From the NCBI GenBank assembly GCA_907163375.1, contig CAJQUW010014395.1, forward strand, positions 372,001 through 436,000: 64,000 nucleotides of DNA, given 5' to 3'. The notes beneath the pieces were generated by a model. That model worked only from the letters and a program-made list of their open reading frames with translations, ran no database searches and was not told where the DNA came from. The translations under genes and the position numbers were made by a program. Positions 1-64,000 of the stretch are shown here, piece by piece (position 1 is the first letter of the stretch; each line of letters opens with the position of its first letter). Source of the stretch: Prostheceraeus crozeri (lineage: Eukaryota; Platyhelminthes; Polycladida; Euryleptidae).

Positions 1-22
1 CCCGGTTTCTGTAAGAAACCGA
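1..22. repeat. Hairpin at the outermost visible arm end
   Basis: CGGTTTCT and AGAAACCG form an 8-bp perfect stem around the loop GTA. The mirror lies at 13753-13772, exactly where the detectable arm match ends. Hairpins at repeat edges are common recombination or resolution points; any role here is inference. Confidence 0.6.
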
Positions 23-720
23 CTTAGAAAATTTCATTGCTGAACTCAGCTAAGGCGTCAGACTTAGAGGTTCGCCAGGAGATGGCCTTCGTCTCCAGGC
101 CATAAAAGACTCCAAAACTTTAAAGGCTTGTAACTTTGCTTCTACAAGTCCGTTTGACTTGATTCAAAAAAGGTTCGGTTGCTATTGACCTGCTTTAAGT
201 GATAGACTACTTATAAAATGTTGTAAGTAGTGCTAAAAAGTTGAAAAATTTAAATTCACTAGTTTTGGAGGTTTTCTGGGGTTTTCGACCCTGCTGAATT
301 CAACTAAGACATTTACAAAGTTGTCAGAGGCGAGCTTCGGCTCGAGACTTGTTTCCTGATGTAAATAACTCCACCGATTTTCATGTCAAAATCGGGGCCC
401 GGATACCAACACAGTGACATGACGCACGCTCTGTCCGCTCGAGGTTGGATTTGTGGGTCGAGGTCTTGGAGTTGGGATAAGATCCCCTCTGAGAAATGCC
501 TGTGACGGATTCATCAGCTTAACTTGTCTTTCCTCTAAGCGAAGTTGTCTTTGTGATAGCACTGGGCGACTATCGATTCTGTCTTTGTATAGCATGGGCC
601 TTCACGACTGATAGCCCAGTAACTGTCGATGTGTTGTCCAAATTTGGTAAAAGCGTCGTTGTCAAGTTAAAAGCATGACTAAATTTAGAAAGACCAAGGC
701 AAGGCTTTGTGTCGGGAGGG

Positions 721-727
721 TATATAA
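721..727 (+). promoter_or_regulatory. TATA box of left-arm gene
   Basis: TATATAA lies about 50 bp before a 5' splice donor at 779. With a start about 30 bp downstream (near 750) it would make a short noncoding first exon ending at 778. It is the best core-promoter match upstream of 984. Confidence 0.65.
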
Positions 728-983
728 GTCACTGCTTCTCTCTAGGCTTCACTCCTGTTTCAAGTTGTAAGACGAACGGTGAGTGCTCTGTCGAAGTTTG
801 CTATCAAACTTTGAAATATTTAGAACTTAGGATTATTCTGTCTTAATGCAGATACAGTAATAGCTTCACATAAACGTTTTTATCAAGCTGTGACTTTAGA
901 TGAGATCCTTTAACGATCTCCTCTTATGAGCACTAAAATGTGTCTCAATTTAACACATTATTTCTTCTCTTTTCAGTTTGAAA

Positions 984-2166
984 ATGACGAAGGAATGCAA
1001 TAAAAAATTACAAATTTTTAAGTGTAGTTGCGGCATGCCCTTCCGCGGTGACCGTTTCAGGCGCCACGTCTTGGCGAGAGTGACGAAGGGTGAGATGAAG
1101 CATGATGATGTGTTGATGGTGATGTATTGTGTGTGGTGTGATGTTCGTTGTAGTGCGTATGATGTCGAGTTTGTGAAGGCTCATGCCAATTGTCCTCTGC
1201 GTGTGATTGGGAAGGAAATGATGAGTCAAGTGTTGAGTGGTGAGCGGGGGAGCGCATTTGTTCAAGGCGAACCAGTACGTTCCCCAGTCGTGAATGTGGA
1301 TTTGGATGATGATGAAGTGGCGAGTAAAGTAAAGAGGAAGTTGATTGTCGAGAGTGATGATGATGATGACGATGAGGCTATGGAGAGCGTTGTAACGAAG
1401 AAGGGGTGTGTTGAGAGGTTGAGTGATGATGTTGAGCTTGAGCGAGCTGTCGCGTCGATTGAGCCACTGGCAAAGCCACGGGCTCAATCGTCGCCGAGAG
1501 ATGAGCGTGTGATGCCTAATTGTGTTGTGAGAGTGAGTCAGTCGAGTGTGCCGAGTAAAGTGGTGTTGACGAAGAATGATGCGCTGGCGTATGGGAATGT
1601 GAGGAATGAGTGTGACAGGTTGCAGGGAAAGTTGAATGCTGCAAAGTGTACGTTGAAAGAAGTGACTGTGGAAAGGGATCGCTTGAAGAGAGAGTCGGAG
1701 GACTTTGCGAGTGTGAAGAGAGAGTTGTTTGAGGCGAGGCAGAAGTTGGTGAATGAGAGAAAGTTGAGGGAGACGCTTGAGTCGAAGTTGGAGAGTTGTG
1801 AGAAGTCGGTCTGTCGAGAGCGTGAGTTGAAGGAAGAGGCGATGGAACGAGTGAGAGTGTTGGAGCGTCAGTTGAGTATGCAGTCGGAAGTGTCGCCTGA
1901 AACGGTCACCGCCCTTCACATTCCTGTGGTGGGCTATGTCCCGGAGCGGCCATTAATTTATGGAGATGTGACTCCTGATACATCACAAGAATGTTTTAAC
2001 TGCACGGATGTCCGATGTTATCACATCAAAATACATCACAAGGAGGACATCCGTGTAGATTATAGGAAGCCGCACAAATTTCGTAAGTATTATGACTGGA
2101 ACATAACATTGTACCATCTTTCTCATTCTTACTTCTTTCATTGCAGGCCAACTGAAAAAGTCATAA
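984..2166 (+). CDS. Cys/His-rich, acidic, coiled-coil protein (spliced; left-arm copy)
   Basis: No family recognised. Predicted structure: noncoding exon to 778, intron 779-976 (GTGAGT to TTTTCAG), coding exon 984-2082, a 64-nt intron 2083-2146 (GTAAGT, pyrimidine tract, TTGCAG), and a final 20-nt coding exon with TAA at 2164-2166, giving 372 residues. I start at ATG 984; an in-frame TTG at 978 directly after the splice site is not a plausible start. Residues 5-70 hold regularly spaced Cys/His (C5, C14, C16, H28, C49, C52, C56, H67, C70), suggesting zinc binding. Residues 102-111 and 119-131 are hydrophobic patches followed by Asp/Glu runs, like SUMO-interaction motifs. About 198-303 is a charged coiled coil. 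Without the second splice the frame reads on to 2360 with less convincing sequence. A nuclear regulatory role would fit but is inference. The mirror copy is identical in translation. Confidence 0.75.
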
Positions 2167-2219
2167 GCCCACCACATCCCACGTCCCGAGAACGACCCAT
2201 GGGCTCTCTTAAGGGCCAA

Positions 2220-2335
2220 CCTTCTAATGCAGCTAAAGCGGTCCCAAGCCCGCCACATATCTACGGATATGGAATGCAGAGGGGAAGAAAAATGATGAAT
2301 GGAATGAAGGGAGGACATTCATGCGCCACACGCAA
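2220..2335 (+). repeat. 3' block shared by two genes (copy 1)
   Basis: About 115 bp downstream of the spliced stop closely matches 5769-5890, downstream of the core gene, and is mirrored at 11439-11554. It contains a perfect 6-bp stem with tetraloop, CATATC-TACG-GATATG. It may be a common 3'-UTR processing or stability element. Confidence 0.7.
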
Positions 2336-2393
2336 CACAACAGACTTCTCTCTTCGCTAGTGAACAAGCTCTTGTCAGTGTCATCAGAAACTA

Positions 2394-3195
2394 ACATGTT
2401 GTACAAAGGTTTTACTGCAGCACAGGTTGATGTATAGTTAGAAAAGTTTGATCATGATGTTTTATGAAACACACATGTCATAAAATGTAAGCGTTAGTGT
2501 AGTCAACTAGTTTTTACTACAACTCATGTTAGAGAAAGTAAAGTCTGATCATCGAAGTTGTATTCGTGAGTGTCATCAGAAAGTGTATCATGGTTTGAAA
2601 AAGCAAAGTTAGTGTAGTCAGAAACTTTATCATGTTGTATAAAGGTTTTACTGCTACACAGGTTGATGTATAGTTAGAGAGTTTGATCATTGAAGTTGTA
2701 TTCGTAAGTCTAATCAGAAAGTGTATCATGTTGTACAAAGGTTTTACTGCAGCACAGGTTGATGTATAGTTAGAAAAGTTTGATCATGATGTTTTATGAA
2801 ACACACATGTCATAAAATGTAAGCGTTAGTGTAGTCAACTAGTTTTTACTACAACTCATGTTAGAGAAAGTAAAGTCTGATCATCGAAGTTGTATTCGTG
2901 AGTGTCATCAGAAAGTGTATCATGGTTTGAAAAAGCAAAGTTAGTGTAGTCAGAAACTTTATCATGTTGTATAAAGGTTTTACTGCTACACAGGTTGATG
3001 TATAGTTAGAGAGTTTGATCATTGAAGTTGTATTCGTAAGTCTAATCAGAAAGTGTATCATGTTGTACAAAGGTTTTACTGCAACACAGGTTGATGTATA
3101 GTTCGAAAATTTGATCATGGCGTTTTATGAAACACAAGTGTTATGAAATGTAGGCGTTAGTGTAGTCAAATAATATTACCGCGACACACGTTTGT
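2394..3195. repeat. 332-bp tandem repeat, about 2.4 copies
   Basis: The word GTACAAAGGTTTTACTGC recurs at 2401, 2733 and 3065, a constant 332-bp step, with near-identical sequence between. The small frames inside merely repeat with it. Mirrored at 10579-11380. No coding signal seen. Confidence 0.9.
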
Positions 3196-3241
3196 GAAAA
3201 TAATGTTTGATCATTGACGTTGTATGACTGACCGAACTCAT

Positions 3242-3460
3242 CACAGCACTAGAAAGTTTTATCGAAAAGGTTTTACTGCACAGTGTAGATTGTCTTGTAA
3301 CTTACTTTCACAGCACTAGAAAGTTTTATCGAAAAGGTTTTACTGCACAGTGTAGATTGTCTTGTAACTTACTTTCACAGTGTTAGAAAGTTTTATCGAA
3401 AAGGTTTTACTGCACAGTGTAGATTGTCTTGTAACTTACTTTCACAGTGTTAGAAAGTTT
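3242..3460. repeat. 67-bp tandem repeat, just over three copies
   Basis: CACAG followed by a TAGAAAGTTTTAT word recurs at 3242, 3309, 3376 and 3443 with exact 67-bp spacing. The unit contains GGTTTTACTGCA, also present in the 332-bp unit, so the two arrays are related. Mirrored at 10314-10532. Confidence 0.9.
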
Positions 3461-4780
3461 TATTGGTGACAGTTGGCAAATGTTTCCCTATTAGAAAATT
3501 CAAACTCCATGACTGTTAGATTCGCTTCATCAGGTTTACTAAAAGCAGTTTTCTACTGCAATGAGAGTTTAGAATGTTATATGAAAACAGTGTTCACCAC
3601 AGCACTAGAATGTTTTTATCCTTAGTTGAGATCCGGACTGCAGTGTGTAAAATGTTTTATGTGACAGTCTTTTCACAAACGGTGAAGTGTAAATACAGAG
3701 TGAATCCATCTGTTAGGTGGTCATTAACTTTGGATGTGAAGTAAAGCGAATCTGTGTACAGAATGAATTGAATATTAGACAACGCCTGCAAGTTTTTGAC
3801 GACTTGAGTGGTTGACATCAAATCTAAGTTTAACATGTTGGATATAAAAGTGAGATGGATAGGAATAAGTGTTGAATGTTTTATAAAACCAGATGTTGTC
3901 ACACACGTTGAGTGTAATTCCATGACATTGAATCGCGTGGGTTGTAAAGTCCATCATCCAAGGCTAGGCTCCTCTACGGTTGGATTTAGGGTTTTATATT
4001 ACATGCGTTAACCGTTCGTGTAGAATATGTGAAGCACATGTTCGCATAAATGCAAATGTTGAAATAAGTTTTGTAAGAAGTCTTTGACAGGTTGTTGTGA
4101 AACTTAGCGAACGTTGAAAAAAGTTTTATGAAATGTTTCTGCAGTCACACTCGTTAGCGTACCAGCTTTACTAAATGTGTTGTTTGCCTTTATCAAATTG
4201 AATGTGTGTGTGTTTTGTAAATAAAGACAGACAGCGTGTTTGCACTCTGCATCGACAGCATACAAGTATAGACATAACAACTTGTTGTTAGTCGAATGCA
4301 TATGAGATAGGAAACATTATGTGTGAGATAAAAATCAACCTGCTAGATGAAGTGAAACACAAAAGTGTCACAACTAGTTTACGGGAAATAAAGGAGAACT
4401 GTGACAACGTTTACACTCATCATAGACAGATGAACATACAAATCTGACATTCAAATGAAAGTCGTAAACATGAACTGCGGTGTAAGAAACTTTATGTCAA
4501 CAACTTTATGTTGGTAAAACTTTCATAGATTGCAGGCGTGTTGAAAGCTGATATAAAGACCTGTAGAAACGCATAAGTCTTAGTTCAACGACTCGACCCT
4601 TGAACTCACACAATGAACACGTCTGTGTAGAAAACTCATTGGTAGGAAACAGTATTTTCTGTGCGAATGCAGACGATGTAAACATGACATTTAACATGGC
4701 TTGCAATAGTCAACATGCTGCCAATCAAAATGTTTATCATAAAACCTATCAGTGAAAAAAAAAACCCCTCCTGTGCCCAC
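3461..4780. other. Arm interior without a supported gene
   Basis: Short frames here (for example 3657-3923 minus and 4506-4706 minus) lack promoters or recognisable motifs. One changes length between the arms through a single-base homopolymer difference, which argues against selection on it. The hairpin at 3945-3996 is the notable structure. Confidence 0.6.
3945..3996. ncRNA. Candidate precursor-like RNA hairpin (arm)
   Basis: TAAAGTCC pairs with GGGTTTTA (two G-U pairs), then a 3x3 internal loop, then ATCCAA with TTGGAT, another 3x3 loop, three pairs and a 6-nt loop. The shape resembles a small pre-miRNA stem. Mirrored at 9778-9829; a related hairpin lies at 7687-7736 in the core. Strand and expression cannot be told from sequence. 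Confidence 0.4.
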
Positions 4781-4795
4781 AAAGAATCATAAGTG

Positions 4796-4960
4796 CTCTC
4801 TGACGCCTGTCTGTCGCACTAGCCCCTCAGCAGATAGAGTAGAACACAAAGATGAATGACAGCGCAGCCGGTGGGCGATCGTCTGTTGCGCTAGCCCCTC
4901 AACAGATAGAGTAGAACACAAAGATGTTTGCTCTCTCTCTGGCGCCCGTCTGTCACATGA
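4796..4960. repeat. Partial tandem duplication near the arm-core junction
   Basis: A roughly 35-bp word containing CTAGCCCCTCA(G/A)CAGATAG occurs at about 4820 and 4890, and CTCTCTG(A/G)CGCC(T/C)GTCTGTC at 4796 and 4938. Mirrored in the right arm near 8813-8977. It overlaps the 3' end of the junction reading frame. Confidence 0.7.
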
Positions 4961-5178
4961 AACAGAGAGCTATCGCATCTGTCCCAGGATGCAGGAACGT
5001 GTCGTAGCACCTGGCTGATTCCCACACAGCTCATTGCTATCGCACCGGAAGGGAGATTCACGCGATAAATGCATCTAAGTTTGTTGAGTGGTTGAGGATT
5101 GCAGTCAATGAAAATATGACTTCCCTTTTCGTCCACCAACCATAAGCTTAGAGCGATTTGATTGCGCGAACCAGACAT
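4891..5178 (-). CDS. Possible 95-aa junction protein (core-arm spanning, left)
   Basis: A 95-residue frame starts at ATG 5178-5176 in the core and ends inside the left arm. Its last 53 residues are shared with 8691-8882 at the other junction, where the N-terminal residues differ. A TATA-like TTTATATG lies about 25 bp upstream (5201-5208), overlapping the TATA of the divergent gene at 5238. I recognise no family, and much of the shared part overlaps a duplicated DNA word, so coding is uncertain. Confidence 0.35.
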   Translation of the reverse strand: MSGSRNQIALSLWLVDEKGSHIFIDCNPQPLNKLRCIYRVNLPSGAIAMSCVGISQVLRHVPASWDRCDSSLFHVTDGRQRESKHLCVLLYLLRG

Positions 5179-5200
5179 TTCAAAGGCTGTATCATTCTCA

Positions 5201-5206
5201 TATAAA
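5201..5206 (+). promoter_or_regulatory. TATA box of core acidic-protein gene
   Basis: TATAAA lies 37 bp before the ATG at 5238, implying a very short 5' leader. The reverse strand reads TTTATATG, so the site could serve a divergent minus-strand frame as well. Confidence 0.6.
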
Positions 5207-5237
5207 GCAGAGTCTCGTGCATTTTACTATCATAATC

Positions 5238-5659
5238 ATGTCCGAGAAGCCAACTGCTCAAGTTACCCCATATAGGATTACTTATATGGGTGAAACGTTT
5301 CTCTCCGATGAGAGTGAGGATATAGTATTTCATTTTATGAAATACTATTCCTTGTTCGATGAATCGAACGTCATACCTCCACCCGAATCCTCGATGATGG
5401 ATCTGCAGGAATCTCCGAGTGAGAGCGAGACGGTGGGGAGCGAGGCCGAGATGGCAACCAGCGAGAGCGAGACGGTCGAAAGTGATAACATGGAAAGAGA
5501 GGAGATGATGTGGAGTGAGGACTCGGAAAGTGATAACATAGAAAGTGAGGAAGTGGAAGCGAGTGAAGATGTCATTGTGATATCGGATGATGAAGTAAGA
5601 GTTTTACACATGCATGCGAATGGCTGTCATCTCAACTCGTTCATGTTTTCTTTCAGTGA
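5238..5659 (+). CDS. Acidic 119-aa protein ending in a SUMO-interaction-like motif (spliced)
   Basis: No family recognised. ATG at 5238 follows the TATA box; the longer frame opens with a GTG at 5217 and is not needed. Coding runs to 5594. A 62-nt intron (5595-5656, GTAAGA to TTTCAG) ends exactly before TGA (5657-5659), so splicing produces an immediate stop. The middle is very rich in Ser-Glu and Ser-Asp repeats, typical casein-kinase-2 targets. Residues 112-119, VIVISDDE, match the hydrophobic-acidic SUMO-interaction pattern and are the extreme C terminus. Unspliced reading would add 47 unrelated residues. The shared 3' block follows at 5769. Binding to SUMO-modified partners is inference from the motif. 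Confidence 0.65.
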
Positions 5660-5768
5660 TGGAGTGAGTGATGGGCGTTCTTTAGTTCATAAAATCATCA
5701 TGCGCACATACAGCACACTGTTTCACCACATTTCCTCGTGAATGCATCATGAGTTCTTATAAGAACTT

Positions 5769-5890
5769 CCTTCTAATGCAGCTAAAGCGGTCCCAAGCCC
5801 GCCACATATCTACGGATATGGAATGCAGAGGGGAAGAAAATTGATGAATGGAATGAAATGGGAGGACACTCTTGCACCACATGCAGCCAC
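5769..5890 (+). repeat. 3' block shared by two genes (copy 2)
   Basis: Close match to 2220-2335 with a few substitutions and small indels, again downstream of a short 3'-proximal intron. It keeps the CATATC-TACG-GATATG hairpin. Confidence 0.7.
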
Positions 5891-5984
5891 AAACACATTT
5901 CTATCTTCATTAAGATGACATTCAATCACTTGAATTCTAATGTGACCTAATCCTTAGATCTCAGTACAGTCAACTCTCTAACGT

Positions 5985-6480
5985 ACTTATTAAACCCATT
6001 ATCTCTAACTTTACAAACACTGAAAGGATTCTAACATGATTTCAAACTTAACAAACATCAAATTTATTTCTAACGTTACAAACAGTGAAATGCTTGTGAC
6101 ACTATTATATACTTTACCTATCTTGCAAACACTGAAATGATTCTGATATTATTCCTAACTTTACATTCATCAACTTTATTTCTAACTTTACAAACGTCAA
6201 CTTTATTTTTAACGTTGCAAACAGTGAAGTGATTATAACTTCATTTACATTTCACCTATCTTACAAACACTGAAAGGATTCTAACATGATTTCAAACTTT
6301 ACAAACATCAACTTTATTTTTAACGTTGCAAACAGTGAAGTGAATCTGACTTCATTTATATTTCACCTATCTTACAAACAGCGGCATGGTGATAACTTTA
6401 TTTCTAACTTTACAATCATCAACTTTATTTCTAACTTTACAAACAGTAAAATGGTTGTAACTTTATTTCCTTAGTCAATC
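5985..6480. repeat. AT-rich degenerate tandem array
   Basis: Variants of AACTTTACAAACATCAACTTTATTTCTAAC recur roughly ten times with irregular spacing and interspersed CACTGAAA(G/T)GATTCTAAC words. No coding signal. Confidence 0.75.
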
Positions 6481-7686
6481 CACTCTTTTGAAACGACAAG
6501 AAAACGACACAGCATGTACATGATACGTTATTGAAACCCACACAGCTTTTTTGTTACACTTACAATTCATTTCATTTCTTCTATCCTATACACTCAAAAC
6601 CTGCAACAACATTTAATCTATTACACCTGAAATCTATTGACATGTGATACATTACATTAAATCTTCGATATCAAATACTATCATGAAACAACTAGCAGTA
6701 CCTGACTCTAAACATGCACTGATTCCCACATGTATGACATTAGTAATTTTTCTATCATGTGTGACTACATGCTCATCAATATGAAAGGCTTGCAGTGACT
6801 TAACTCTTAATGTGTCCATGTCAAGCTTTTGGAAATAACTTTTCATGTACAGTTGACATACAATCAATTTCAACGGATGCTCCAGTCATAGCATGTTATT
6901 CCTGCTTTCGCACTCATGGTGTCATGCTGCATCAACAAGTTGCTTCTATCTAACTTTTACATCAATAAACCAAATGCCCTGATGCTATATGATACTGTCT
7001 GGATATGCTATTGTTGTTTCTTTTAACTATGTCACTGATTCAAACAGTTAATCACACTACCTATTCATTAAACTTTGCAATCTCAATCTTTGCTTTCATC
7101 GAATATGAACCTCTAATTTACATACAACAACTATGATATGTGTTCTATCTTATACACTCAACCAGTAGAGACATTCATTCTGTTACATCCATGAACATGA
7201 TGTGATAAAATTCACATCATCTCAAAACCCTTTAACAGCGCTTGTCTTCAAACATATGCTGAATCCCACACAGCTTGTTTGTTACACTACCAATTCATTT
7301 CAATGTGGGCTAATCTTGCATCACTCATTTCATGTAACACAACTCTTCACTTTAATTATTCCCAGAATGTTACTGCAGTGGTCTCAACACAATCCCTACC
7401 ATGTATTCTAACACTTTCCTCATCAACTCTTTACACACTTATGATTCCAATCACTAAGATACATACAACTCTTCTATTGAACATGTATCAATCACCTTTC
7501 AGCTGACCACATCAAATGTAAAGTGTATAACATAATGAGCATGCAACTATCTCTCATCAACGATATGAAATCTGTCTTTTCACCATGAGAATTAAGTCTT
7601 GCCTTCAAAGTCATTTTATAAAGCGAACATATGCATCACGTATTCTATACTAAAAGAGATCGTTCATTTGTATTATCCAAATGACT

Positions 7687-7736
7687 AAGTCCCTAAATCC
7701 AACGGTAGGTAACCCTACCCCTTAGATGATGGACTT
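7687..7736. ncRNA. Candidate hairpin RNA in core
   Basis: The outer stem AAGTCC-GGACTT and the perfect inner stem GGTAGG-CCTACC (loop TAAC) enclose imperfect pairing. The flanks CTAAATCCAAC and GATGATGGACTTTA are shared with the arm hairpin 9778-9829, so these are diverged copies of one element. A third, less structured relative is near 7826-7862. Confidence 0.4.
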
Positions 7737-8266
7737 TAGCAATTTAGCTGTGTCATTCACCAATGGATAAGTTAGTAAATGCATGTATGCACTCTACAAC
7801 AACAGTTATCATTGATGTATGTTATATAAAACGCTAAATCTCTAAGTCCAACCGTGGCTGTCATTGCCTGCATTACTATACAACATGTTGCTCTGATGAT
7901 TCTTCCACCACCCTTACTCTTTCCATTTGAGGGGTAGTGAAGAAATAAATTCATGACTTCAGGTCAAAAGCTCTCTCTACACACGTTTATATTTTACATC
8001 ATGTAAAAGATCCTTGCTACTTATCATAGGGGCCTTAAAACTTTAAACATGATGATTTCATGGCAGTTAGACCTTTGAAGATGTGTGTTGGACACCTTGT
8101 CATGAAGTTGAGTTCTCATCAGATGAATTTAATAAGAGCTTCTTCATTTTCTAAGAAAGATAGAGATCCTTAAATCCAGTGTTTGTGTGTGGCACAGTCT
8201 GTAACTTTTCTTTGTTAATAGGGTGGCCTCCAACGAATTGGTGACCGGGCCCTCGGAAGGACCGAT

Positions 8267-8294
8267 GGAATACTTCGATTACTCGAAGTATTCC
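8267..8294. terminator. Perfect 12-bp hairpin over a stop codon
   Basis: GGAATACTTCGA and TCGAAGTATTCC form a perfect 12-bp stem with loop TTAC. The loop contains the TAA stop (minus strand, 8281-8279) of the 78-aa gene. It may act in RNA 3'-end formation or stability; eukaryotic hairpin termination is not assumed. Confidence 0.5.
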
Positions 8295-8515
8295 GGACGC
8301 TGAATTCTCAGCAGCGCCAGATATTCTAGCGCCATATCCCTAAATAAAGGGTTCTCCACAAGCTCATGTGGAATAAGATGGACGGGGCAGCGAATTGCTT
8401 CGCCTTTCTCTGCCTGCAAAGCAGCCAGGAGAAAGACTTTCCCCATCTTCACCCTGCATCCACAGCGGAGCTCAAGGGTTCGACTCATGTCAAAGAAAGC
8501 GATATCGAAAGACAT
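8279..8515 (-). CDS. Small 78-aa Cys/His protein
   Basis: ATG at 8515-8513 lies about 45 bp downstream of a minus-strand TATA-like sequence (8561-8567), a plausible compact gene. The protein has C18-x-C20, then C43-P-x-H46, a half-zinc-ribbon or degenerate RING-like arrangement, followed by a leucine-rich helical tail. The spacing of Cys-x-Cys and Cys-Pro recalls the N-terminal part of the arm protein, but similarity is weak. No family recognised. The stop codon sits in the loop of a perfect hairpin. Confidence 0.55.
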   Translation of the reverse strand: MSFDIAFFDMSRTLELRCGCRVKMGKVFLLAALQAEKGEAIRCPVHLIPHELVENPLFRDMALEYLALLRIQRPEYFE

Positions 8516-8560
8516 TGCTTCAAACGACTTGTAATTGATGAATGAGTGTGAACGTCTCCC

Positions 8561-8567
8561 TTATATT
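8561..8567 (-). promoter_or_regulatory. TATA-like box of 78-aa gene
   Basis: Minus strand AATATAAGG, about 48 bp before the ATG. It is the only TATA-like word close upstream. Confidence 0.5.
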
Positions 8568-8690
8568 TCTCACACATTTTCGTAACTGGCTAGCAAGACA
8601 TTGAAGAATTAAACAAATCGGCAGTGTCCATGCTTTAACAGCAAATGGTTTCTTGCGCGCGCGCGGAGTGTACAATAACGAATTGTCAAC

Positions 8691-8882
8691 GTGAGAATCC
8701 TTTCAGCCGCCCACGATAATCTCTCCGGTGCGATAGCAATGAGCTGTGTGGGAATCAGCCAGGTGCTACGACACGTTCCTGCATCCTGGGACAGATGCGA
8801 TAGCTCTCTGTTTCATGTGACAGACGGGCGCCAGAGAGAGAGCAAACATCTTTGTGTTCTACTCTATCTGTTGAGGGGCTAG
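8691..8882 (+). CDS. Possible 63-aa junction protein (right)
   Basis: Mirror partner of 4891-5178. The last 53 residues lie in the arm and are shared, while the first residues come from the core and differ. The frame begins with GTG at 8691 rather than ATG, so a normal start is lacking. A GCGCGCGCGC run at about 8655 lies just upstream. Low confidence as a real gene. Confidence 0.2.
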   Translation: MRILSAAHDNLSGAIAMSCVGISQVLRHVPASWDRCDSSLFHVTDGRQRESKHLCVLLYLLRG

Positions 8883-9777
8883 CGCAACAGACGATCGCCC
8901 ACCGGCTGCGCTGTCATTCATCTTTGTGTTCTACTCTATCTGCTGAGGGGCTAGTGCGACAGACAGGCGTCAGAGAGCACTTATGATTCTTTGTGGGCAC
9001 AGGAGGGGTTTTTTTTTTCACTGATAGGTTTTATGATAAACATTTTGATTGGCAGCATGTTGACTATTGCAAGCCATGTTAAATGTCATGTTTACATCGT
9101 CTGCATTCGCACAGAAAATACTGTTTCCTACCAATGAGTTTTCTACACAGACGTGTTCATTGTGTGAGTTCAAGGGTCGAGTCGTTGAACTAAGACTTAT
9201 GCGTTTCTACAGGTCTTTATATCAGCTTTCAACACGCCTGCAATCTATGAAAGTTTTACCAACATAAAGTTGTTGACATAAAGTTTCTTACACCGCAGTT
9301 CATGTTTACGACTTTCATTTGAATGTCAGATTTGTATGTTCATCTGTCTATGATGAGTGTAAACGTTGTCACAGTTCTCCTTTATTTCCCGTAAACTAGT
9401 TGTGACACTTTTGTGTTTCACTTCATCTAGCAGGTTGATTTTTATCTCACACATAATGTTTCCTATCTCATATGCATTCGACTAACAACAAGTTGTTATG
9501 TCTATACTTGTATGCTGTCGATGCAGAGTGCAAACACGCTGTCTGTCTTTATTTACAAAACACACACACATTCAATTTGATAAAGGCAAACAACACATTT
9601 AGTAAAGCTGGTACGCTAACGAGTGTGACTGCAGAAACATTTCATAAAACTTTTTTTCAACGTTCGCTAAGTTTCACAACAACCTGTCAAAGACTTCTTA
9701 CAAAACTTATTTCAACATTTGCATTTATGCGAACATGTGCTTCACATATTCTACACGAACGGTTAACGCATGTAATA

Positions 9778-9829
9778 TAAAACCCTAAATCCAACCGTAG
9801 AGGAGCCTAGCCTTGGATGATGGACTTTA
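9778..9829. ncRNA. Candidate precursor-like RNA hairpin (right-arm copy)
   Basis: Exact mirror of 3945-3996. On the plus strand it reads from TAAAACCC through CCGTAGAGGAGCC to GGACTTTA. Confidence 0.4.
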
Positions 9830-10313
9830 CAACCCACGCGATTCAATGTCATGGAATTACACTCAACGTGTGTGACAACATCTGGTTTTATAAAACATTC
9901 AACACTTATTCCTATCCATCTCACTTTTATATCCAACATGTTAAACTTAGATTTGATGTCAACCACTCAAGTCGTCAAAAACTTGCAGGCGTTGTCTAAT
10001 ATTCAATTCATTCTGTACACAGATTCGCTTTACTTCACATCCAAAGTTAATGACCACCTAACAGATGGATTCACTCTGTATTTACACTTCACCGTTTGTG
10101 AAAAGACTGTCACATAAAACATTTTACACACTGCAGTCCGGATCTCAACTAAGGATAAAAACATTCTAGTGCTGTGGTGAACACTGTTTTCATATAACAT
10201 TCTAAACTCTCATTGCAGTAGAAAACTGCTTTTAGTAAACCTGATGAAGCGAATCTAACAGTCATGGAGTTTGAATTTTCTAATAGGGAAACATTTGCCA
10301 ACTGTCACCAATA

Positions 10314-10532
10314 AAACTTTCTAACACTGTGAAAGTAAGTTACAAGACAATCTACACTGTGCAGTAAAACCTTTTCGATAAAACTTTCTAACACTGTGAA
10401 AGTAAGTTACAAGACAATCTACACTGTGCAGTAAAACCTTTTCGATAAAACTTTCTAGTGCTGTGAAAGTAAGTTACAAGACAATCTACACTGTGCAGTA
10501 AAACCTTTTCGATAAAACTTTCTAGTGCTGTG
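10314..10532. repeat. 67-bp tandem repeat (right-arm mirror)
   Basis: Mirror of 3242-3460, same 67-bp period. Confidence 0.9.
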
Positions 10533-10578
10533 ATGAGTTCGGTCAGTCATACAACGTCAATGATCAAACATTATTTTC

Positions 10579-11380
10579 ACAAACGTGTGTCGCGGTAATA
10601 TTATTTGACTACACTAACGCCTACATTTCATAACACTTGTGTTTCATAAAACGCCATGATCAAATTTTCGAACTATACATCAACCTGTGTTGCAGTAAAA
10701 CCTTTGTACAACATGATACACTTTCTGATTAGACTTACGAATACAACTTCAATGATCAAACTCTCTAACTATACATCAACCTGTGTAGCAGTAAAACCTT
10801 TATACAACATGATAAAGTTTCTGACTACACTAACTTTGCTTTTTCAAACCATGATACACTTTCTGATGACACTCACGAATACAACTTCGATGATCAGACT
10901 TTACTTTCTCTAACATGAGTTGTAGTAAAAACTAGTTGACTACACTAACGCTTACATTTTATGACATGTGTGTTTCATAAAACATCATGATCAAACTTTT
11001 CTAACTATACATCAACCTGTGCTGCAGTAAAACCTTTGTACAACATGATACACTTTCTGATTAGACTTACGAATACAACTTCAATGATCAAACTCTCTAA
11101 CTATACATCAACCTGTGTAGCAGTAAAACCTTTATACAACATGATAAAGTTTCTGACTACACTAACTTTGCTTTTTCAAACCATGATACACTTTCTGATG
11201 ACACTCACGAATACAACTTCGATGATCAGACTTTACTTTCTCTAACATGAGTTGTAGTAAAAACTAGTTGACTACACTAACGCTTACATTTTATGACATG
11301 TGTGTTTCATAAAACATCATGATCAAACTTTTCTAACTATACATCAACCTGTGCTGCAGTAAAACCTTTGTACAACATGT
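10579..11380. repeat. 332-bp tandem repeat (right-arm mirror)
   Basis: Mirror of 2394-3195, same 332-bp period. Confidence 0.9.
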
Positions 11381-11607
11381 TAGTTTCTGATGACACTGAC
11401 AAGAGCTTGTTCACTAGCGAAGAGAGAAGTCTGTTGTGTTGCGTGTGGCGCATGAATGTCCTCCCTTCATTCCATTCATCATTTTTCTTCCCCTCTGCAT
11501 TCCATATCCGTAGATATGTGGCGGGCTTGGGACCGCTTTAGCTGCATTAGAAGGTTGGCCCTTAAGAGAGCCCATGGGTCGTTCTCGGGACGTGGGATGT
11601 GGTGGGC

Positions 11608-12790
11608 TTATGACTTTTTCAGTTGGCCTGCAATGAAAGAAGTAAGAATGAGAAAGATGGTACAATGTTATGTTCCAGTCATAATACTTACGAAATTTGT
11701 GCGGCTTCCTATAATCTACACGGATGTCCTCCTTGTGATGTATTTTGATGTGATAACATCGGACATCCGTGCAGTTAAAACATTCTTGTGATGTATCAGG
11801 AGTCACATCTCCATAAATTAATGGCCGCTCCGGGACATAGCCCACCACAGGAATGTGAAGGGCGGTGACCGTTTCAGGCGACACTTCCGACTGCATACTC
11901 AACTGACGCTCCAACACTCTCACTCGTTCCATCGCCTCTTCCTTCAACTCACGCTCTCGACAGACCGACTTCTCACAACTCTCCAACTTCGACTCAAGCG
12001 TCTCCCTCAACTTTCTCTCATTCACCAACTTCTGCCTCGCCTCAAACAACTCTCTCTTCACACTCGCAAAGTCCTCCGACTCTCTCTTCAAGCGATCCCT
12101 TTCCACAGTCACTTCTTTCAACGTACACTTTGCAGCATTCAACTTTCCCTGCAACCTGTCACACTCATTCCTCACATTCCCATACGCCAGCGCATCATTC
12201 TTCGTCAACACCACTTTACTCGGCACACTCGACTGACTCACTCTCACAACACAATTAGGCATCACACGCTCATCTCTCGGCGACGATTGAGCCCGTGGCT
12301 TTGCCAGTGGCTCAATCGACGCGACAGCTCGCTCAAGCTCAACATCATCACTCAACCTCTCAACACACCCCTTCTTCGTTACAACGCTCTCCATAGCCTC
12401 ATCGTCATCATCATCATCACTCTCGACAATCAACTTCCTCTTTACTTTACTCGCCACTTCATCATCATCCAAATCCACATTCACGACTGGGGAACGTACT
12501 GGTTCGCCTTGAACAAATGCGCTCCCCCGCTCACCACTCAACACTTGACTCATCATTTCCTTCCCAATCACACGCAGAGGACAATTGGCATGAGCCTTCA
12601 CAAACTCGACATCATACGCACTACAACGAACATCACACCACACACAATACATCACCATCAACACATCATCATGCTTCATCTCACCCTTCGTCACTCTCGC
12701 CAAGACGTGGCGCCTGAAACGGTCACCGCGGAAGGGCATGCCGCAACTACACTTAAAAATTTGTAATTTTTTATTGCATTCCTTCGTCAT
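11608..12790 (-). CDS. Cys/His-rich, acidic, coiled-coil protein (spliced; right-arm copy)
   Basis: Exact mirror of 984-2166: coding exon 12790-11692, 64-nt intron 11691-11628, final exon 11627-11608 with the stop. The noncoding 5' intron is 12995-12798 and the TATA box 13053-13047. The translation is identical to the left copy, so the gene exists twice per element in opposite orientations, as genes do in the terminal or internal repeats of some large DNA viruses. Domains are as described for the left copy. Confidence 0.75.
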
Positions 12791-13046
12791 TTTCAAACTG
12801 AAAAGAGAAGAAATAATGTGTTAAATTGAGACACATTTTAGTGCTCATAAGAGGAGATCGTTAAAGGATCTCATCTAAAGTCACAGCTTGATAAAAACGT
12901 TTATGTGAAGCTATTACTGTATCTGCATTAAGACAGAATAATCCTAAGTTCTAAATATTTCAAAGTTTGATAGCAAACTTCGACAGAGCACTCACCGTTC
13001 GTCTTACAACTTGAAACAGGAGTGAAGCCTAGAGAGAAGCAGTGAC

Positions 13047-13053
13047 TTATATA
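13047..13053 (-). promoter_or_regulatory. TATA box of right-arm gene
   Basis: Mirror of 721-727. Confidence 0.65.
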
Positions 13054-13773
13054 CCCTCCCGACACAAAGCCTTGCCTTGGTCTTTCTAAATTTAGTCATG
13101 CTTTTAACTTGACAACGACGCTTTTACCAAATTTGGACAACACATCGACAGTTACTGGGCTATCAGTCGTGAAGGCCCATGCTATACAAAGACAGAATCG
13201 ATAGTCGCCCAGTGCTATCACAAAGACAACTTCGCTTAGAGGAAAGACAAGTTAAGCTGATGAATCCGTCACAGGCATTTCTCAGAGGGGATCTTATCCC
13301 AACTCCAAGACCTCGACCCACAAATCTAACCTCGAGCGGACAGAGCGTGCGTCATGTCACTGTGTTGGTATCCGGGCCCCGATTTTGACATGAAAATCGG
13401 TGGAGTTATTTACATCAGGAAACAAGTCTCGAGCCGAAGCTCGCCTCTGACAACTTTGTAAATGTCTTAGTTGAATTCAGCAGGGTCGAAAACCCCAGAA
13501 AACCTCCAAAACTAGTGAATTTAAATTTTTCAACTTTTTAGCACTACTTACAACATTTTATAAGTAGTCTATCACTTAAAGCAGGTCAATAGCAACCGAA
13601 CCTTTTTTGAATCAAGTCAAACGGACTTGTAGAAGCAAAGTTACAAGCCTTTAAAGTTTTGGAGTCTTTTATGGCCTGGAGACGAAGGCCATCTCCTGGC
13701 GAACCTCTAAGTCTGACGCCTTAGCTGAGTTCAGCAATGAAATTTTCTAAGTCGGTTTCTTACAGAAACCGGG

Positions 13774-14286
13774 GATTTGGAATGTCCGAAGCTATCATCG
13801 GAGCTCAGAGAGACGACCTACCTCTGACAATCGCTCTCGTCTTAATGACAAGTCTCTGTCGGTTCCCAGCTTATATAGTGTGTGGCGATCAGCTGATGAC
13901 GTAACACCCATCATCCAAAAACTTTAAACCCGTCTATCTCCGGTTCTAGTGCTCCGATTGACTCCAAATTTTGAGTGTCACGTTTTCTCGCTCTCCCCTT
14001 TCATTTAAGACATCCCTCGACCCTCTACGATGACCAGAAGCCGAGATGAAAAAACTCTGTCGTTTTTTCAAAAAGTTCCAAAATCTTGGAAAATGCACAA
14101 AAACTCGATTTTTAACAGGCTCTCATTTGGAAACGGAGCCTGTCACGCATCTGAAAAGAGGAGATCCTAGAGAACAAAGTGCGGTCTTGCCGCTAAAAGA
14201 AACCCGAGCTCTTCATTCACTTCCAATCCTCCACAATTCATCGTCCAAGTTGGCAAAAAAAAAGCGACATTTCACATTTGGACTTG
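13774..14286. other. Spacer between inverted repeat and tandem array
   Basis: About 510 bp with no partner in the window. It includes a TATATAG at about 13874 and a 106-aa frame (14046-14366) that runs into the repeat array, so it is not credible as a gene. GC content resembles the arms, so it may belong to the same element. Confidence 0.5.
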
Positions 14287-16606
14287 AAAAAATCCTAAGT
14301 GTCGAGACCACCGTAGTGAAAATTTTCGAAAAAATTTTTTGGACGAATTTCAACCTGAAACCTTGATAGAAGTTTGTTTCACATGATTCTGAACAACTTT
14401 GGTCTTTTCGACCAATTTGGTCAGTTGAGTCGTTGGGGGGGGGGGGGGCGGTTTTTTCACCGAAACTTCACCGACCCAACTTTTGACGACAAACACGATG
14501 GGATGGGTCTCGGAGCTCAATTCCAACATTTTGAAAAAAAATTTTTTTTTTTTTTTCATGAAAAAATCCTAAGTGTCGAGACCACCGTAGTGAAAATTTT
14601 CGAAAAAATTTTTTGGACGAATTTCAACCTGAAACCTTGATAGAAGTTTGTTTCACATGATTCTGAACAACTTTGGTCTTTTCGACCAATTTGGTCAGTT
14701 GAGTCGTTGGGGGGGGGGGGCGGTTTTTTCACCGAAACTTCACCGACCCAACTTTTGACGACAAACACGATGGGATGGGTCTCGGAGCTCAATTCCAACA
14801 TTTTGAAAAAAAAATTTTTTTTTTTTCATGAAAAAATCCTAAGTGTCGAGACCACCGTAGTGAAAATTTTCGAAAAAATTTTTTGGACGAATTTCAACCT
14901 GAAACCTTGATAGAAGTTTGTTTCACATGATTCTGAACAACTTTGGTCTTTTCGACCAATTTGGTCAGTTGAGTCGTTGGGGGGGGGGGGGGGGCGGTTT
15001 TTTCACCGAAACTTCACCGACCCAACTTTTGACGACAAACACGATGGGATGGGTCTCGGAGCTCAATTCCAACATTTTGAAAAAAATTTTTTTTTTTTTC
15101 ATGAAAAAATCCTAAGTGTCGAGACCACCGTAGTGAAAATTTTCGAAAAAATTTTTTGGACGAATTTCAACCTGAAACCTTGATAGAAGTTTGTTTCACA
15201 TGATTCTGAACAACTTTGGTCTTTTCGACCAATTTGGTCAGTTGAGTCGTTGGGGGGGGGGGGGGCGGTTTTTTCACCGAAACTTCACCGACCCAACTTT
15301 TGACGACAAACACGATGGGATGGGTCTCGGAGCTCAATTCCAACATTTTGAAAATTTTTTTTTTTTTCATGAAAAAATCCTAAGTGTCGAGACCACCGTA
15401 GTGAAAATTTTCGAAAAAATTTTTTGGACGAATTTCAACCTGAAACCTTGATAGAAGTTTGTTTCACATGATTCTGAACAACTTTGGTCTTTTCGACCAA
15501 TTTGGTCAGTTGAGTCGTTGGGGGGGGGGGGCGGTTTTTTCACCGAAACTTCACCGACCCAACTTTTGACGACAAACACGATGGGATGGGTCTCGGAGCT
15601 CAATTCCAACATTTTGAAAAAAAATTTTTTTTTTTTCATGAAAAAATCCTAAGTGTCGAGACCACCGTAGTGAAAATTTTCGAAAAAATTTTTTGGACGA
15701 ATTTCAACCTGAAACCTTGATAGAAGTTTGTTTCACATGATTCTGAACAACTTTGGTCTTTTCGACCAATTTGGTCAGTTGAGTCGTTGGGGGGGGGGCG
15801 GTTTTTTCACCGAAACTTCACCGACCCAACTTTTGACGACAAACACGATGGGATGGGTCTCGGAGCTCAATTCCAACATTTAGAAAAAAAAATTTTTTTT
15901 TCATGAAAAAATCCTAAGTGTCGAGACCACCGTAGTGAAAATTTTCGAAAAAATTTTTTGGACGAATTTCAACCTGAAACCTTGATAGAAGTTTGTTTCA
16001 CATGATTCTGAACAACTTTGGTCTTTTCGACCAATTTGGTCAGTTGAGTCGTTGGGGGGGGGGGGCGGTTTTTTCACCGAAACTTCACCGACCCAACTTT
16101 TGACGACAAACACGATGGGATGGGTCTCGGAGCTCAATTCCAACATTTAGAAAAAAAAATTTTTTTTTTCATGAAAAAATCCTAAGTGTCGAGACCACCG
16201 TAGTGAAAATTTTCGAAAAAATTTTTTGGACGAATTTCAACCTGAAACCTTGATAGAAGTTTGTTTCACATGATTCTGAACAACTTTGGTCTTTTCGACC
16301 AATTTGGTCAGTTGAGTCGTTGGGGGGGGGGGGCGGTTTTTTCACCGAAACTTCACCGACCCAACTTTTGACGACAAACACGATGGGATGGGTCTCGGAG
16401 CTCAATTCCAACATTTTGAAAATTTTTTTTTTTTCATGAAAAAATCCTAAGTGTCGAGACCACCGTAGTGAAAATTTTCGAAAAAATTTTTTGGACGAAT
16501 TTCAACCTGAAACCTTGATAGAAGTTTGTTTCACATGATTCTGAACAACTTTGGTCTTTTCGACCAATTTAGTCAGTTGAGTCGTTGGGGGGGGGGGGGG
16601 GCGGTT
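14287..16606. repeat. About 270-bp tandem array, nine units, with long G runs
   Basis: GTCGAGACCACCGTAG recurs at 14301, 14575, 14845, 15118, 15386, 15655, 15920, 16188 and 16453 (steps 265-274). Units are nearly identical; length differences come from a G run (roughly 9-18) after GAGTCGTT and from A and T runs before TCATGAAAAAATCC. The ninth unit is cut after its G run. The many 60-90 aa frames here are repeat artefacts. Confidence 0.95.
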
Positions 16607-16659
16607 TTCTCCTCACGGACCCATTCCTCCCAACACATCCTTGGCCATGTCCCTCACAC

Positions 16660-16800
16660 TGCATTTCACATTTTGCACTTGCAGCCGCCTGATGACTCCG
16701 CCTTTCACCATTTGCACTTGCGTTCAGCCTGATGACTCAGCCTTTCACATTTTGCACTTGCGGCCGCCTGATGACTCAGCATTTCACAATTTGCACTTGA
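16660..16800. repeat. About 40-bp minisatellite
   Basis: Four copies of a unit containing TTTCAC(A/C)ATTTGCACTTG and CCTGATGACTC directly follow the truncated ninth unit of the 270-bp array. Confidence 0.8.
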
Positions 16801-16943
16801 ATTTGCAATGTGCTTACTACTTGTGATTTAGTGTTTACTTCTTTGTAGAACTTTAGAACTATGATACCCAAATGGGTTCTATCTTTTTTAAATGGCCAGC
16901 ATAAAAAATACAGCTTTATGGGCACTGCATGATTTGCATTTAT

Positions 16944-19900
16944 TCACAGGCCTATCGCAGGACTACAAGTTTTTTTGATGAAAAATAAAGCAGCGATCCT
17001 GTATTCACTCGCGAATATCAATGTCAGTGCCACTTTTATCCCTCTTCTATCAATAGTTGGATCATCTAACTTTCTCACAATTTCCCAGGGAGATATCACG
17101 GAACAATCAGTTACAAGAGAATCGACGAATTCATTAAATCGTCCTCTAAACGTGTATTGCTTCAAAAAACGAACACGAAAATCCCCATTCTCAAATCTGC
17201 TGGTAATCTGAGCTACGAAATGTTTTTTCCTGTTGTCACCCGTTTCGAGACCAACAAGTATCCAATCATCGGATTTGAGTGGGACTGCAACCACAGGAGA
17301 TGAGCTTGTGGACAATTCAGGACACGTTGTGAGATCACTTTCATTTGTTTTGTCAAACGTGTCAAGTCCACCACTGCTGCAATTATTTGCGTAATTAAAT
17401 GTCCTTGGATTGAAGCAACCACAAGAGGATTTGCAGTGGCAAGCCAAGTCTCTAATAAGATATCCATTTTGAGCCGACCATTTTAGGTAATGACATTTCG
17501 AAATACCTGAAATTTTGAATTTCATGCTTATGACATCGAAAAGCGTTTTTGAAAGCATGAAAATATAGGCAGGCCTAAAGAAGCAATTTCTAGCGTGACA
17601 CACGGGGAAAATAAAAATGACGTGTATAGGCCTATAACCTATCTCGTGATGCATTCATGATGTCAAAATAATGAATAAAAATTCTAGGCCCTAGATCAAA
17701 TGTGATTTTATGCATAAAATCTACCAAGCTCTCAATTTTTCTTCTTTATATCAAGTTCAAGCAATTATCATTATGAGACCTCTACAGCAGAATGATTTTT
17801 TCAATAGGCCTGGTCAATGTTTGCAGTCAGAAGCTATAGGAAGAGGCTTGATAATGTAGCTTTATACCTACTGAATGAGCAAGACTAGAAGGCAACAACA
17901 GTTCATTTCTATTCATGTCGCTCTTCGTAGATAGGTTACATGTAGGCCACGGTCGGTAAAAATGCAGCAAGTCCTGCAGTTGAATTTTGATCGTCAATCA
18001 TCAGAGTAAGCATTCATATCTACACAAAAACTGACATGATAAAATATAAAATAACTCACCCTTCATGTCAGGCAAGTTTGACTTCCAATATATCTTTCTG
18101 TCGATTTCCTCTTTGGACACAGTGGTTATCAAAATATCCACATTTTTTGTCAAATCGCATAAATCTCCCAGGTTATCAATAAACTCTCCACTCGAAACAT
18201 GCGAATCCCATGTTCGTTTCAAAACAGCGCCGACGCCATCCGCTGCGCTTTTACCGTGCCCACTCTCACTGAAATACCATTCTAGAGAATCGATATGCAA
18301 AAAATCGCAAAGTCGAGCAAGAAGCTGAACAGTAAAACGGTTACGGTACTGTAAACTAGGGCTATCAGAGAAGATGATCAATTTCTTTACATATGTCCTG
18401 TCAATCAAATCGAGAGCTTTGTGAATATGTGTCACCACTGTTTCGGCTGTTTTCCGCCTGTCCGTACTTAATGTCGCAAAACATTTCGGTTCCTCATTTT
18501 GTGCATATGCTACTCCTTGGTGAATAGTAATGTGCTCATTGTAGCCGAAGTGTGCCGATTGGACTTCATTCCCAAATTTCATTGTGTAATTTTCACTGAA
18601 ATCCACCAGCAAACAGATTTCATCTGTTGACATCATTTGCTTCGCTAGCCTCATTTCATGATATTGGTTAGTGAATGAGAATTGGTGATATGCATTTCCA
18701 TCGCAGTTTCACATTTCAGAGCTAGCTTCTGGACTGAATCAGTGAGTTGAACACGCTTGGTGACTGCTACCGAGACTTCTCTGTCTTTGATTCGCTGCCA
18801 TTGGACATAAGGAATTGTTGACAACGATGACAAAAATGACCCATCTTCCTCCCTTGGACACACACTCCTTGATTGACATTCTGGACACAGGCGCGAACAG
18901 CACAACTCTGAATAAGGCGAACATACAATTTGTCGAAGATTTTCAGACATACTTGATGACTTTAGAACTTTGATATTTCGTAATGCCTGGAGGAGCAATC
19001 GAGGATTTTCACATTTTATGCACATGCATAACTGTCTGTCAGAAAGCTTGGGCTTCACAACTTGTTTTGGCTTCAATGAAAAGAACAAGGACCGAGAAAT
19101 CTTTTCTATTGAATTTTCGGACATATATTTCATGTGCACGTCACTGATAGAAAACAGCGGATACCTCTTCTGAAAAGACTGTCGACGAATCCTAATAAAC
19201 TCTTTCTTCCCTGATGCAAGTCTGGAATTATCATCACGACAATAGAAGGAAATGACTGAGTGACGAATTGGATTTGACCGAGCAATGTTGATGGTAGCAT
19301 TATTTATGGTCCTGCAATCTGTCTGTAGCAACTCTCTCAGATGACTCTTGGCACCAAGAAACTTTCTACTGACGTCTTTTAGCGTGCTGGCTAATTTTCT
19401 GCGTATTTGGTACTTTCTCTTTATTGACTTTATCAGGGCCAGGTGAACATTTATCATCAACTTTACTTTTTTTTGAAGATTTCATGGCAATTTCTGATGA
19501 GGCATTTGGACCATCGTGATACAAAGGTAGGCCCACACTTCCACCTTGGGCTTTCAATCTCTCAATTCTCTTTTGAAATTTGCGCACTTGCTTTTGCAGT
19601 GCAATGTTTCTGTAATTTAGGAGTTTGACCTTTTCCCTCCTCTTTTTTATTTCTCGTTTTCTTACTGCACGCCTCTTTGAATCACTGGCAGATCTGGCAG
19701 AAGACAAACATGGAGATGATACTCTTGAATTTGTTGCGCTCACAGATTCTGGTTCATTTGGTTCATTTTGTAGAGATTGGTTTTTAGTTGCTCTGTACTC
19801 TCTCATGTACATGTATAGTTTTCTTTTTCTTGCAAGAAGACGTTTCTGCTTAGGATCACCGTTTTCCTTGCATTTGTGATAAGATCTTAGTGCTTGCTCC

Positions 19901-19992
19901 CTCACCTTCATCAAACGTTCTCCGCCATTTTTCTTTAACTTTTCTCGGTATCTCCTCTTTCTTTCAAGCATCTTTTGTCTATCAGGGGCCAT
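16944..19992 (-). pseudogene. Frameshifted transposase-like gene of an unnamed invertebrate family
   Basis: Reading from ATG at 19992: a basic Lys/Arg-rich N terminus and coiled coil to about 19400; a second frame (19460-18651) with FYCRDDNSR, a KRYPLFSI region and Cys pairs; a third frame (18654-18060) with DFSENY, FSDSPS and SHGKSAADGVG, which look like acidic catalytic positions of an RNase-H-fold nuclease; and an intron (18059-17507, GTGAGT to TTTCAG). The last exon, 17506-16944, has a CHCKSSCGC cluster and a small C-terminal domain. The order matches a multi-copy family I know from cnidarians and other invertebrates but cannot name. Frames change near 19400 and near 18690, so this copy is probably broken unless those are unseen introns or errors. 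Confidence 0.6.
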
Positions 19993-20508
19993 TTTGCAGA
20001 ATACAGCCGCTGTCGTTGTCGACATAGCATGAACTGATGATTTCGTGAAGCAGCAAAAATCTCTTTGTCTGAGAGCCATCCAATCACAGCTATTGCTTGT
20101 ACGACGACTCGATGACGTACACACGTCGATATCTTTTTACTTCGGAGTTCTATGTGATGCGCAGGATGTGTTTATTGTAGTCGAAGAATTTGTTTGAAAA
20201 GTGGTGACATCTTCGAAACGGAAAAATTTCTAAAAGGACCTTATCAGTGGTGACATATTTTAGCAAACCCTGATCATTCACAAAAGGAGGACTTCGTTCG
20301 TGTGGCGAAAGGTCTCTCAAACTAGCAAAAATTCAAGATAAATTTAGAGAATTATGTCTCAATGTTCGATAGCTCCCATCACTCTACAAAGTCAATTGTG
20401 AGCGCAAAATGTGCAGAATTCAGCTCACAATGCCCAAAAACTCACGAGACTAATAAAAAACACAATATATGGCTGATTTTGCTGAGGTGCTAACATAGAT
20501 AGAAATGC
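19993..20508. other. Upstream flank of the transposase-like gene
   Basis: The reading frame stays open upstream of the chosen ATG to 20124, but the sequence there is not basic like the family N terminus. No other gene seen. Confidence 0.4.
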
Positions 20509-20886
20509 GTAACTTGAGGGACGTCCCTCAAGTTACGTCCCTCAAGTTACAATCTGTGCGTTTCTTCAATCTCTATCAAAGTGCAATGACAATTGAGAGG
20601 AACTGAATGAACAATTTAGCAGATAGCTCATTGCCACTTCCTGACATACACTTGACTGAGTTCAAACTTTTTCCAGTTGTCCGGGAACTGGTGTCCCTCA
20701 AGTTACGAATTTGTGGTGTCAAATATCCTTCATTTTACCTTAAATTCATTCTCAACATTCATTCATGAGCAATGAGACCGATTTTCTTGCGTTCCTTGCT
20801 TCATGATCATATGATAGTTTACCACAAGTAGCTACTTCCATCAATATGCAGCTGCATCTTATAAAGCAAGGCGTCCCTCAAGTTAC
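20509..20886. repeat. Cluster of GTCCCTCAAGTTAC motifs
   Basis: The 14-mer occurs inverted at 20509-20522 and direct at 20523-20536, together a perfect 28-bp palindrome. Further direct copies are at 20537-20550, 20693-20706 and 20873-20886. Five exact copies in 380 bp suggest protein-binding sites, such as subterminal repeats of the neighbouring transposase-like element. Confidence 0.85.
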
Positions 20887-21357
20887 AAATTGCGCGAGTT
20901 TTTTAGCTACTATTTCCATGCGACAGCATCATAATCAATTCTGTTACCGTAGGTGAAGAGACTTTCAACTCCAATCGAATTTTTCTTTCAATTTCACTTC
21001 ATGGCAAAGCTAAATGCGAGAAAAGCAATCAATTACAGAAATACTTCGGTACTCTGCGAGTCTGTCCAAGATCGCAACTTACTTCATGCGACAAGGTATT
21101 TTCGGAATTTTTTTAAACCTTTACATCTCTGTGCACCACTTATGATAAAATAACTTTTAATTTTGTACGTGACCAAGTCCTATGGATCACATGAGTCACG
21201 ATAGAGAGCAAATCGGATTAAATACTATTGAACTTCACTCGACTAGGCAATGGGACAGAATTTTATTAAAAAGTGTAATCTATTCTGGATTTACCCAGAT
21301 GTTCGAATTGAGAAACGATCGAATACTAAAACAAAATATTTAAACTGCTAAGCCAAG
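20887..21357. other. No gene seen
   Basis: AT-rich. The 66-aa frame at 20953-21153 shows no motif. Confidence 0.5.
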
Positions 21358-21359
21358 TA

Positions 21360-24300
21360 CCCTATCAACCAGAGCGGTCGCCGCGACCGCCATGGTCAGT
21401 CGCCCTCAGCGTCGCCGGGGATTCCTATTTGTCCACCGCCCTGACTGCCTGGGGCGGTCGCCTTAAGAGCCGGGGCGCAGTCGCCCGGAGGTCTAACAGC
21501 GGTCGCCTAGCAGATGAGGTGCGGTCGCCTGTAGGTAGCTGCGGTCGCCGATTCTACCGATTTGCCCCTACCCCTCAGTTGAAATTTCCCATTGCGCTAT
21601 TAATTAGTAAAACACTAGCCATCTCCCTAAGATGCAGGTGCATCAGTATGGCTCCACTGAAAACCAATAAGCTTCCTAGCTATGAGGAGTAGTAAAAAAG
21701 TGGTAGGATAAAACGAAATTACACAGAATACGATATTTTGCAATACACCTGCACCGATTCAATGAAAATTTAATGTGCACACTTGAAAATTGTATTTATA
21801 ATTGCACTGAAGATGCAAAAGTACAAATTAACGATCGAAAAATACAAATGTTCTATGGAGGTTACAAAATGTTCTATGAAAGGCATCGAAAGACATATGT
21901 AGTACAATCTAAATAACAGGAACTTTCTTAATAACATTGAAATTTGATGACTCCAAATTGTCAGAAAAAACCATCGATTTTCCAGTTAAAATTTTGACAG
22001 AAACATGCGGGTTTGATGTTGTTAATAAAGTTCCTGCTATTTAGATTATATGCACAATAACAGCTACACAGATAACCAGGATAAAAACCAAATACAAGAG
22101 ATGAAAAATTGAGGCACCTATTGAGAAAAGGGGTATCAGGCACAATTACTCATCTGCAGGGGAGCGTTCGTGGCTCCTTCCATCAGATCTATCTTTAGCG
22201 TGCTTTAGTACGCTCTGCAAAGAGGCCTCTATTTCCTTCTCAGTCACATGAGGTCTAGAAAGTTTGATACCGCACAATAAATTCGGGAATTCTTTAATGG
22301 AAATTTATTGTTCCTGCCGTGAAATGAATACTTCATCGAAATATCCGCAGCCAAAGTCCTTCAAAATATTCGACGGCATAAATTGTTTAGTCCGTTGCCT
22401 CCGACCAGTGAGAACTGCTTTGCCTGAAAAATAAAGCTGCATTTAAAATTGTGAAGCTTCTCCACGTACCTAAATCAAACAGAGCAAATAATTTCAAAAC
22501 GATGTGAGTGGCTTTGTGATTCCAGTAAATCATTTGTGTCTGCAAAAGTCATTTGAATGATTCAGTTGATAATCAGGTCGTGGGTAGCACCGCTCTTTTA
22601 ATGCCGACAATCATTGATGCTATGCAAATGACAGTGACAGCTTCTGCCTTCATTTTGAATTGAAAATCTCACGTGTGCCTAATATTGAAAGTAGTCAACC
22701 AGTCATCCAGGTCAATATAAACCTTAATTATGCATTAAAGCAAGTCTGCATAAAGTTCGATGTAGAAACACTGTTTACACCAGTTCCAATTTCAATAACC
22801 AGACAGAAAGCAGTCACTGCCAAATTCTGAACGTTATAGCGAGCTAGTGAGTGAGCGAAATGCCATTTCGGTGCTCTGGCTCAGATTTGCGCGACTCATC
22901 TTTCTCTCTATTCATGCAACGAAACCGTTGAATGACAGTCGTAAGTCAAGGAATAAGTGGACCGGTCTCTTAAAAGAATTAGTCAATATCATGCGCTCCT
23001 GCAGGATAGGAATAAAAAACATCACTATAGGCTGTGAAGTTTATCAGATAGAATTGGAGGTCTGAAACAACTCATCCAATATTTTCGAAAATCACCCGGT
23101 AATTTCTTCAATTTCCTGTTGATAGAATGAGATGTTATGAAGATTGATAGGCAACCGGAAATACATTCATTCTCTGGACTGTGATCAATTGCAGCGCTCG
23201 CATCTTGAAACAGCTATCAGATTATTTGTTAGAAAATGTTAACATGCAAAAAGTTTAATACAGCTCTTCTATTTCTTCTGAGATCTATCTAATAGAATTG
23301 ATGACATGGCCACAGGAGAAATTGTGACTAGACATGGCCAAAGGCGAGCGAACGGTTTACGGCTAGACGAGGCTTCAGATAGAAAATATCAGCTCAGCTA
23401 AAATTCTGGCCGTTGTAGCCGATAAGATATGTGAAACAGGAATTTTGAAGATTTCTGCCACGATTGAAAAATCCAATTAACTGTGCATAGCTCTCATTAT
23501 TTATATCTGTTTAAATTTGCATTCTGAAGGCTACACATTCGCACATAAAACTTGAACAGATTCAAAACGATTAAACCTAATAGTGTGCATGGCACTGGCA
23601 CCTTTATATTCGCAGTTCAAGGAATGGGATATTCACGAGCCTGGATGAAGTACTTCCGAAGATTAGACACTTTTTATAAACCGGCATAGACGCTTTAATT
23701 CCAATCGACTTAAGACAGGCTTTCTCGATCTGACGAAATCATTTGCTTCAAGCAACAATTAAGATCAATTAATCTATATTGACAAGCTATCGACTCATCA
23801 ATTTCACAGATATCCCTGAAAATTGCAAAATATTTTTTGTAAAACATTAAAATCTTCTTTCAAAGAGAAAGAAGATCGAATGAGACTCATTAAGCTTACT
23901 AAAAATAATTAAGATTAATTTGCCGATGAAGTTGAGCACGTAAAGCACGCGAATTTAAGAAAATTCAGCAATAGCTTCGTCTATGTTCAGCTATACAGAG
24001 GTACGCCTATCGCGATGATGCATAAATGTAGTGGTAACATGTAAAAATGAGATAACTTAGTGAAATCTCTATGGGAATGAGGTTGGTTAAATGAAATATT
24101 TTAAACGTTGCAGCTTACTCGAAAATGTTTACCCCCTATGTCTAGTGTCCGTCTAATTCACGCCCGTCTAACGTCACGTTACCAGAATTGACTTTATCTC
24201 ATTGCAGCGAACCATCAATTAGCGCCAACGCTGTGCAAAGTATTTTGCAGTCAAAGCTCGATAATTAAGAGTATAAATACCAGGTTTACAATCTCTTAAT

Positions 24301-26153
24301 TATTGAAAGTCTCAATTCAAAAGCAACTTATATAAGCCGCCAAATATACAAAAAATGCCGCGGCCGTATGATCTTAATTGACCGAAGTCTTAATTGTCCG
24401 TGTCCGAATTAACGAGCTTCGACTGGATTTACTCTATTCATGCGAAGCGATTCGCTAACGATGTCATTCTGTCCGCACGATTCTATTTGAATGGTCGTGA
24501 AAAATTGGCTTGCTTTACATATAGTCAAACATTTATAACCAGAGGAACACTTTTTACATCACATCTAATTCAAAAGTTATCTGTTGAAATATTTCAGTCA
24601 ATTCAGTGCTTGGTATGATGTGTAGTGCGCAGGTAAACCGCTATTATTTACTTAATTTATCTATCATCACTTCATTCGACTTACCTGATACGAATTTCGT
24701 TTGATAAGTAATCCGTTCTATCAATATTTTCGGCTCAAGATATTCCTCGCATTTTCTATATTGTAATTTGGTTGATAATCCATTAATAAGATCAATCAAT
24801 TTACATACGATGTCCACAGGTGTCAGTCAGGCAACTCCAAAAGTAGAGACACGAATGCACTTCTAGTTTATTCTGCGCTATTTCTCTTTGTGAAATGAAG
24901 CGATGACCTCTATTTCACCCCTCGAGTTGAAATGTGATCTTCCGATTGCGCTGCGCTATCGAAGGCGCACGAGAAAGTTATCTGCTATCGGGCTGGACTG
25001 GACAAAGCGCGCTTCTATTAATAGAATTCTCTCTCTCCATTCTCTCCCTCACTGTATCACAGGCTTGAAGCGACCGAGATATTATGCAACACTCATTGAG
25101 GATTCTGCCATTCATTCACAATTTAATGAATGAACAATAATGCAACTTGCAACCTTGATTGACCAAAAAATTGACAAGCGGTGAAATTCAGGCATAGTCA
25201 GAATCATGGTCAGAATGATGTAAAGTTCACGGTCAAGTCAAGAATTTTGAGCAATTTTTTCATTGCCATCGATGCGTCATGCAAATATATATGAAGCATC
25301 GCAACCAACGATGTTTGACGCAACATTTCACGATTGAATGCATCATCATCATGTAGCGAAAATCATTGAGAGAAATGAGCTAAGGTTATTTATTCCAAGG
25401 AAAAACTTGCCTAGATGTGCCAGACAGCCGATCGATGACAGTTTCGGGCCAGTCCACTAACATTGGAGATACGTTTTTCTTAGAAATCACTACAAATTCG
25501 CTGCTCAATGTGTGTGACAACTCTGGGGTCGTTCTATTTCAAAATTAGCTCGTGTGAATTTAAGGGCCGACTCACGACCACTCCCTGTCAAAAAAATAAA
25601 CGTGAAAATTGGGGGGCACCCTCGACTTCAAGACATCACATTTCACGTCATTTTTCGATGAGAACGGTCACAAATTGATATGATCATGCATTTTTACTTC
25701 CAAATAAGCCATTTTCGAAAAATTTGTTGGCCCCCATTTTTTCATGTGGCCCAAGACTTTTTGACGAGGGGCCCACGACTCATTTTCTCGCGGGAAATGC
25801 ATCGATCTAGTTTGATTAAATGCGTTCGAATTTCTGCATCAGAAGCATCTTTTTCCACAAGCATTCTACATTTGAGTCTTAATTAGAAACTCTGAAGCTG
25901 ATTGCCGAAATTTTTGCAATTTATTAGTTTTGCGAAGCCGGAATATTGCCTTTCTGACATCATGGAGGCTAAAACCAGACATATGATGAAGGTCGCCGTT
26001 GACACTCGAGGCAACTGCTGACAGCGTTCGCCGGGCAACGGTCGCCCACATACAGTCGAAGCGACCGCCACCAGGAGTCGCCGGGCGGCGGCGACTTCGG
26101 TGACGCCGAGGGCTGTCGCGGCGACCGCTGGGCGACTTTTGTGGTTGATAGGG
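21360..26153. mobile_element. 4.8-kb non-coding element with CCCTATCAACC ends and GTCGCC-rich subtermini
   Basis: The left end CCCTATCAACC (21360-21370) and right end GGTTGATAGGG (26143-26153) are inverted, each flanked by TA, as for a TA target duplication. Next to both ends lie 150-200 bp packed with GGTCGCC/GGCGACC words, sharing AGCGGTCGCCGCGAC in inverted orientation. The interior (about 21560-25985) has no coding frame with recognisable motifs. It looks like a non-autonomous TIR transposon whose subterminal motifs are transposase sites. Confidence 0.75.
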
Positions 26154-27776
26154 TAGGGACTTAGTACATTTTTTTTATAATCTACCAAGGAATACGTAAT
26201 ATTTTAGCAGGTAATTTAAGAAAACTGAAGATATATTTTTAAAATCACAAAAGATGTGGACTTAATTATTTTCGACATTTTCAATCAAAATCTCGGACTT
26301 AATTTCCACGATGCCCAGCTCTGAATTCAACGAATCTCGGTCTACTGATATGATACACTAAATTGTGGTAACAAGCACATGTATAATAATGACAAAGGCA
26401 TTTATAGTGGCTGATTCAGACAGCTTACATGGATCACAATTTTTCGATTGTCATAAGTTCACAGCGTCAGGGATATCAGAAACGATCCAGTCGAATACAT
26501 GTTTGTTTTTATAGCTACTTTTTTTAAATTCAAATTAATTGATTTAAGAACGAGGTGTGCAACTGTAGCACAGGGTTAGTCACGTCAAATTACGCGTGTT
26601 TCACATGACGTATCACGCATGATCTCGTGAACAACCCATGTGTTCTCGTGTGAACCTGTCTAGCTTTTTTCAGTAATACCAGTCGCGAATGTAGAGTGAT
26701 ATATATATCTAAATAAATTTACTGAGAATTTCATGCTCCATGAGAATGTCGTAGTACTTTGTCTAGCGATATAAACAAGACATTTAGTCAGCTCTACTAA
26801 ATGAGTCAAATTGATAAACGTAATTTCATACGACCGATACCTTTCATGAAATCATGTTGATTTATATATCTCAAACATAACTATTTTTGCGTTCATTGTG
26901 TTTTTATATCGGATTCATAATTATTTCAAAATTGCATAGTGCATAATTGTTGATGGTTAAATACTTATTGATTATTCGTGAAATGCCTTAGACTTACGTG
27001 TATTAAAATCGAATTCAGTATTGAAAGTATGACTCTTAAATGTCATTATCTTACTACTTACAGAACAGTAGCAACATTAGTGTGATCTTTATTGACAAAA
27101 GGCCTTAAATCAACATACCTTGGACGTATTTCATGCTTTCTTTTAACATTGTGCTGGTATAGCTTTAGTATGCAAAGCATACCACATTTGAAATAACATA
27201 CGAAAAGCGTACAAATATATACCAAGAGAATACAGAAATATACCAAAAAATGTTTTGGTATGCATCCTTCGTATGTGATTGGTATTGAGCGATTTACAGT
27301 GTAGTCAGATAACTTGTAGAACTGAATTACAACATTTGTTTCAATATGATGAATAAATGTTAATAATACTTGAAATTCTTAAGAATTTTCGTAGAACTCA
27401 ACATATGATGAAGAATTATCAATCGACCGGGTCTTCGCCTGAAATAAAAGCCACGTCATCTTCAGCAATTTCAAGTAAGCTATCATAGATAAGGGTGCAC
27501 TTGCATACAAATCAATCAATTTTACAGACTTTGAACGCGTTGTTCGGAATTTCTGTTGGATACTGTCGCATAATATCCTCAGATTTTCTGTCCTGCACCT
27601 TTGAAGTTCATGCATCACTACAGTTCGGGATGATCATCTTTCTTCATTTCAAGATTTTTCTCCATGACTTTTCAATGTTAATCGTATTATGTTTTAGAAG
27701 TTGTAACTTTGTGAGTTTGAAAACTATTCATTTTTAGGCTTGCTAAACTTGAATTTTTGCTAGATGAGCTAGCTCT
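26154..27776. other. No gene seen
   Basis: AT-rich (about 70%). The only structure noted is a cluster of GGTAT/ATACC and TATGC-AAA-GCATA words at 27150-27290, possibly a small palindromic repeat. Confidence 0.5.
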
Positions 27777-28970
27777 GGCGCGCTTGTTCTCAGAAAATAT
27801 TGAACATGGGGCATATTGCCTGTGCGCCGATTGGCATGTTGTGGGGACGCTCAAAATTGGGAAGCACCTTTAAAAAATCTAATAATATGGTATGGTTTTA
27901 GGCTCTGGCGCGCTAGTATTCGAGATAACCTTACAATGGAGCATCTCCTTGGCGCGCTCTATGCAAGGATTCCAAGTCTGGTTGCCTAGTTCTGTTGATA
28001 GCCTACAGAGTGAAGTTTGTACTGCCGTGCTTTGCCCAATTGAATTGAAGAGACGCTCAAGATTTAGCGTATGCAACGCATATTAGGTCCACAATAGGCC
28101 AACATAGGCCTATCCACGATTATGAATCAAAGCAACATTTAAAGCCATTGCGTACTACAACGCGAAAACTGGAACAATGTTGTGAATCACACAGAAAAAT
28201 CAATCCTGAATTACTGAGTGAAGAACACGCCTGAAGCACGTAAGAAAATGGCGTGTCGCGGGAATGTTAATGGAAACACGTGTGAAATATGCGTAATGTT
28301 CCATGATAGTGGGATTCACGCATGATGCTGGCGTGTTGGGGACCAGTCCCGACTGGAATCTTTACATGTTTTGCTGGATTAATCCGGCGCGCTCAGCGAT
28401 ATTTCCTAAAAATAGAACATATCCCGGCGCGCTTTGGCCTTTGATGAAGTACATTTTAGGCTTTATTATCTTGTACAATATCGGAAAATGAAATAACTAG
28501 TGAACTGGGTAAGATTTCGAATTTGAAATAAGCCTACTGACTGCGAGATTGCATTTACTTTTCTATAATTTCTTTTTGTGGTAAATCGTCAGCCGTATAT
28601 CATAAACACTCTACTCAGACAAACTCCATGAAAGAGACACGTTTCTATAGATACGGCGTAAATCAGTTCTGTGGAAATATGGCCTGTATCCTATTCGTTC
28701 GTGCAAATATAACGCAAAAAATATTGCGAATGAAAGGATGAAAACGTACTCGTTCAAGTTAAATTACTGTGTTCGGTTACGGCGCGCATCAAACTCATCA
28801 TGCGGATTTTTATTGAGTAGAATCTATAAATAGAATTTGGTGCCGGCGCGCTTTAATCCGGAAGGATCTATAAATAGATTTTGCTCCCGGCGCGCCTTAG
28901 TCTGGAATAATCCATAAATAGAATTTGGTGCCGGCGCGCTTGATGTAAAGATTCCAGTCAGGGACCCAGT
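27777..28970. repeat. Repeat region studded with GGCGCGC
   Basis: GGCGCGC occurs nine times (27777, 27907, 27951, 28386, 28426, 28781, 28845, 28889, 28933), usually followed by T, in otherwise AT-rich DNA. An inverted repeat sharing GACTGGAATCTTTACAT (28351-28367 and 28943-28959) brackets about 600 bp, so this is probably a MITE with repeated internal motifs. Confidence 0.7.
28823..28940. repeat. 44-45 bp tandem repeat, three copies
   Basis: C(T/C)ATAAATAGA followed by a GGCGCGC core recurs at 28823, 28868 and 28912. Confidence 0.85.
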
Positions 28971-30028
28971 GAGGTCATTAATTGTGGGGTTTTGTCTCCG
29001 AATCTATAAAAAATGAATTGCTACATGTAATAAGCATGAAGCTTCGTTGTCATAACAGGCTCGCGCTATTTTGCGAAGGACTTTGTCAGCGGCATTCAGT
29101 GTTCTTTATCAGTGCACTGAGCTCGACCTCGCAACTCGCATGTCCACTTAATTGTAATTAGCTACTGTGTCTCATTTTAAGCATTTTCATGTTACTTACA
29201 CTTAAACTTTAATCAGTAAAATGTAAGCAATGTGAAATATTTTCAAGATCGAAATTCCCTTTCGCTCTTCGCACATCCACAACTTTCTTTACTGGCCATA
29301 AAGATAGATCAGAAAAGGAAGAGTTATCAGAAAAGTGCTCTAAATATTGCAGGATATCAATTAGTAACATCATCTTACCGGACAAGCTTTATACTTATAA
29401 TAACAGCTTTTAATGAAGCAAAAGTCATTAATTTGGTTGCCACTTCCTTTGCTTCCAAGACAGCTGAAGTTCTTTGGGCAGCGCGTGATTCCAAGTTGAG
29501 TGCAATAGGCTACTCTAAGGTTACTTCATTGTATCAGATTGTCTTAATAGCATTTCCATGTACGTGGGCTGGCAATGAGTTTGTTCTGAATGCTGTGACT
29601 TTACTTCTTGATAGACCAGTGCAGCATTTCTCTATTGGATTAAATAGAATCATAAAAATTGCTAGGTCACCGATTTAAGCAGTTGATGTCTTCACAATTG
29701 AGATAAATCTAAAGTCAATTTAATGGTGACCCTCGAATTCTCGAATGAAAGCATACGCGACCCCAAATGAAACAATTAATGGCAAAAAACAACATATATG
29801 CTTGGGTGCATGAACAAAAGTGTCTTATGAAAAATACAAACATGAATGTTCCCGTTTATTTTCAGCAGATTTTTAATAAACACTCTCCGTTTCGAGCGTT
29901 CGCCCGTCTTCTGAGAATTAGCGAAATGAGCCAAGCGATGCCTGCGCTTATATATAAATATCAAGGAGTGTTCAGAAGTTATAACTTACGACTGATGCTA
30001 GGAGAGAACCTCCGCTAAGTAGGGGAGG
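28971..30028. other. No supported gene
   Basis: Open frames at 29232-29678 (148 aa, GTG start) and 29767-30018 (83 aa) show no domain, promoter or splice pattern that I can support. Confidence 0.4.
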
Positions 30029-30391
30029 GTGGGGCACTGAACCACCACCTCTTTCTCCGAAAATAAATAGTTGAAACTTTGTGCTTTAACACATTGTTTA
30101 TTGTATGTAACAGATTAATATGATTCCTCTGATAATTTCAATTGTTTATGCTCTCCATCATTATTTTCGAAGGATTTCCCAAAATTTCAATGAAAGAGTA
30201 AATTTTCAGAAAATCTGAACTTTTGTGTTAATGTAGCCAAAACCTTGCGTAATTCATTAGACAACATTTTTCTTAAGTATTCTTCAATTCATCAGCTTCT
30301 CAAAAACTGTTTGAGTGCAGCCTTTATTGACACGAGAACGTTTTTAAAATGGGGGGAACTTTGAACATGGTTCATAAGTTTAGTGCCCCAC
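30029..30391. mobile_element. MITE-like element with GTGGGGCACT ends
   Basis: GTGGGGCACTGAA (30029-30041) and TTTAGTGCCCCAC (30379-30391) are inverted with one mismatch and enclose 340 bp of AT-rich sequence with no coding. Confidence 0.5.
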
Positions 30392-30671
30392 TTCGATATT
30401 CAATTTTTCATTTATTCGAGTGAACGAAATGATTTACAAGTTTTGATGTATATTATGCCACAAATTGATCTGCGACGATACTCAATTGACTATTTAGAAG
30501 CAATTTGGTAATGTGCGCTGAAACTCTTTTCGAAAACGAAGCACCAGGGCATCATGGCGAAGAATTGAAGCAATTAATTGACAAATTGATATAAATTAGT
30601 GGTCTCAATCAAAATGATGTGACTATAAAAATCAGTGGAACTTTCAACAAATTGAAACGTTAATGTATCTT

Positions 30672-31074
30672 GTTTTAGCGACGGCAAAAGCCATCGTCAA
30701 CTTCAATGAGGTGTGAAGTCATATATTCATAATAACAATGCTACGAGCACTCTGAAAATATAAGATTTATCAAAATTGCTGGATAAATGCACCATCAAAC
30801 AGTCTGATCGCTGAAAATTTCACGAGCTACGAACACAATATGAGTTGACCTAAGTTGACTTGGATCGTCGTCAACGAAAAAAGTAATCGCACAATTGAAC
30901 AGCCAATCACATACTGACATTCTGTTAACTTTGAAAGTGAATTATGACACGCACTCTGACAATAAAAAATTGAAATTTATAAAATTAAGAAATCCTTACA
31001 CTCATCAGATTCATTATATTGCGATTTATTTGCAGGGTATAGATCACAGGAATCGGTTCGGTAGATCGAGTACA
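30672..31074. repeat. Left inverted repeat around the LINE
   Basis: It starts with GTTTTAGCGACGGCAAAAGCC and ends with CGGTTCGGTAGATCGAGTA. The reverse complement lies at 34976-35225 with indels; the right arm is shorter. The pair suggests a long-TIR or foldback DNA element that now contains the LINE. Confidence 0.8.
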
Positions 31075-31646
31075 ATTGTAAAATGACCTTGGCAATGAGC
31101 GTTTGTTAACTATCGCCCCGAACAAAGCATGATGTTTCCTATCAAATAATTTCTTTGATGTAGTTTTCTCACTACTTGACCAGAATTACCGAATCGGACT
31201 TTCTTTTGCTCGAAATTTTATTGCTGAAAATAAGGGATTGCTAGAGTTATTTGTGTTCGGAGGAAATCCCGTCTCTCTGTTGTTGGAGTGAAAATGAAAA
31301 CGAACTCATTTCTTAGCGCTTTCGATGCACTCAGCACATGATCTTCAGAGAAACTGATCACGTAGCCTACATTCTAAACCGATTGAAGGTTAACACAAAT
31401 TAGACATAAATATCAAAAGAAAAATGCAGTGGAATAGAAAATAGTAAAGATATAATGAAGATAAAGTTACTAATAAAAGCTGCTACTAAACAAAGATACA
31501 AAAGTAGAAACACTGAAATAGATAAATCACAAGCAGAAAGTAAAACAATCACAGCGAAAAGTCAATACAAAACATGGTTCCAAGCACAACTGATGTCGTG
31601 GCCGACACGGTTACTTCCACCAAGCCTCCTGGTCCAAATTGCTTCT

Positions 31647-31860
31647 TTAATGAGTCTTTGTCTCCATCCTCCCTCCTTGCATAACACAGACATATCGGAG
31701 ATGTTGATCACTCAGAAGATATCGGTCACTCTCAAAACAGTGTCTCGCCGCCTCTGACCTGTCGACATCGACTGCCTTTACTGCACGCTCATGCTCCTTT
31801 CTTCTGTCTTCAATTGTTCGCCCGGTTTGAACCACATAAATCCACTAAGTAACCGTAACT
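31647..31860 (-). pseudogene. Penelope-type GIY-YIG endonuclease remnant
   Basis: The minus frame reads YVVQTGRTIEDRRKEHERA and continues through an Ala/Glu-rich helix ending in an AARHC. The family pattern is Y-(I/V)-G-Q-T-GR, then a Lys-Glu-His; here the Gly is Val. This matches the C-terminal GIY-YIG module of Penelope-like retroelements. No reverse transcriptase of that type is seen next to it, so it is a fragment. Confidence 0.6.
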
Positions 31861-32169
31861 TAAGGATCCGACTTGTCACTGACTTCTCGAAGTGCCGCAG
31901 ACAAACGCTCCGACACCCCTGTCACGTATACGGCAAGTCACACGTCGAGAAGTGGAAGCCTGCTTCCCGGAATCGTTCCTGCTGTCCATCCAGCCAGCCC
32001 TGATCCGCATGGTCATAGCCGTCAAACTTTTATGGAGAATGAGCGTGTACATATTCATTTTGCAATCAGAAGCAAAGATTTTTTCTAAAATGAAAACGTC
32101 GCAGTTGTAATGGGTTCAGACCCAAAGAAAGCTTCATAAAAAAGCTTTAAGTGTCCGGGGCGGCAGTAA

Positions 32170-34779
32170 GAGCATTCCAAGAGAGAGAGACTACCTTCTA
32201 TCCTTTTAAGCAATCTGTGTTCGATCAATAATAAGTTTGATGATCTTCACAGCCAAGTCATCGCACTTAACCCCGACATTGTTATCTGCACTGAAACATG
32301 GCTCTCTCCCAAGAATCCAACGCAGAGCATTCAAATGGCAGGATATGAGTGTCATCGCACCGATCGAAAGAATGATTCTGGACGAGGAGGAGTGGCAATC
32401 TGGACAAAGAAGTTTTTGCGCGCTACCCAGATATCCACACCCACTTTTGATGAGGTTGAGGTTTGTTGCATCCAAATCCCTACTTCCAAAATAGTATTCA
32501 CGGGAATGTATATTCCGCCTGGGATCGTCAATTCAAATTTCAAGAGGATTTGTGACACCCTCAGTGACTGTCTTGATCATCATCTCAGTAATCTTCCTCT
32601 TCATCGACTAATCGCGGCTGGTGACTTTAACCGATACAATCGCTCCTTCCTTGAATCTGGATTCTCCTTGATTAATATTGTACGTGGTGCGACTCGACAG
32701 ACTGCCAACCTCGACCTCATTTTCGTGGACAAGAGCTTGTCAAATGACTATCTTCCCGAAAACGTCTCAATTGGTGCTCCAATAGCCGGCTCAGATCATG
32801 CTACTGTTCTTGCTAAGACAAAAGTATTGGTGAAGCAGCGTGTGGTGAAGAAACATATCTTCTATGACTTACGCTTGTCGAACATTCTTGCATTTGAAAG
32901 ATCTTTCCTTGACAATGACTTTTCACGCTTGTATGCTCCGAATGATATCGACACCAAATGTGATATTTTTTATGGATTCATGTATGATGCACTGAAGTTA
33001 ATTCCGCAAACAACAGTCTATTTGACTGACAATGATGCTCCATGGATCTCACCTCTTTTAAAGATCCTGATAAACCGCCGATGGGAGGCTTATCGTGCTC
33101 GAAACTGGCCCTTGTTCAATGGTTTGAAAGTCAAGGTAAAACAAGAAATTCTGAAGGCCAAGCAGTACTACTTTCGCTCTAAATGCTCGGATTCCGCAAG
33201 GGGTCTATGGTCATTCGTCAACATGGAGAGGGGAAAATCTGGAAGAGATCCCAGTGATTGGCTCAGAAACTCCAGTAATCCATCCGAGGTGCTCAATACG
33301 ATCAATGACTATTACTGTAGCATTGCCAACAACTCCAGTTTTGACTTCGTCGACGGGTCTCCAGACGACTGCTGGTTACCTGAGTTAAGTGTTGAGGGCA
33401 TCTGGAGCATTCTTTCACGACTCCCACCAAAGGCAACTGGAAGTGATTCTGTGCCTACTGCAGTTTACAAGAAGTGCTCTCTGGTCCTCGCTGAGCCGAT
33501 CCATCACCTCATCAGTGAATGCCTGCGCCAAAGACGTTTTCCACTGATCTGGAAAATTGGTGACATAATCCCGATCCCCAAAACCTCGGAGAATGTAATA
33601 GAAAAATCCAGACCGATTAGCCTCTTGCCAATTCCAGCCAAGATTGCCGAGCGTGTCATCCTATCAAGCATCCGTCCCCAGCTAACAGCTCACCTTGGTG
33701 CTAATCAATACGGGATTAGGAAGAAATCATCAACAACTCACGCTGTCATCTATGCTCACGATGCCCTAACCAGATTTGCCGATGACCCACATACGGGAGC
33801 CACTATTCTGATCAGCTTTGACCTCTCCAAGGCCTTTGACAGAGTTTGTCACTCAAAGCTGCTTTCCAAGGCCAGTCAGATGAATCTTCCTGCGGGATTT
33901 CTGTTGTTATTGAAGAGCTACTTATCGGACAGGCAACAGAGAGTACGCATTGATGGACAGAAGAGTGAATTGATGAAGGTCACAGGAGGAGTGCCACAGG
34001 GGTCCCTCCTAGGACCTTATTTGTTCGGCATTTATATTTCATCGCTTCAGACTATTTTCCCCTCGAACCACATAATCAAGTATGTTGACGACATTTGTTT
34101 CTTATCAAGAGTCCGAAAGTCCAGCATTCCAAAGGATCTTGCTGAGATCGAAAGTGATCTTGACAATATTTCAGATTGGGTTGCGTCAAATGAATTGACC
34201 TTGAATACGGAGAAAACCACTGGTCTAGTGAATTACCGCGGTGGATTCAAGAGCATTTGCAGTATCGAGGGTGCCATCCCAACTGTCAAGTTCCAAGACA
34301 GCATTCGGTTTCTTGGGGTTCATTTGGATGCGAACCTTGGATGGAGAGGCCATGTAAAGTTCATCGAGAAAAAGTGTGCTCAACGCATGTACATTCTGAG
34401 GCGGGTCAGATCTGTCACTAGTATTGATGACTTCACTACCATTTATCAAGCATTGGTTCGGTCGCTGATAGAGTACTGCTGCCCAGCGTTTGTGGGAATC
34501 TCCTCAACAGACTCAAACCGACTGGAGAAGATTCAGAGGCGCTGTCTGAAAATCAAATCGCGTGATCTGAAGCTGGATGACATTGAAGCTAGAAGATGGT
34601 CGCAAGCTATCAACACCTTCAACAGCCTGGAAAGATTAGAGACTTCCATCAGAGAATTGTTCCCCAGCTATTTACCAAGTGGGCGTCTCGCCGTACCATT
34701 CTGTAGAACTTTGCGTCGTCAAAATTCTTTTTTTCCACGCATTTGTAGCACCCTTTCAAGGTCATCTACGAGACACTAA
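32170..34779 (+). CDS. Non-LTR retrotransposon ORF2 (AP endonuclease plus reverse transcriptase)
   Basis: Copies its RNA into nicked chromosomal DNA. The frame is open from just after a stop at 32167-32169; the first ATG is 32335, but the endonuclease domain starts earlier (ICTETWLS at about 32290), so the true 5' end is missing or lacks ATG. From ATG 32335 there are 814 residues. The endonuclease motifs AAGDFN and SDH come first, then a linker, then reverse transcriptase with FDLSKAFDRV, GGVPQGSLLGP and a YVDD catalytic box (more often YADD or FADD), then a C-terminal Cys/His-poor tail. No frameshift seen in 2.6 kb, so it is a recent copy. CR1/Jockey-like group by motif order; exact clade not determined. 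It lies between the inverted repeats 30672-31074 and 34976-35225. Confidence 0.9.
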   Translation, partial: EHSKRERLPSILLSNLCSINNKFDDLHSQVIALNPDIVICTETWLSPKNPTQSIQMAGYECHRTDRKNDSGRGGVAIWTKKFLRATQISTPTFDEVEVCCIQIPTSKIVFTGMYIPPGIVNSNFKRICDTLSDCLDHHLSNLPLHRLIAAGDFNRYNRSFLESGFSLINIVRGATRQTANLDLIFVDKSLSNDYLPENVSIGAPIAGSDHATVLAKTKVLVKQRVVKKHIFYDLRLSNILAFERSFLDNDFSRLYAPNDIDTKCDIFYGFMYDALKLIPQTTVYLTDNDAPWISPLLKILINRRWEAYRARNWPLFNGLKVKVKQEILKAKQYYFRSKCSDSARGLWSFVNMERGKSGRDPSDWLRNSSNPSEVLNTINDYYCSIANNSSFDFVDGSPDDCWLPELSVEGIWSILSRLPPKATGSDSVPTAVYKKCSLVLAEPIHHLISECLRQRRFPLIWKIGDIIPIPKTSENVIEKSRPISLLPIPAKIAERVILSSIRPQLTAHLGANQYGIRKKSSTTHAVIYAHDALTRFADDPHTGATILISFDLSKAFDRVCHSKLLSKASQMNLPAGFLLLLKSYLSDRQQRVRIDGQKSELMKVTGGVPQGSLLGPYLFGIYISSLQTIFPSNHIIKYVDDICFLSRVRKSSIPKDLAEIESDLDNISDWVASNELTLNTEKTTGLVNYRGGFKSICSIEGAIPTVKFQDSIRFLGVHLDANLGWRGHVKFIEKKCAQRMYILRRVRSVTSIDDFTTIYQALVRSLIEYCCPAFVGISSTDSNRLEKIQRRCLKIKSRDLKLDDIEARRWSQAINTFNSLERLETSIRELFPSYLPSGRLAVPFCRTLRRQNSFFPRICSTLSRSSTRH

Positions 34780-34924
34780 ATGCACGTGACTATTAGTTTT
34801 ATTCTTGCTTTTGTACGCGTATACGAATGTGTTCTTAGTTTCGACTAAACAAAACTGTCATTCTGCTACTTTTATCTGTGTATTTTATTTCTGATTTCTA
34901 TTCGACGATACAATATAAACATTT

Positions 34925-34940
34925 CTCTCTCTCTCTCTCT
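34925..34940. repeat. (TC)n microsatellite
   Basis: A run of TC dinucleotides shortly after the LINE reading frame, possibly its 3' tail. Confidence 0.8.
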
Positions 34941-34975
34941 AACAAACGTATACTACTTAAGTCATTATTCGCGAT

Positions 34976-35225
34976 TCTACTCGATCTACCGAACCGATTC
35001 ATGTGATCTATACCCTACAAAGTTTATTGTATTAAAAATTGAATCCAGCAGCAATTTTGATAAATTTTATATTTTCAGAGTGCTCGTAGCATATTGTCAT
35101 TATGAATATATGACTTTTCATTAGATCTGATATATCGTTTCTGAAAACGTGCTGTGATATTCAATCTCCCACTACAGCAGACACACCTCATTGAAGTTGA
35201 CGAGGGCTTTTGCCGTCGCTAAAAC
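34976..35225. repeat. Right inverted repeat around the LINE
   Basis: Reverse complement of parts of 30672-31074, including the outer end GGCTTTTGCCGTCGCTAAAAC. Confidence 0.8.
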
Positions 35226-35619
35226 CGTGTTCTGTCTGATCTACCTGAGGTTTTTCCCATCAATGATGGAGGGGTAAAACCGAAAACCCGTAAACCTTTC
35301 TCTTCTGAACTGGCCTTTAAAAGAATGAGCCGAATCGGCGGATTTGGTATTTCTATTCTTCCTTACTTAAACTCTACTTAAACTGTAGGATGAAGGATTG
35401 GTCCCTTGGATACTCAGTTAGAATACAAGATACAGCTGTGATCATGAACTTCGTGTGATTGTTATCTACAGAAAAATGACGAGCAGTTGTCTAATTCTGA
35501 GGCTGTAAATGTTCTACAAGTCAGATAAGAGGAGTTTTACACACTCAACGCTATGCAACATATTAGTGAGACTGCCCATAGGAGCAAGAGAAGATTGTTG
35601 ATGATGCAACACTTCCTGG
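35226..35619. other. No gene seen
   Basis: Short frames only, no motif. Confidence 0.5.
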
Positions 35620-36126
35620 CATAGAGTAAGTATATATAGGTAGAGTGTCGACTCAAAAGTGTCTGTATACAGTGAAAATTTTTTATGAAAAGATTCAATT
35701 TCTTGCGGAGATAACGTTCCCGTGGTCCCAAAATTATTTGAGCAGTTCTTAAGAAAGTGAAATTTTTTCCAATTTATATACTACCGAGATGACTCCTCTA
35801 TGTAAGTAGTATGCAGCAAGTTGGATATCAAAAGGAATGAATATTTGCTGATAATCATCCTAACTAAGCGGAAATCAAGCTGATTATCAAGGGAATTTCA
35901 TGATCCGTATTATAATGGAAGTCTTCATGAAAAATCGCGATATTATTCATGCCTTGTTGGCTGAAATTTCATATTTCTAATTCATGAAAGCAATAGCAGG
36001 TCATTGAGTTGACAATTTAAAAATACTATGACACGGACAATCTGTAAAATAATATCATTTCCTTCTGTTTTGCTATCATCATCAATCAATTCCGTTGTAA
36101 TTTCTTCAAAACTGCATAAATATGTA

Positions 36127-37928
36127 CAGGGTGACTCAAAAGTCTTAATCGGGTTTCAAGTCAAGATTTCTCAGTAAGTATTTGCACTACAACCTTAATT
36201 TTTCGTTTATACTGTAGAGGAAGAACCAGAATTTTAGTAACATATCGCAATTTGTGAAAAAAATCAAGTTAGAGGTCGAACTACTTGCTCATTCATTTTA
36301 TGGAGGTCAACCAATTTATCAAATGGTATGAAACATTGTCCGCTTACGATTTGTTTCTCATTGACTACAACCACATGCTAATACTTCATCATTAAATTTG
36401 ATTGATCAAGTGACCTGCTAAGTGTGAACAAGACTTAATGCACATGCGTCCATTGAAATAATAGCGGAAAGTTAATACGAAGGCATAATGAAGAAGGACA
36501 ACAAAGAAGAATGCTAAGCCATCCATTTCCATTAATGTGTGATTGGAAATTATTATAATAATATTATAATATTATTATGATATATTATTATAAAATATTA
36601 TGATAATTATCGAGCTTCTACAATAGCTCAATAGTTATGCATGACGTCAAAATGTCGTTGAATTGAAGCATAGGCATAGATATCTGTGAAAAGACTGATT
36701 TCGGAAACCGTTTAGTACTTAATAGCTGCTGATATTCACTTTTCTATCATAGAAACCAGTGATGTTATCTGTGCAAGATCGGATCAACGTTGTTTTGCTT
36801 ATGGCTAAGCATGAGTCCGTAACTACCGCCCGACGGGAGTGGCAAAGAAATTTCACATCAAAGCCACCTTCTGAAAGCACATTCCGACTTGTGTTTAAGA
36901 AATTTACTGAGACGGGTTCTGTCCAAGATGCTGAGCGAAGTGGTCGCCCATCCTTTGATGAGGATGATGTTTTACGTGTGAAAGAGGAGTTTGAGAACAA
37001 TCCAAGATCGTCGGTGCGGGATGCAGCCAATCAGCTTGACATGCCACGTGAGACTGTTCGACGTACTCTGAAGCGAACAATTGGCATGAAATCATTTCAC
37101 ATTTCCCGTGTTCATGAACTGTTGCCAGACGACTATGAACCAAGGCTTCAGTTTTGTGAAAAAATTAGCCGGCTATGTGATGATCCCAGCTTCATCCACA
37201 AGCTATGTTTTTCTGACGAGGCCATCTTTCGTCTGAATGGCAAAATTAACAGTCACAACTGTGTGATTTGGGACTATGAGAATCCACATTTATGTGACGA
37301 GATTCCTCTAAAGTCGAAAGGCTTGGTGGTCTGGGCGGCCATGTTTTGCGACCGGATCATCGGACCTTACTTCTTTGAAACAACGGTGACGAAAGACTCC
37401 TATCTCGAGATGCTGAGGGATTATTTCATTCCTGAACTGAAGAGACTACGAAGATTTTCCACGACAGTCTTTCAACAAGATGGCGCTCCTTCTCATTGGG
37501 GTCTGAATGTGAGAGAATTTCTCAACATCCAATTCCCTAATCGATGGATTGGCAGGAACGGTCCCATCCACTGGCCAGCTAGGAGCCCAGATTTGACGCC
37601 TCTTGATTATTTTTTGTGGGATCATATCAAGGGGATGGTGTACAAGAATAGGCCAACAGACAACGAAGAACTGCGAGTGAAGATTGCAGAAGCAGTCCAG
37701 TCCGTGACGAAAGTCACGATCAACAAGACTTTTGAAAACTTTCAAAAAAGAGTCATTCTTTGTAATGAAGTTAACGGAGCTCACTTCCAGCATATATTGT
37801 AAAAATGCAAGTCTCTTTGGAAATTCTGGTTCTTCCTCTACAGTATAAACGAAAAATTGAGTTTGTAGTGCAAATACTTACAGAGAAATCTCAATTTGAA
37901 ACCCGATTAAGACTTTTGAGTCACCCTG
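36127..37928 (+). mobile_element. Intact-looking Tc1/mariner transposon
   Basis: Ends CAGGGTGACTCAAAAGTC (36127) and its reverse complement (to 37928), each flanked by TA (36125-36126 and 37929-37930), the standard target duplication. Terminal similarity extends about 110 bp inward with indels. It encloses one uninterrupted transposase gene. Confidence 0.93.
36762..37802 (+). CDS. Mariner-type transposase (DD41D spacing)
   Basis: Cuts and pastes the element at TA sites. I start at ATG 36762; the GTG at 36759 is not needed. 346 residues: N-terminal helix-turn-helix pair with an SGRP linker, then the catalytic domain with FSDEA (first Asp), FQQDGAPSH (second Asp) and WPARSPDLTPLDYFLWD. Counting from the Asp of QQD to the Asp of PLD leaves 41 residues between, a DD41D pattern as reported for rosa/VISITOR-type elements, rather than DD34D or DD34E. 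No stop or frameshift, all three Asp present, both termini intact: potentially active. Confidence 0.93.
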   Translation: MLSVQDRINVVLLMAKHESVTTARREWQRNFTSKPPSESTFRLVFKKFTETGSVQDAERSGRPSFDEDDVLRVKEEFENNPRSSVRDAANQLDMPRETVRRTLKRTIGMKSFHISRVHELLPDDYEPRLQFCEKISRLCDDPSFIHKLCFSDEAIFRLNGKINSHNCVIWDYENPHLCDEIPLKSKGLVVWAAMFCDRIIGPYFFETTVTKDSYLEMLRDYFIPELKRLRRFSTTVFQQDGAPSHWGLNVREFLNIQFPNRWIGRNGPIHWPARSPDLTPLDYFLWDHIKGMVYKNRPTDNEELRVKIAEAVQSVTKVTINKTFENFQKRVILCNEVNGAHFQHIL

Positions 37929-38056
37929 TATATCTCACATTTTGAAACAATTCTGACTGCATCTCCCTTGAGTTCATTTAATAAAATCGAAAGTGTGTAC
38001 ACATTGGGGATTTAATAAATGCGGAGTTGCCACTCCACCTAGCATTTACTCTATGC

Positions 38057-38449
38057 TTCCGGATGTCAACAACAGAAATGTGTGGGAGGGAAAGAATATA
38101 AGTACCACGGATTCTGTATTTTAATAAGTGAACATCCAAAACAGTGTTTTCCGTCTGGAAAGATCTGACGTCGATAGTGAAGTGATATTGTTTCTAAAAT
38201 AGTCTACGACACCCCTTTCCCTGCATTATATTTACAAGAATTTCTGTAGCTATTCAACAAGGTTTCCACGCATTGAAGATTCCAAAAATTGATTTTTTGA
38301 AGACTTTGCCCAATCTTTGTACAATCACGTTAACATCAAGCATTGTATACACCCCAGAGCAACAACAGAAAAACAGATATATTGGATGTCCGGGCTAATC
38401 ACTAAAAGGCTAATTTTTATTTAAAAATTATGAAAAGAATCGAGTCAAA
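38057..38449. other. No gene seen
   Basis: AT-rich flank of the split MITE. Confidence 0.5.
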
Positions 38450-39910
38450 TCAGAAATGTCTAAAAAAGACATCAATAAGAAAAAGAAAGACTGCCAGAAC
38501 TGGTGGTGGCGTGCTGTGATAATCCCGCTTCGCAAATTAACGAATTCGATGAGGAGGATGTGGAGCTTCTGTGGCTTTCAATGCGTCTAGCAGCTGACTC
38601 CCCGATTGTTGTTGCAAACACACATCTTTCGCCTGATGGAAGCACTTGAAGTAACTGAAAGACTCACATTATCCTTTGTGGTACAGACGCACGACAGACA
38701 GACAGACGCAGGAACTCCCTTTCACCATCCATTTTGTCAAACTTTTTGTACAGCTCTGCCTTTGTGCCTTGATGAACTATTTTTAAACCTCCCTTTATGA
38801 AACACAATCAGCCAGCTGTTTCATCCAAATATATGCAATCATAAACTCTCAATATGTGGAAGTGACCGCAGATTTTCAATATTTCGTTTTGTGATGGTTG
38901 GGTTGAAATGTGATTTTCTCAAAGTCGTCTATCACAGATCTAATTCCAAGTTTCCCTAGACCGCATGGGGCCCGTTCTGAAAAATTGAAAAAATTTCGAT
39001 ATGGCGTACATGATGCCTATCAAAGCTTCATGAAGGCAAGCTACCGCATAATCTGAAGATTCAGTTTGATAGTCAAATGCCTCATAAAACAAGTTGACGC
39101 ATCAACACAAAAGACAAGCCTACAAACAAATATTGATTGAAAGAAATTTATTATAAAGAAATTTTAAGTAGTGTATCAAATTGACACTTGCGAACTACTC
39201 TTTGGCTCACCGACAGGTCCCGAGATACCGTTGTTTAGACGATTTAGAACAAGGCGGAACTGTTTAGACAAGGCATCTGTCATTACACTTAATGATGAAG
39301 GACCATTCAATGGAGTGAATCGCGTAGAGTAGCTTGCATGTGATCGACGTCCGAGTAGTCATCCGGATCCCATCTGATTGAAGACTATTTCGAGCTCCTT
39401 GAACTCTCTCTTGTCTATCTGGGAGGCTATGACAGGGATCTTCCGCGTTTCAGGGCCCGGGGCATATCATCAAGCAGGATGGATGGCAAAGGCCATCTAC
39501 ATTCTGAAGATAGCCCTGATTTCACAACAGCTGGAGCTCACGAAATCAGAAAAACGGGGATCAAGTTCGGCTGGCCGATTTTGTAGGGTTTCTCTACGTC
39601 AGGTTCTGTTATGAGGCACCCGTCTCGACTTTCGCCCCAAAAAATGACCTTAGAATTCTCGGCAAGTCTCCAAGAGTTTGTGGACAAGAAGCTAGGATTG
39701 GTGGCAGAGAAATCACTTAAAAGACACTCTGGCACCTCTCAAAGCAAGGAGTGGTGCTCGCGTTCTTTGATCGAGTGTCTTCCGATGAGAGGGAATGATT
39801 AAGAATCTAGCGACTCCTGAAACCTCAAAACCAGTCAAAGGACTCGATGCGAAGAACTTCACTCTTCCGGAAAATCTTCACGACTTGATAACAAGCCCAA
39901 CTTAAGAGGC
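38450..39910 (+). pseudogene. Decayed transposon-family ORF
   Basis: Pieces in changing frames: a Lys-rich start near 38458, NEFDEEDVELLW near 38540, GPGAYHQAGWMAKAIY near 39450, and a more decayed part to about 39900. The middle motif resembles a repeated family of unnamed invertebrate proteins with a GAYHHARWMAKA-like signature. Many frameshifts and stops, so non-functional. Assignment rests on memory of the motif. Confidence 0.35.
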
Positions 39911-40828
39911 GATTGAGTTATTAACTGGAAAGCATGTCCCCATCCAAACCTTCAGCTGCAAGATGCTCGCATTGTCGGATGCCTGCAAGTCGCCAATGAT
40001 GCAGCACAGAGAGATGTTGTGCTGATTCAAAGACTTCAAAACGGAACGAGAAGAGAGGCAGAAGCAATTTATCCTCAGGGTTATTCAACATGATCGAAAG
40101 ACCACAAAGAGAACAAAGAATGGAATATTAATTGCAATTAATATTAACTCCTCCGTACTGACTTTATAAATCTTCTTATATTCTTCCTTCGGAATTTTCT
40201 AAATTGTTTGGAAATTTTCAGCTGAATACAGCTTGTTGCATTTAAAGATTTTCTGACAGCCGTCTTAGATTGGAATGAGAATAGGCATGCAGCAAGAAGT
40301 CCTGCCAATCTGTGCGACCAGCAAAACTTGTTAATCAAGCCAATCGGTGGCCAAGACACAGGGCAAATCCGTGCTGACAATTTTTGAAGTACCTTTTCAT
40401 TTTTTTAACCATACAACATGAACCTTCCGGAATGAAAACCTACTTGGCAAGTGTACAATTATTTACTCAAATGTTAGGCATTGCAACTCGCACGGAAAAT
40501 TAATGATGTTAATGACACTTCCGCATGAGGATTTTCAATGACACGGACCTCCTGGATATAGCATCATGCTTTCTAGCCCAAGACAGATAAGTGGAATGCC
40601 AGTACCGATAAGATATGCCTCCTCATTTCAGTTTGATATTCATGCATTAAACTGAATATTCAAAGCTGTGTAGTTTTGAACCAAACAACAATTTCGAAAC
40701 CCAGTTCAAGAGCATAGCATCAGTGTTGTCATGTATATCAACTTTTATAAGTGCATAATTACATCATCACAAATGAAAAGTTTGAACGGTGTAATTTCGA
40801 TGCACATGTAAATGAAATTTCAACATTA
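39911..40828. other. No gene seen
   Basis: Only short frames; downstream flank of the CUB gene's distal terminal exon. Confidence 0.5.
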
Positions 40829-41232
40829 TTAAACTTCTGAAAAAGTGGCAAAGAAACCCCTTCCCCTTTCCGATGTAGCTGCTTTGAATTGAACGGTCAT
40901 GGTATCGCCAGTTGAAAATCGCGTTCCAGGTGAATCCTGATTGTACCAAGTATCGATCTCATTGGCATCCCAAATGGGACCACTATACAAAGTCAAGAAA
41001 TCCCAAGTAAATAATCCTCCTTTTCGTAGGTCAAATGATTTGAATTCGATGCGCACTCTCTTGCCCCTGGATGCTTTAAGCTCCCAAAAGCATTCAATAT
41101 TTCTTGGGTATAACGTTGAGCCATCGTAATCTTTGTGAGATTGAATTGATCCGGACTGATAAATTCGTTTTGGTCCGCCACATGGAGTTTCAGGTGGTGG
41201 AGGAAAAGTAATCCATGAAGGAATTGTAAAAT
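40829..41232 (-). CDS. CUB-domain gene, terminal exon B
   Basis: The splice acceptor TATGTTTCAG directly precedes 41232. The exon begins with two bases of a split codon and ends with TAA at 40831-40829. It encodes a linker with a WITFPPPP run and a CUB domain: PCGGPKRIYQSGSI, DYDGSTLYP, ECFWEL, IRIEF-type strands, WDFL-LY-GP and a final GFFATFSE strand. CUB domains are extracellular protein-binding beta sandwiches. It is a close paralogue of exon A (44985-45403), with the same acceptor, phase and length, 4.2 kb downstream. It lacks the third Cys that exon A keeps (GTRF instead of GSQC). Likely an alternative last exon, or a duplicate not in use. Confidence 0.8.
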
Positions 41233-44200
41233 CTGAAACATAATCGTGATCGTTAAAAATATAATTGCTGAAACTTTATGACAAAGAGCAACAACAACAA
41301 GAGAGCATCAGAATTCATAAAATTGTTTATCCCTGCCGAGCATTTCCAACAGATCGGAAGATTTAAAGCACGAATTTCGTGATCAATCTTGTTCAATAGA
41401 AAAGAAATGAATCAGTTTATTGAAGGCGATATTTTCGACACTTCACCCTCACAGTAGTACCATTATACTTGTTATTTTTTTGCTAACAGTCCAAATGTGG
41501 ATAATTGCGTGATGTATATTAGATAGTAGGCCTGACAATATTCATGCATTTCATATTGCTTCATAAAATCCATAAGTATGTTAGAAAGTTCAAGTGCCAT
41601 GACAGGGACATGTCAAGATCAGCAAAATGTCAAAATGAACAAATACGCAGATCGTGGACTCAGACTTACACAACATTTCTCCAATGCGAATATATAAATT
41701 GTGACCATTTATCCTTCACTAAAATCTTGCCATTCACTAAAATCTTTCCAGAATCGGGCTGTCGACCAAGAATATGTATACAGTGAGCAAGTGCTACTGA
41801 TAGACTTTTAAGAATATCAGACATTATGAAGACACGAGAGAAAGGTTGGACAGCTTACGAAAAAGACCCACCACAGCCAGAATCCACAATTGTTAATTAA
41901 TCAACTCGAAAGTTCAGCTTTCAGCTGTAGAGTCTCTTGAAGAACCGCAAATCCTAGCAATCTTGTTCAAGCATCAGATAACAAATTTTGCTAGAGTACG
42001 GGCTCATTAAAATTTCATAAGGCGTTATTTCTTAATCGATTTTCATGCAAATAGTAATTAACTGTTACATTTAAAGTAAGCATCTCATTACGAAAGTGCT
42101 CGTCAAATATATTGATAATATCTGCATCGTATAGATGCAGCATTTATCCAAGTATAAAATATTCATAATGTCAATTCACAGCTCTATGCTCGCAAAAGTC
42201 ACTGACATTGACCGGCAGAAAAATGCTTACTTTTGAGGGGTCACATTTTTCACTTTCATGTTCCTGAGTGGGCACAGTTTTTAAAAATGTCTAATAAAAA
42301 CATGAATGAACAATTTCTTAAATTTTTCACAAAATATTCGATTGCAACACTCGCTTCCTAGTCTAATTATTTCACATGTTCACTAATTATTCAGCAACCG
42401 GTACATTTGTCGAAAAAATCGTCTTTTTCACTATCGTTACAAAAATGAACATAAAAAGCAGTATATATGAGGACAATAAAAGCGATCTATCTGCACATTT
42501 CAAGCAAAATCATTCCTCGTCTCTTACCATTAATGATTTCAATTTGAACAGTGTTAATCATTATCAAGGTTCTATGTCTACATGTATCTACTATAAATAA
42601 TCTGCAAGAATATTGAATGCATTGCCCAATGCCAACAAGAAATCAATAGAAACTATGAATTATGTTGAGTAGGCTACTCTCTTCGTTGTCTGTTTTGCAT
42701 TTCACTCGTGCTCTGAGTTCATCTTGTTTATTGAACCATGTCCGTGATCAAGTCGTCTGAACGACCAAGCGTCGGGCTCTATCTTATATCTTTCTATTAC
42801 AAGATAACTTCGATTGTTGGGAGATCTTCTCATCTTTTTTTTACAAAAATAGAGATACATGGCACACCTCTTGTGTGCGCGACAATCAGTGATCAGCATA
42901 TAATCAAAAAATTTTCTGAAATGCACTTTCATTCATTGCATAACATCAAATCACGAATTTATCAATTATTTTATTATAGACGGGCGGGAGAAATTCTGAG
43001 CACCTCCTCGATGCAACAATAGCTATCCATTCGCTGGTCTACATGTACAGTGCATTTTTATGTGAAAGTGATCCTTGCTATTTATTGTGCGTAATTGAAC
43101 TGTGGTACAATGTGGAAAATTGGAGGCAACAATGTATCCCGTAATAATGATATCTCTATCGATACATGTGAAGGATATTTTTGAAATTTCAATCAGCGTA
43201 TATGTACATGTGTATTCATGGCATTGCTGCCCAGTTCATTTAAATTACGCACAATATTATTAACAAAGCTTTTTTCGGGCAACAATGTAGGACATTTCGT
43301 GCCCTAAAATGTCCTACATTGCTGCCCTCAAAAATCCATGTTAGTAATAATAATAATACCTTTTTTCATTGAAGAAATCAAAATCAGTAACAAAAGATGA
43401 CAATAGCTGAGCATACAAGTTTCGTTCATATACAAATACAGTTTGGATGCATAATTAGCTAAACAAGATCAAGCAAATTATTGAAGATGATTATAATAAA
43501 TATGTTATTATGATTATGATTAATTATGAGTATAATATTCTAATGTTATATTGTCAGCTCTGTAGTTGGAACGAGACAGTTTTTAAGATGTTATCATATA
43601 TTGATGTTGTTCATCTTATAGAAGTTTTCGAGTGCTATCCGGCAGTTATCTCGAGGCCCAAAAGAAGAATCATCTATTCAAAAGTAGGGGAATATCAAGT
43701 TAACTTAAATTAGTTCTATGACAAATAGATTCCTAATTAACTTCTCTTTGTTCAAGGCTGAGAGCTTCTCCAGATTACACGGAACTCAAATATGTAATCA
43801 ATATATGTATATACATCAAACATTTTTTCACAATCACTCTATTGATATCAGAAGGAGATTAAAAACAAGCTTAAAAATGATATTCACCTTCAACTATTAA
43901 TCTCATCATTCATCATCTCTCATACCAGATCAATGCTTGGTATTACAACTATACTCAGTCTGTCCTGACGATGCGATCTGAATGAGTGAACTATTGGCTT
44001 GCTGTTGACTACAATAAATTTACACACACTGAAAAGCAATTCTGCTTTTCTCTTATTACTACTAGCAAAGATATACAACTCAGCACAACCTGTTTATATC
44101 TGCATTGGATCATCACATCATATCCTTTCAGTGTATGTATGTAAAATATAACTAATCATATGTATATTTTAAACTAACATCAATAGTATGATTCTTTTAC

Positions 44201-44984
44201 TTGAAGATTTTGTACGATAAACAGAATTACATACGATGACATCACAAAAATCTTCTGACTCTTTCCAACTACAAAATATTGAACTGTTTTCATCACGCTG
44301 TGTCACCTCTCAAATAGAGATTATCAAGTTCCTTGGAGCATGGATAGAACCGAAAGGAAAATTGACATTGATATGTAGAATGCCTGTAATTACAGATGAA
44401 AATCAAAATATTGCACTATACTGAAAAATTTGAATGCGTAATTCATCAGTCTTTTCAAGATGAAGAGCTATATCCCACTAATATTTTTGCTGGCTACAAT
44501 GATCACAACGAAGTAAGCCATGAGACTTGTTCACTCTACTCGCACGTAGCTCGTCACTGCTTAACGTCAAGTGTGAGTCCAAGGTTTTCATATTCAATGT
44601 CAGAAAATTGTCTCGAGTAATTTATGAGTTTATTAGCACCACATGGATGGCTTGCATACATATTTCAAACAAACAAAATTTTACATTTTTTCCAAGGTAG
44701 GAGGAATTCAGTATTTTCAAATATGTCAAATGTCAAACGAATAGTTGCTAGTCATCAAATTTAGCTGTCTCTATGTTTATCCCATATATTATCACAGATA
44801 GAAGTTTGAAAATAAGCTTTTCACTCTTTAATTTCGATGTAAATTCAGAAAATATGAAAAAGGTCAAAGTTATATGTACACTGGTTTCCATGTATTTGGA
44901 ATTCATGTTAAGAGTTAATGCGAAATACTTTAGCGTAAACATTGAAAATATATTTGTGTCCGCTGAAGCATTTCGCATTAACTT
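41233..44984. other. Intron-like sequence between terminal exons
   Basis: 3.7 kb, AT-rich. Short frames such as 42738-43022 and 44773-45057 show no motif. Holds the 43277-43327 hairpin. Confidence 0.5.
43277..43327. repeat. Near-perfect 21-bp inverted repeat
   Basis: GGGCAACAATGTAGGACATTT (43277-43297) pairs with 43307-43327 with one mismatch; spacer 9 bp. It may be a tiny palindromic MITE. Confidence 0.8.
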
Positions 44985-45403
44985 TCAACACGACTCAGCT
45001 TCTGAGAATGTGGCAAAGAAACCCGTTCCTCTTTCTGATGCTCCTGCTTTGAATTGAACGGTCATGGTATCGTTATTTGAACATTGACTTCCTGGTGAAT
45101 TTTGATGGTGCGAAGTATCAATCTTTTCCGCCTTCCAAATGGGACCATTATATAAAGCCAAGAAATCCCAGGTATATATGTCATCTCCTCCTCTAGCTAG
45201 GTTAAATGATTTGAATTCGATGCGTATTTTCTTGCCCTCATCTACCATGAGTTCCCAACGGCACTCCATATTTGGTGGATATAACGTTGAGCCATCATAA
45301 TCTCTATGAGATTGAATAGATCCGGACTGATAAAGTCGTTTTGGTCCGCCACATGGCGTTTCAGGTGGTGGAGGAAAGGTAATCCATGAAGGAATTGTAA
45401 AAT
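44985..45403 (-). CDS. CUB-domain gene, terminal exon A
   Basis: The acceptor TATGTTTCAG precedes 45403. The exon starts in the same phase (two bases of a split codon) as exon B and ends with TGA at 44987-44985. It encodes the WITFPPPP linker and a CUB domain with PCGGPKRLYQSGSI, DYDGSTLYP, ECRWEL, YTWDFLALYNGP, a GSQC Cys and GFFATFSE. The reading frame is open further upstream, but that is intron. The preceding exon 52516-52653 ends in matching phase 1. Extracellular binding protein, terminal CUB2. Confidence 0.82.
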
Positions 45404-46189
45404 CTGAAACATAATCGTAAGCGGTAAAAGTACAAATAAAAAAGGTAATAGTGACAACTAGAGGATGAACCCGATCGAACCACATCGCCCCATTCGAATT
45501 CTGGCAGGGTTTACCAAATATGCTCCCAGTTGGGGCAGGTTGTGCGTTTACACGTGCAACTTGACTACTGACACTTTTTGATCCATGATGAGTCAGAAAA
45601 GAAAGGACAAACAATGGAAGCGAAGGCATGCTTTCAATAAACGTGCTTCGTTCGTCATCAGACAAAGTCCAGACAATAGCAACTTGCGAGTATATAATGG
45701 TGATAATGAGAAATGCATTGATCTCATCAGCTTGTTATCTTCCGAAGCATAAATTGAAGGCGCACCTCTTACGGACACTCATAAGAAAATAAGCTAATGA
45801 GCTCAATGCATTTCTCTTATCAGCATTCATTCAATAGTTTTTGTCTGTACTCTTTCTGGTGACGCACAAAGCACGATTTTTATTTTTTATTATATTCAGT
45901 AACCTACGTGACATACAGCATTGTCTATTACATGCCACGGCAATTACATATTTACAAAAAACACGGAGTGAATAAAAATAACGAAAATTATAAAAGTGAA
46001 TTATAAAATAGCTTTTGAAATACAATGCTTTGAGGTACGTGGGTTGAATACGTCAACTGTTTTCAATTCATCAATTTTCATAAGCTCTTGGGAAATACGC
46101 ACTCTGCCGGATTACCAAAGCGACATGTCCGGTCCGTTTAATGGGTATCCGAAAATGAATAACAGATACAAGATAGCAACAGTTCACAT
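45404..46189. other. Intron of the CUB gene
   Basis: No other gene seen. Confidence 0.5.
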
Positions 46190-49100
46190 TACCATGTAGG
46201 CTCTTGTGAACACGGCTAACAATCCTACGTAGCTGATACGTAGCAATCGGTGCCAAACGTTCCAAAACGTTCCAAAGAAGGTCAAGTCCGAAATTATCCG
46301 TCTCTTGTACAAGGGATCCAGGGGAAAGCGGTTACAGAGGGCAACATAATCGCTGTTTTCATACGGCATATTACATTGAAGCCGCAAATATTTAATAAAA
46401 CGTCTTTGAACATTTACTAGTTTTTCAATCAAATAATTAGCGTTAGGTGACCTGACAGGTGAACAGTAATCAAGATGAAAACGAACATGAGAATTATATA
46501 AGACTTTGAGCACACACACACATCATGACGGTTTTTCATGGTTCGTTTCACAAAGCCCATGATACGGAATGCTATACTCACAATACTGGAAAATGCGAAG
46601 CAAACGACAAATTAGAGGAAAATGTACAATCAAGATCTTTAATTTGATAGACTTGTTTCGATGGAGATGAACAGAGCTTGTAACTATAGCTTAAACTCAA
46701 AAGTTTCTTCATAGAAAAGGTCATCAAAAAGCATTTCTCAAAATTTAGTCTTCGGTTCCACTGTGAACACCAAACACAAAAGCTAGATAAATCTTGTTGT
46801 AAATCAAGACAGTCTTTCAAGCAAGAGATGCGTTTAAAAATCTTTACGTCATCTGCAAATAGGAGGCATTTAATGCATCTAAGACAGAATGGAAGATCAT
46901 TCACATACATCAAAAATAATGTAGGGCCAAGAATATACCCTTGGTGGAACCTCAGAGTATACATGTTCCAATCAGATGCAAATCCATGTAGAATAAACAC
47001 GTTGGAAGCGATTACTGACATAAGTGTGGAACCAACTGAGGTAATTGTTAGAAATACCAAAATGACATTCCATTTTACATAGCAGATGAGCATGGGAGAC
47101 AAGATCAAATGCTTTAAAAAAATCGGTGTCAAAAAAAACCGATTTTAAAAAAAACCGTCATCAAATATCAAATGCATTCGTAAAGTAGTCTGTGTAGCTG
47201 ATGATGTGTACTGACAGCAGGGATGCGGAGTCCTATCATTTTGATAGGACTCCGGCTCCGGGGGTTGATAGGACTCCGACTCCGGGGGTTGATAGGACTC
47301 CGACTCCGGGTGGCAAGTATATAAAGGCTAGTTTTTTGAAAAATAAACCGGTAACCTACGTCATAGATAATTATAGGCTTACCTGAACCTATATTTAGTG
47401 ATCATTGCTGTATCAATTATCGATCATTTTCGATGAGAGTTTATCAAATGTCGCTTTCAGTTGGATGCATACGACTCGGCTCCTCCCATCTTCTTGATGT
47501 GTGCTTCACATGGTTTTCTCCAGTCTATACCAGGCAGGAAAATCCCCCGTCCTTCTCCAAAAAAAATATGAGTACACTTTCGATTTTAATATGCGCTTTG
47601 CAGGAACCATCACATGCACGATTGAAATGAGGGTGAGAGGTAATGTTCTCAAACAAGCTATCATTTTATGTTGTCTTTGATGTGACCTTTGGCGCGTAGG
47701 TGTGATCGATGCTATGAAGGCTATTCTTCTCTACTAAATCACTGAGTGAAAAGACGATCCTTTTTTCACTATCACAGTTCATTCCCTCAAATATTGCAAG
47801 CTTTGCATGGAGCAGTGCCTCTGTACTTTTGTCTGACGGAGAAAGTTGACATCAAGACAGTGACATCTGTGCATGAGGATAAATAATTTGTTTGTATTAT
47901 ATTTCGGGTCTAATTATAGATCGGAGTCCTGAGTCCTATCATTTGATAGGACTCCGACTCCAGCAAAAATGATAGGACTCCGGGACTCCACATCCCTGAC
48001 TGACCACAATAGATTCGTTGGGGTCGATTTGCTCTTACAAAATCCACGCTGATTACAAATCAAGAGTTTGAGATGATCATTTAGGACACGATTTACATTG
48101 CGCTCAAATAGTTTGCTGATAGCAGACTGTATAGAAATAGCCCTGTGAGATTCAACAAATGATTTCAATCCTTTCGACTTATAAGCAGGAACAACATTAA
48201 ATTTTAAAATTGATGGATATTCCCCAGAATTATCTGATAAGTTGAAATAGGAGCTACGGGAAAACATATAGCTCAGATGCACACTCAATGAGAAATACAT
48301 TAGATAAACAGACATAACCACAGCTAGCATTCCGATCCAAAGCTAATATCTCAGCTTCCATCTCGTCAGGACTTATTTTGCGTAAAGTGAATAACGGTGC
48401 ATCAATAAAAGAACATTTAGGTAACACAATGTTATTGTCAACGACTAAGATTGTATGAAAATATCGGCAGAAAGCATTGACGATATCACGAAAAGATGTA
48501 TGATCAACTGAATTATATGACATAACTTTAGGGAGAGATTCTGATTCTTTGAGTGATTTGACGTAAGTCCAAAATCGCTCTGGGTTAGTCTGTATGTCAG
48601 ATCCAATTTGATTGACATATTCCGTGTGACACGTCTTCTGCATGGCTTTGACTTCCCCCCCCCCCGGAGCGTAGAAAACTTCTTGTATACATCAGTGTCT
48701 TCACTCGTATTTCGTCCTCCGTGAACGAACTGCTTCAGAACACGTTCCTTTTCCTTGATAAGAGCAATTAAGTTAGGGCTACACCAATACGGAAATTTAG
48801 AACTTTTGGATTTTACCAAGGGAACGTGATCTGATAAAACTGCAAATATGACATCATACAGATTGGATAATGCCACAGAAGCATTACCAACACAAATCTG
48901 TGACCAACATAAACTAGTAAGAAGACCGCGAATGAGACCAAAATCCACCGTTTTGTAGTTGTACGCTGTGCGTTCGGTCATCTGAATTTTGGACTTGGTG
49001 GAAAGTGTATAATTGACAGCTGATGCTTGATGATTTGATGTCGCAGGACTGTCTGTGTACCTGATAGATAGTTGCTGTTTATTGCTGAATACTAAATCGA

Positions 49101-49580
49101 AAGGCTTGTTGTTGCAAGTCGGCAAGAAATTATGTTGGCACTATCAGACTCCCACAAGGCATCTGACATATTGAAATCACCAAGTAAGATCAGAGTCTTT
49201 GGATCCACATGTAAAACGAACTCGGTCAATAGATTCTTCCAAAGCCTCTATCCGAGATGAATTAGACCCAAGTGGTAAGTAAACTGTACCAAGAAACAGT
49301 TTTCGTGAATTTTCTGCTTTAAGTTCAACCCAAATGATTTCAATATCGGTCTCTAAATCACTACGGCGTTTGCAATGATAAATTGAACTTATTGCTATAA
49401 GGACATCACCTCCATCTTTCTTACCACAAGAAGCTCTATCTCGATCCTCTCAAAAAATATTGTAACTAGAATTGATCAAGATCTCATAATCATTAACACT
49501 ATCATTCAACCAAGTTTCAGTCAACGATATAATGTCATAATGACAATGGCTTTTGCATTCAAAGAAGAACTGTTGAAAGC
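46190..49580 (-). pseudogene. Decayed non-LTR retrotransposon (endonuclease plus reverse transcriptase)
   Basis: On the minus strand from about 49560: SLTETWL, a stop, RDRAS, VYLPLGS and LLGDFN of an AP endonuclease; a linker with NPERFW; then, past an insertion, reverse transcriptase with GYILGPTLFLMYVNDLP and LFADDVKIF; then a C-terminal part with LDYCSP and RRFIKYL. Frames change several times and the PQG motif is mutated, so it is dead. It is interrupted by a hAT-like element (47218-47998). It sits in a CUB-gene intron in the same orientation. Confidence 0.85.
47218..47998. mobile_element. hAT-like non-autonomous element
   Basis: Ends CAGGGATG and CATCCCTG, then inverted GGAGTCCTATCATTTT-type sequence. 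Internal GATAGGACTCCGACTCCGG repeats occur near both ends. The flanking 8-mers ACTGACAG and ACTGACCA agree in six bases, consistent with an 8-bp target duplication. Inserted in the decayed LINE; no transposase frame. Confidence 0.8.
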
Positions 49581-50376
49581 ATGCAACTTTCCTCTGATGC
49601 TGGCAGCGTTAGAATAGATAATATTTGAATTGTCACTTCGTATAAGCTTTTCATAAGTTTCCATAGTTGATTATTTTTATTTGACGTTAATATGCAATAC
49701 TGGCACAGAATTAGATTGTTTAAGCACATCACTTTGCTAGAAGTGTAAGCTGATTCAAAACGATGGCACATGTATGAACTTACGAAGTGCAAAAGAAATT
49801 TTCAATGCCTTACAGAGATAGGAAAAATAGTCGTGCATCGCTTGCGGATTGCTGTGAATTCCTTCAAAATGCTCCGATCGCCACGATTCCTGCAGATTCG
49901 AAGAATTCAGATCATTGCGCAAAAGTTTTCTCGATAATGTTGGGCCTTCCGATCATTATTAAAAAAAGTTAGCAGGTGCACGGAAAAACGTTCACAAACT
50001 TTTCTGTAGAATTTGACATCGACTGTGTCTCTTTGCTGTGTGATCCGGTTGATAACAGTCACTGAAACTTCGTGAAGATTGGCGTGTCTATATCTGACTG
50101 ACTGCTCATTGTTCGATTGCTATGATATTATGTCAGCAGATTGTGCCATTTAATTGACGTTGCATGTTCCAATGTTTCCTTTCTAGTGAAACAGAAGAAG
50201 AGACGACCGGTCTAATTCTGTGACTGGTACTCAATCAAGAAAACAGAAATCACTGATAATCCAAATGGAATTCCGTTGAGATCACGTGAGTAGACAACTT
50301 GGATAAACTAGTGATGACGTCATAAACCACGTGATGGAAAATCGATAATCGGATTTTCTCGAGCAAGGGCAACATA
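49581..50376. other. Intron sequence
   Basis: No gene seen. Confidence 0.5.
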
Positions 50377-50625
50377 GAAATAAACTATTTATCTGAAGTT
50401 CGCTGGAATGGAAATTGACTCAAGGTCGCGGCACATCCGAGGGAACTAAGTTGGGGCATGAAGAACCAATTAAAAGCTTCGATTTACTCATGTGACTGAT
50501 TCTAACCCAATGATACAGACGTTGGCAGGTGCATCTAAGTGAAAATGCGTGCGATTTATGTGCCGTTATTGTGCATTGCATGAAGCTTAATTTCCATTCT
50601 AGAGGTTTTATTGTTGTCAATTTCT
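50377..50625. repeat. Dispersed repeat copy 1
   Basis: About 245 bp nearly identical (about 97%) and in the same orientation at 54583-54829, from GAAATAAACT to TTGTTGTCAATTTCT. The 66-aa frames inside are part of the repeat. Class unknown; SINE, MITE or solo terminal repeat are possible. Confidence 0.85.
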
Positions 50626-52515
50626 GTGAAGGGCAATGTTAGAATCAGGCTAGAATAGCCAATAAATAACAGCTGATTGATGGCAAGCAGCAGAAAACAC
50701 CTGCCGTGCGACACGCACCAACAACGAGAAGTATATATCTATGGCACAATAAGCATATGACGTAGCACACATAGGAATGGACCTGCAGCGATTCTTTGCA
50801 GTCTGAGAGATGATCAATCAGGGAAGCGATACAGAAAAAATCCACCAAAATATCCAAGGAAGGAAAGCAGGTATGAACAAACGGACCACGTATGCACTCT
50901 CGGGACACGAAAAGTTATGAAATATGATTATTGAAGGTGTGTCATTGTTTCTATTGTTTGTCCATTTTTTCTGACTCATCATAGATCGAAAGGTGTCAGT
51001 AAAGTGTTAGTAATTGTTAGTAAGGTGTTAGTAATTACTGACAGTAATTAAGTTGCACGTGTAAACACACCTTAAGACATCTCAAACGGCTTGTTTGTAA
51101 TATCAATTGGACCATCCACTGTTGAATTGCATGAACCGAAGGCAAATGAAGTTCTTTGTGCGCTTTACTTCATCGATAGAGCAGAATAAACAGAAATATC
51201 AGCGAATGAGAATACTTTGCTCCAGTGCACCAAGCACTCGAAATAACAAAGGGCTCCTAATTTCTTATCTTTTCAATCAAATTTGTATATATCATATGGT
51301 TGGCCGAACAACTGCAAAAAATAGTTAAGCTCTGTGAAATCATGGAGATCTAAAAAGAAACAGGGTGACATGGAATCCGGAATGGTACCAGATGAGGCCA
51401 TTAATCAGAATTCCAGATTTATCAGTTATAATGCATCGATAGGCCTACTCCTCGCATCTACGTTAGGTATTTTGTCATCACAACAATTCCGTCATTCAAT
51501 TTACTATCGCAATCAGCTTTAATGCTCTTTTCTCAAAACTGATGTTACCAAATGAGCATCTTTATGGCACGGCTTATTGTTTTAGTTATTTGATAGACAC
51601 AATAAATTATCAATCAATTTCGTAGCAGAAAAAAATTGATTGGATAGTAGAAATTTGTTTGATAAAATAATTAGAAATTTATCAACTTCAATGAACGGAA
51701 CTGATTTTCATCATCTTCCTGTCTTTTTTCCTGAAGATGTGGTCAATGTTTATCGAGACGATCGAAACACGATACTCCGAAGCGCCACGCGCTATTGCTA
51801 AAAATTTGAAGTTGCCTTGTTCAAAAGTTTAGAGCAGTTTGCAAATGCATCATCAGGTACAAGAAGTTTTATTGTATGTAATAGAACTAATCATACGCGG
51901 TGATGCATTTATTAAAACTTTTGAACAAGAAGTACAGCATTCGAGTCTTTTATGAATACATAACTCACCTGGCAGCACTATGTTAACGCATACCACTTGC
52001 TGTAACAGTGATAGAATATTTTACAGTATAATGACTGCATATTTAATTTGGATACTTCGACTATAGCGCTCACGTCGGATCCCACATATCACAGATAGTT
52101 TTGAATATTTCGTAGGCCTACATGATGTGCACAAGCTTCCATTTTTATAGAAGCCAGTCTCACAGGTCATCACGCATCAATTCTAGTTGAATTAACTTTG
52201 TAGCAATTCAATTGTAATTAATTTTATCATGTCTACAATAGGCGTATGCTGCATAGTAGCAATATATTGCAGCTATCAATGAATTGCAAACAGTAAAATG
52301 TTGAAGTAAAAGCTTATTTATTGGACAGTATTCGCTCTTGCATGAAAGAAGGAAAAACTGTGCACGCATTTTGGAAACACCTCCCCTCCCCCTGAACGCA
52401 TTTCGCACAGTACCCACCCTCCCTTTGACTGCGTGCGCTCCTGACAGTAAAGTTACTTGCAAATCAGTATGTTCTCTAAACTGCAAGCATATTTGTTAAC
52501 ATTTAAGTTACTCAC
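50626..52515. other. Intron sequence
   Basis: No gene seen. Contains a short GTTAGTAA-type repeat at 51000-51050. Confidence 0.5.
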
Positions 52516-52653
52516 CAGAGAAGATAGTAGTATAATGCATCTCGAATCCATTTCCTGCGTTTCCTTCACCATTTGTGAGAAACTCAATCGTTAGAAGATT
52601 GCTTTCTGACGTAAACACTGTTTCAGGTCTGTCAACTCCGCAATGTCTGCGAG
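52516..52653 (-). CDS. CUB-domain gene, exon for second half of CUB1
   Basis: 138 nt between the acceptor CTTTTTCAG and donor GTGAGT on the minus strand, too short for frame listings. Reading after two bases of a split codon: RRHCGVDRPE, then SNLLTIEF and GNGFEMHY, the Cys-Gly, core strand and last strand of a CUB domain. It enters in phase 1 from exon 62036-62112 and leaves in phase 1 to exon A or B. No stop inside. Confidence 0.8.
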
Positions 52654-53556
52654 CTGAAAAAGAAAGATTAAACTTTCAGATAATATTCATGTTTCATAAA
52701 TAGGCCTACATGAATGTCATGCATACCGTTTTGACGACATTTTCAAATATCTACATTACACATTTTTTAAATGAAATGAAATATTTCCTCTAATGAGCGC
52801 CGCGGTGTTTTTTGCTTCACAATCAAACAGCTCTGGTCCTTATTAGAGCTTTTTAAGTACCACCTTTTGTTGAAATAAGCGGCACCATTGAATTGGCTTT
52901 ACAGCTACGGAAACCAAATGTAGTAGATACATTATATAACGCAGAGATGAAATAAAATCTACTAAAACACTATCTATAGAGCAGATTAATCACAAAACAT
53001 ACAGCAGAAAATAAATGTACAAATTATGCGGGAGAAGAAATTAAGTGCCCTATAGGACGGACCATTTCTATGAAATCTCCTTCGTCTCTACTAGCTGTTT
53101 ACTTTATTTTCAGACTTCCATGCAATTTCTTTCTCCTGCAAAAGTAGTAAGTTTTTGTGTATGTTTCATGTGCAGTCTGCTCAAAAGATACAATTTTTGT
53201 AGGCTTCATTTTTATCTTTATATGTGAATGCATCCGCTACAGTTAGGCATGAAGTATTAAACTTCGCTCATTTCATTATCTGTAGCATAATTCGCATATG
53301 CATTCTTGTTGCAAACCATTCGGAAACAAGCGTGGCCATTGAAAAATCATTGAATTTTCACTTTATCAAACATATCTTCATAATTGCACCAACAACTAAA
53401 TTACTTACATACATAATAAGTCTGAAAAGAAAAAATTTAGTGGAGTTGTACCTTATATTTAGGGATTCCAAAATCCTGAAAAATCTCAATAGCAAAATCG
53501 TAGATATCCTATTACAAAGCATAGATATATAGCCTACTAATAGCATGGGATACCGG
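52654..53556. other. Intron sequence
   Basis: The frame 53224-53532 (102 aa) is hydrophobic and AT-driven; no motif. Confidence 0.5.
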
Positions 53557-54395
53557 TAGGGAATGCAATCCCGGGAACGGCAAAGTTGAGAGTAACAGGT
53601 AACAGTTGCGAATTCCTGAATTTTGCACTTTCAATCTGCAATTTCCTGAGATTCCGGATTGGTAGATTGAAGACTCGGCATTAGAGACTCCCTACAAAAT
53701 CCCAACTTTTCCTGATCCCTGGATTCGGAATTACAAGCTCTGACCCGGGATCGACAAAATATAAGTATGTCAACTGTAGCTACAAGTAAAATGGTGAGAT
53801 AATCAAAATCACAACTATTTCCTCAATGCATTGAACTGGCACATTCAGATTCCAAAATCCAAAGCTCGGGATTGCGCGATAGAAGAATCTTTTACTAGCC
53901 TTTCACCGTTAGCTAAGCTAATGCTGTGAATAACAACTGTGGCCAGATGAAAATTATTCTTCCTGAACAAATCTATTCGGGATCAATCTATCGGGATTGA
54001 AATAACCAGAGGCTAACAATTTGCCTCCTAAAGATCTCAATCCCGAGCATTAACTACTTTCCTAATCCCGATATTGTGCATGCCTGTTTCGCCAATGCTC
54101 ATCTTCAATTTGGTCATGCTTTCAAATATTGCTAGCTTTGGCAAATGAAAAAGCTCAAATTTAAGTCTCGACCTCTATTCAAAAAGCCTCATCAATGGAT
54201 TATTGAAAACGATATGTTGACCATTATATTGATGTGTGAAGAGCCTGCATCTATCGTGGATGGATTTCTGGTAGTTTTATCTTCGCCAATTTGTCTTACT
54301 TTAGACGGAGTATAGCTATATTGTAAATTTCTCAATCCCGGGATTTTGACCCTCCAATCCTGAGATAGACCCCAATCCCGGGATTGGAATCCCTA
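53557..54395. mobile_element. hAT-like non-autonomous element with AATCCCGGGATT motifs
   Basis: The left end TAGGGAATGCAATCCCGGGA and right end TCCCGGGATTGGAATCCCTA are imperfectly inverted. Inside, CCCGGGAT or TCGGGATT words recur about ten times in both orientations. I see no clear 8-bp target duplication. Confidence 0.6.
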
Positions 54396-54582
54396 CTTAT
54401 ATTTCCATAATGTAAAATCGGCATCAATGTTGACGCTACAAAAAATAATACGAAGTGGAGGACTGAATATCGATGTCAAGAAATGCAATTATGCGATTAG
54501 GGAAGTCCTCAACTTCTGACCGGTATCCTTTCTGAGAATTCTGCTAATAGCCGTGGTCTGCAGTCGTCAGATATTTGCATAG

Positions 54583-54829
54583 AAATAAACTGTTTATCTG
54601 AAGTTTGCTAGAATAGAAATTGACTCAAGGTCGCGGCACATCCGGGGGAACTAAGTTGGGGCATGAAGAACCAATTAAAACCTTCGATTTGCTCATGTGA
54701 CTGATTCTAACCCAATGATACAGACGTTGGCAGGTGCATCTAAGTGAAAATGCGTGCGATTTATGTGCCGTTATTGTGCATTGCATGAAGCTTAATTTCC
54801 ATTCTAGAGGTTTTATTGTTGTCAATTTC
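54583..54829. repeat. Dispersed repeat copy 2
   Basis: Direct copy of 50377-50625. Confidence 0.85.
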
Positions 54830-56598
54830 TATGGATATTTGCCTTCGACTCGACACGAAGTCTCAGCCGATATACGAGCGCGACTGAACTCTTGTTAACA
54901 CGGCACGACATAGAGATTGATAACAATAAAATCTCTATAATGGAAGTAAAGCTTCACGCAATACACAATAGCAGTACAACTACGTCTAGCTCGTAAGTCT
55001 TTCACAAAATTTATCTTCCAACAAAATTGGTCAACCGGTCAACCAACACTTTGATTTCGATGTGCAGAGCAGACGTATGGACACCATAGATATTGAAAGC
55101 GTGAAAATGACCTCGATAGCGCCAAGGATGTAAACAACTTTTCAACAATAAACAATAAAAGCAAATTACGCAATAAATTTGGGACATCATAACTTCTCCA
55201 GAAGTCGATTTCGACCAGTAGTACATCAAAAGAATGCTAAGAGAAAACCCTTTCACCTTGTGCTTGATTCATTATCATGATCACAAGTTTTCGTATTGAA
55301 ATTTTGAGATTTCTAAAAGAGGTGATTTTTACATTTTGACCTCTGTCCACATGAAATAATAAGGGATACAAATATATACTAGCTCACTGAAAAGCCGAGA
55401 ACATAAGCTCTCGAATGGTGTATGGCTTGTCAATGTAAAATGAGACTGAAAGGCAGGAGAATCGATTGAAGTTTGGCATGATTTATGTAGTCCGTTTTTT
55501 ATGATCAACTCTGTACCTATACATATGATTCAATACAAAACAAAAGTTCACTGGCAGAGACTACACCAGAATGATGAACAAAGAAATTTGGACAAAAAGT
55601 TCAGTGATTGATGTCAAAACCTGTGAACTTATGGCCAATCAAATACATTTGCTGCTGAAAATACACGTTCGTTTGTAGAGGAGATGATCGATATACAATA
55701 ATGGCGCGCACTGTTCTGCTCAGGTTTGAGTATACTAGGCAGCGTGCTCGGTCTAGCAAGCAGTCGATGCTCGCGTCCCAGTCATGTATTGACTAATTGT
55801 ATTACATCTTCGGCCGATCTTTCTGTGCCGGCTCAACAAATGGTGTTTATTTATTCTTTATTATCGTGGAATAAAATGGAATACCTTATCATAGCTAGAA
55901 CAGGCTACGTTCCTGTTAAGCGTATCATTTTTATCTTAACATTTACAGTGAATAATTGTCAACACAGAAATAAATCTGAAATATTTCATAATTGATTCAA
56001 GTATTTTGAATACAAGTTAATCTCTATAATTGTGAAAACACGAGCGCAAGCACCACATGAATGACAAGGCTCAACACGATGCACGATAGTGGTCGTGTCA
56101 CGAACACATGCATGTGCTGCATGTACCTGTAGTCTGTATGGAATGATTCATCAATTAATTCATTTAATATTTATTTGCCATTGACGAGTCATTAATAAAT
56201 GTTTACTGAAGAAGACTATCATATCTCCTTCCTGGTATTATCCTACTAAGAATTATGACAAAACTGATCGCAGATAACATCATGTCTTATCAGATGATAA
56301 ACAACGGTATTAGAAGTTGTGTTGATTACATTCGAAAAATAATTTGATAAAGATGAATAAGGACTGAGCATCCTTAGTTTAAATATAAAATTTCTTTTGG
56401 CCACTTAGTTATATCCTGCATTTGCCATCGTCTTGAATCAGTTTGCACTTATAGCAAAGTGATACGCTTAAACAATCTAATTCTGTGCCTCGATTGTTTC
56501 ACCAGGATCCGTCCGTAATATCAATTTGACCGAAGCCGAGTTCATGAAATTATTGCAAAAAATGAATTCAGATACTTCAATGAAACCATTGAAGTATA
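54830..56598. other. Intron sequence
   Basis: No gene seen. Frames at 55011-55256 and 55726-55995 lack motifs. Confidence 0.5.
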
Positions 56599-56865
56599 CC
56601 GGGTAGTCAAAAAGTCCTTGGACTCTGGGCAATGTTACACAAATATTTTATTTGAATTGAAAAACAAATAACTATGTCTATACAAGAGGAGGTATACATG
56701 ATAATAGTCTAAAGAACAATACTCACACAAATTTATTCAAAATGAAGTCCATTGGCCTGTATACATCGGTCTATTCTGTTGGCCCAATCACGAAATGCAG
56801 CAGTGAAATGATGATGATCAATATTTTCAATTTCTTGGGTGATCTTATTTCTTAAATTGTTGAGA

Positions 56866-57619
56866 TTAGCAAATCGTTCTCCAGGAGTAAACACTTTGTC
56901 TTTCAAATAGGACCAAAGAATATGGCATTACAAGTGGAACAACAACATTGTCTATGTATCTTTCCGCGTTCATAGTCTCCTCTTGAATAATGTAAGAAAC
57001 AAGACCTCTGCATGAAACCAGAGCCCAAACTGTTAAAGATCTTGTAGTGCAACTTTTATTTGCAATGCGAACGTGGGGATTTTCAATTGACCAGTAGTGT
57101 AAATTGTGTTTGTTCACATTCCCATTTAAATGAAACGAACACATCACTGAATGTAATTTTTCTCAAGTAAGCAGGGTCATTTTTCAAATTGTTTTTCATA
57201 ATTTGACAGAACTGCAATCTTCTGTCATCGTCGCCATCGTGCAATTCTTGCGAATAAGTAGGCTTGTAAGGATGGGCATGTAGTTTTTTATGTAAAATGT
57301 TAAAAGCACTTCCATGTGATACGTTCAGTTCATCTGCAATGTCATCAATTGACAATGTAGGATCATATGTAATCAGCTGCCTGGTAGCTTCAACCTTGTC
57401 GTGTCCACTTGCAGTGACTGGTCTTCCTGATCTTGGACGATGTTTTATGACTGATCCAGTTTCCAAAAGTAAATCTCTTAAAAAGTACAGCGTACTCTTT
57501 GCTGGGCAGTCCCTATTGAACATGTGTCTATTTTTTTCTGCTACTTGTGCAGTACTTTTAAATGAAATCATCCAAGACGCCAAATATACTTTTTCTTCAA
57601 TCGGTAAATCACCCATCAC
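56866..57619 (-). pseudogene. Mariner transposase, N-terminal part with internal deletion
   Basis: The frame starts at 57619 and has the helix-turn-helix region, RSGRPVT linker and TFSD (first catalytic Asp). A frameshift at about 57120 moves to FHLNGNVNKHN, then to an NVVVPLVMPY, where the catalytic middle (QQDG to SPDL) is deleted and the tail is out of frame. Non-functional. Same family as the gene at 36762. Confidence 0.85.
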
Positions 57620-57689
57620 GCACAGCAGCCAATGTTGCAGTCACAAATGCTACAGACGCGCGCCGTACGATTTCTCAGGTTTCTCTCGG

Positions 57690-58147
57690 TTTCATGCAGA
57701 GGTCTTGTTTCTTACATTATTCAAGAGGAGACTATGAACGCGGAAAGATACATAGACAATGTTGTTGTTCCACTTGTAATGCCATATTTTACTCGTCGTA
57801 CTGGAAGAGATATGATCTTTCAGCAAGATGGGGCTTCATGCCATTATGCAGCAGATGTGAGAAACTTGCTAGATCAGGATTTGCAAGGACGATGGATCGG
57901 CCGAAGAGGGCCAGTCGAATGGCCAGCACGTTCTCCGGATTTGACTGTGTGTGATTCATTTCTTTGGTCCTATTTGAAAGACAAAGTGCTTACTCCTGGA
58001 GAACGATTTGCTAATCTCAACAATTTAAGAAATAAGATCACCCAAGAAATTGAAAATATCGATCATCATCATTTCACTGCTGCATTTCGTGATTGGGCCA
58101 ACAGAATAGACCGATGTATACAGGCCAATGGACTTCATTTTGAATAA
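57690..58147 (+). pseudogene. Mariner transposase, C-terminal part
   Basis: From CRGLVSYIIQEE onward it has the catalytic FQQDGASCH, GRWIGRRGPVEWPARSPDL and VCDSFLWSY with 41 residues between Asp positions (DD41D), through to the normal C terminus at 58147. The N-terminal DNA-binding region is missing. It overlaps in content the opposite-strand copy, so together the two carry all parts, but in divergent orientation. Confidence 0.85.
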
Positions 58148-58611
58148 ATTTGTGTGAGTATTGTTCTTTAGACTATTATCATGTATACCTCCTCTTGTAT
58201 AGACATAGTTATTTGTTTTTCAATTCAAATAAAATATTTGTGTAACATTGCCCAGAGTCCAAGGATTTTTGACTACCCGGTATTAGTTCCTCAATAATAA
58301 ATTGAAGCTTCAACTCTACTCTACCCATACTGGGCTGATGCGTATCGGATGCGTTCACCACCCTCCTTAACTTCTAAAGCACTGTTCAGAATTTCACAAT
58401 TTCATAGAAGTCATTGTAGTAAATATTTAGAGTGTGTACTTTCCAATGATGGAATTTTATTTAACTCGCACATCTTCAAATTATGATTAGTAATTCAAAT
58501 TTTAAAATCACCAATTTTAGCAATATTTTTTTACTTTTTATTTAATTTTGGCTATGAATCTCTTCAATGATGACTATTTACGTTAAGAAGCTCGTTGAAT
58601 GCACTAAAAAG

Positions 58612-59230
58612 TCATAGAGTAAGTATAGGTAGAGTGGTAACTCAGCATTTATTGAATCCCCAATGTGTATACACCTACGATTTTATTAAATGAACTCGAG
58701 GGGGATGTCACCAAATGTGAGATATGCAAATTTTTGCAGTTTTGAAGAAATTGCCACGGAATTGAGTGATCATGATTGTGATGCAGACTTTGGTGGTATT
58801 TTTCAGATTCTCCGTGTCATGACAGCCTTGGAGATTTAATGTTTGTTACATTAGAAATTCAATGGTTTCCTATTACTTTAATGCTCAACCTCAAGAGGAT
58901 TTTCTTAATGTAAATGGGTCCAAATCACTATTCAGATTCAAGAAATGAAACATGAATTTTGTGAATCATAAAATCATGCCGGTGAAAATTGAATTAAAAA
59001 CTTGAAATTTCATTCAAGAAAGCACGAATAATATCGCGATTTTTTCATGAAGACTTCCATTATAATACGGATAATGAGCTTGATTTCTTAGCTATGATGC
59101 TTATTAGAAAATACTCATACCTTTTGATATCCAACTTGTTTCATACTACTTATATAGGAGAGTCGTCTCGGCAGTATACAAATTGGCAAAATTTTGACCT
59201 TTCTAAAACTGCTCAAGTCACTGAAGTGTG
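58612..59230 (-). mobile_element. Second MITE copy, empty site for the mariner
   Basis: Inverse-orientation relative of 35620-36126 plus 37929-38056. At about 58715-58730 the sequence runs from ATATCTCAC into TTTGCAGTTTTGAAG with no insertion. Confidence 0.75.
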
Positions 59231-60553
59231 TGTGAATCAACTCGGCTTCAAGGGAACCACAGCAAAAATTCGACAAAGGAGAATCTCCCCCCAAGGATGA
59301 GTTTCATTGGTGAAACAAGCTGAGAATATCACTCAATCGATAAAGGGATTTCTGAAAGTGTGACTAGAGATTTGTGATGATCTTTGATTCTTTTCTAACG
59401 TAATTACTACGTAATTTACGAATTTTATGATTTTAAGATTTTCAAACACTACTTTTCTTAAATCATCTTTTTTTGCTTAAATCATCAAAAATATTAGATT
59501 ATACAACTCGGCACGGAGGGGCTCATTTGTAGAAATTGTGTGCACAATCAAATTAAGACACGACACGGTTAAAAAATTCGAAGAATCCAGGAAACGGAAG
59601 ACGCCAAAGTTAAACAATTACCCTAGTGGAGAATCTTGTAAATAATTAGGTAATTAAAAGTCATGAATGAATGAAATAATACTGACAACATAGAGTAACC
59701 TACTCTAGTATAGAGCAGGTACTGAAATACGTATAAAGGCAAGTCTACTCAACTAAAGACGGTAAGGGAAATAAATTAAAACTTATAAACGATTTAATTT
59801 TTATCAAACAAGAAAGAAACCTAAAAAAACCAAAATTAAGTTTGCTATGTATGGAGTCATCAGGGAGGAACCATGTGGCTGCATGAAGCAAGGTTTCGGC
59901 CCCTAACCTCCAACCTATACCACATGGCGGGGCCAGGCCAACCATATCGAATGTACGATAATGTATGGCCTACTATTGGTACTGTACTACATACCAAACA
60001 GCGAAGATCAACAACATTAAGATGCATCTACATTCAACGCTTCTAGCCAACGGATTATTATATTGAAAAGAAGACGCTAACCAAGGTGACCAGATTCATT
60101 TACCAACACCGCGACACTCTACAATGATAGAGAAATTGTCTATTGATGCTCCTCCTACATGATGTCTTGAAAGAATGATCGCTGTTAACACAAGCAATGG
60201 ATTTTTAGATCACCGTGTTGGGTTTTGCTACGAGTAACTGCGTCAAACCGTTGTGGAGATCATGGAATTTTTGCTTCGCTTCAGTTAATGCATTTTTGCA
60301 GCGCCTCCGTGATCTTTGAACTTTCTAACAGAAGGCATGAATCTTTATTTGTAATCTGAAGAGATTGAAAAATCTTTTTTACGTTTAATCACTTTTTGTT
60401 TCCGTAACTTTGTAGGCATAAATTATTCTAGTGTTTGTATTTATATTTAACTATCTTTTTACTGAATGCTTATGCTATTCTCGGTATTTTAAGCATTTTG
60501 TCAGCATCAATATTCATTCTATTGTTAATTGTCTAACTCTGCATTCACGTATG
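59231..60553. other. Intron sequence
   Basis: No gene seen. Confidence 0.5.
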
Positions 60554-61560
60554 CAGGGTGGGTCAAAAGTCTTTACCAACTGAAAAGAGCATTTCAATTC
60601 AGTGAAAAAGTCTTGTGTAAATTCTAGTACATTCATTTGTAAGTAGGATTATATCATATCATTAAAATATCAGAATTCGAAGGTCCTCCATCATAAAGCA
60701 TGCCCGACACAGTTCTATGAAAACAAGAAAGGTTCTTCTGAACTTATCCAATGAGATGTTTTCAATTTCGATATCAATTTTGCTTTGATGGATTTTTGAT
60801 CAATTTTGCACTGAATGGAAGCTAGCTCGACTTAGAATTTTGAAAACAGATACGATCGCAGCCAATAGTCGTAAGCACTTAAGCCAGGTGATTCACTCTG
60901 GCAGGCCATTCAATTGGCCCTCTCCGACCTCCAATGATTCGAGAAAGATTTATCCAAGATTTCTCTGTCGCTTCGGTGGTAATGGGGAGAGGCGCCGTCT
61001 AATGTCCCAACACTTTGCGCGTTGTCGTGAAAAAAAACTTTTTCAGAGAGAAGCAACATCGCTCTCCAGACATCACTTCTGTGGATATATCAACGGCTAC
61101 CACACCGTACTAGCTGATGCACGCTCACATTGTCAGACTTACAGTTTGGCAAGGATTACAAATGAGTTTAATTGGATTCTCAGGCCCCCAGTACTGATAT
61201 CACCTCCTCGCGAAGTTGAGCTCTTCTGTTGCTGTCTCCATCGCTATTGAATTGTAAAGAAATGTGTTTGTACGGATGCAGTTTGTTGTTTTTCAAAATT
61301 CGACACACTGGCGTTTGAGAAGCGTTTCCCTGTCAGATAACCGTCGAGTACAGAGATAGTGTGGCCACTTGTGATGTCTTCAGATACGGATTCTAAAACT
61401 GTCACAGTTACAGGCCTGCCGGACCGATGGCAGTCTGCTACAAGATTGGTAATTTCTACCAGTCTCCACTAGTTTGTCTCTCCAACAGGAGATAGCTGTT
61501 CTGGGCGGTTCCATATAGTCCTTACTAAACGCCCGTGGATTTCCAATTTCAATCGATATT
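60554..61560 (-). pseudogene. Decayed mariner
   Basis: The plus-strand end CAGGGTGGGTCAAAAGTC at 60554 matches the mariner terminus at 36127. On the minus strand, fragments read WRDKLVETGR and SGRPVTV near 61400-61490 (N-terminal) and GRRGPIEWPAR near 60910 (catalytic end), separated by frameshifts and stops. The plus-strand frame 60840-61250 is its antisense shadow. Confidence 0.75.
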
Positions 61561-62035
61561 CAACCAAGTTCAAGAATGCAGTCTCTATCAATCAATAGAA
61601 TCTAACAATGTGTAATATTCACACTTCAAAGACTTTAGGATACAATCAAGCAGCATTATTACCCAGATGAAAAAAATATGTACGATTGTCATCGTGAAAA
61701 AGGACAATTTTCTTTTTTCATTTAATTCCATCTTAAGGACACAAGCCTAAATATTGGGAAGTACACTCTCCACAATCGCAGTAACTTGATTTTTCAGTGA
61801 CGTTTTTCGGTTGTGTTCGGCCTTTTTAGTATCTGTAAAATTTTCGGGCTCGGATGTCAATTCATAGCCGTTGAACATCTACAGTCTACATGTATCACGA
61901 GGCATCCCATGCTATCCGATCATCAGGGAGACTGAATGAAACTCATAAATAGTTTTTATGAAACAAAGTAGCAATGATGAGCACAATGGAACTTCATCGA
62001 AACAAGAAAGCATGAAATAAGATGCAAATACTCAC
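61561..62035. other. Intron sequence
   Basis: No gene seen. Confidence 0.5.
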
Positions 62036-62112
62036 ATGTTTTAGGTCCATTTCTGACCACAACGTAATCTACGCAGCTACCATCTCCAGTTTTGTTTTGA
62101 AGATTAAAATTT
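62036..62112 (-). CDS. CUB-domain gene, exon for middle of CUB1
   Basis: 77 nt between acceptor TTTATTTCTCCAG and donor GTGAGT on the minus strand. It reads NFNLQNKTGDGSCVDYVVV, then RNGPKT, the strand plus Cys-x-Asp part of a CUB domain. One leading base and one trailing base leave phases that fit exon 52516-52653. The upstream exon with the first CUB Cys should lie beyond 62112; I did not find it in this window. Confidence 0.78.
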
Positions 62113-63559
62113 CTGGAGAAATAAAAGAATAGTTTCTGAAAATTAAGATGAATTGAATTTTAAAAAATGCAAACCAACCGTTCATCGCGCATTCGAACCG
62201 TTGTTAATCACAGATATTTATTGTGTACCGCTACATGCATTTACAGTAGTATCAATGATTGGAGAAATTCAAAAGCATTACGTCATTATTCATCAAGATT
62301 GCATAGAAAGATGCCCTCAGACTTCAACACTTCAAGAATAAAATTTCCTTGGTAGCTGTAGACGCAGTGCGTTGCCAGTATGGCTCGGAATGGCCCAAAC
62401 AAGCTTAAAATATCTAAAATGACTGAAGAAAAAAAGGACTGCACAACAGGCTTCTCTGCGTTTATTTATGCTCACTTTGCCGCGCAACTGATAATCATTA
62501 AGATTGCAAAGTGTCTGTTCGCCTGCGCATAGAATAGAAAGATGCCCTCAGACGTGAACAACTTAATAACAAAATTTCATTGGAAGCCGTAGACGCTTCG
62601 TTGCTGAGCCCCTGCTGTTCAAGTCTGAGGAAGTCTTCCTCAACAATAATTGCTTTACAATTTATGAAATCAACGATGACAGAAACTCATATCTACTGAA
62701 GAAAGATTTTTGAAAAATAATCATTAGGCAAATTACTTCCGCTTGCAACAGTCAAAACATTTTTTGCTACTTTGTCAATCATCGGACCTATGTTTGTCTT
62801 CAAGTAAAGAGTTATATTCTATTTGAGACTGAAGAGGGCAGATTCTGCCTACCTCCTACGATTCATGTCTAATTCCAGATACAGTAATGAACTTCAAAAA
62901 GGCTGTACTTCAGCTCATCTACATTGTCATGTCACGAGGTGTAAATTTACTTTATAATACTTGGAATCCCTTCAAATTCCAAAGCTTCGAATATCTTGAT
63001 AAGCCGCATTTAAAACAGTCACAAAAATTTGCTAATGCTTTTAAGTTGATCTGAAATTGATATCTTGAATTTGTTGATTTGAAGATCATATGACAATTAA
63101 ATTGCGATTCCATAAAGTACATGTAAGAGATATAGGATATCATCAAATCGGAAAGTCAATGTTTTCTTAACATTGCACCATTCAAATTGCATTGCACAGA
63201 AAAGTCGAGTAGAATTAGATGACGATTTCTCTATCACCTATCTGATGGATGTAATACCTTTGGTTCAAACAGCCATTTTTACCACAGTGCAGAGAGGCGT
63301 TATAGATTATTTGAGAATTTCAGTATAGGATTGTGTGATTCGACAAAAGCTTGATCTAGAACAATTTGCTAATAGTTTCAAAATCTGTTTTCCCAAAAAA
63401 CCGCACACCCCTCCCATATATGAAAGTGGCAGATTTTCGCTCTTCTTTATCTTGAGTTGTTCCGGCAATATCAGTAGCCCTATTTTCCGCGGGTATCAAT
63501 GTTGCCTTACATTTATAGGCTTGCTTACCTGACGGCTTGCTTGCCTTTAATGTAGTTTG
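62113..63559. other. No gene seen
   Basis: The region should contain or precede the upstream CUB exons, but no CUB-like exon is evident. A word with AGATGCCCTCAGAC and ATAAAATTTC recurs at 62310 and 62541, a short dispersed duplication. Confidence 0.4.
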
Positions 63560-64000
63560 CTATGTATCGAATGAAGAGAGAAGGGATGTTGGTCTGTTGG
63601 AGCATCTGGATGAGTGCATGAATGTGGCCTGTGACGAATGGTTCTGTCATGTCCAGCGATGTGGTGATAGTGCGTGGTTTTTAGCTGTTGAAACCAGCAG
63701 CGATGGTATTGTTGATTTGATGAAGTGCAGTGATTGTGGAGTGTTCTTTTTTGAATCCGTGTTCAAAAAGAGCAGTAAATGGACAAATTTTGTGATGAAT
63801 GAGAGAATGATCCTTTCCAGTGTTTTGGCAAGAGAAATCAGTTTGTAAGAGGTGTGAAGATGGATGTCTTTGCTGTGTTTTCGTATTGATTGGTGTGCAT
63901 TGGCTGTTTTTCAGATGCTGGATATCTGGTTGGTGTTAAGTCAGAATGTGTATATGTCAGTTAGGCATTGGATGGCGGTGGGGCCTAGGTATTTCATGCT
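63560..64000 (-). pseudogene. Non-LTR reverse transcriptase fragment
   Basis: The minus strand, with small frame changes, reads a SYKLISLAKTLERIIL segment, HGFKKEHSTITALHQINNT and SLDMTEPFVTGHIHALI, then QTNIP. These match the order of conserved RT blocks in non-LTR elements (RPISLL, HGFR, FDxxx). The catalytic AFD is replaced by PFV, so it is degenerate. The fragment continues past the window end. The plus-strand 103-aa frame at 63537-63848 is its antisense shadow. Confidence 0.75.

Follow-up and report, generated by a model that had tools for sequence, protein, structure and literature searches.

A dispersed palindromic element with giant gene-bearing arms and Maverick/Polinton-type ends in the genome of Prostheceraeus crozeri

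The window analyzed here, a stretch of 64,000 nucleotides from Prostheceraeus crozeri, lies in the interior of a 517-kb contig (C11949) of the 2.05-Gb host genome; its start is not the contig end, and the contig extends 372 kb further to the left. Window positions 1-5049 and 8724-13773 are inverted copies of each other with an identity of 99.96% over 5,050 aligned columns. The mismatches were exactly two, G/A at 447 and an A6/A7 run at 4116. A preliminary description of this DNA had reported a giant inverted repeat with near-identical arms, one substitution and one homopolymer difference, all of which held. It had set the extent at 1 to 13773. The inverted repeat is real, but the element is larger. 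The window edge truncates the left arm, and both arms run past these positions, on the left to C11949:369572, where the arm end that had been sought beyond base 1 was located, and on the right to window position 16821. The complete copy spans C11949:369572-388821, i.e. window -2428 to 16821 or 19,250 bp, with arms of 7,478 bp (left) and 8,098 bp (right) around a core of 3,674 bp. As had been suggested, the arms are unusually long for terminal inverted repeats. Their outer parts contain an array of a 268-bp satellite as well as terminal repeats of 39 bp. The features of the window copy are as follows.

1..5049, plus strand: left arm, inner part, continuing leftward to C11949:369572 (window -2428); full left arm 7,478 bp
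721..976, plus strand: predicted promoter of the arm gene, with TATATAAG at 721, followed by a candidate intron of the 5'UTR at 780-976
984..2082, plus strand: main coding exon of the arm gene, 366 aa, with splice sites as read from the sequence
2220..2355, plus strand: motif A, 3' of the arm gene, common to core 5769-5908 (90.7% over 140 columns)
2372..3463, plus strand: internal tandem repeats of the arm, units of 332, 96 and 67 bp, mirrored at 10311-11379
3945..3991, plus strand: motif B in the arm, matching core 7691-7738 inverted (83%)
5050..8723, plus strand: unique core, 3,674 bp
5238..5741, plus strand: core gene, 167 aa, acidic, ORF from ATG 5238, TATA at 5201
5769..5908, plus strand: motif A, 3' of the core gene
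7691..7738, minus strand: core copy of motif B, in the orientation opposite to motif A
8724..16821, minus strand: right arm, 8,098 bp, up to the right terminus of the element
11692..12790, minus strand: right-arm copy of the arm gene, the second of two (C11949:383693-384790, minus)
14285..16598, plus strand: 268-bp satellite array of the outer arm, 8.6 units (TRF)
16664..16799, plus strand: 39-bp subterminal tandem repeats
16807..16821, minus strand: right terminus AATGTGCTTACTACT (5'-AGTAGTAAGCACATT-3' in inward reading)
16822..16827, plus strand: right target site duplication TGTGAT, partner at C11949:369566-369571, left of the window

A 25-base word of the 268-bp satellite unit had six exact matches in the outer part of the left arm and nine in that of the right arm. 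Motif A is in forward and motif B in inverted orientation, which might point to an older palindrome nested in the core. This idea is only partly supported: wider alignments gave no clear result with best z values of 4.4 and 3.2 among 40 comparisons. At the inner junction the two core halves showed no homology past the arms (best score 27, against a mean of 25 and a maximum of 33 after shuffling).

The arm gene has a candidate donor at 780, a candidate acceptor before 977 and an ORF with its ATG at 984, the frame of which would be open as far as 2357 if the candidate intron 2083-2146 was retained. Its protein has a Cys/His-rich N-terminus, an acidic stretch and a predicted coiled coil at residues 197-300. 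A structure model calculated without an alignment was mostly of low confidence apart from the coiled coil (mean pLDDT 49.9). The core of about 3.7 kb had been credited with promoters and genes of its own; it has the ORF listed above and a putative TATAAAG promoter at 5201. The core protein contains the stretch DVIVISDDE, which we take to be SUMO-interaction-like. Neither gene had a Pfam match above cut-off, nor had eight further ORFs of at least 85 aa in the element. The arm gene had no match in the PDB and a scan of prokaryote genomes gave no match, while a set of 5.8 billion proteins contained a single near-identical protein for each of the two genes. The earlier view that the genes belong to no known family was borne out. 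A herpesvirus-like inverted-repeat segment, which the layout had suggested, was rejected; no viral contig matched the genes or a 24-base piece, and no domain was detected.

Other copies and target duplications, both of which the preliminary description had proposed to look for, were found. The whole core query was covered at 92-100% identity in 29 of 40 scored candidate places including that of the window, and 32 convergent arm-gene pairs were present among 112 scored arm-gene places. Both arms existed in all seven copies read, which are located on seven contigs. The element terminus occurred 857 times genome-wide (424 + 433), compared with five times (2 + 3) for a control with the reversed pattern. 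It also bounds elements of other length, for example one of 30 kb at C1306:21735-51786. Recurrence of the structure across the genome excludes both chance and an artefact of a single read. The window copy ends 5'-AGTAGT...ACTACT-3'. Ten copy ends finish with ACTACT in outward reading at the point where the flanks diverge; three more ends (window left, C5756 right and C8606 right) were located by pattern. Perfect 6-bp duplications flanked five of the six copies of which both ends were read (TGTGAT, TGCGTC, CGAAGC, TAGAGT and GAAGCC). The duplication of the window copy is exactly 6 bp, as lengths of 4, 5, 7 and 8 bp failed to match. The flanks of the sixth copy, C13896, had no matching duplication (ACTGTC vs GACATG), and the right end of C5756 was rearranged. 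Taken together, the palindrome is a dispersed mobile element and not a fold-back artefact.

Of 112 arm-gene places scored, 105 had an open frame, and the core gene was unchanged in 10 of 10 copies compared, counts that are biased towards open frames by the scoring of best matches and the youth of the copies. In seven copies one of 14 arm genes, that of the C5756 right arm, was out of frame and 29 bp shorter. Four of eight arm-gene variants change an amino acid, compared with 0.76 expected (p = 0.10), and none of the nine core variants fell inside the 501-bp core gene, a result that is uninformative. The variants thus gave no evidence of selection on either gene.

The two arms of the same copy agreed at 50 of 56 informative cells, whereas shuffling yielded a mean of 31.8 and reached this value in four of 2,000 trials. 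The agreement within copies indicates that the arms are renewed together. One copy, on C11920, follows the core from 5101 to 8054 before reversing direction at 8004, a point that coincides exactly with an inverted microhomology of 8 bp (ACATGATG); this is a single case, and it could be an assembly fault.

The same genome harbors Polintons. PolB candidates numbered 18,708 in a first look, and 63 of the best 88, which were scored, lie in frames of at least 1,100 aa. A Polinton copy on C1856 encodes PolB, a double-jelly-roll capsid protein, an rve integrase and an A32-type ATPase. Comparison of left ends revealed that two copies of one Polinton family begin with AGTAGTTTATAG at the point of flank divergence, and an adjacent second family seems to start with AGTAGTACTAGG, as judged from one copy with an end placed by position. 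Polintons and palindrome both begin with AGTAGT, and the sequence shared by the window and the C1856 stretches was limited to these six bases, with no BLAST match of at least 60 bases. At the protein level the palindrome did not match any of the fetched Polintons, and no PolB, integrase, ATPase, protease or capsid domain was detected in its two genes or the eight further ORFs. Among the matches listed there was no element with both the palindrome terminus and Polinton genes. The first 100 termini listed lie on 77 contigs and the PolB candidates listed on 86; these two partial lists had no contig in common, and no autonomous element in them shared more than six terminal bases with the palindrome.

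In the sections of the survey of vertebrate Mavericks drawn on here, (AGT)2//(ACT)2 is the commonest end motif, target duplications are 6 bp, intact elements measure 12.7-24.6 kb, and protein-primed replication is expected to use the doubled motif for jumping-back (PMC8097293). Because the palindrome has the end signature of Mavericks and no recognizable Polinton genes, we read it as non-autonomous and as moved and copied by Polinton enzymes. Thus we favor the view that it is probably a non-autonomous Maverick/Polinton-type mobile element, with the whole palindrome as the moving unit. Its ends and its target duplication lead us to infer a link to a Polinton helper, the integrase of which would act in trans and insert the palindrome by cuts six bases apart. 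The protein-primed B-family polymerase of the helper would copy the linear DNA, the doubled AGT end serving the jumping-back. Template switching by fold-back during strand-displacement synthesis may have built the giant arms and may still be copying one arm onto the other. The two orphan genes would be passengers, kept in the compared copies, that may help to compete with the helper, to regulate it or to be packaged by it. Against the Polinton reading count the six of 56 cells at which arms of the same copy disagree, the unmatched flanks of C13896, the rearranged C5756 end and the out-of-frame arm gene of C5756. The same holds for the lack, among the matches listed, of an element that combines this terminus with Polinton genes, and for the sharing of no more than AGTAGT with the fetched Polintons. 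More tentatively, and with considerable doubt, the element may be regarded as a genome-dwelling Polinton satellite comparable to a virophage or satellite virus. It would retain of a Polinton nothing but the ends that protein-primed copying and integration require, use its two own genes to act on the helper, perhaps be packaged in Polinton capsids, and be self-complementary as the strand-displacing polymerase of the helper mirrors one half.

Some points fit a non-autonomous element of another DDE transposon superfamily, in which the 6-bp duplications and the AGTAGT start would be coincidental: just six bases are common to palindrome and Polintons, no autonomous partner bearing the complete terminus appeared in the partial lists, and Galileo elements also have long arms with tandem repeats in the part of the literature used (PMC4168063). 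Yet the end motif and the 6-bp duplication both fit the Maverick signature as published (PMC8097293), the same genome holds Polintons with the identical six terminal bases, and duplications are 7-8 bp in Galileo (PMC4168063) and 4-5 bp, with TGTNR ends, in Ginger. We therefore consider this reading unlikely. A new autonomous element, with the arm protein, the core protein or both as an unrecognized integrase or replication factor, is quite improbable. The retention of both genes in the compared copies and the lack of a recognizable helper with the full terminus in the partial lists speak for it, but the open frames are subject to the bias described above, the core protein is a short acidic one, most of the arm-protein model is of low confidence, and neither gene matches Pfam above cut-off, nor the arm gene the PDB.

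A chromosomal palindrome with arms homogenized by gene conversion, like the inverted gene pairs of C. elegans or the palindromes of sex chromosomes, would go with near-identical arms that agree within a copy, and convergent gene pairs with near-identical arms are described in worms in the portion of the study consulted (PMC1803023). It leaves the many unrelated sites, the exact ends and the target duplications unexplained; as the main explanation it is contradicted and very improbable, and gene conversion may contribute after insertion. A sequencing or assembly fold-back has a negligible probability, even though amplified long-read libraries often yield inverted chimeras according to the available part of the source (PMC6218980): both arms are present in seven copies on seven contigs, the two flanks differ in all six copies with both ends read, and the duplication links the flanks in five of them. 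A fold-back at a contig end in particular was ruled out by the interior position of the window.

The proposal of an undescribed element is supported, but the element is less isolated than it had appeared, as (AGT)2//(ACT)2 ends and a 6-bp duplication tie it to Mavericks/Polintons. Neither a non-autonomous Polinton nor a non-autonomous Maverick was named in the full text of 5.39 million open papers, and the titles and abstract openings of the papers listed described no such element; both searches covered the open literature. In the same 5.39 million papers the term 'Polinton-derived' occurs once in each of three papers and 'Maverick-derived' does not occur. A high-copy family, with near-identical copies among those read, that has nothing but Polinton ends and genes of its own points to a Polinton system for replication and integration that is active now, or was recently, in the germ line of an animal. 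In its giant, concerted arms the family may preserve a natural record of how a protein-primed polymerase replicates by fold-back. Mavericks encode capsid-related proteins, and particles are so far unobserved according to the sections used (PMC8097293); the palindrome family provides a marked substrate for testing Polinton replication and packaging.

Among known systems, Ginger elements have TGTNR ends and a 4-5-bp duplication, whereas the palindrome has AGTAGT ends and a 6-bp duplication. Dada transposons generate 6-7-bp duplications, encode a Dada transposase and target RNA genes. Teratorn, as far as the source was available, is 41-182 kb long with herpesvirus genes, a piggyBac-like transposase and 18-bp terminal repeats (PMC6431247), none of which was seen in the palindrome; among its ORFs no Teratorn-type gene was matched in Pfam above cut-off. 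The long inverted repeats of Caenorhabditis resemble the palindrome in their near-identical arms and convergent gene copies around a spacer, yet the part of the study consulted describes single chromosomal loci and not a dispersed unit with target duplications (PMC1803023). Galileo, of the P superfamily, and other foldback-type elements share very long inverted repeats with tandem repeats (up to 4.7 kb in Galileo), recruitment of internal sequence into the arms and mostly non-autonomous copies. In contrast to the palindrome with its 6-bp duplications and Maverick ends, Galileo has 7-8-bp duplications and a P-type transposase, and unlike in Galileo as described there (PMC4168063) each arm of the palindrome holds a gene in all seven copies read. 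Compared with the Mavericks of the sections used (PMC8097293), the palindrome differs in its arms of 7.5-8.1 kb instead of 46-1,447 bp, in the satellite arrays within them and in the lack of a recognizable PolB, integrase, ATPase or capsid gene. Intact Maverick genes are reported there to be intronless, and the gene with candidate introns inside each arm also counts against the Polinton reading. On the other hand, the palindrome is like a Maverick/Polinton in its (AGT)2//(ACT)2 ends, its 6-bp duplication, its linear form with terminal inverted repeats and its length range.

The arms, at window 1-5049 and 8724-13773, repeat each other in inverted orientation on either side of a core of 3,674 bp. 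The preliminary description had them near-identical, with one substitution and one homopolymer difference, and exactly these two were found, a G/A substitution at 447 and a run of 6 or 7 A at 4116. A contig-end artefact was ruled out because the window, at C11949:372001-436000, sits in the interior of a 517-kb contig of the 2.05-Gb host genome. The preliminary description had also raised the question of where the arm ends to the left of base 1. In the left flank and in six other copies that we read on separate contigs, the arms run on through a 268-bp satellite array and then 39-bp repeats to a sharp end, located at C11949:369572 for the window copy. The number of satellite units varied from arm to arm and from copy to copy; both arms were present in 7/7 copies read.

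Extent of the window copy
C11949:369572-388821: whole element, 19,250 bp, from reading of the left flank and the other copies
Parts: left arm, 7,478 bp; core, 3,674 bp; right arm, 8,098 bp

The ends of the element read 5'-AGTAGTAAGC(A/C)CATT...AATG(T/G)GCTTACTACT-3'. ACTACT formed the last bases of ten ends, at the point where the flanks diverge; three further ends were positioned by pattern, namely that on the left of the window copy and those on the right of C5756 and C8606. Target duplications, which the preliminary description had proposed as a check, emerged as matching 6-base pairs in 5/6 copies with both ends read, a count that excludes C8606, whose left end lies outside the fetched stretches. 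The flanks of the sixth copy, C13896, were without a matching duplication (ACTGTC vs GACATG), and its contig stops 12 bases past the end.

Six-base duplications at the insertion sites
Window copy: TGTGAT, exact length tested
C13477: TGCGTC
C1258: CGAAGC
C5742: TAGAGT
C5756: GAAGCC, a rearranged stretch preceding the right end

Genome-wide the terminus pattern (up to 2 mismatches) occurred at 424 forward and 433 reverse places, while the same pattern read backwards as a control gave 2 + 3. Among the first 100 places listed, which fall on 77 contigs, were 21 plus/minus pairs with spans of 14.9-30.1 kb in 20 and 2.0 kb in one. This short pair, at C7363:258928-260893, probably marks a deletion derivative, which would offer a lead to the minimal sequence for movement. 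The search for other copies suggested at the outset returned 29 places covering the core query in full at 92-100%, the window's own included, among the best 40 of 3,671 candidates scored. The arm-gene frame was open in 105 and had one stop in 7 of the best 112 of 10,061 places scored, an openness biased upward by the choice of best matches. These 112 places are spread over 79 contigs, and 32 convergent pairs among them have starts separated by 6.8-12.4 kb; the single other close pair, on C8606, represents two adjoining elements. Across the seven copies read, 13/14 arm genes were open; the exception, in C5756, falls 29 bp short and is out of frame. Mean substitutions among the seven copies were 1.8, 3.4 and 0.4 in arm segments of 960, 1,411 and 1,201 bp, and eight copies of the core had 9 variable sites in 3.6 kb. 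Because these top-ranked copies are near-alike while others reach just 92%, the family holds young and older members. The element is real, dispersed, high-copy and mobile.

At variable sites the two arms of one copy matched in 50/56 cells. When right arms were shuffled among copies a mean of 31.8 cells agreed, and 50 was reached in 4/2,000 shuffles. Mean substitutions within vs between copies were 0.86 vs 3.36 in 960-2370, 1.29 vs 1.81 in 1-960 and 0.14 vs 0.43 in 3500-4700, so that the contrast was strong in 960-2370 only. This agreement and the lower within-copy values argue that both arms of a copy usually descend from a single arm shortly before insertion, with C13896, C8606, C13477 and C5756 as exceptions. 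Template switching during strand displacement would be a likely route to matching arms. A hint bearing on this route comes from C11920, a single case seen in coordinates only, where the core reads 5101-8054 and then reverses at 8004. The turning point coincides with ACATGATG, an inverted match of 8 bp; when the core was scanned for 8-base inverted matches with loops of about 20-70 bases, just two came up.

In the arm gene a TATA box and a candidate 5'UTR intron precede a main exon of 366 aa, whose product is Cys/His-rich at its start and also has an acidic stretch and a predicted coiled coil. A 26-bp inverted repeat (92%; window 1045-1070 and 1887-1912) flanks most of this coding exon, and small hairpins are dense at window 1-977 (6 vs 0.9 expected). 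The core gene encodes an acidic protein of 167 aa with a stretch that we take to resemble a SUMO-interaction motif; strong hairpins run through its coding start at window 5201-5400 (z about -5.9 vs 25 shuffles). The view that neither gene belongs to a recognised family held, as neither had a Pfam match above cut-off. The same was true of 8 further ORFs of the element, and the arm gene had no match in PDB. In a set of 5.8 billion proteins, the arm protein had one identical entry, on a contig of 3,546 bp, and the core protein one at 98% identity, on an ENA contig of 844 bp. Neither gene gave a demonstrable signal of selection: four of eight arm-gene variants change an amino acid (p = 0.10), and 0/9 core variants fall in the core gene.

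The flanks of the element contain a LINE with reverse transcriptase, Tc1/mariner-like ORFs and a CUB-domain ORF, and a perfect 30-bp palindrome lies at window 20508-20537. Together with the genome size of 2.05 Gb, these flanking genes point to a eukaryotic host, most likely an animal.

ORFs in the flanks of the element
Window 16944-20124, minus strand: four consecutive ORFs, 217-269 aa, starting about 120 bp outside the element
Window 32335-34779, plus strand: LINE ORF, 814 aa, stop-free, with endonuclease-like and reverse transcriptase domains
Window 36759-37802 (347 aa) and 57083-58147: Tc1/mariner-like transposase ORFs

The four consecutive ORFs presumably resemble a large transposase of marine invertebrates. 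They had no Pfam family above cut-off, and no match of at least 250 bp to the stretch was seen in the flanks fetched for the other six copies.

The host genome also harbors many Polintons (Mavericks): among the best 88 of 18,708 B-family polymerase (PolB) candidates, 63 lie in frames of at least 1,100 aa. In C1856:26000-35999 two Polintons from different families are placed almost head to head, separated by about 1.3 kb, with an AGTAGT start in one and an apparent one in the other. The copies on C1856 and C7442 begin AGTAGTTTATAGTG where flanks diverge, and the adjoining, inverted second family has the apparent start AGTAGTACTAGG (one copy, positioned by location); this comparison covered left ends only. 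The C1856 Polinton encodes PolB, a double-jelly-roll capsid protein, an A32-type ATPase and an rve integrase fused to a phospholipase-like domain. At C6304:63161-68806, two oppositely oriented PolB matches separated by about 2.6 kb are possibly a palindromic Polinton.

Neither polymerase, capsid, integrase nor ATPase was recognised by Pfam in the two genes and 8 further ORFs of the palindrome, which beyond AGTAGT had no sequence in common with the fetched Polintons. Among the matches listed no terminus-bearing element had Polinton genes, and no contig was common to the 77 with a terminus and the 86 with a PolB match. On C10859 PolB and the arm gene each have a match, some 22 kb apart, which suggests neighbours and not a single element. 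Membership among autonomous Mavericks fails on gene content. Because the palindrome shows no recognisable Polinton genes, matches vertebrate Mavericks in ends, duplication and size, and shares its genome with Polintons, we infer from the sequences that Polinton enzymes would act on it in trans.

According to PMC8097293, the commonest ends of vertebrate Mavericks are (AGT)2//(ACT)2 with 6-bp duplications, intact elements measure 12.7-24.6 kb with terminal repeats of 46-1,447 bp, and the doubled end motif is expected to permit jumping-back in protein-primed replication. The palindrome matches these Mavericks in ends, 6-bp duplication and total size, but its arm gene looks spliced, with candidate introns, whereas the genes of intact Mavericks are reported to be intronless (PMC8097293). 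That the element works like a Maverick by its ends is well supported, and it is apparently a giant palindromic non-autonomous Maverick-type element with orphan genes of its own.
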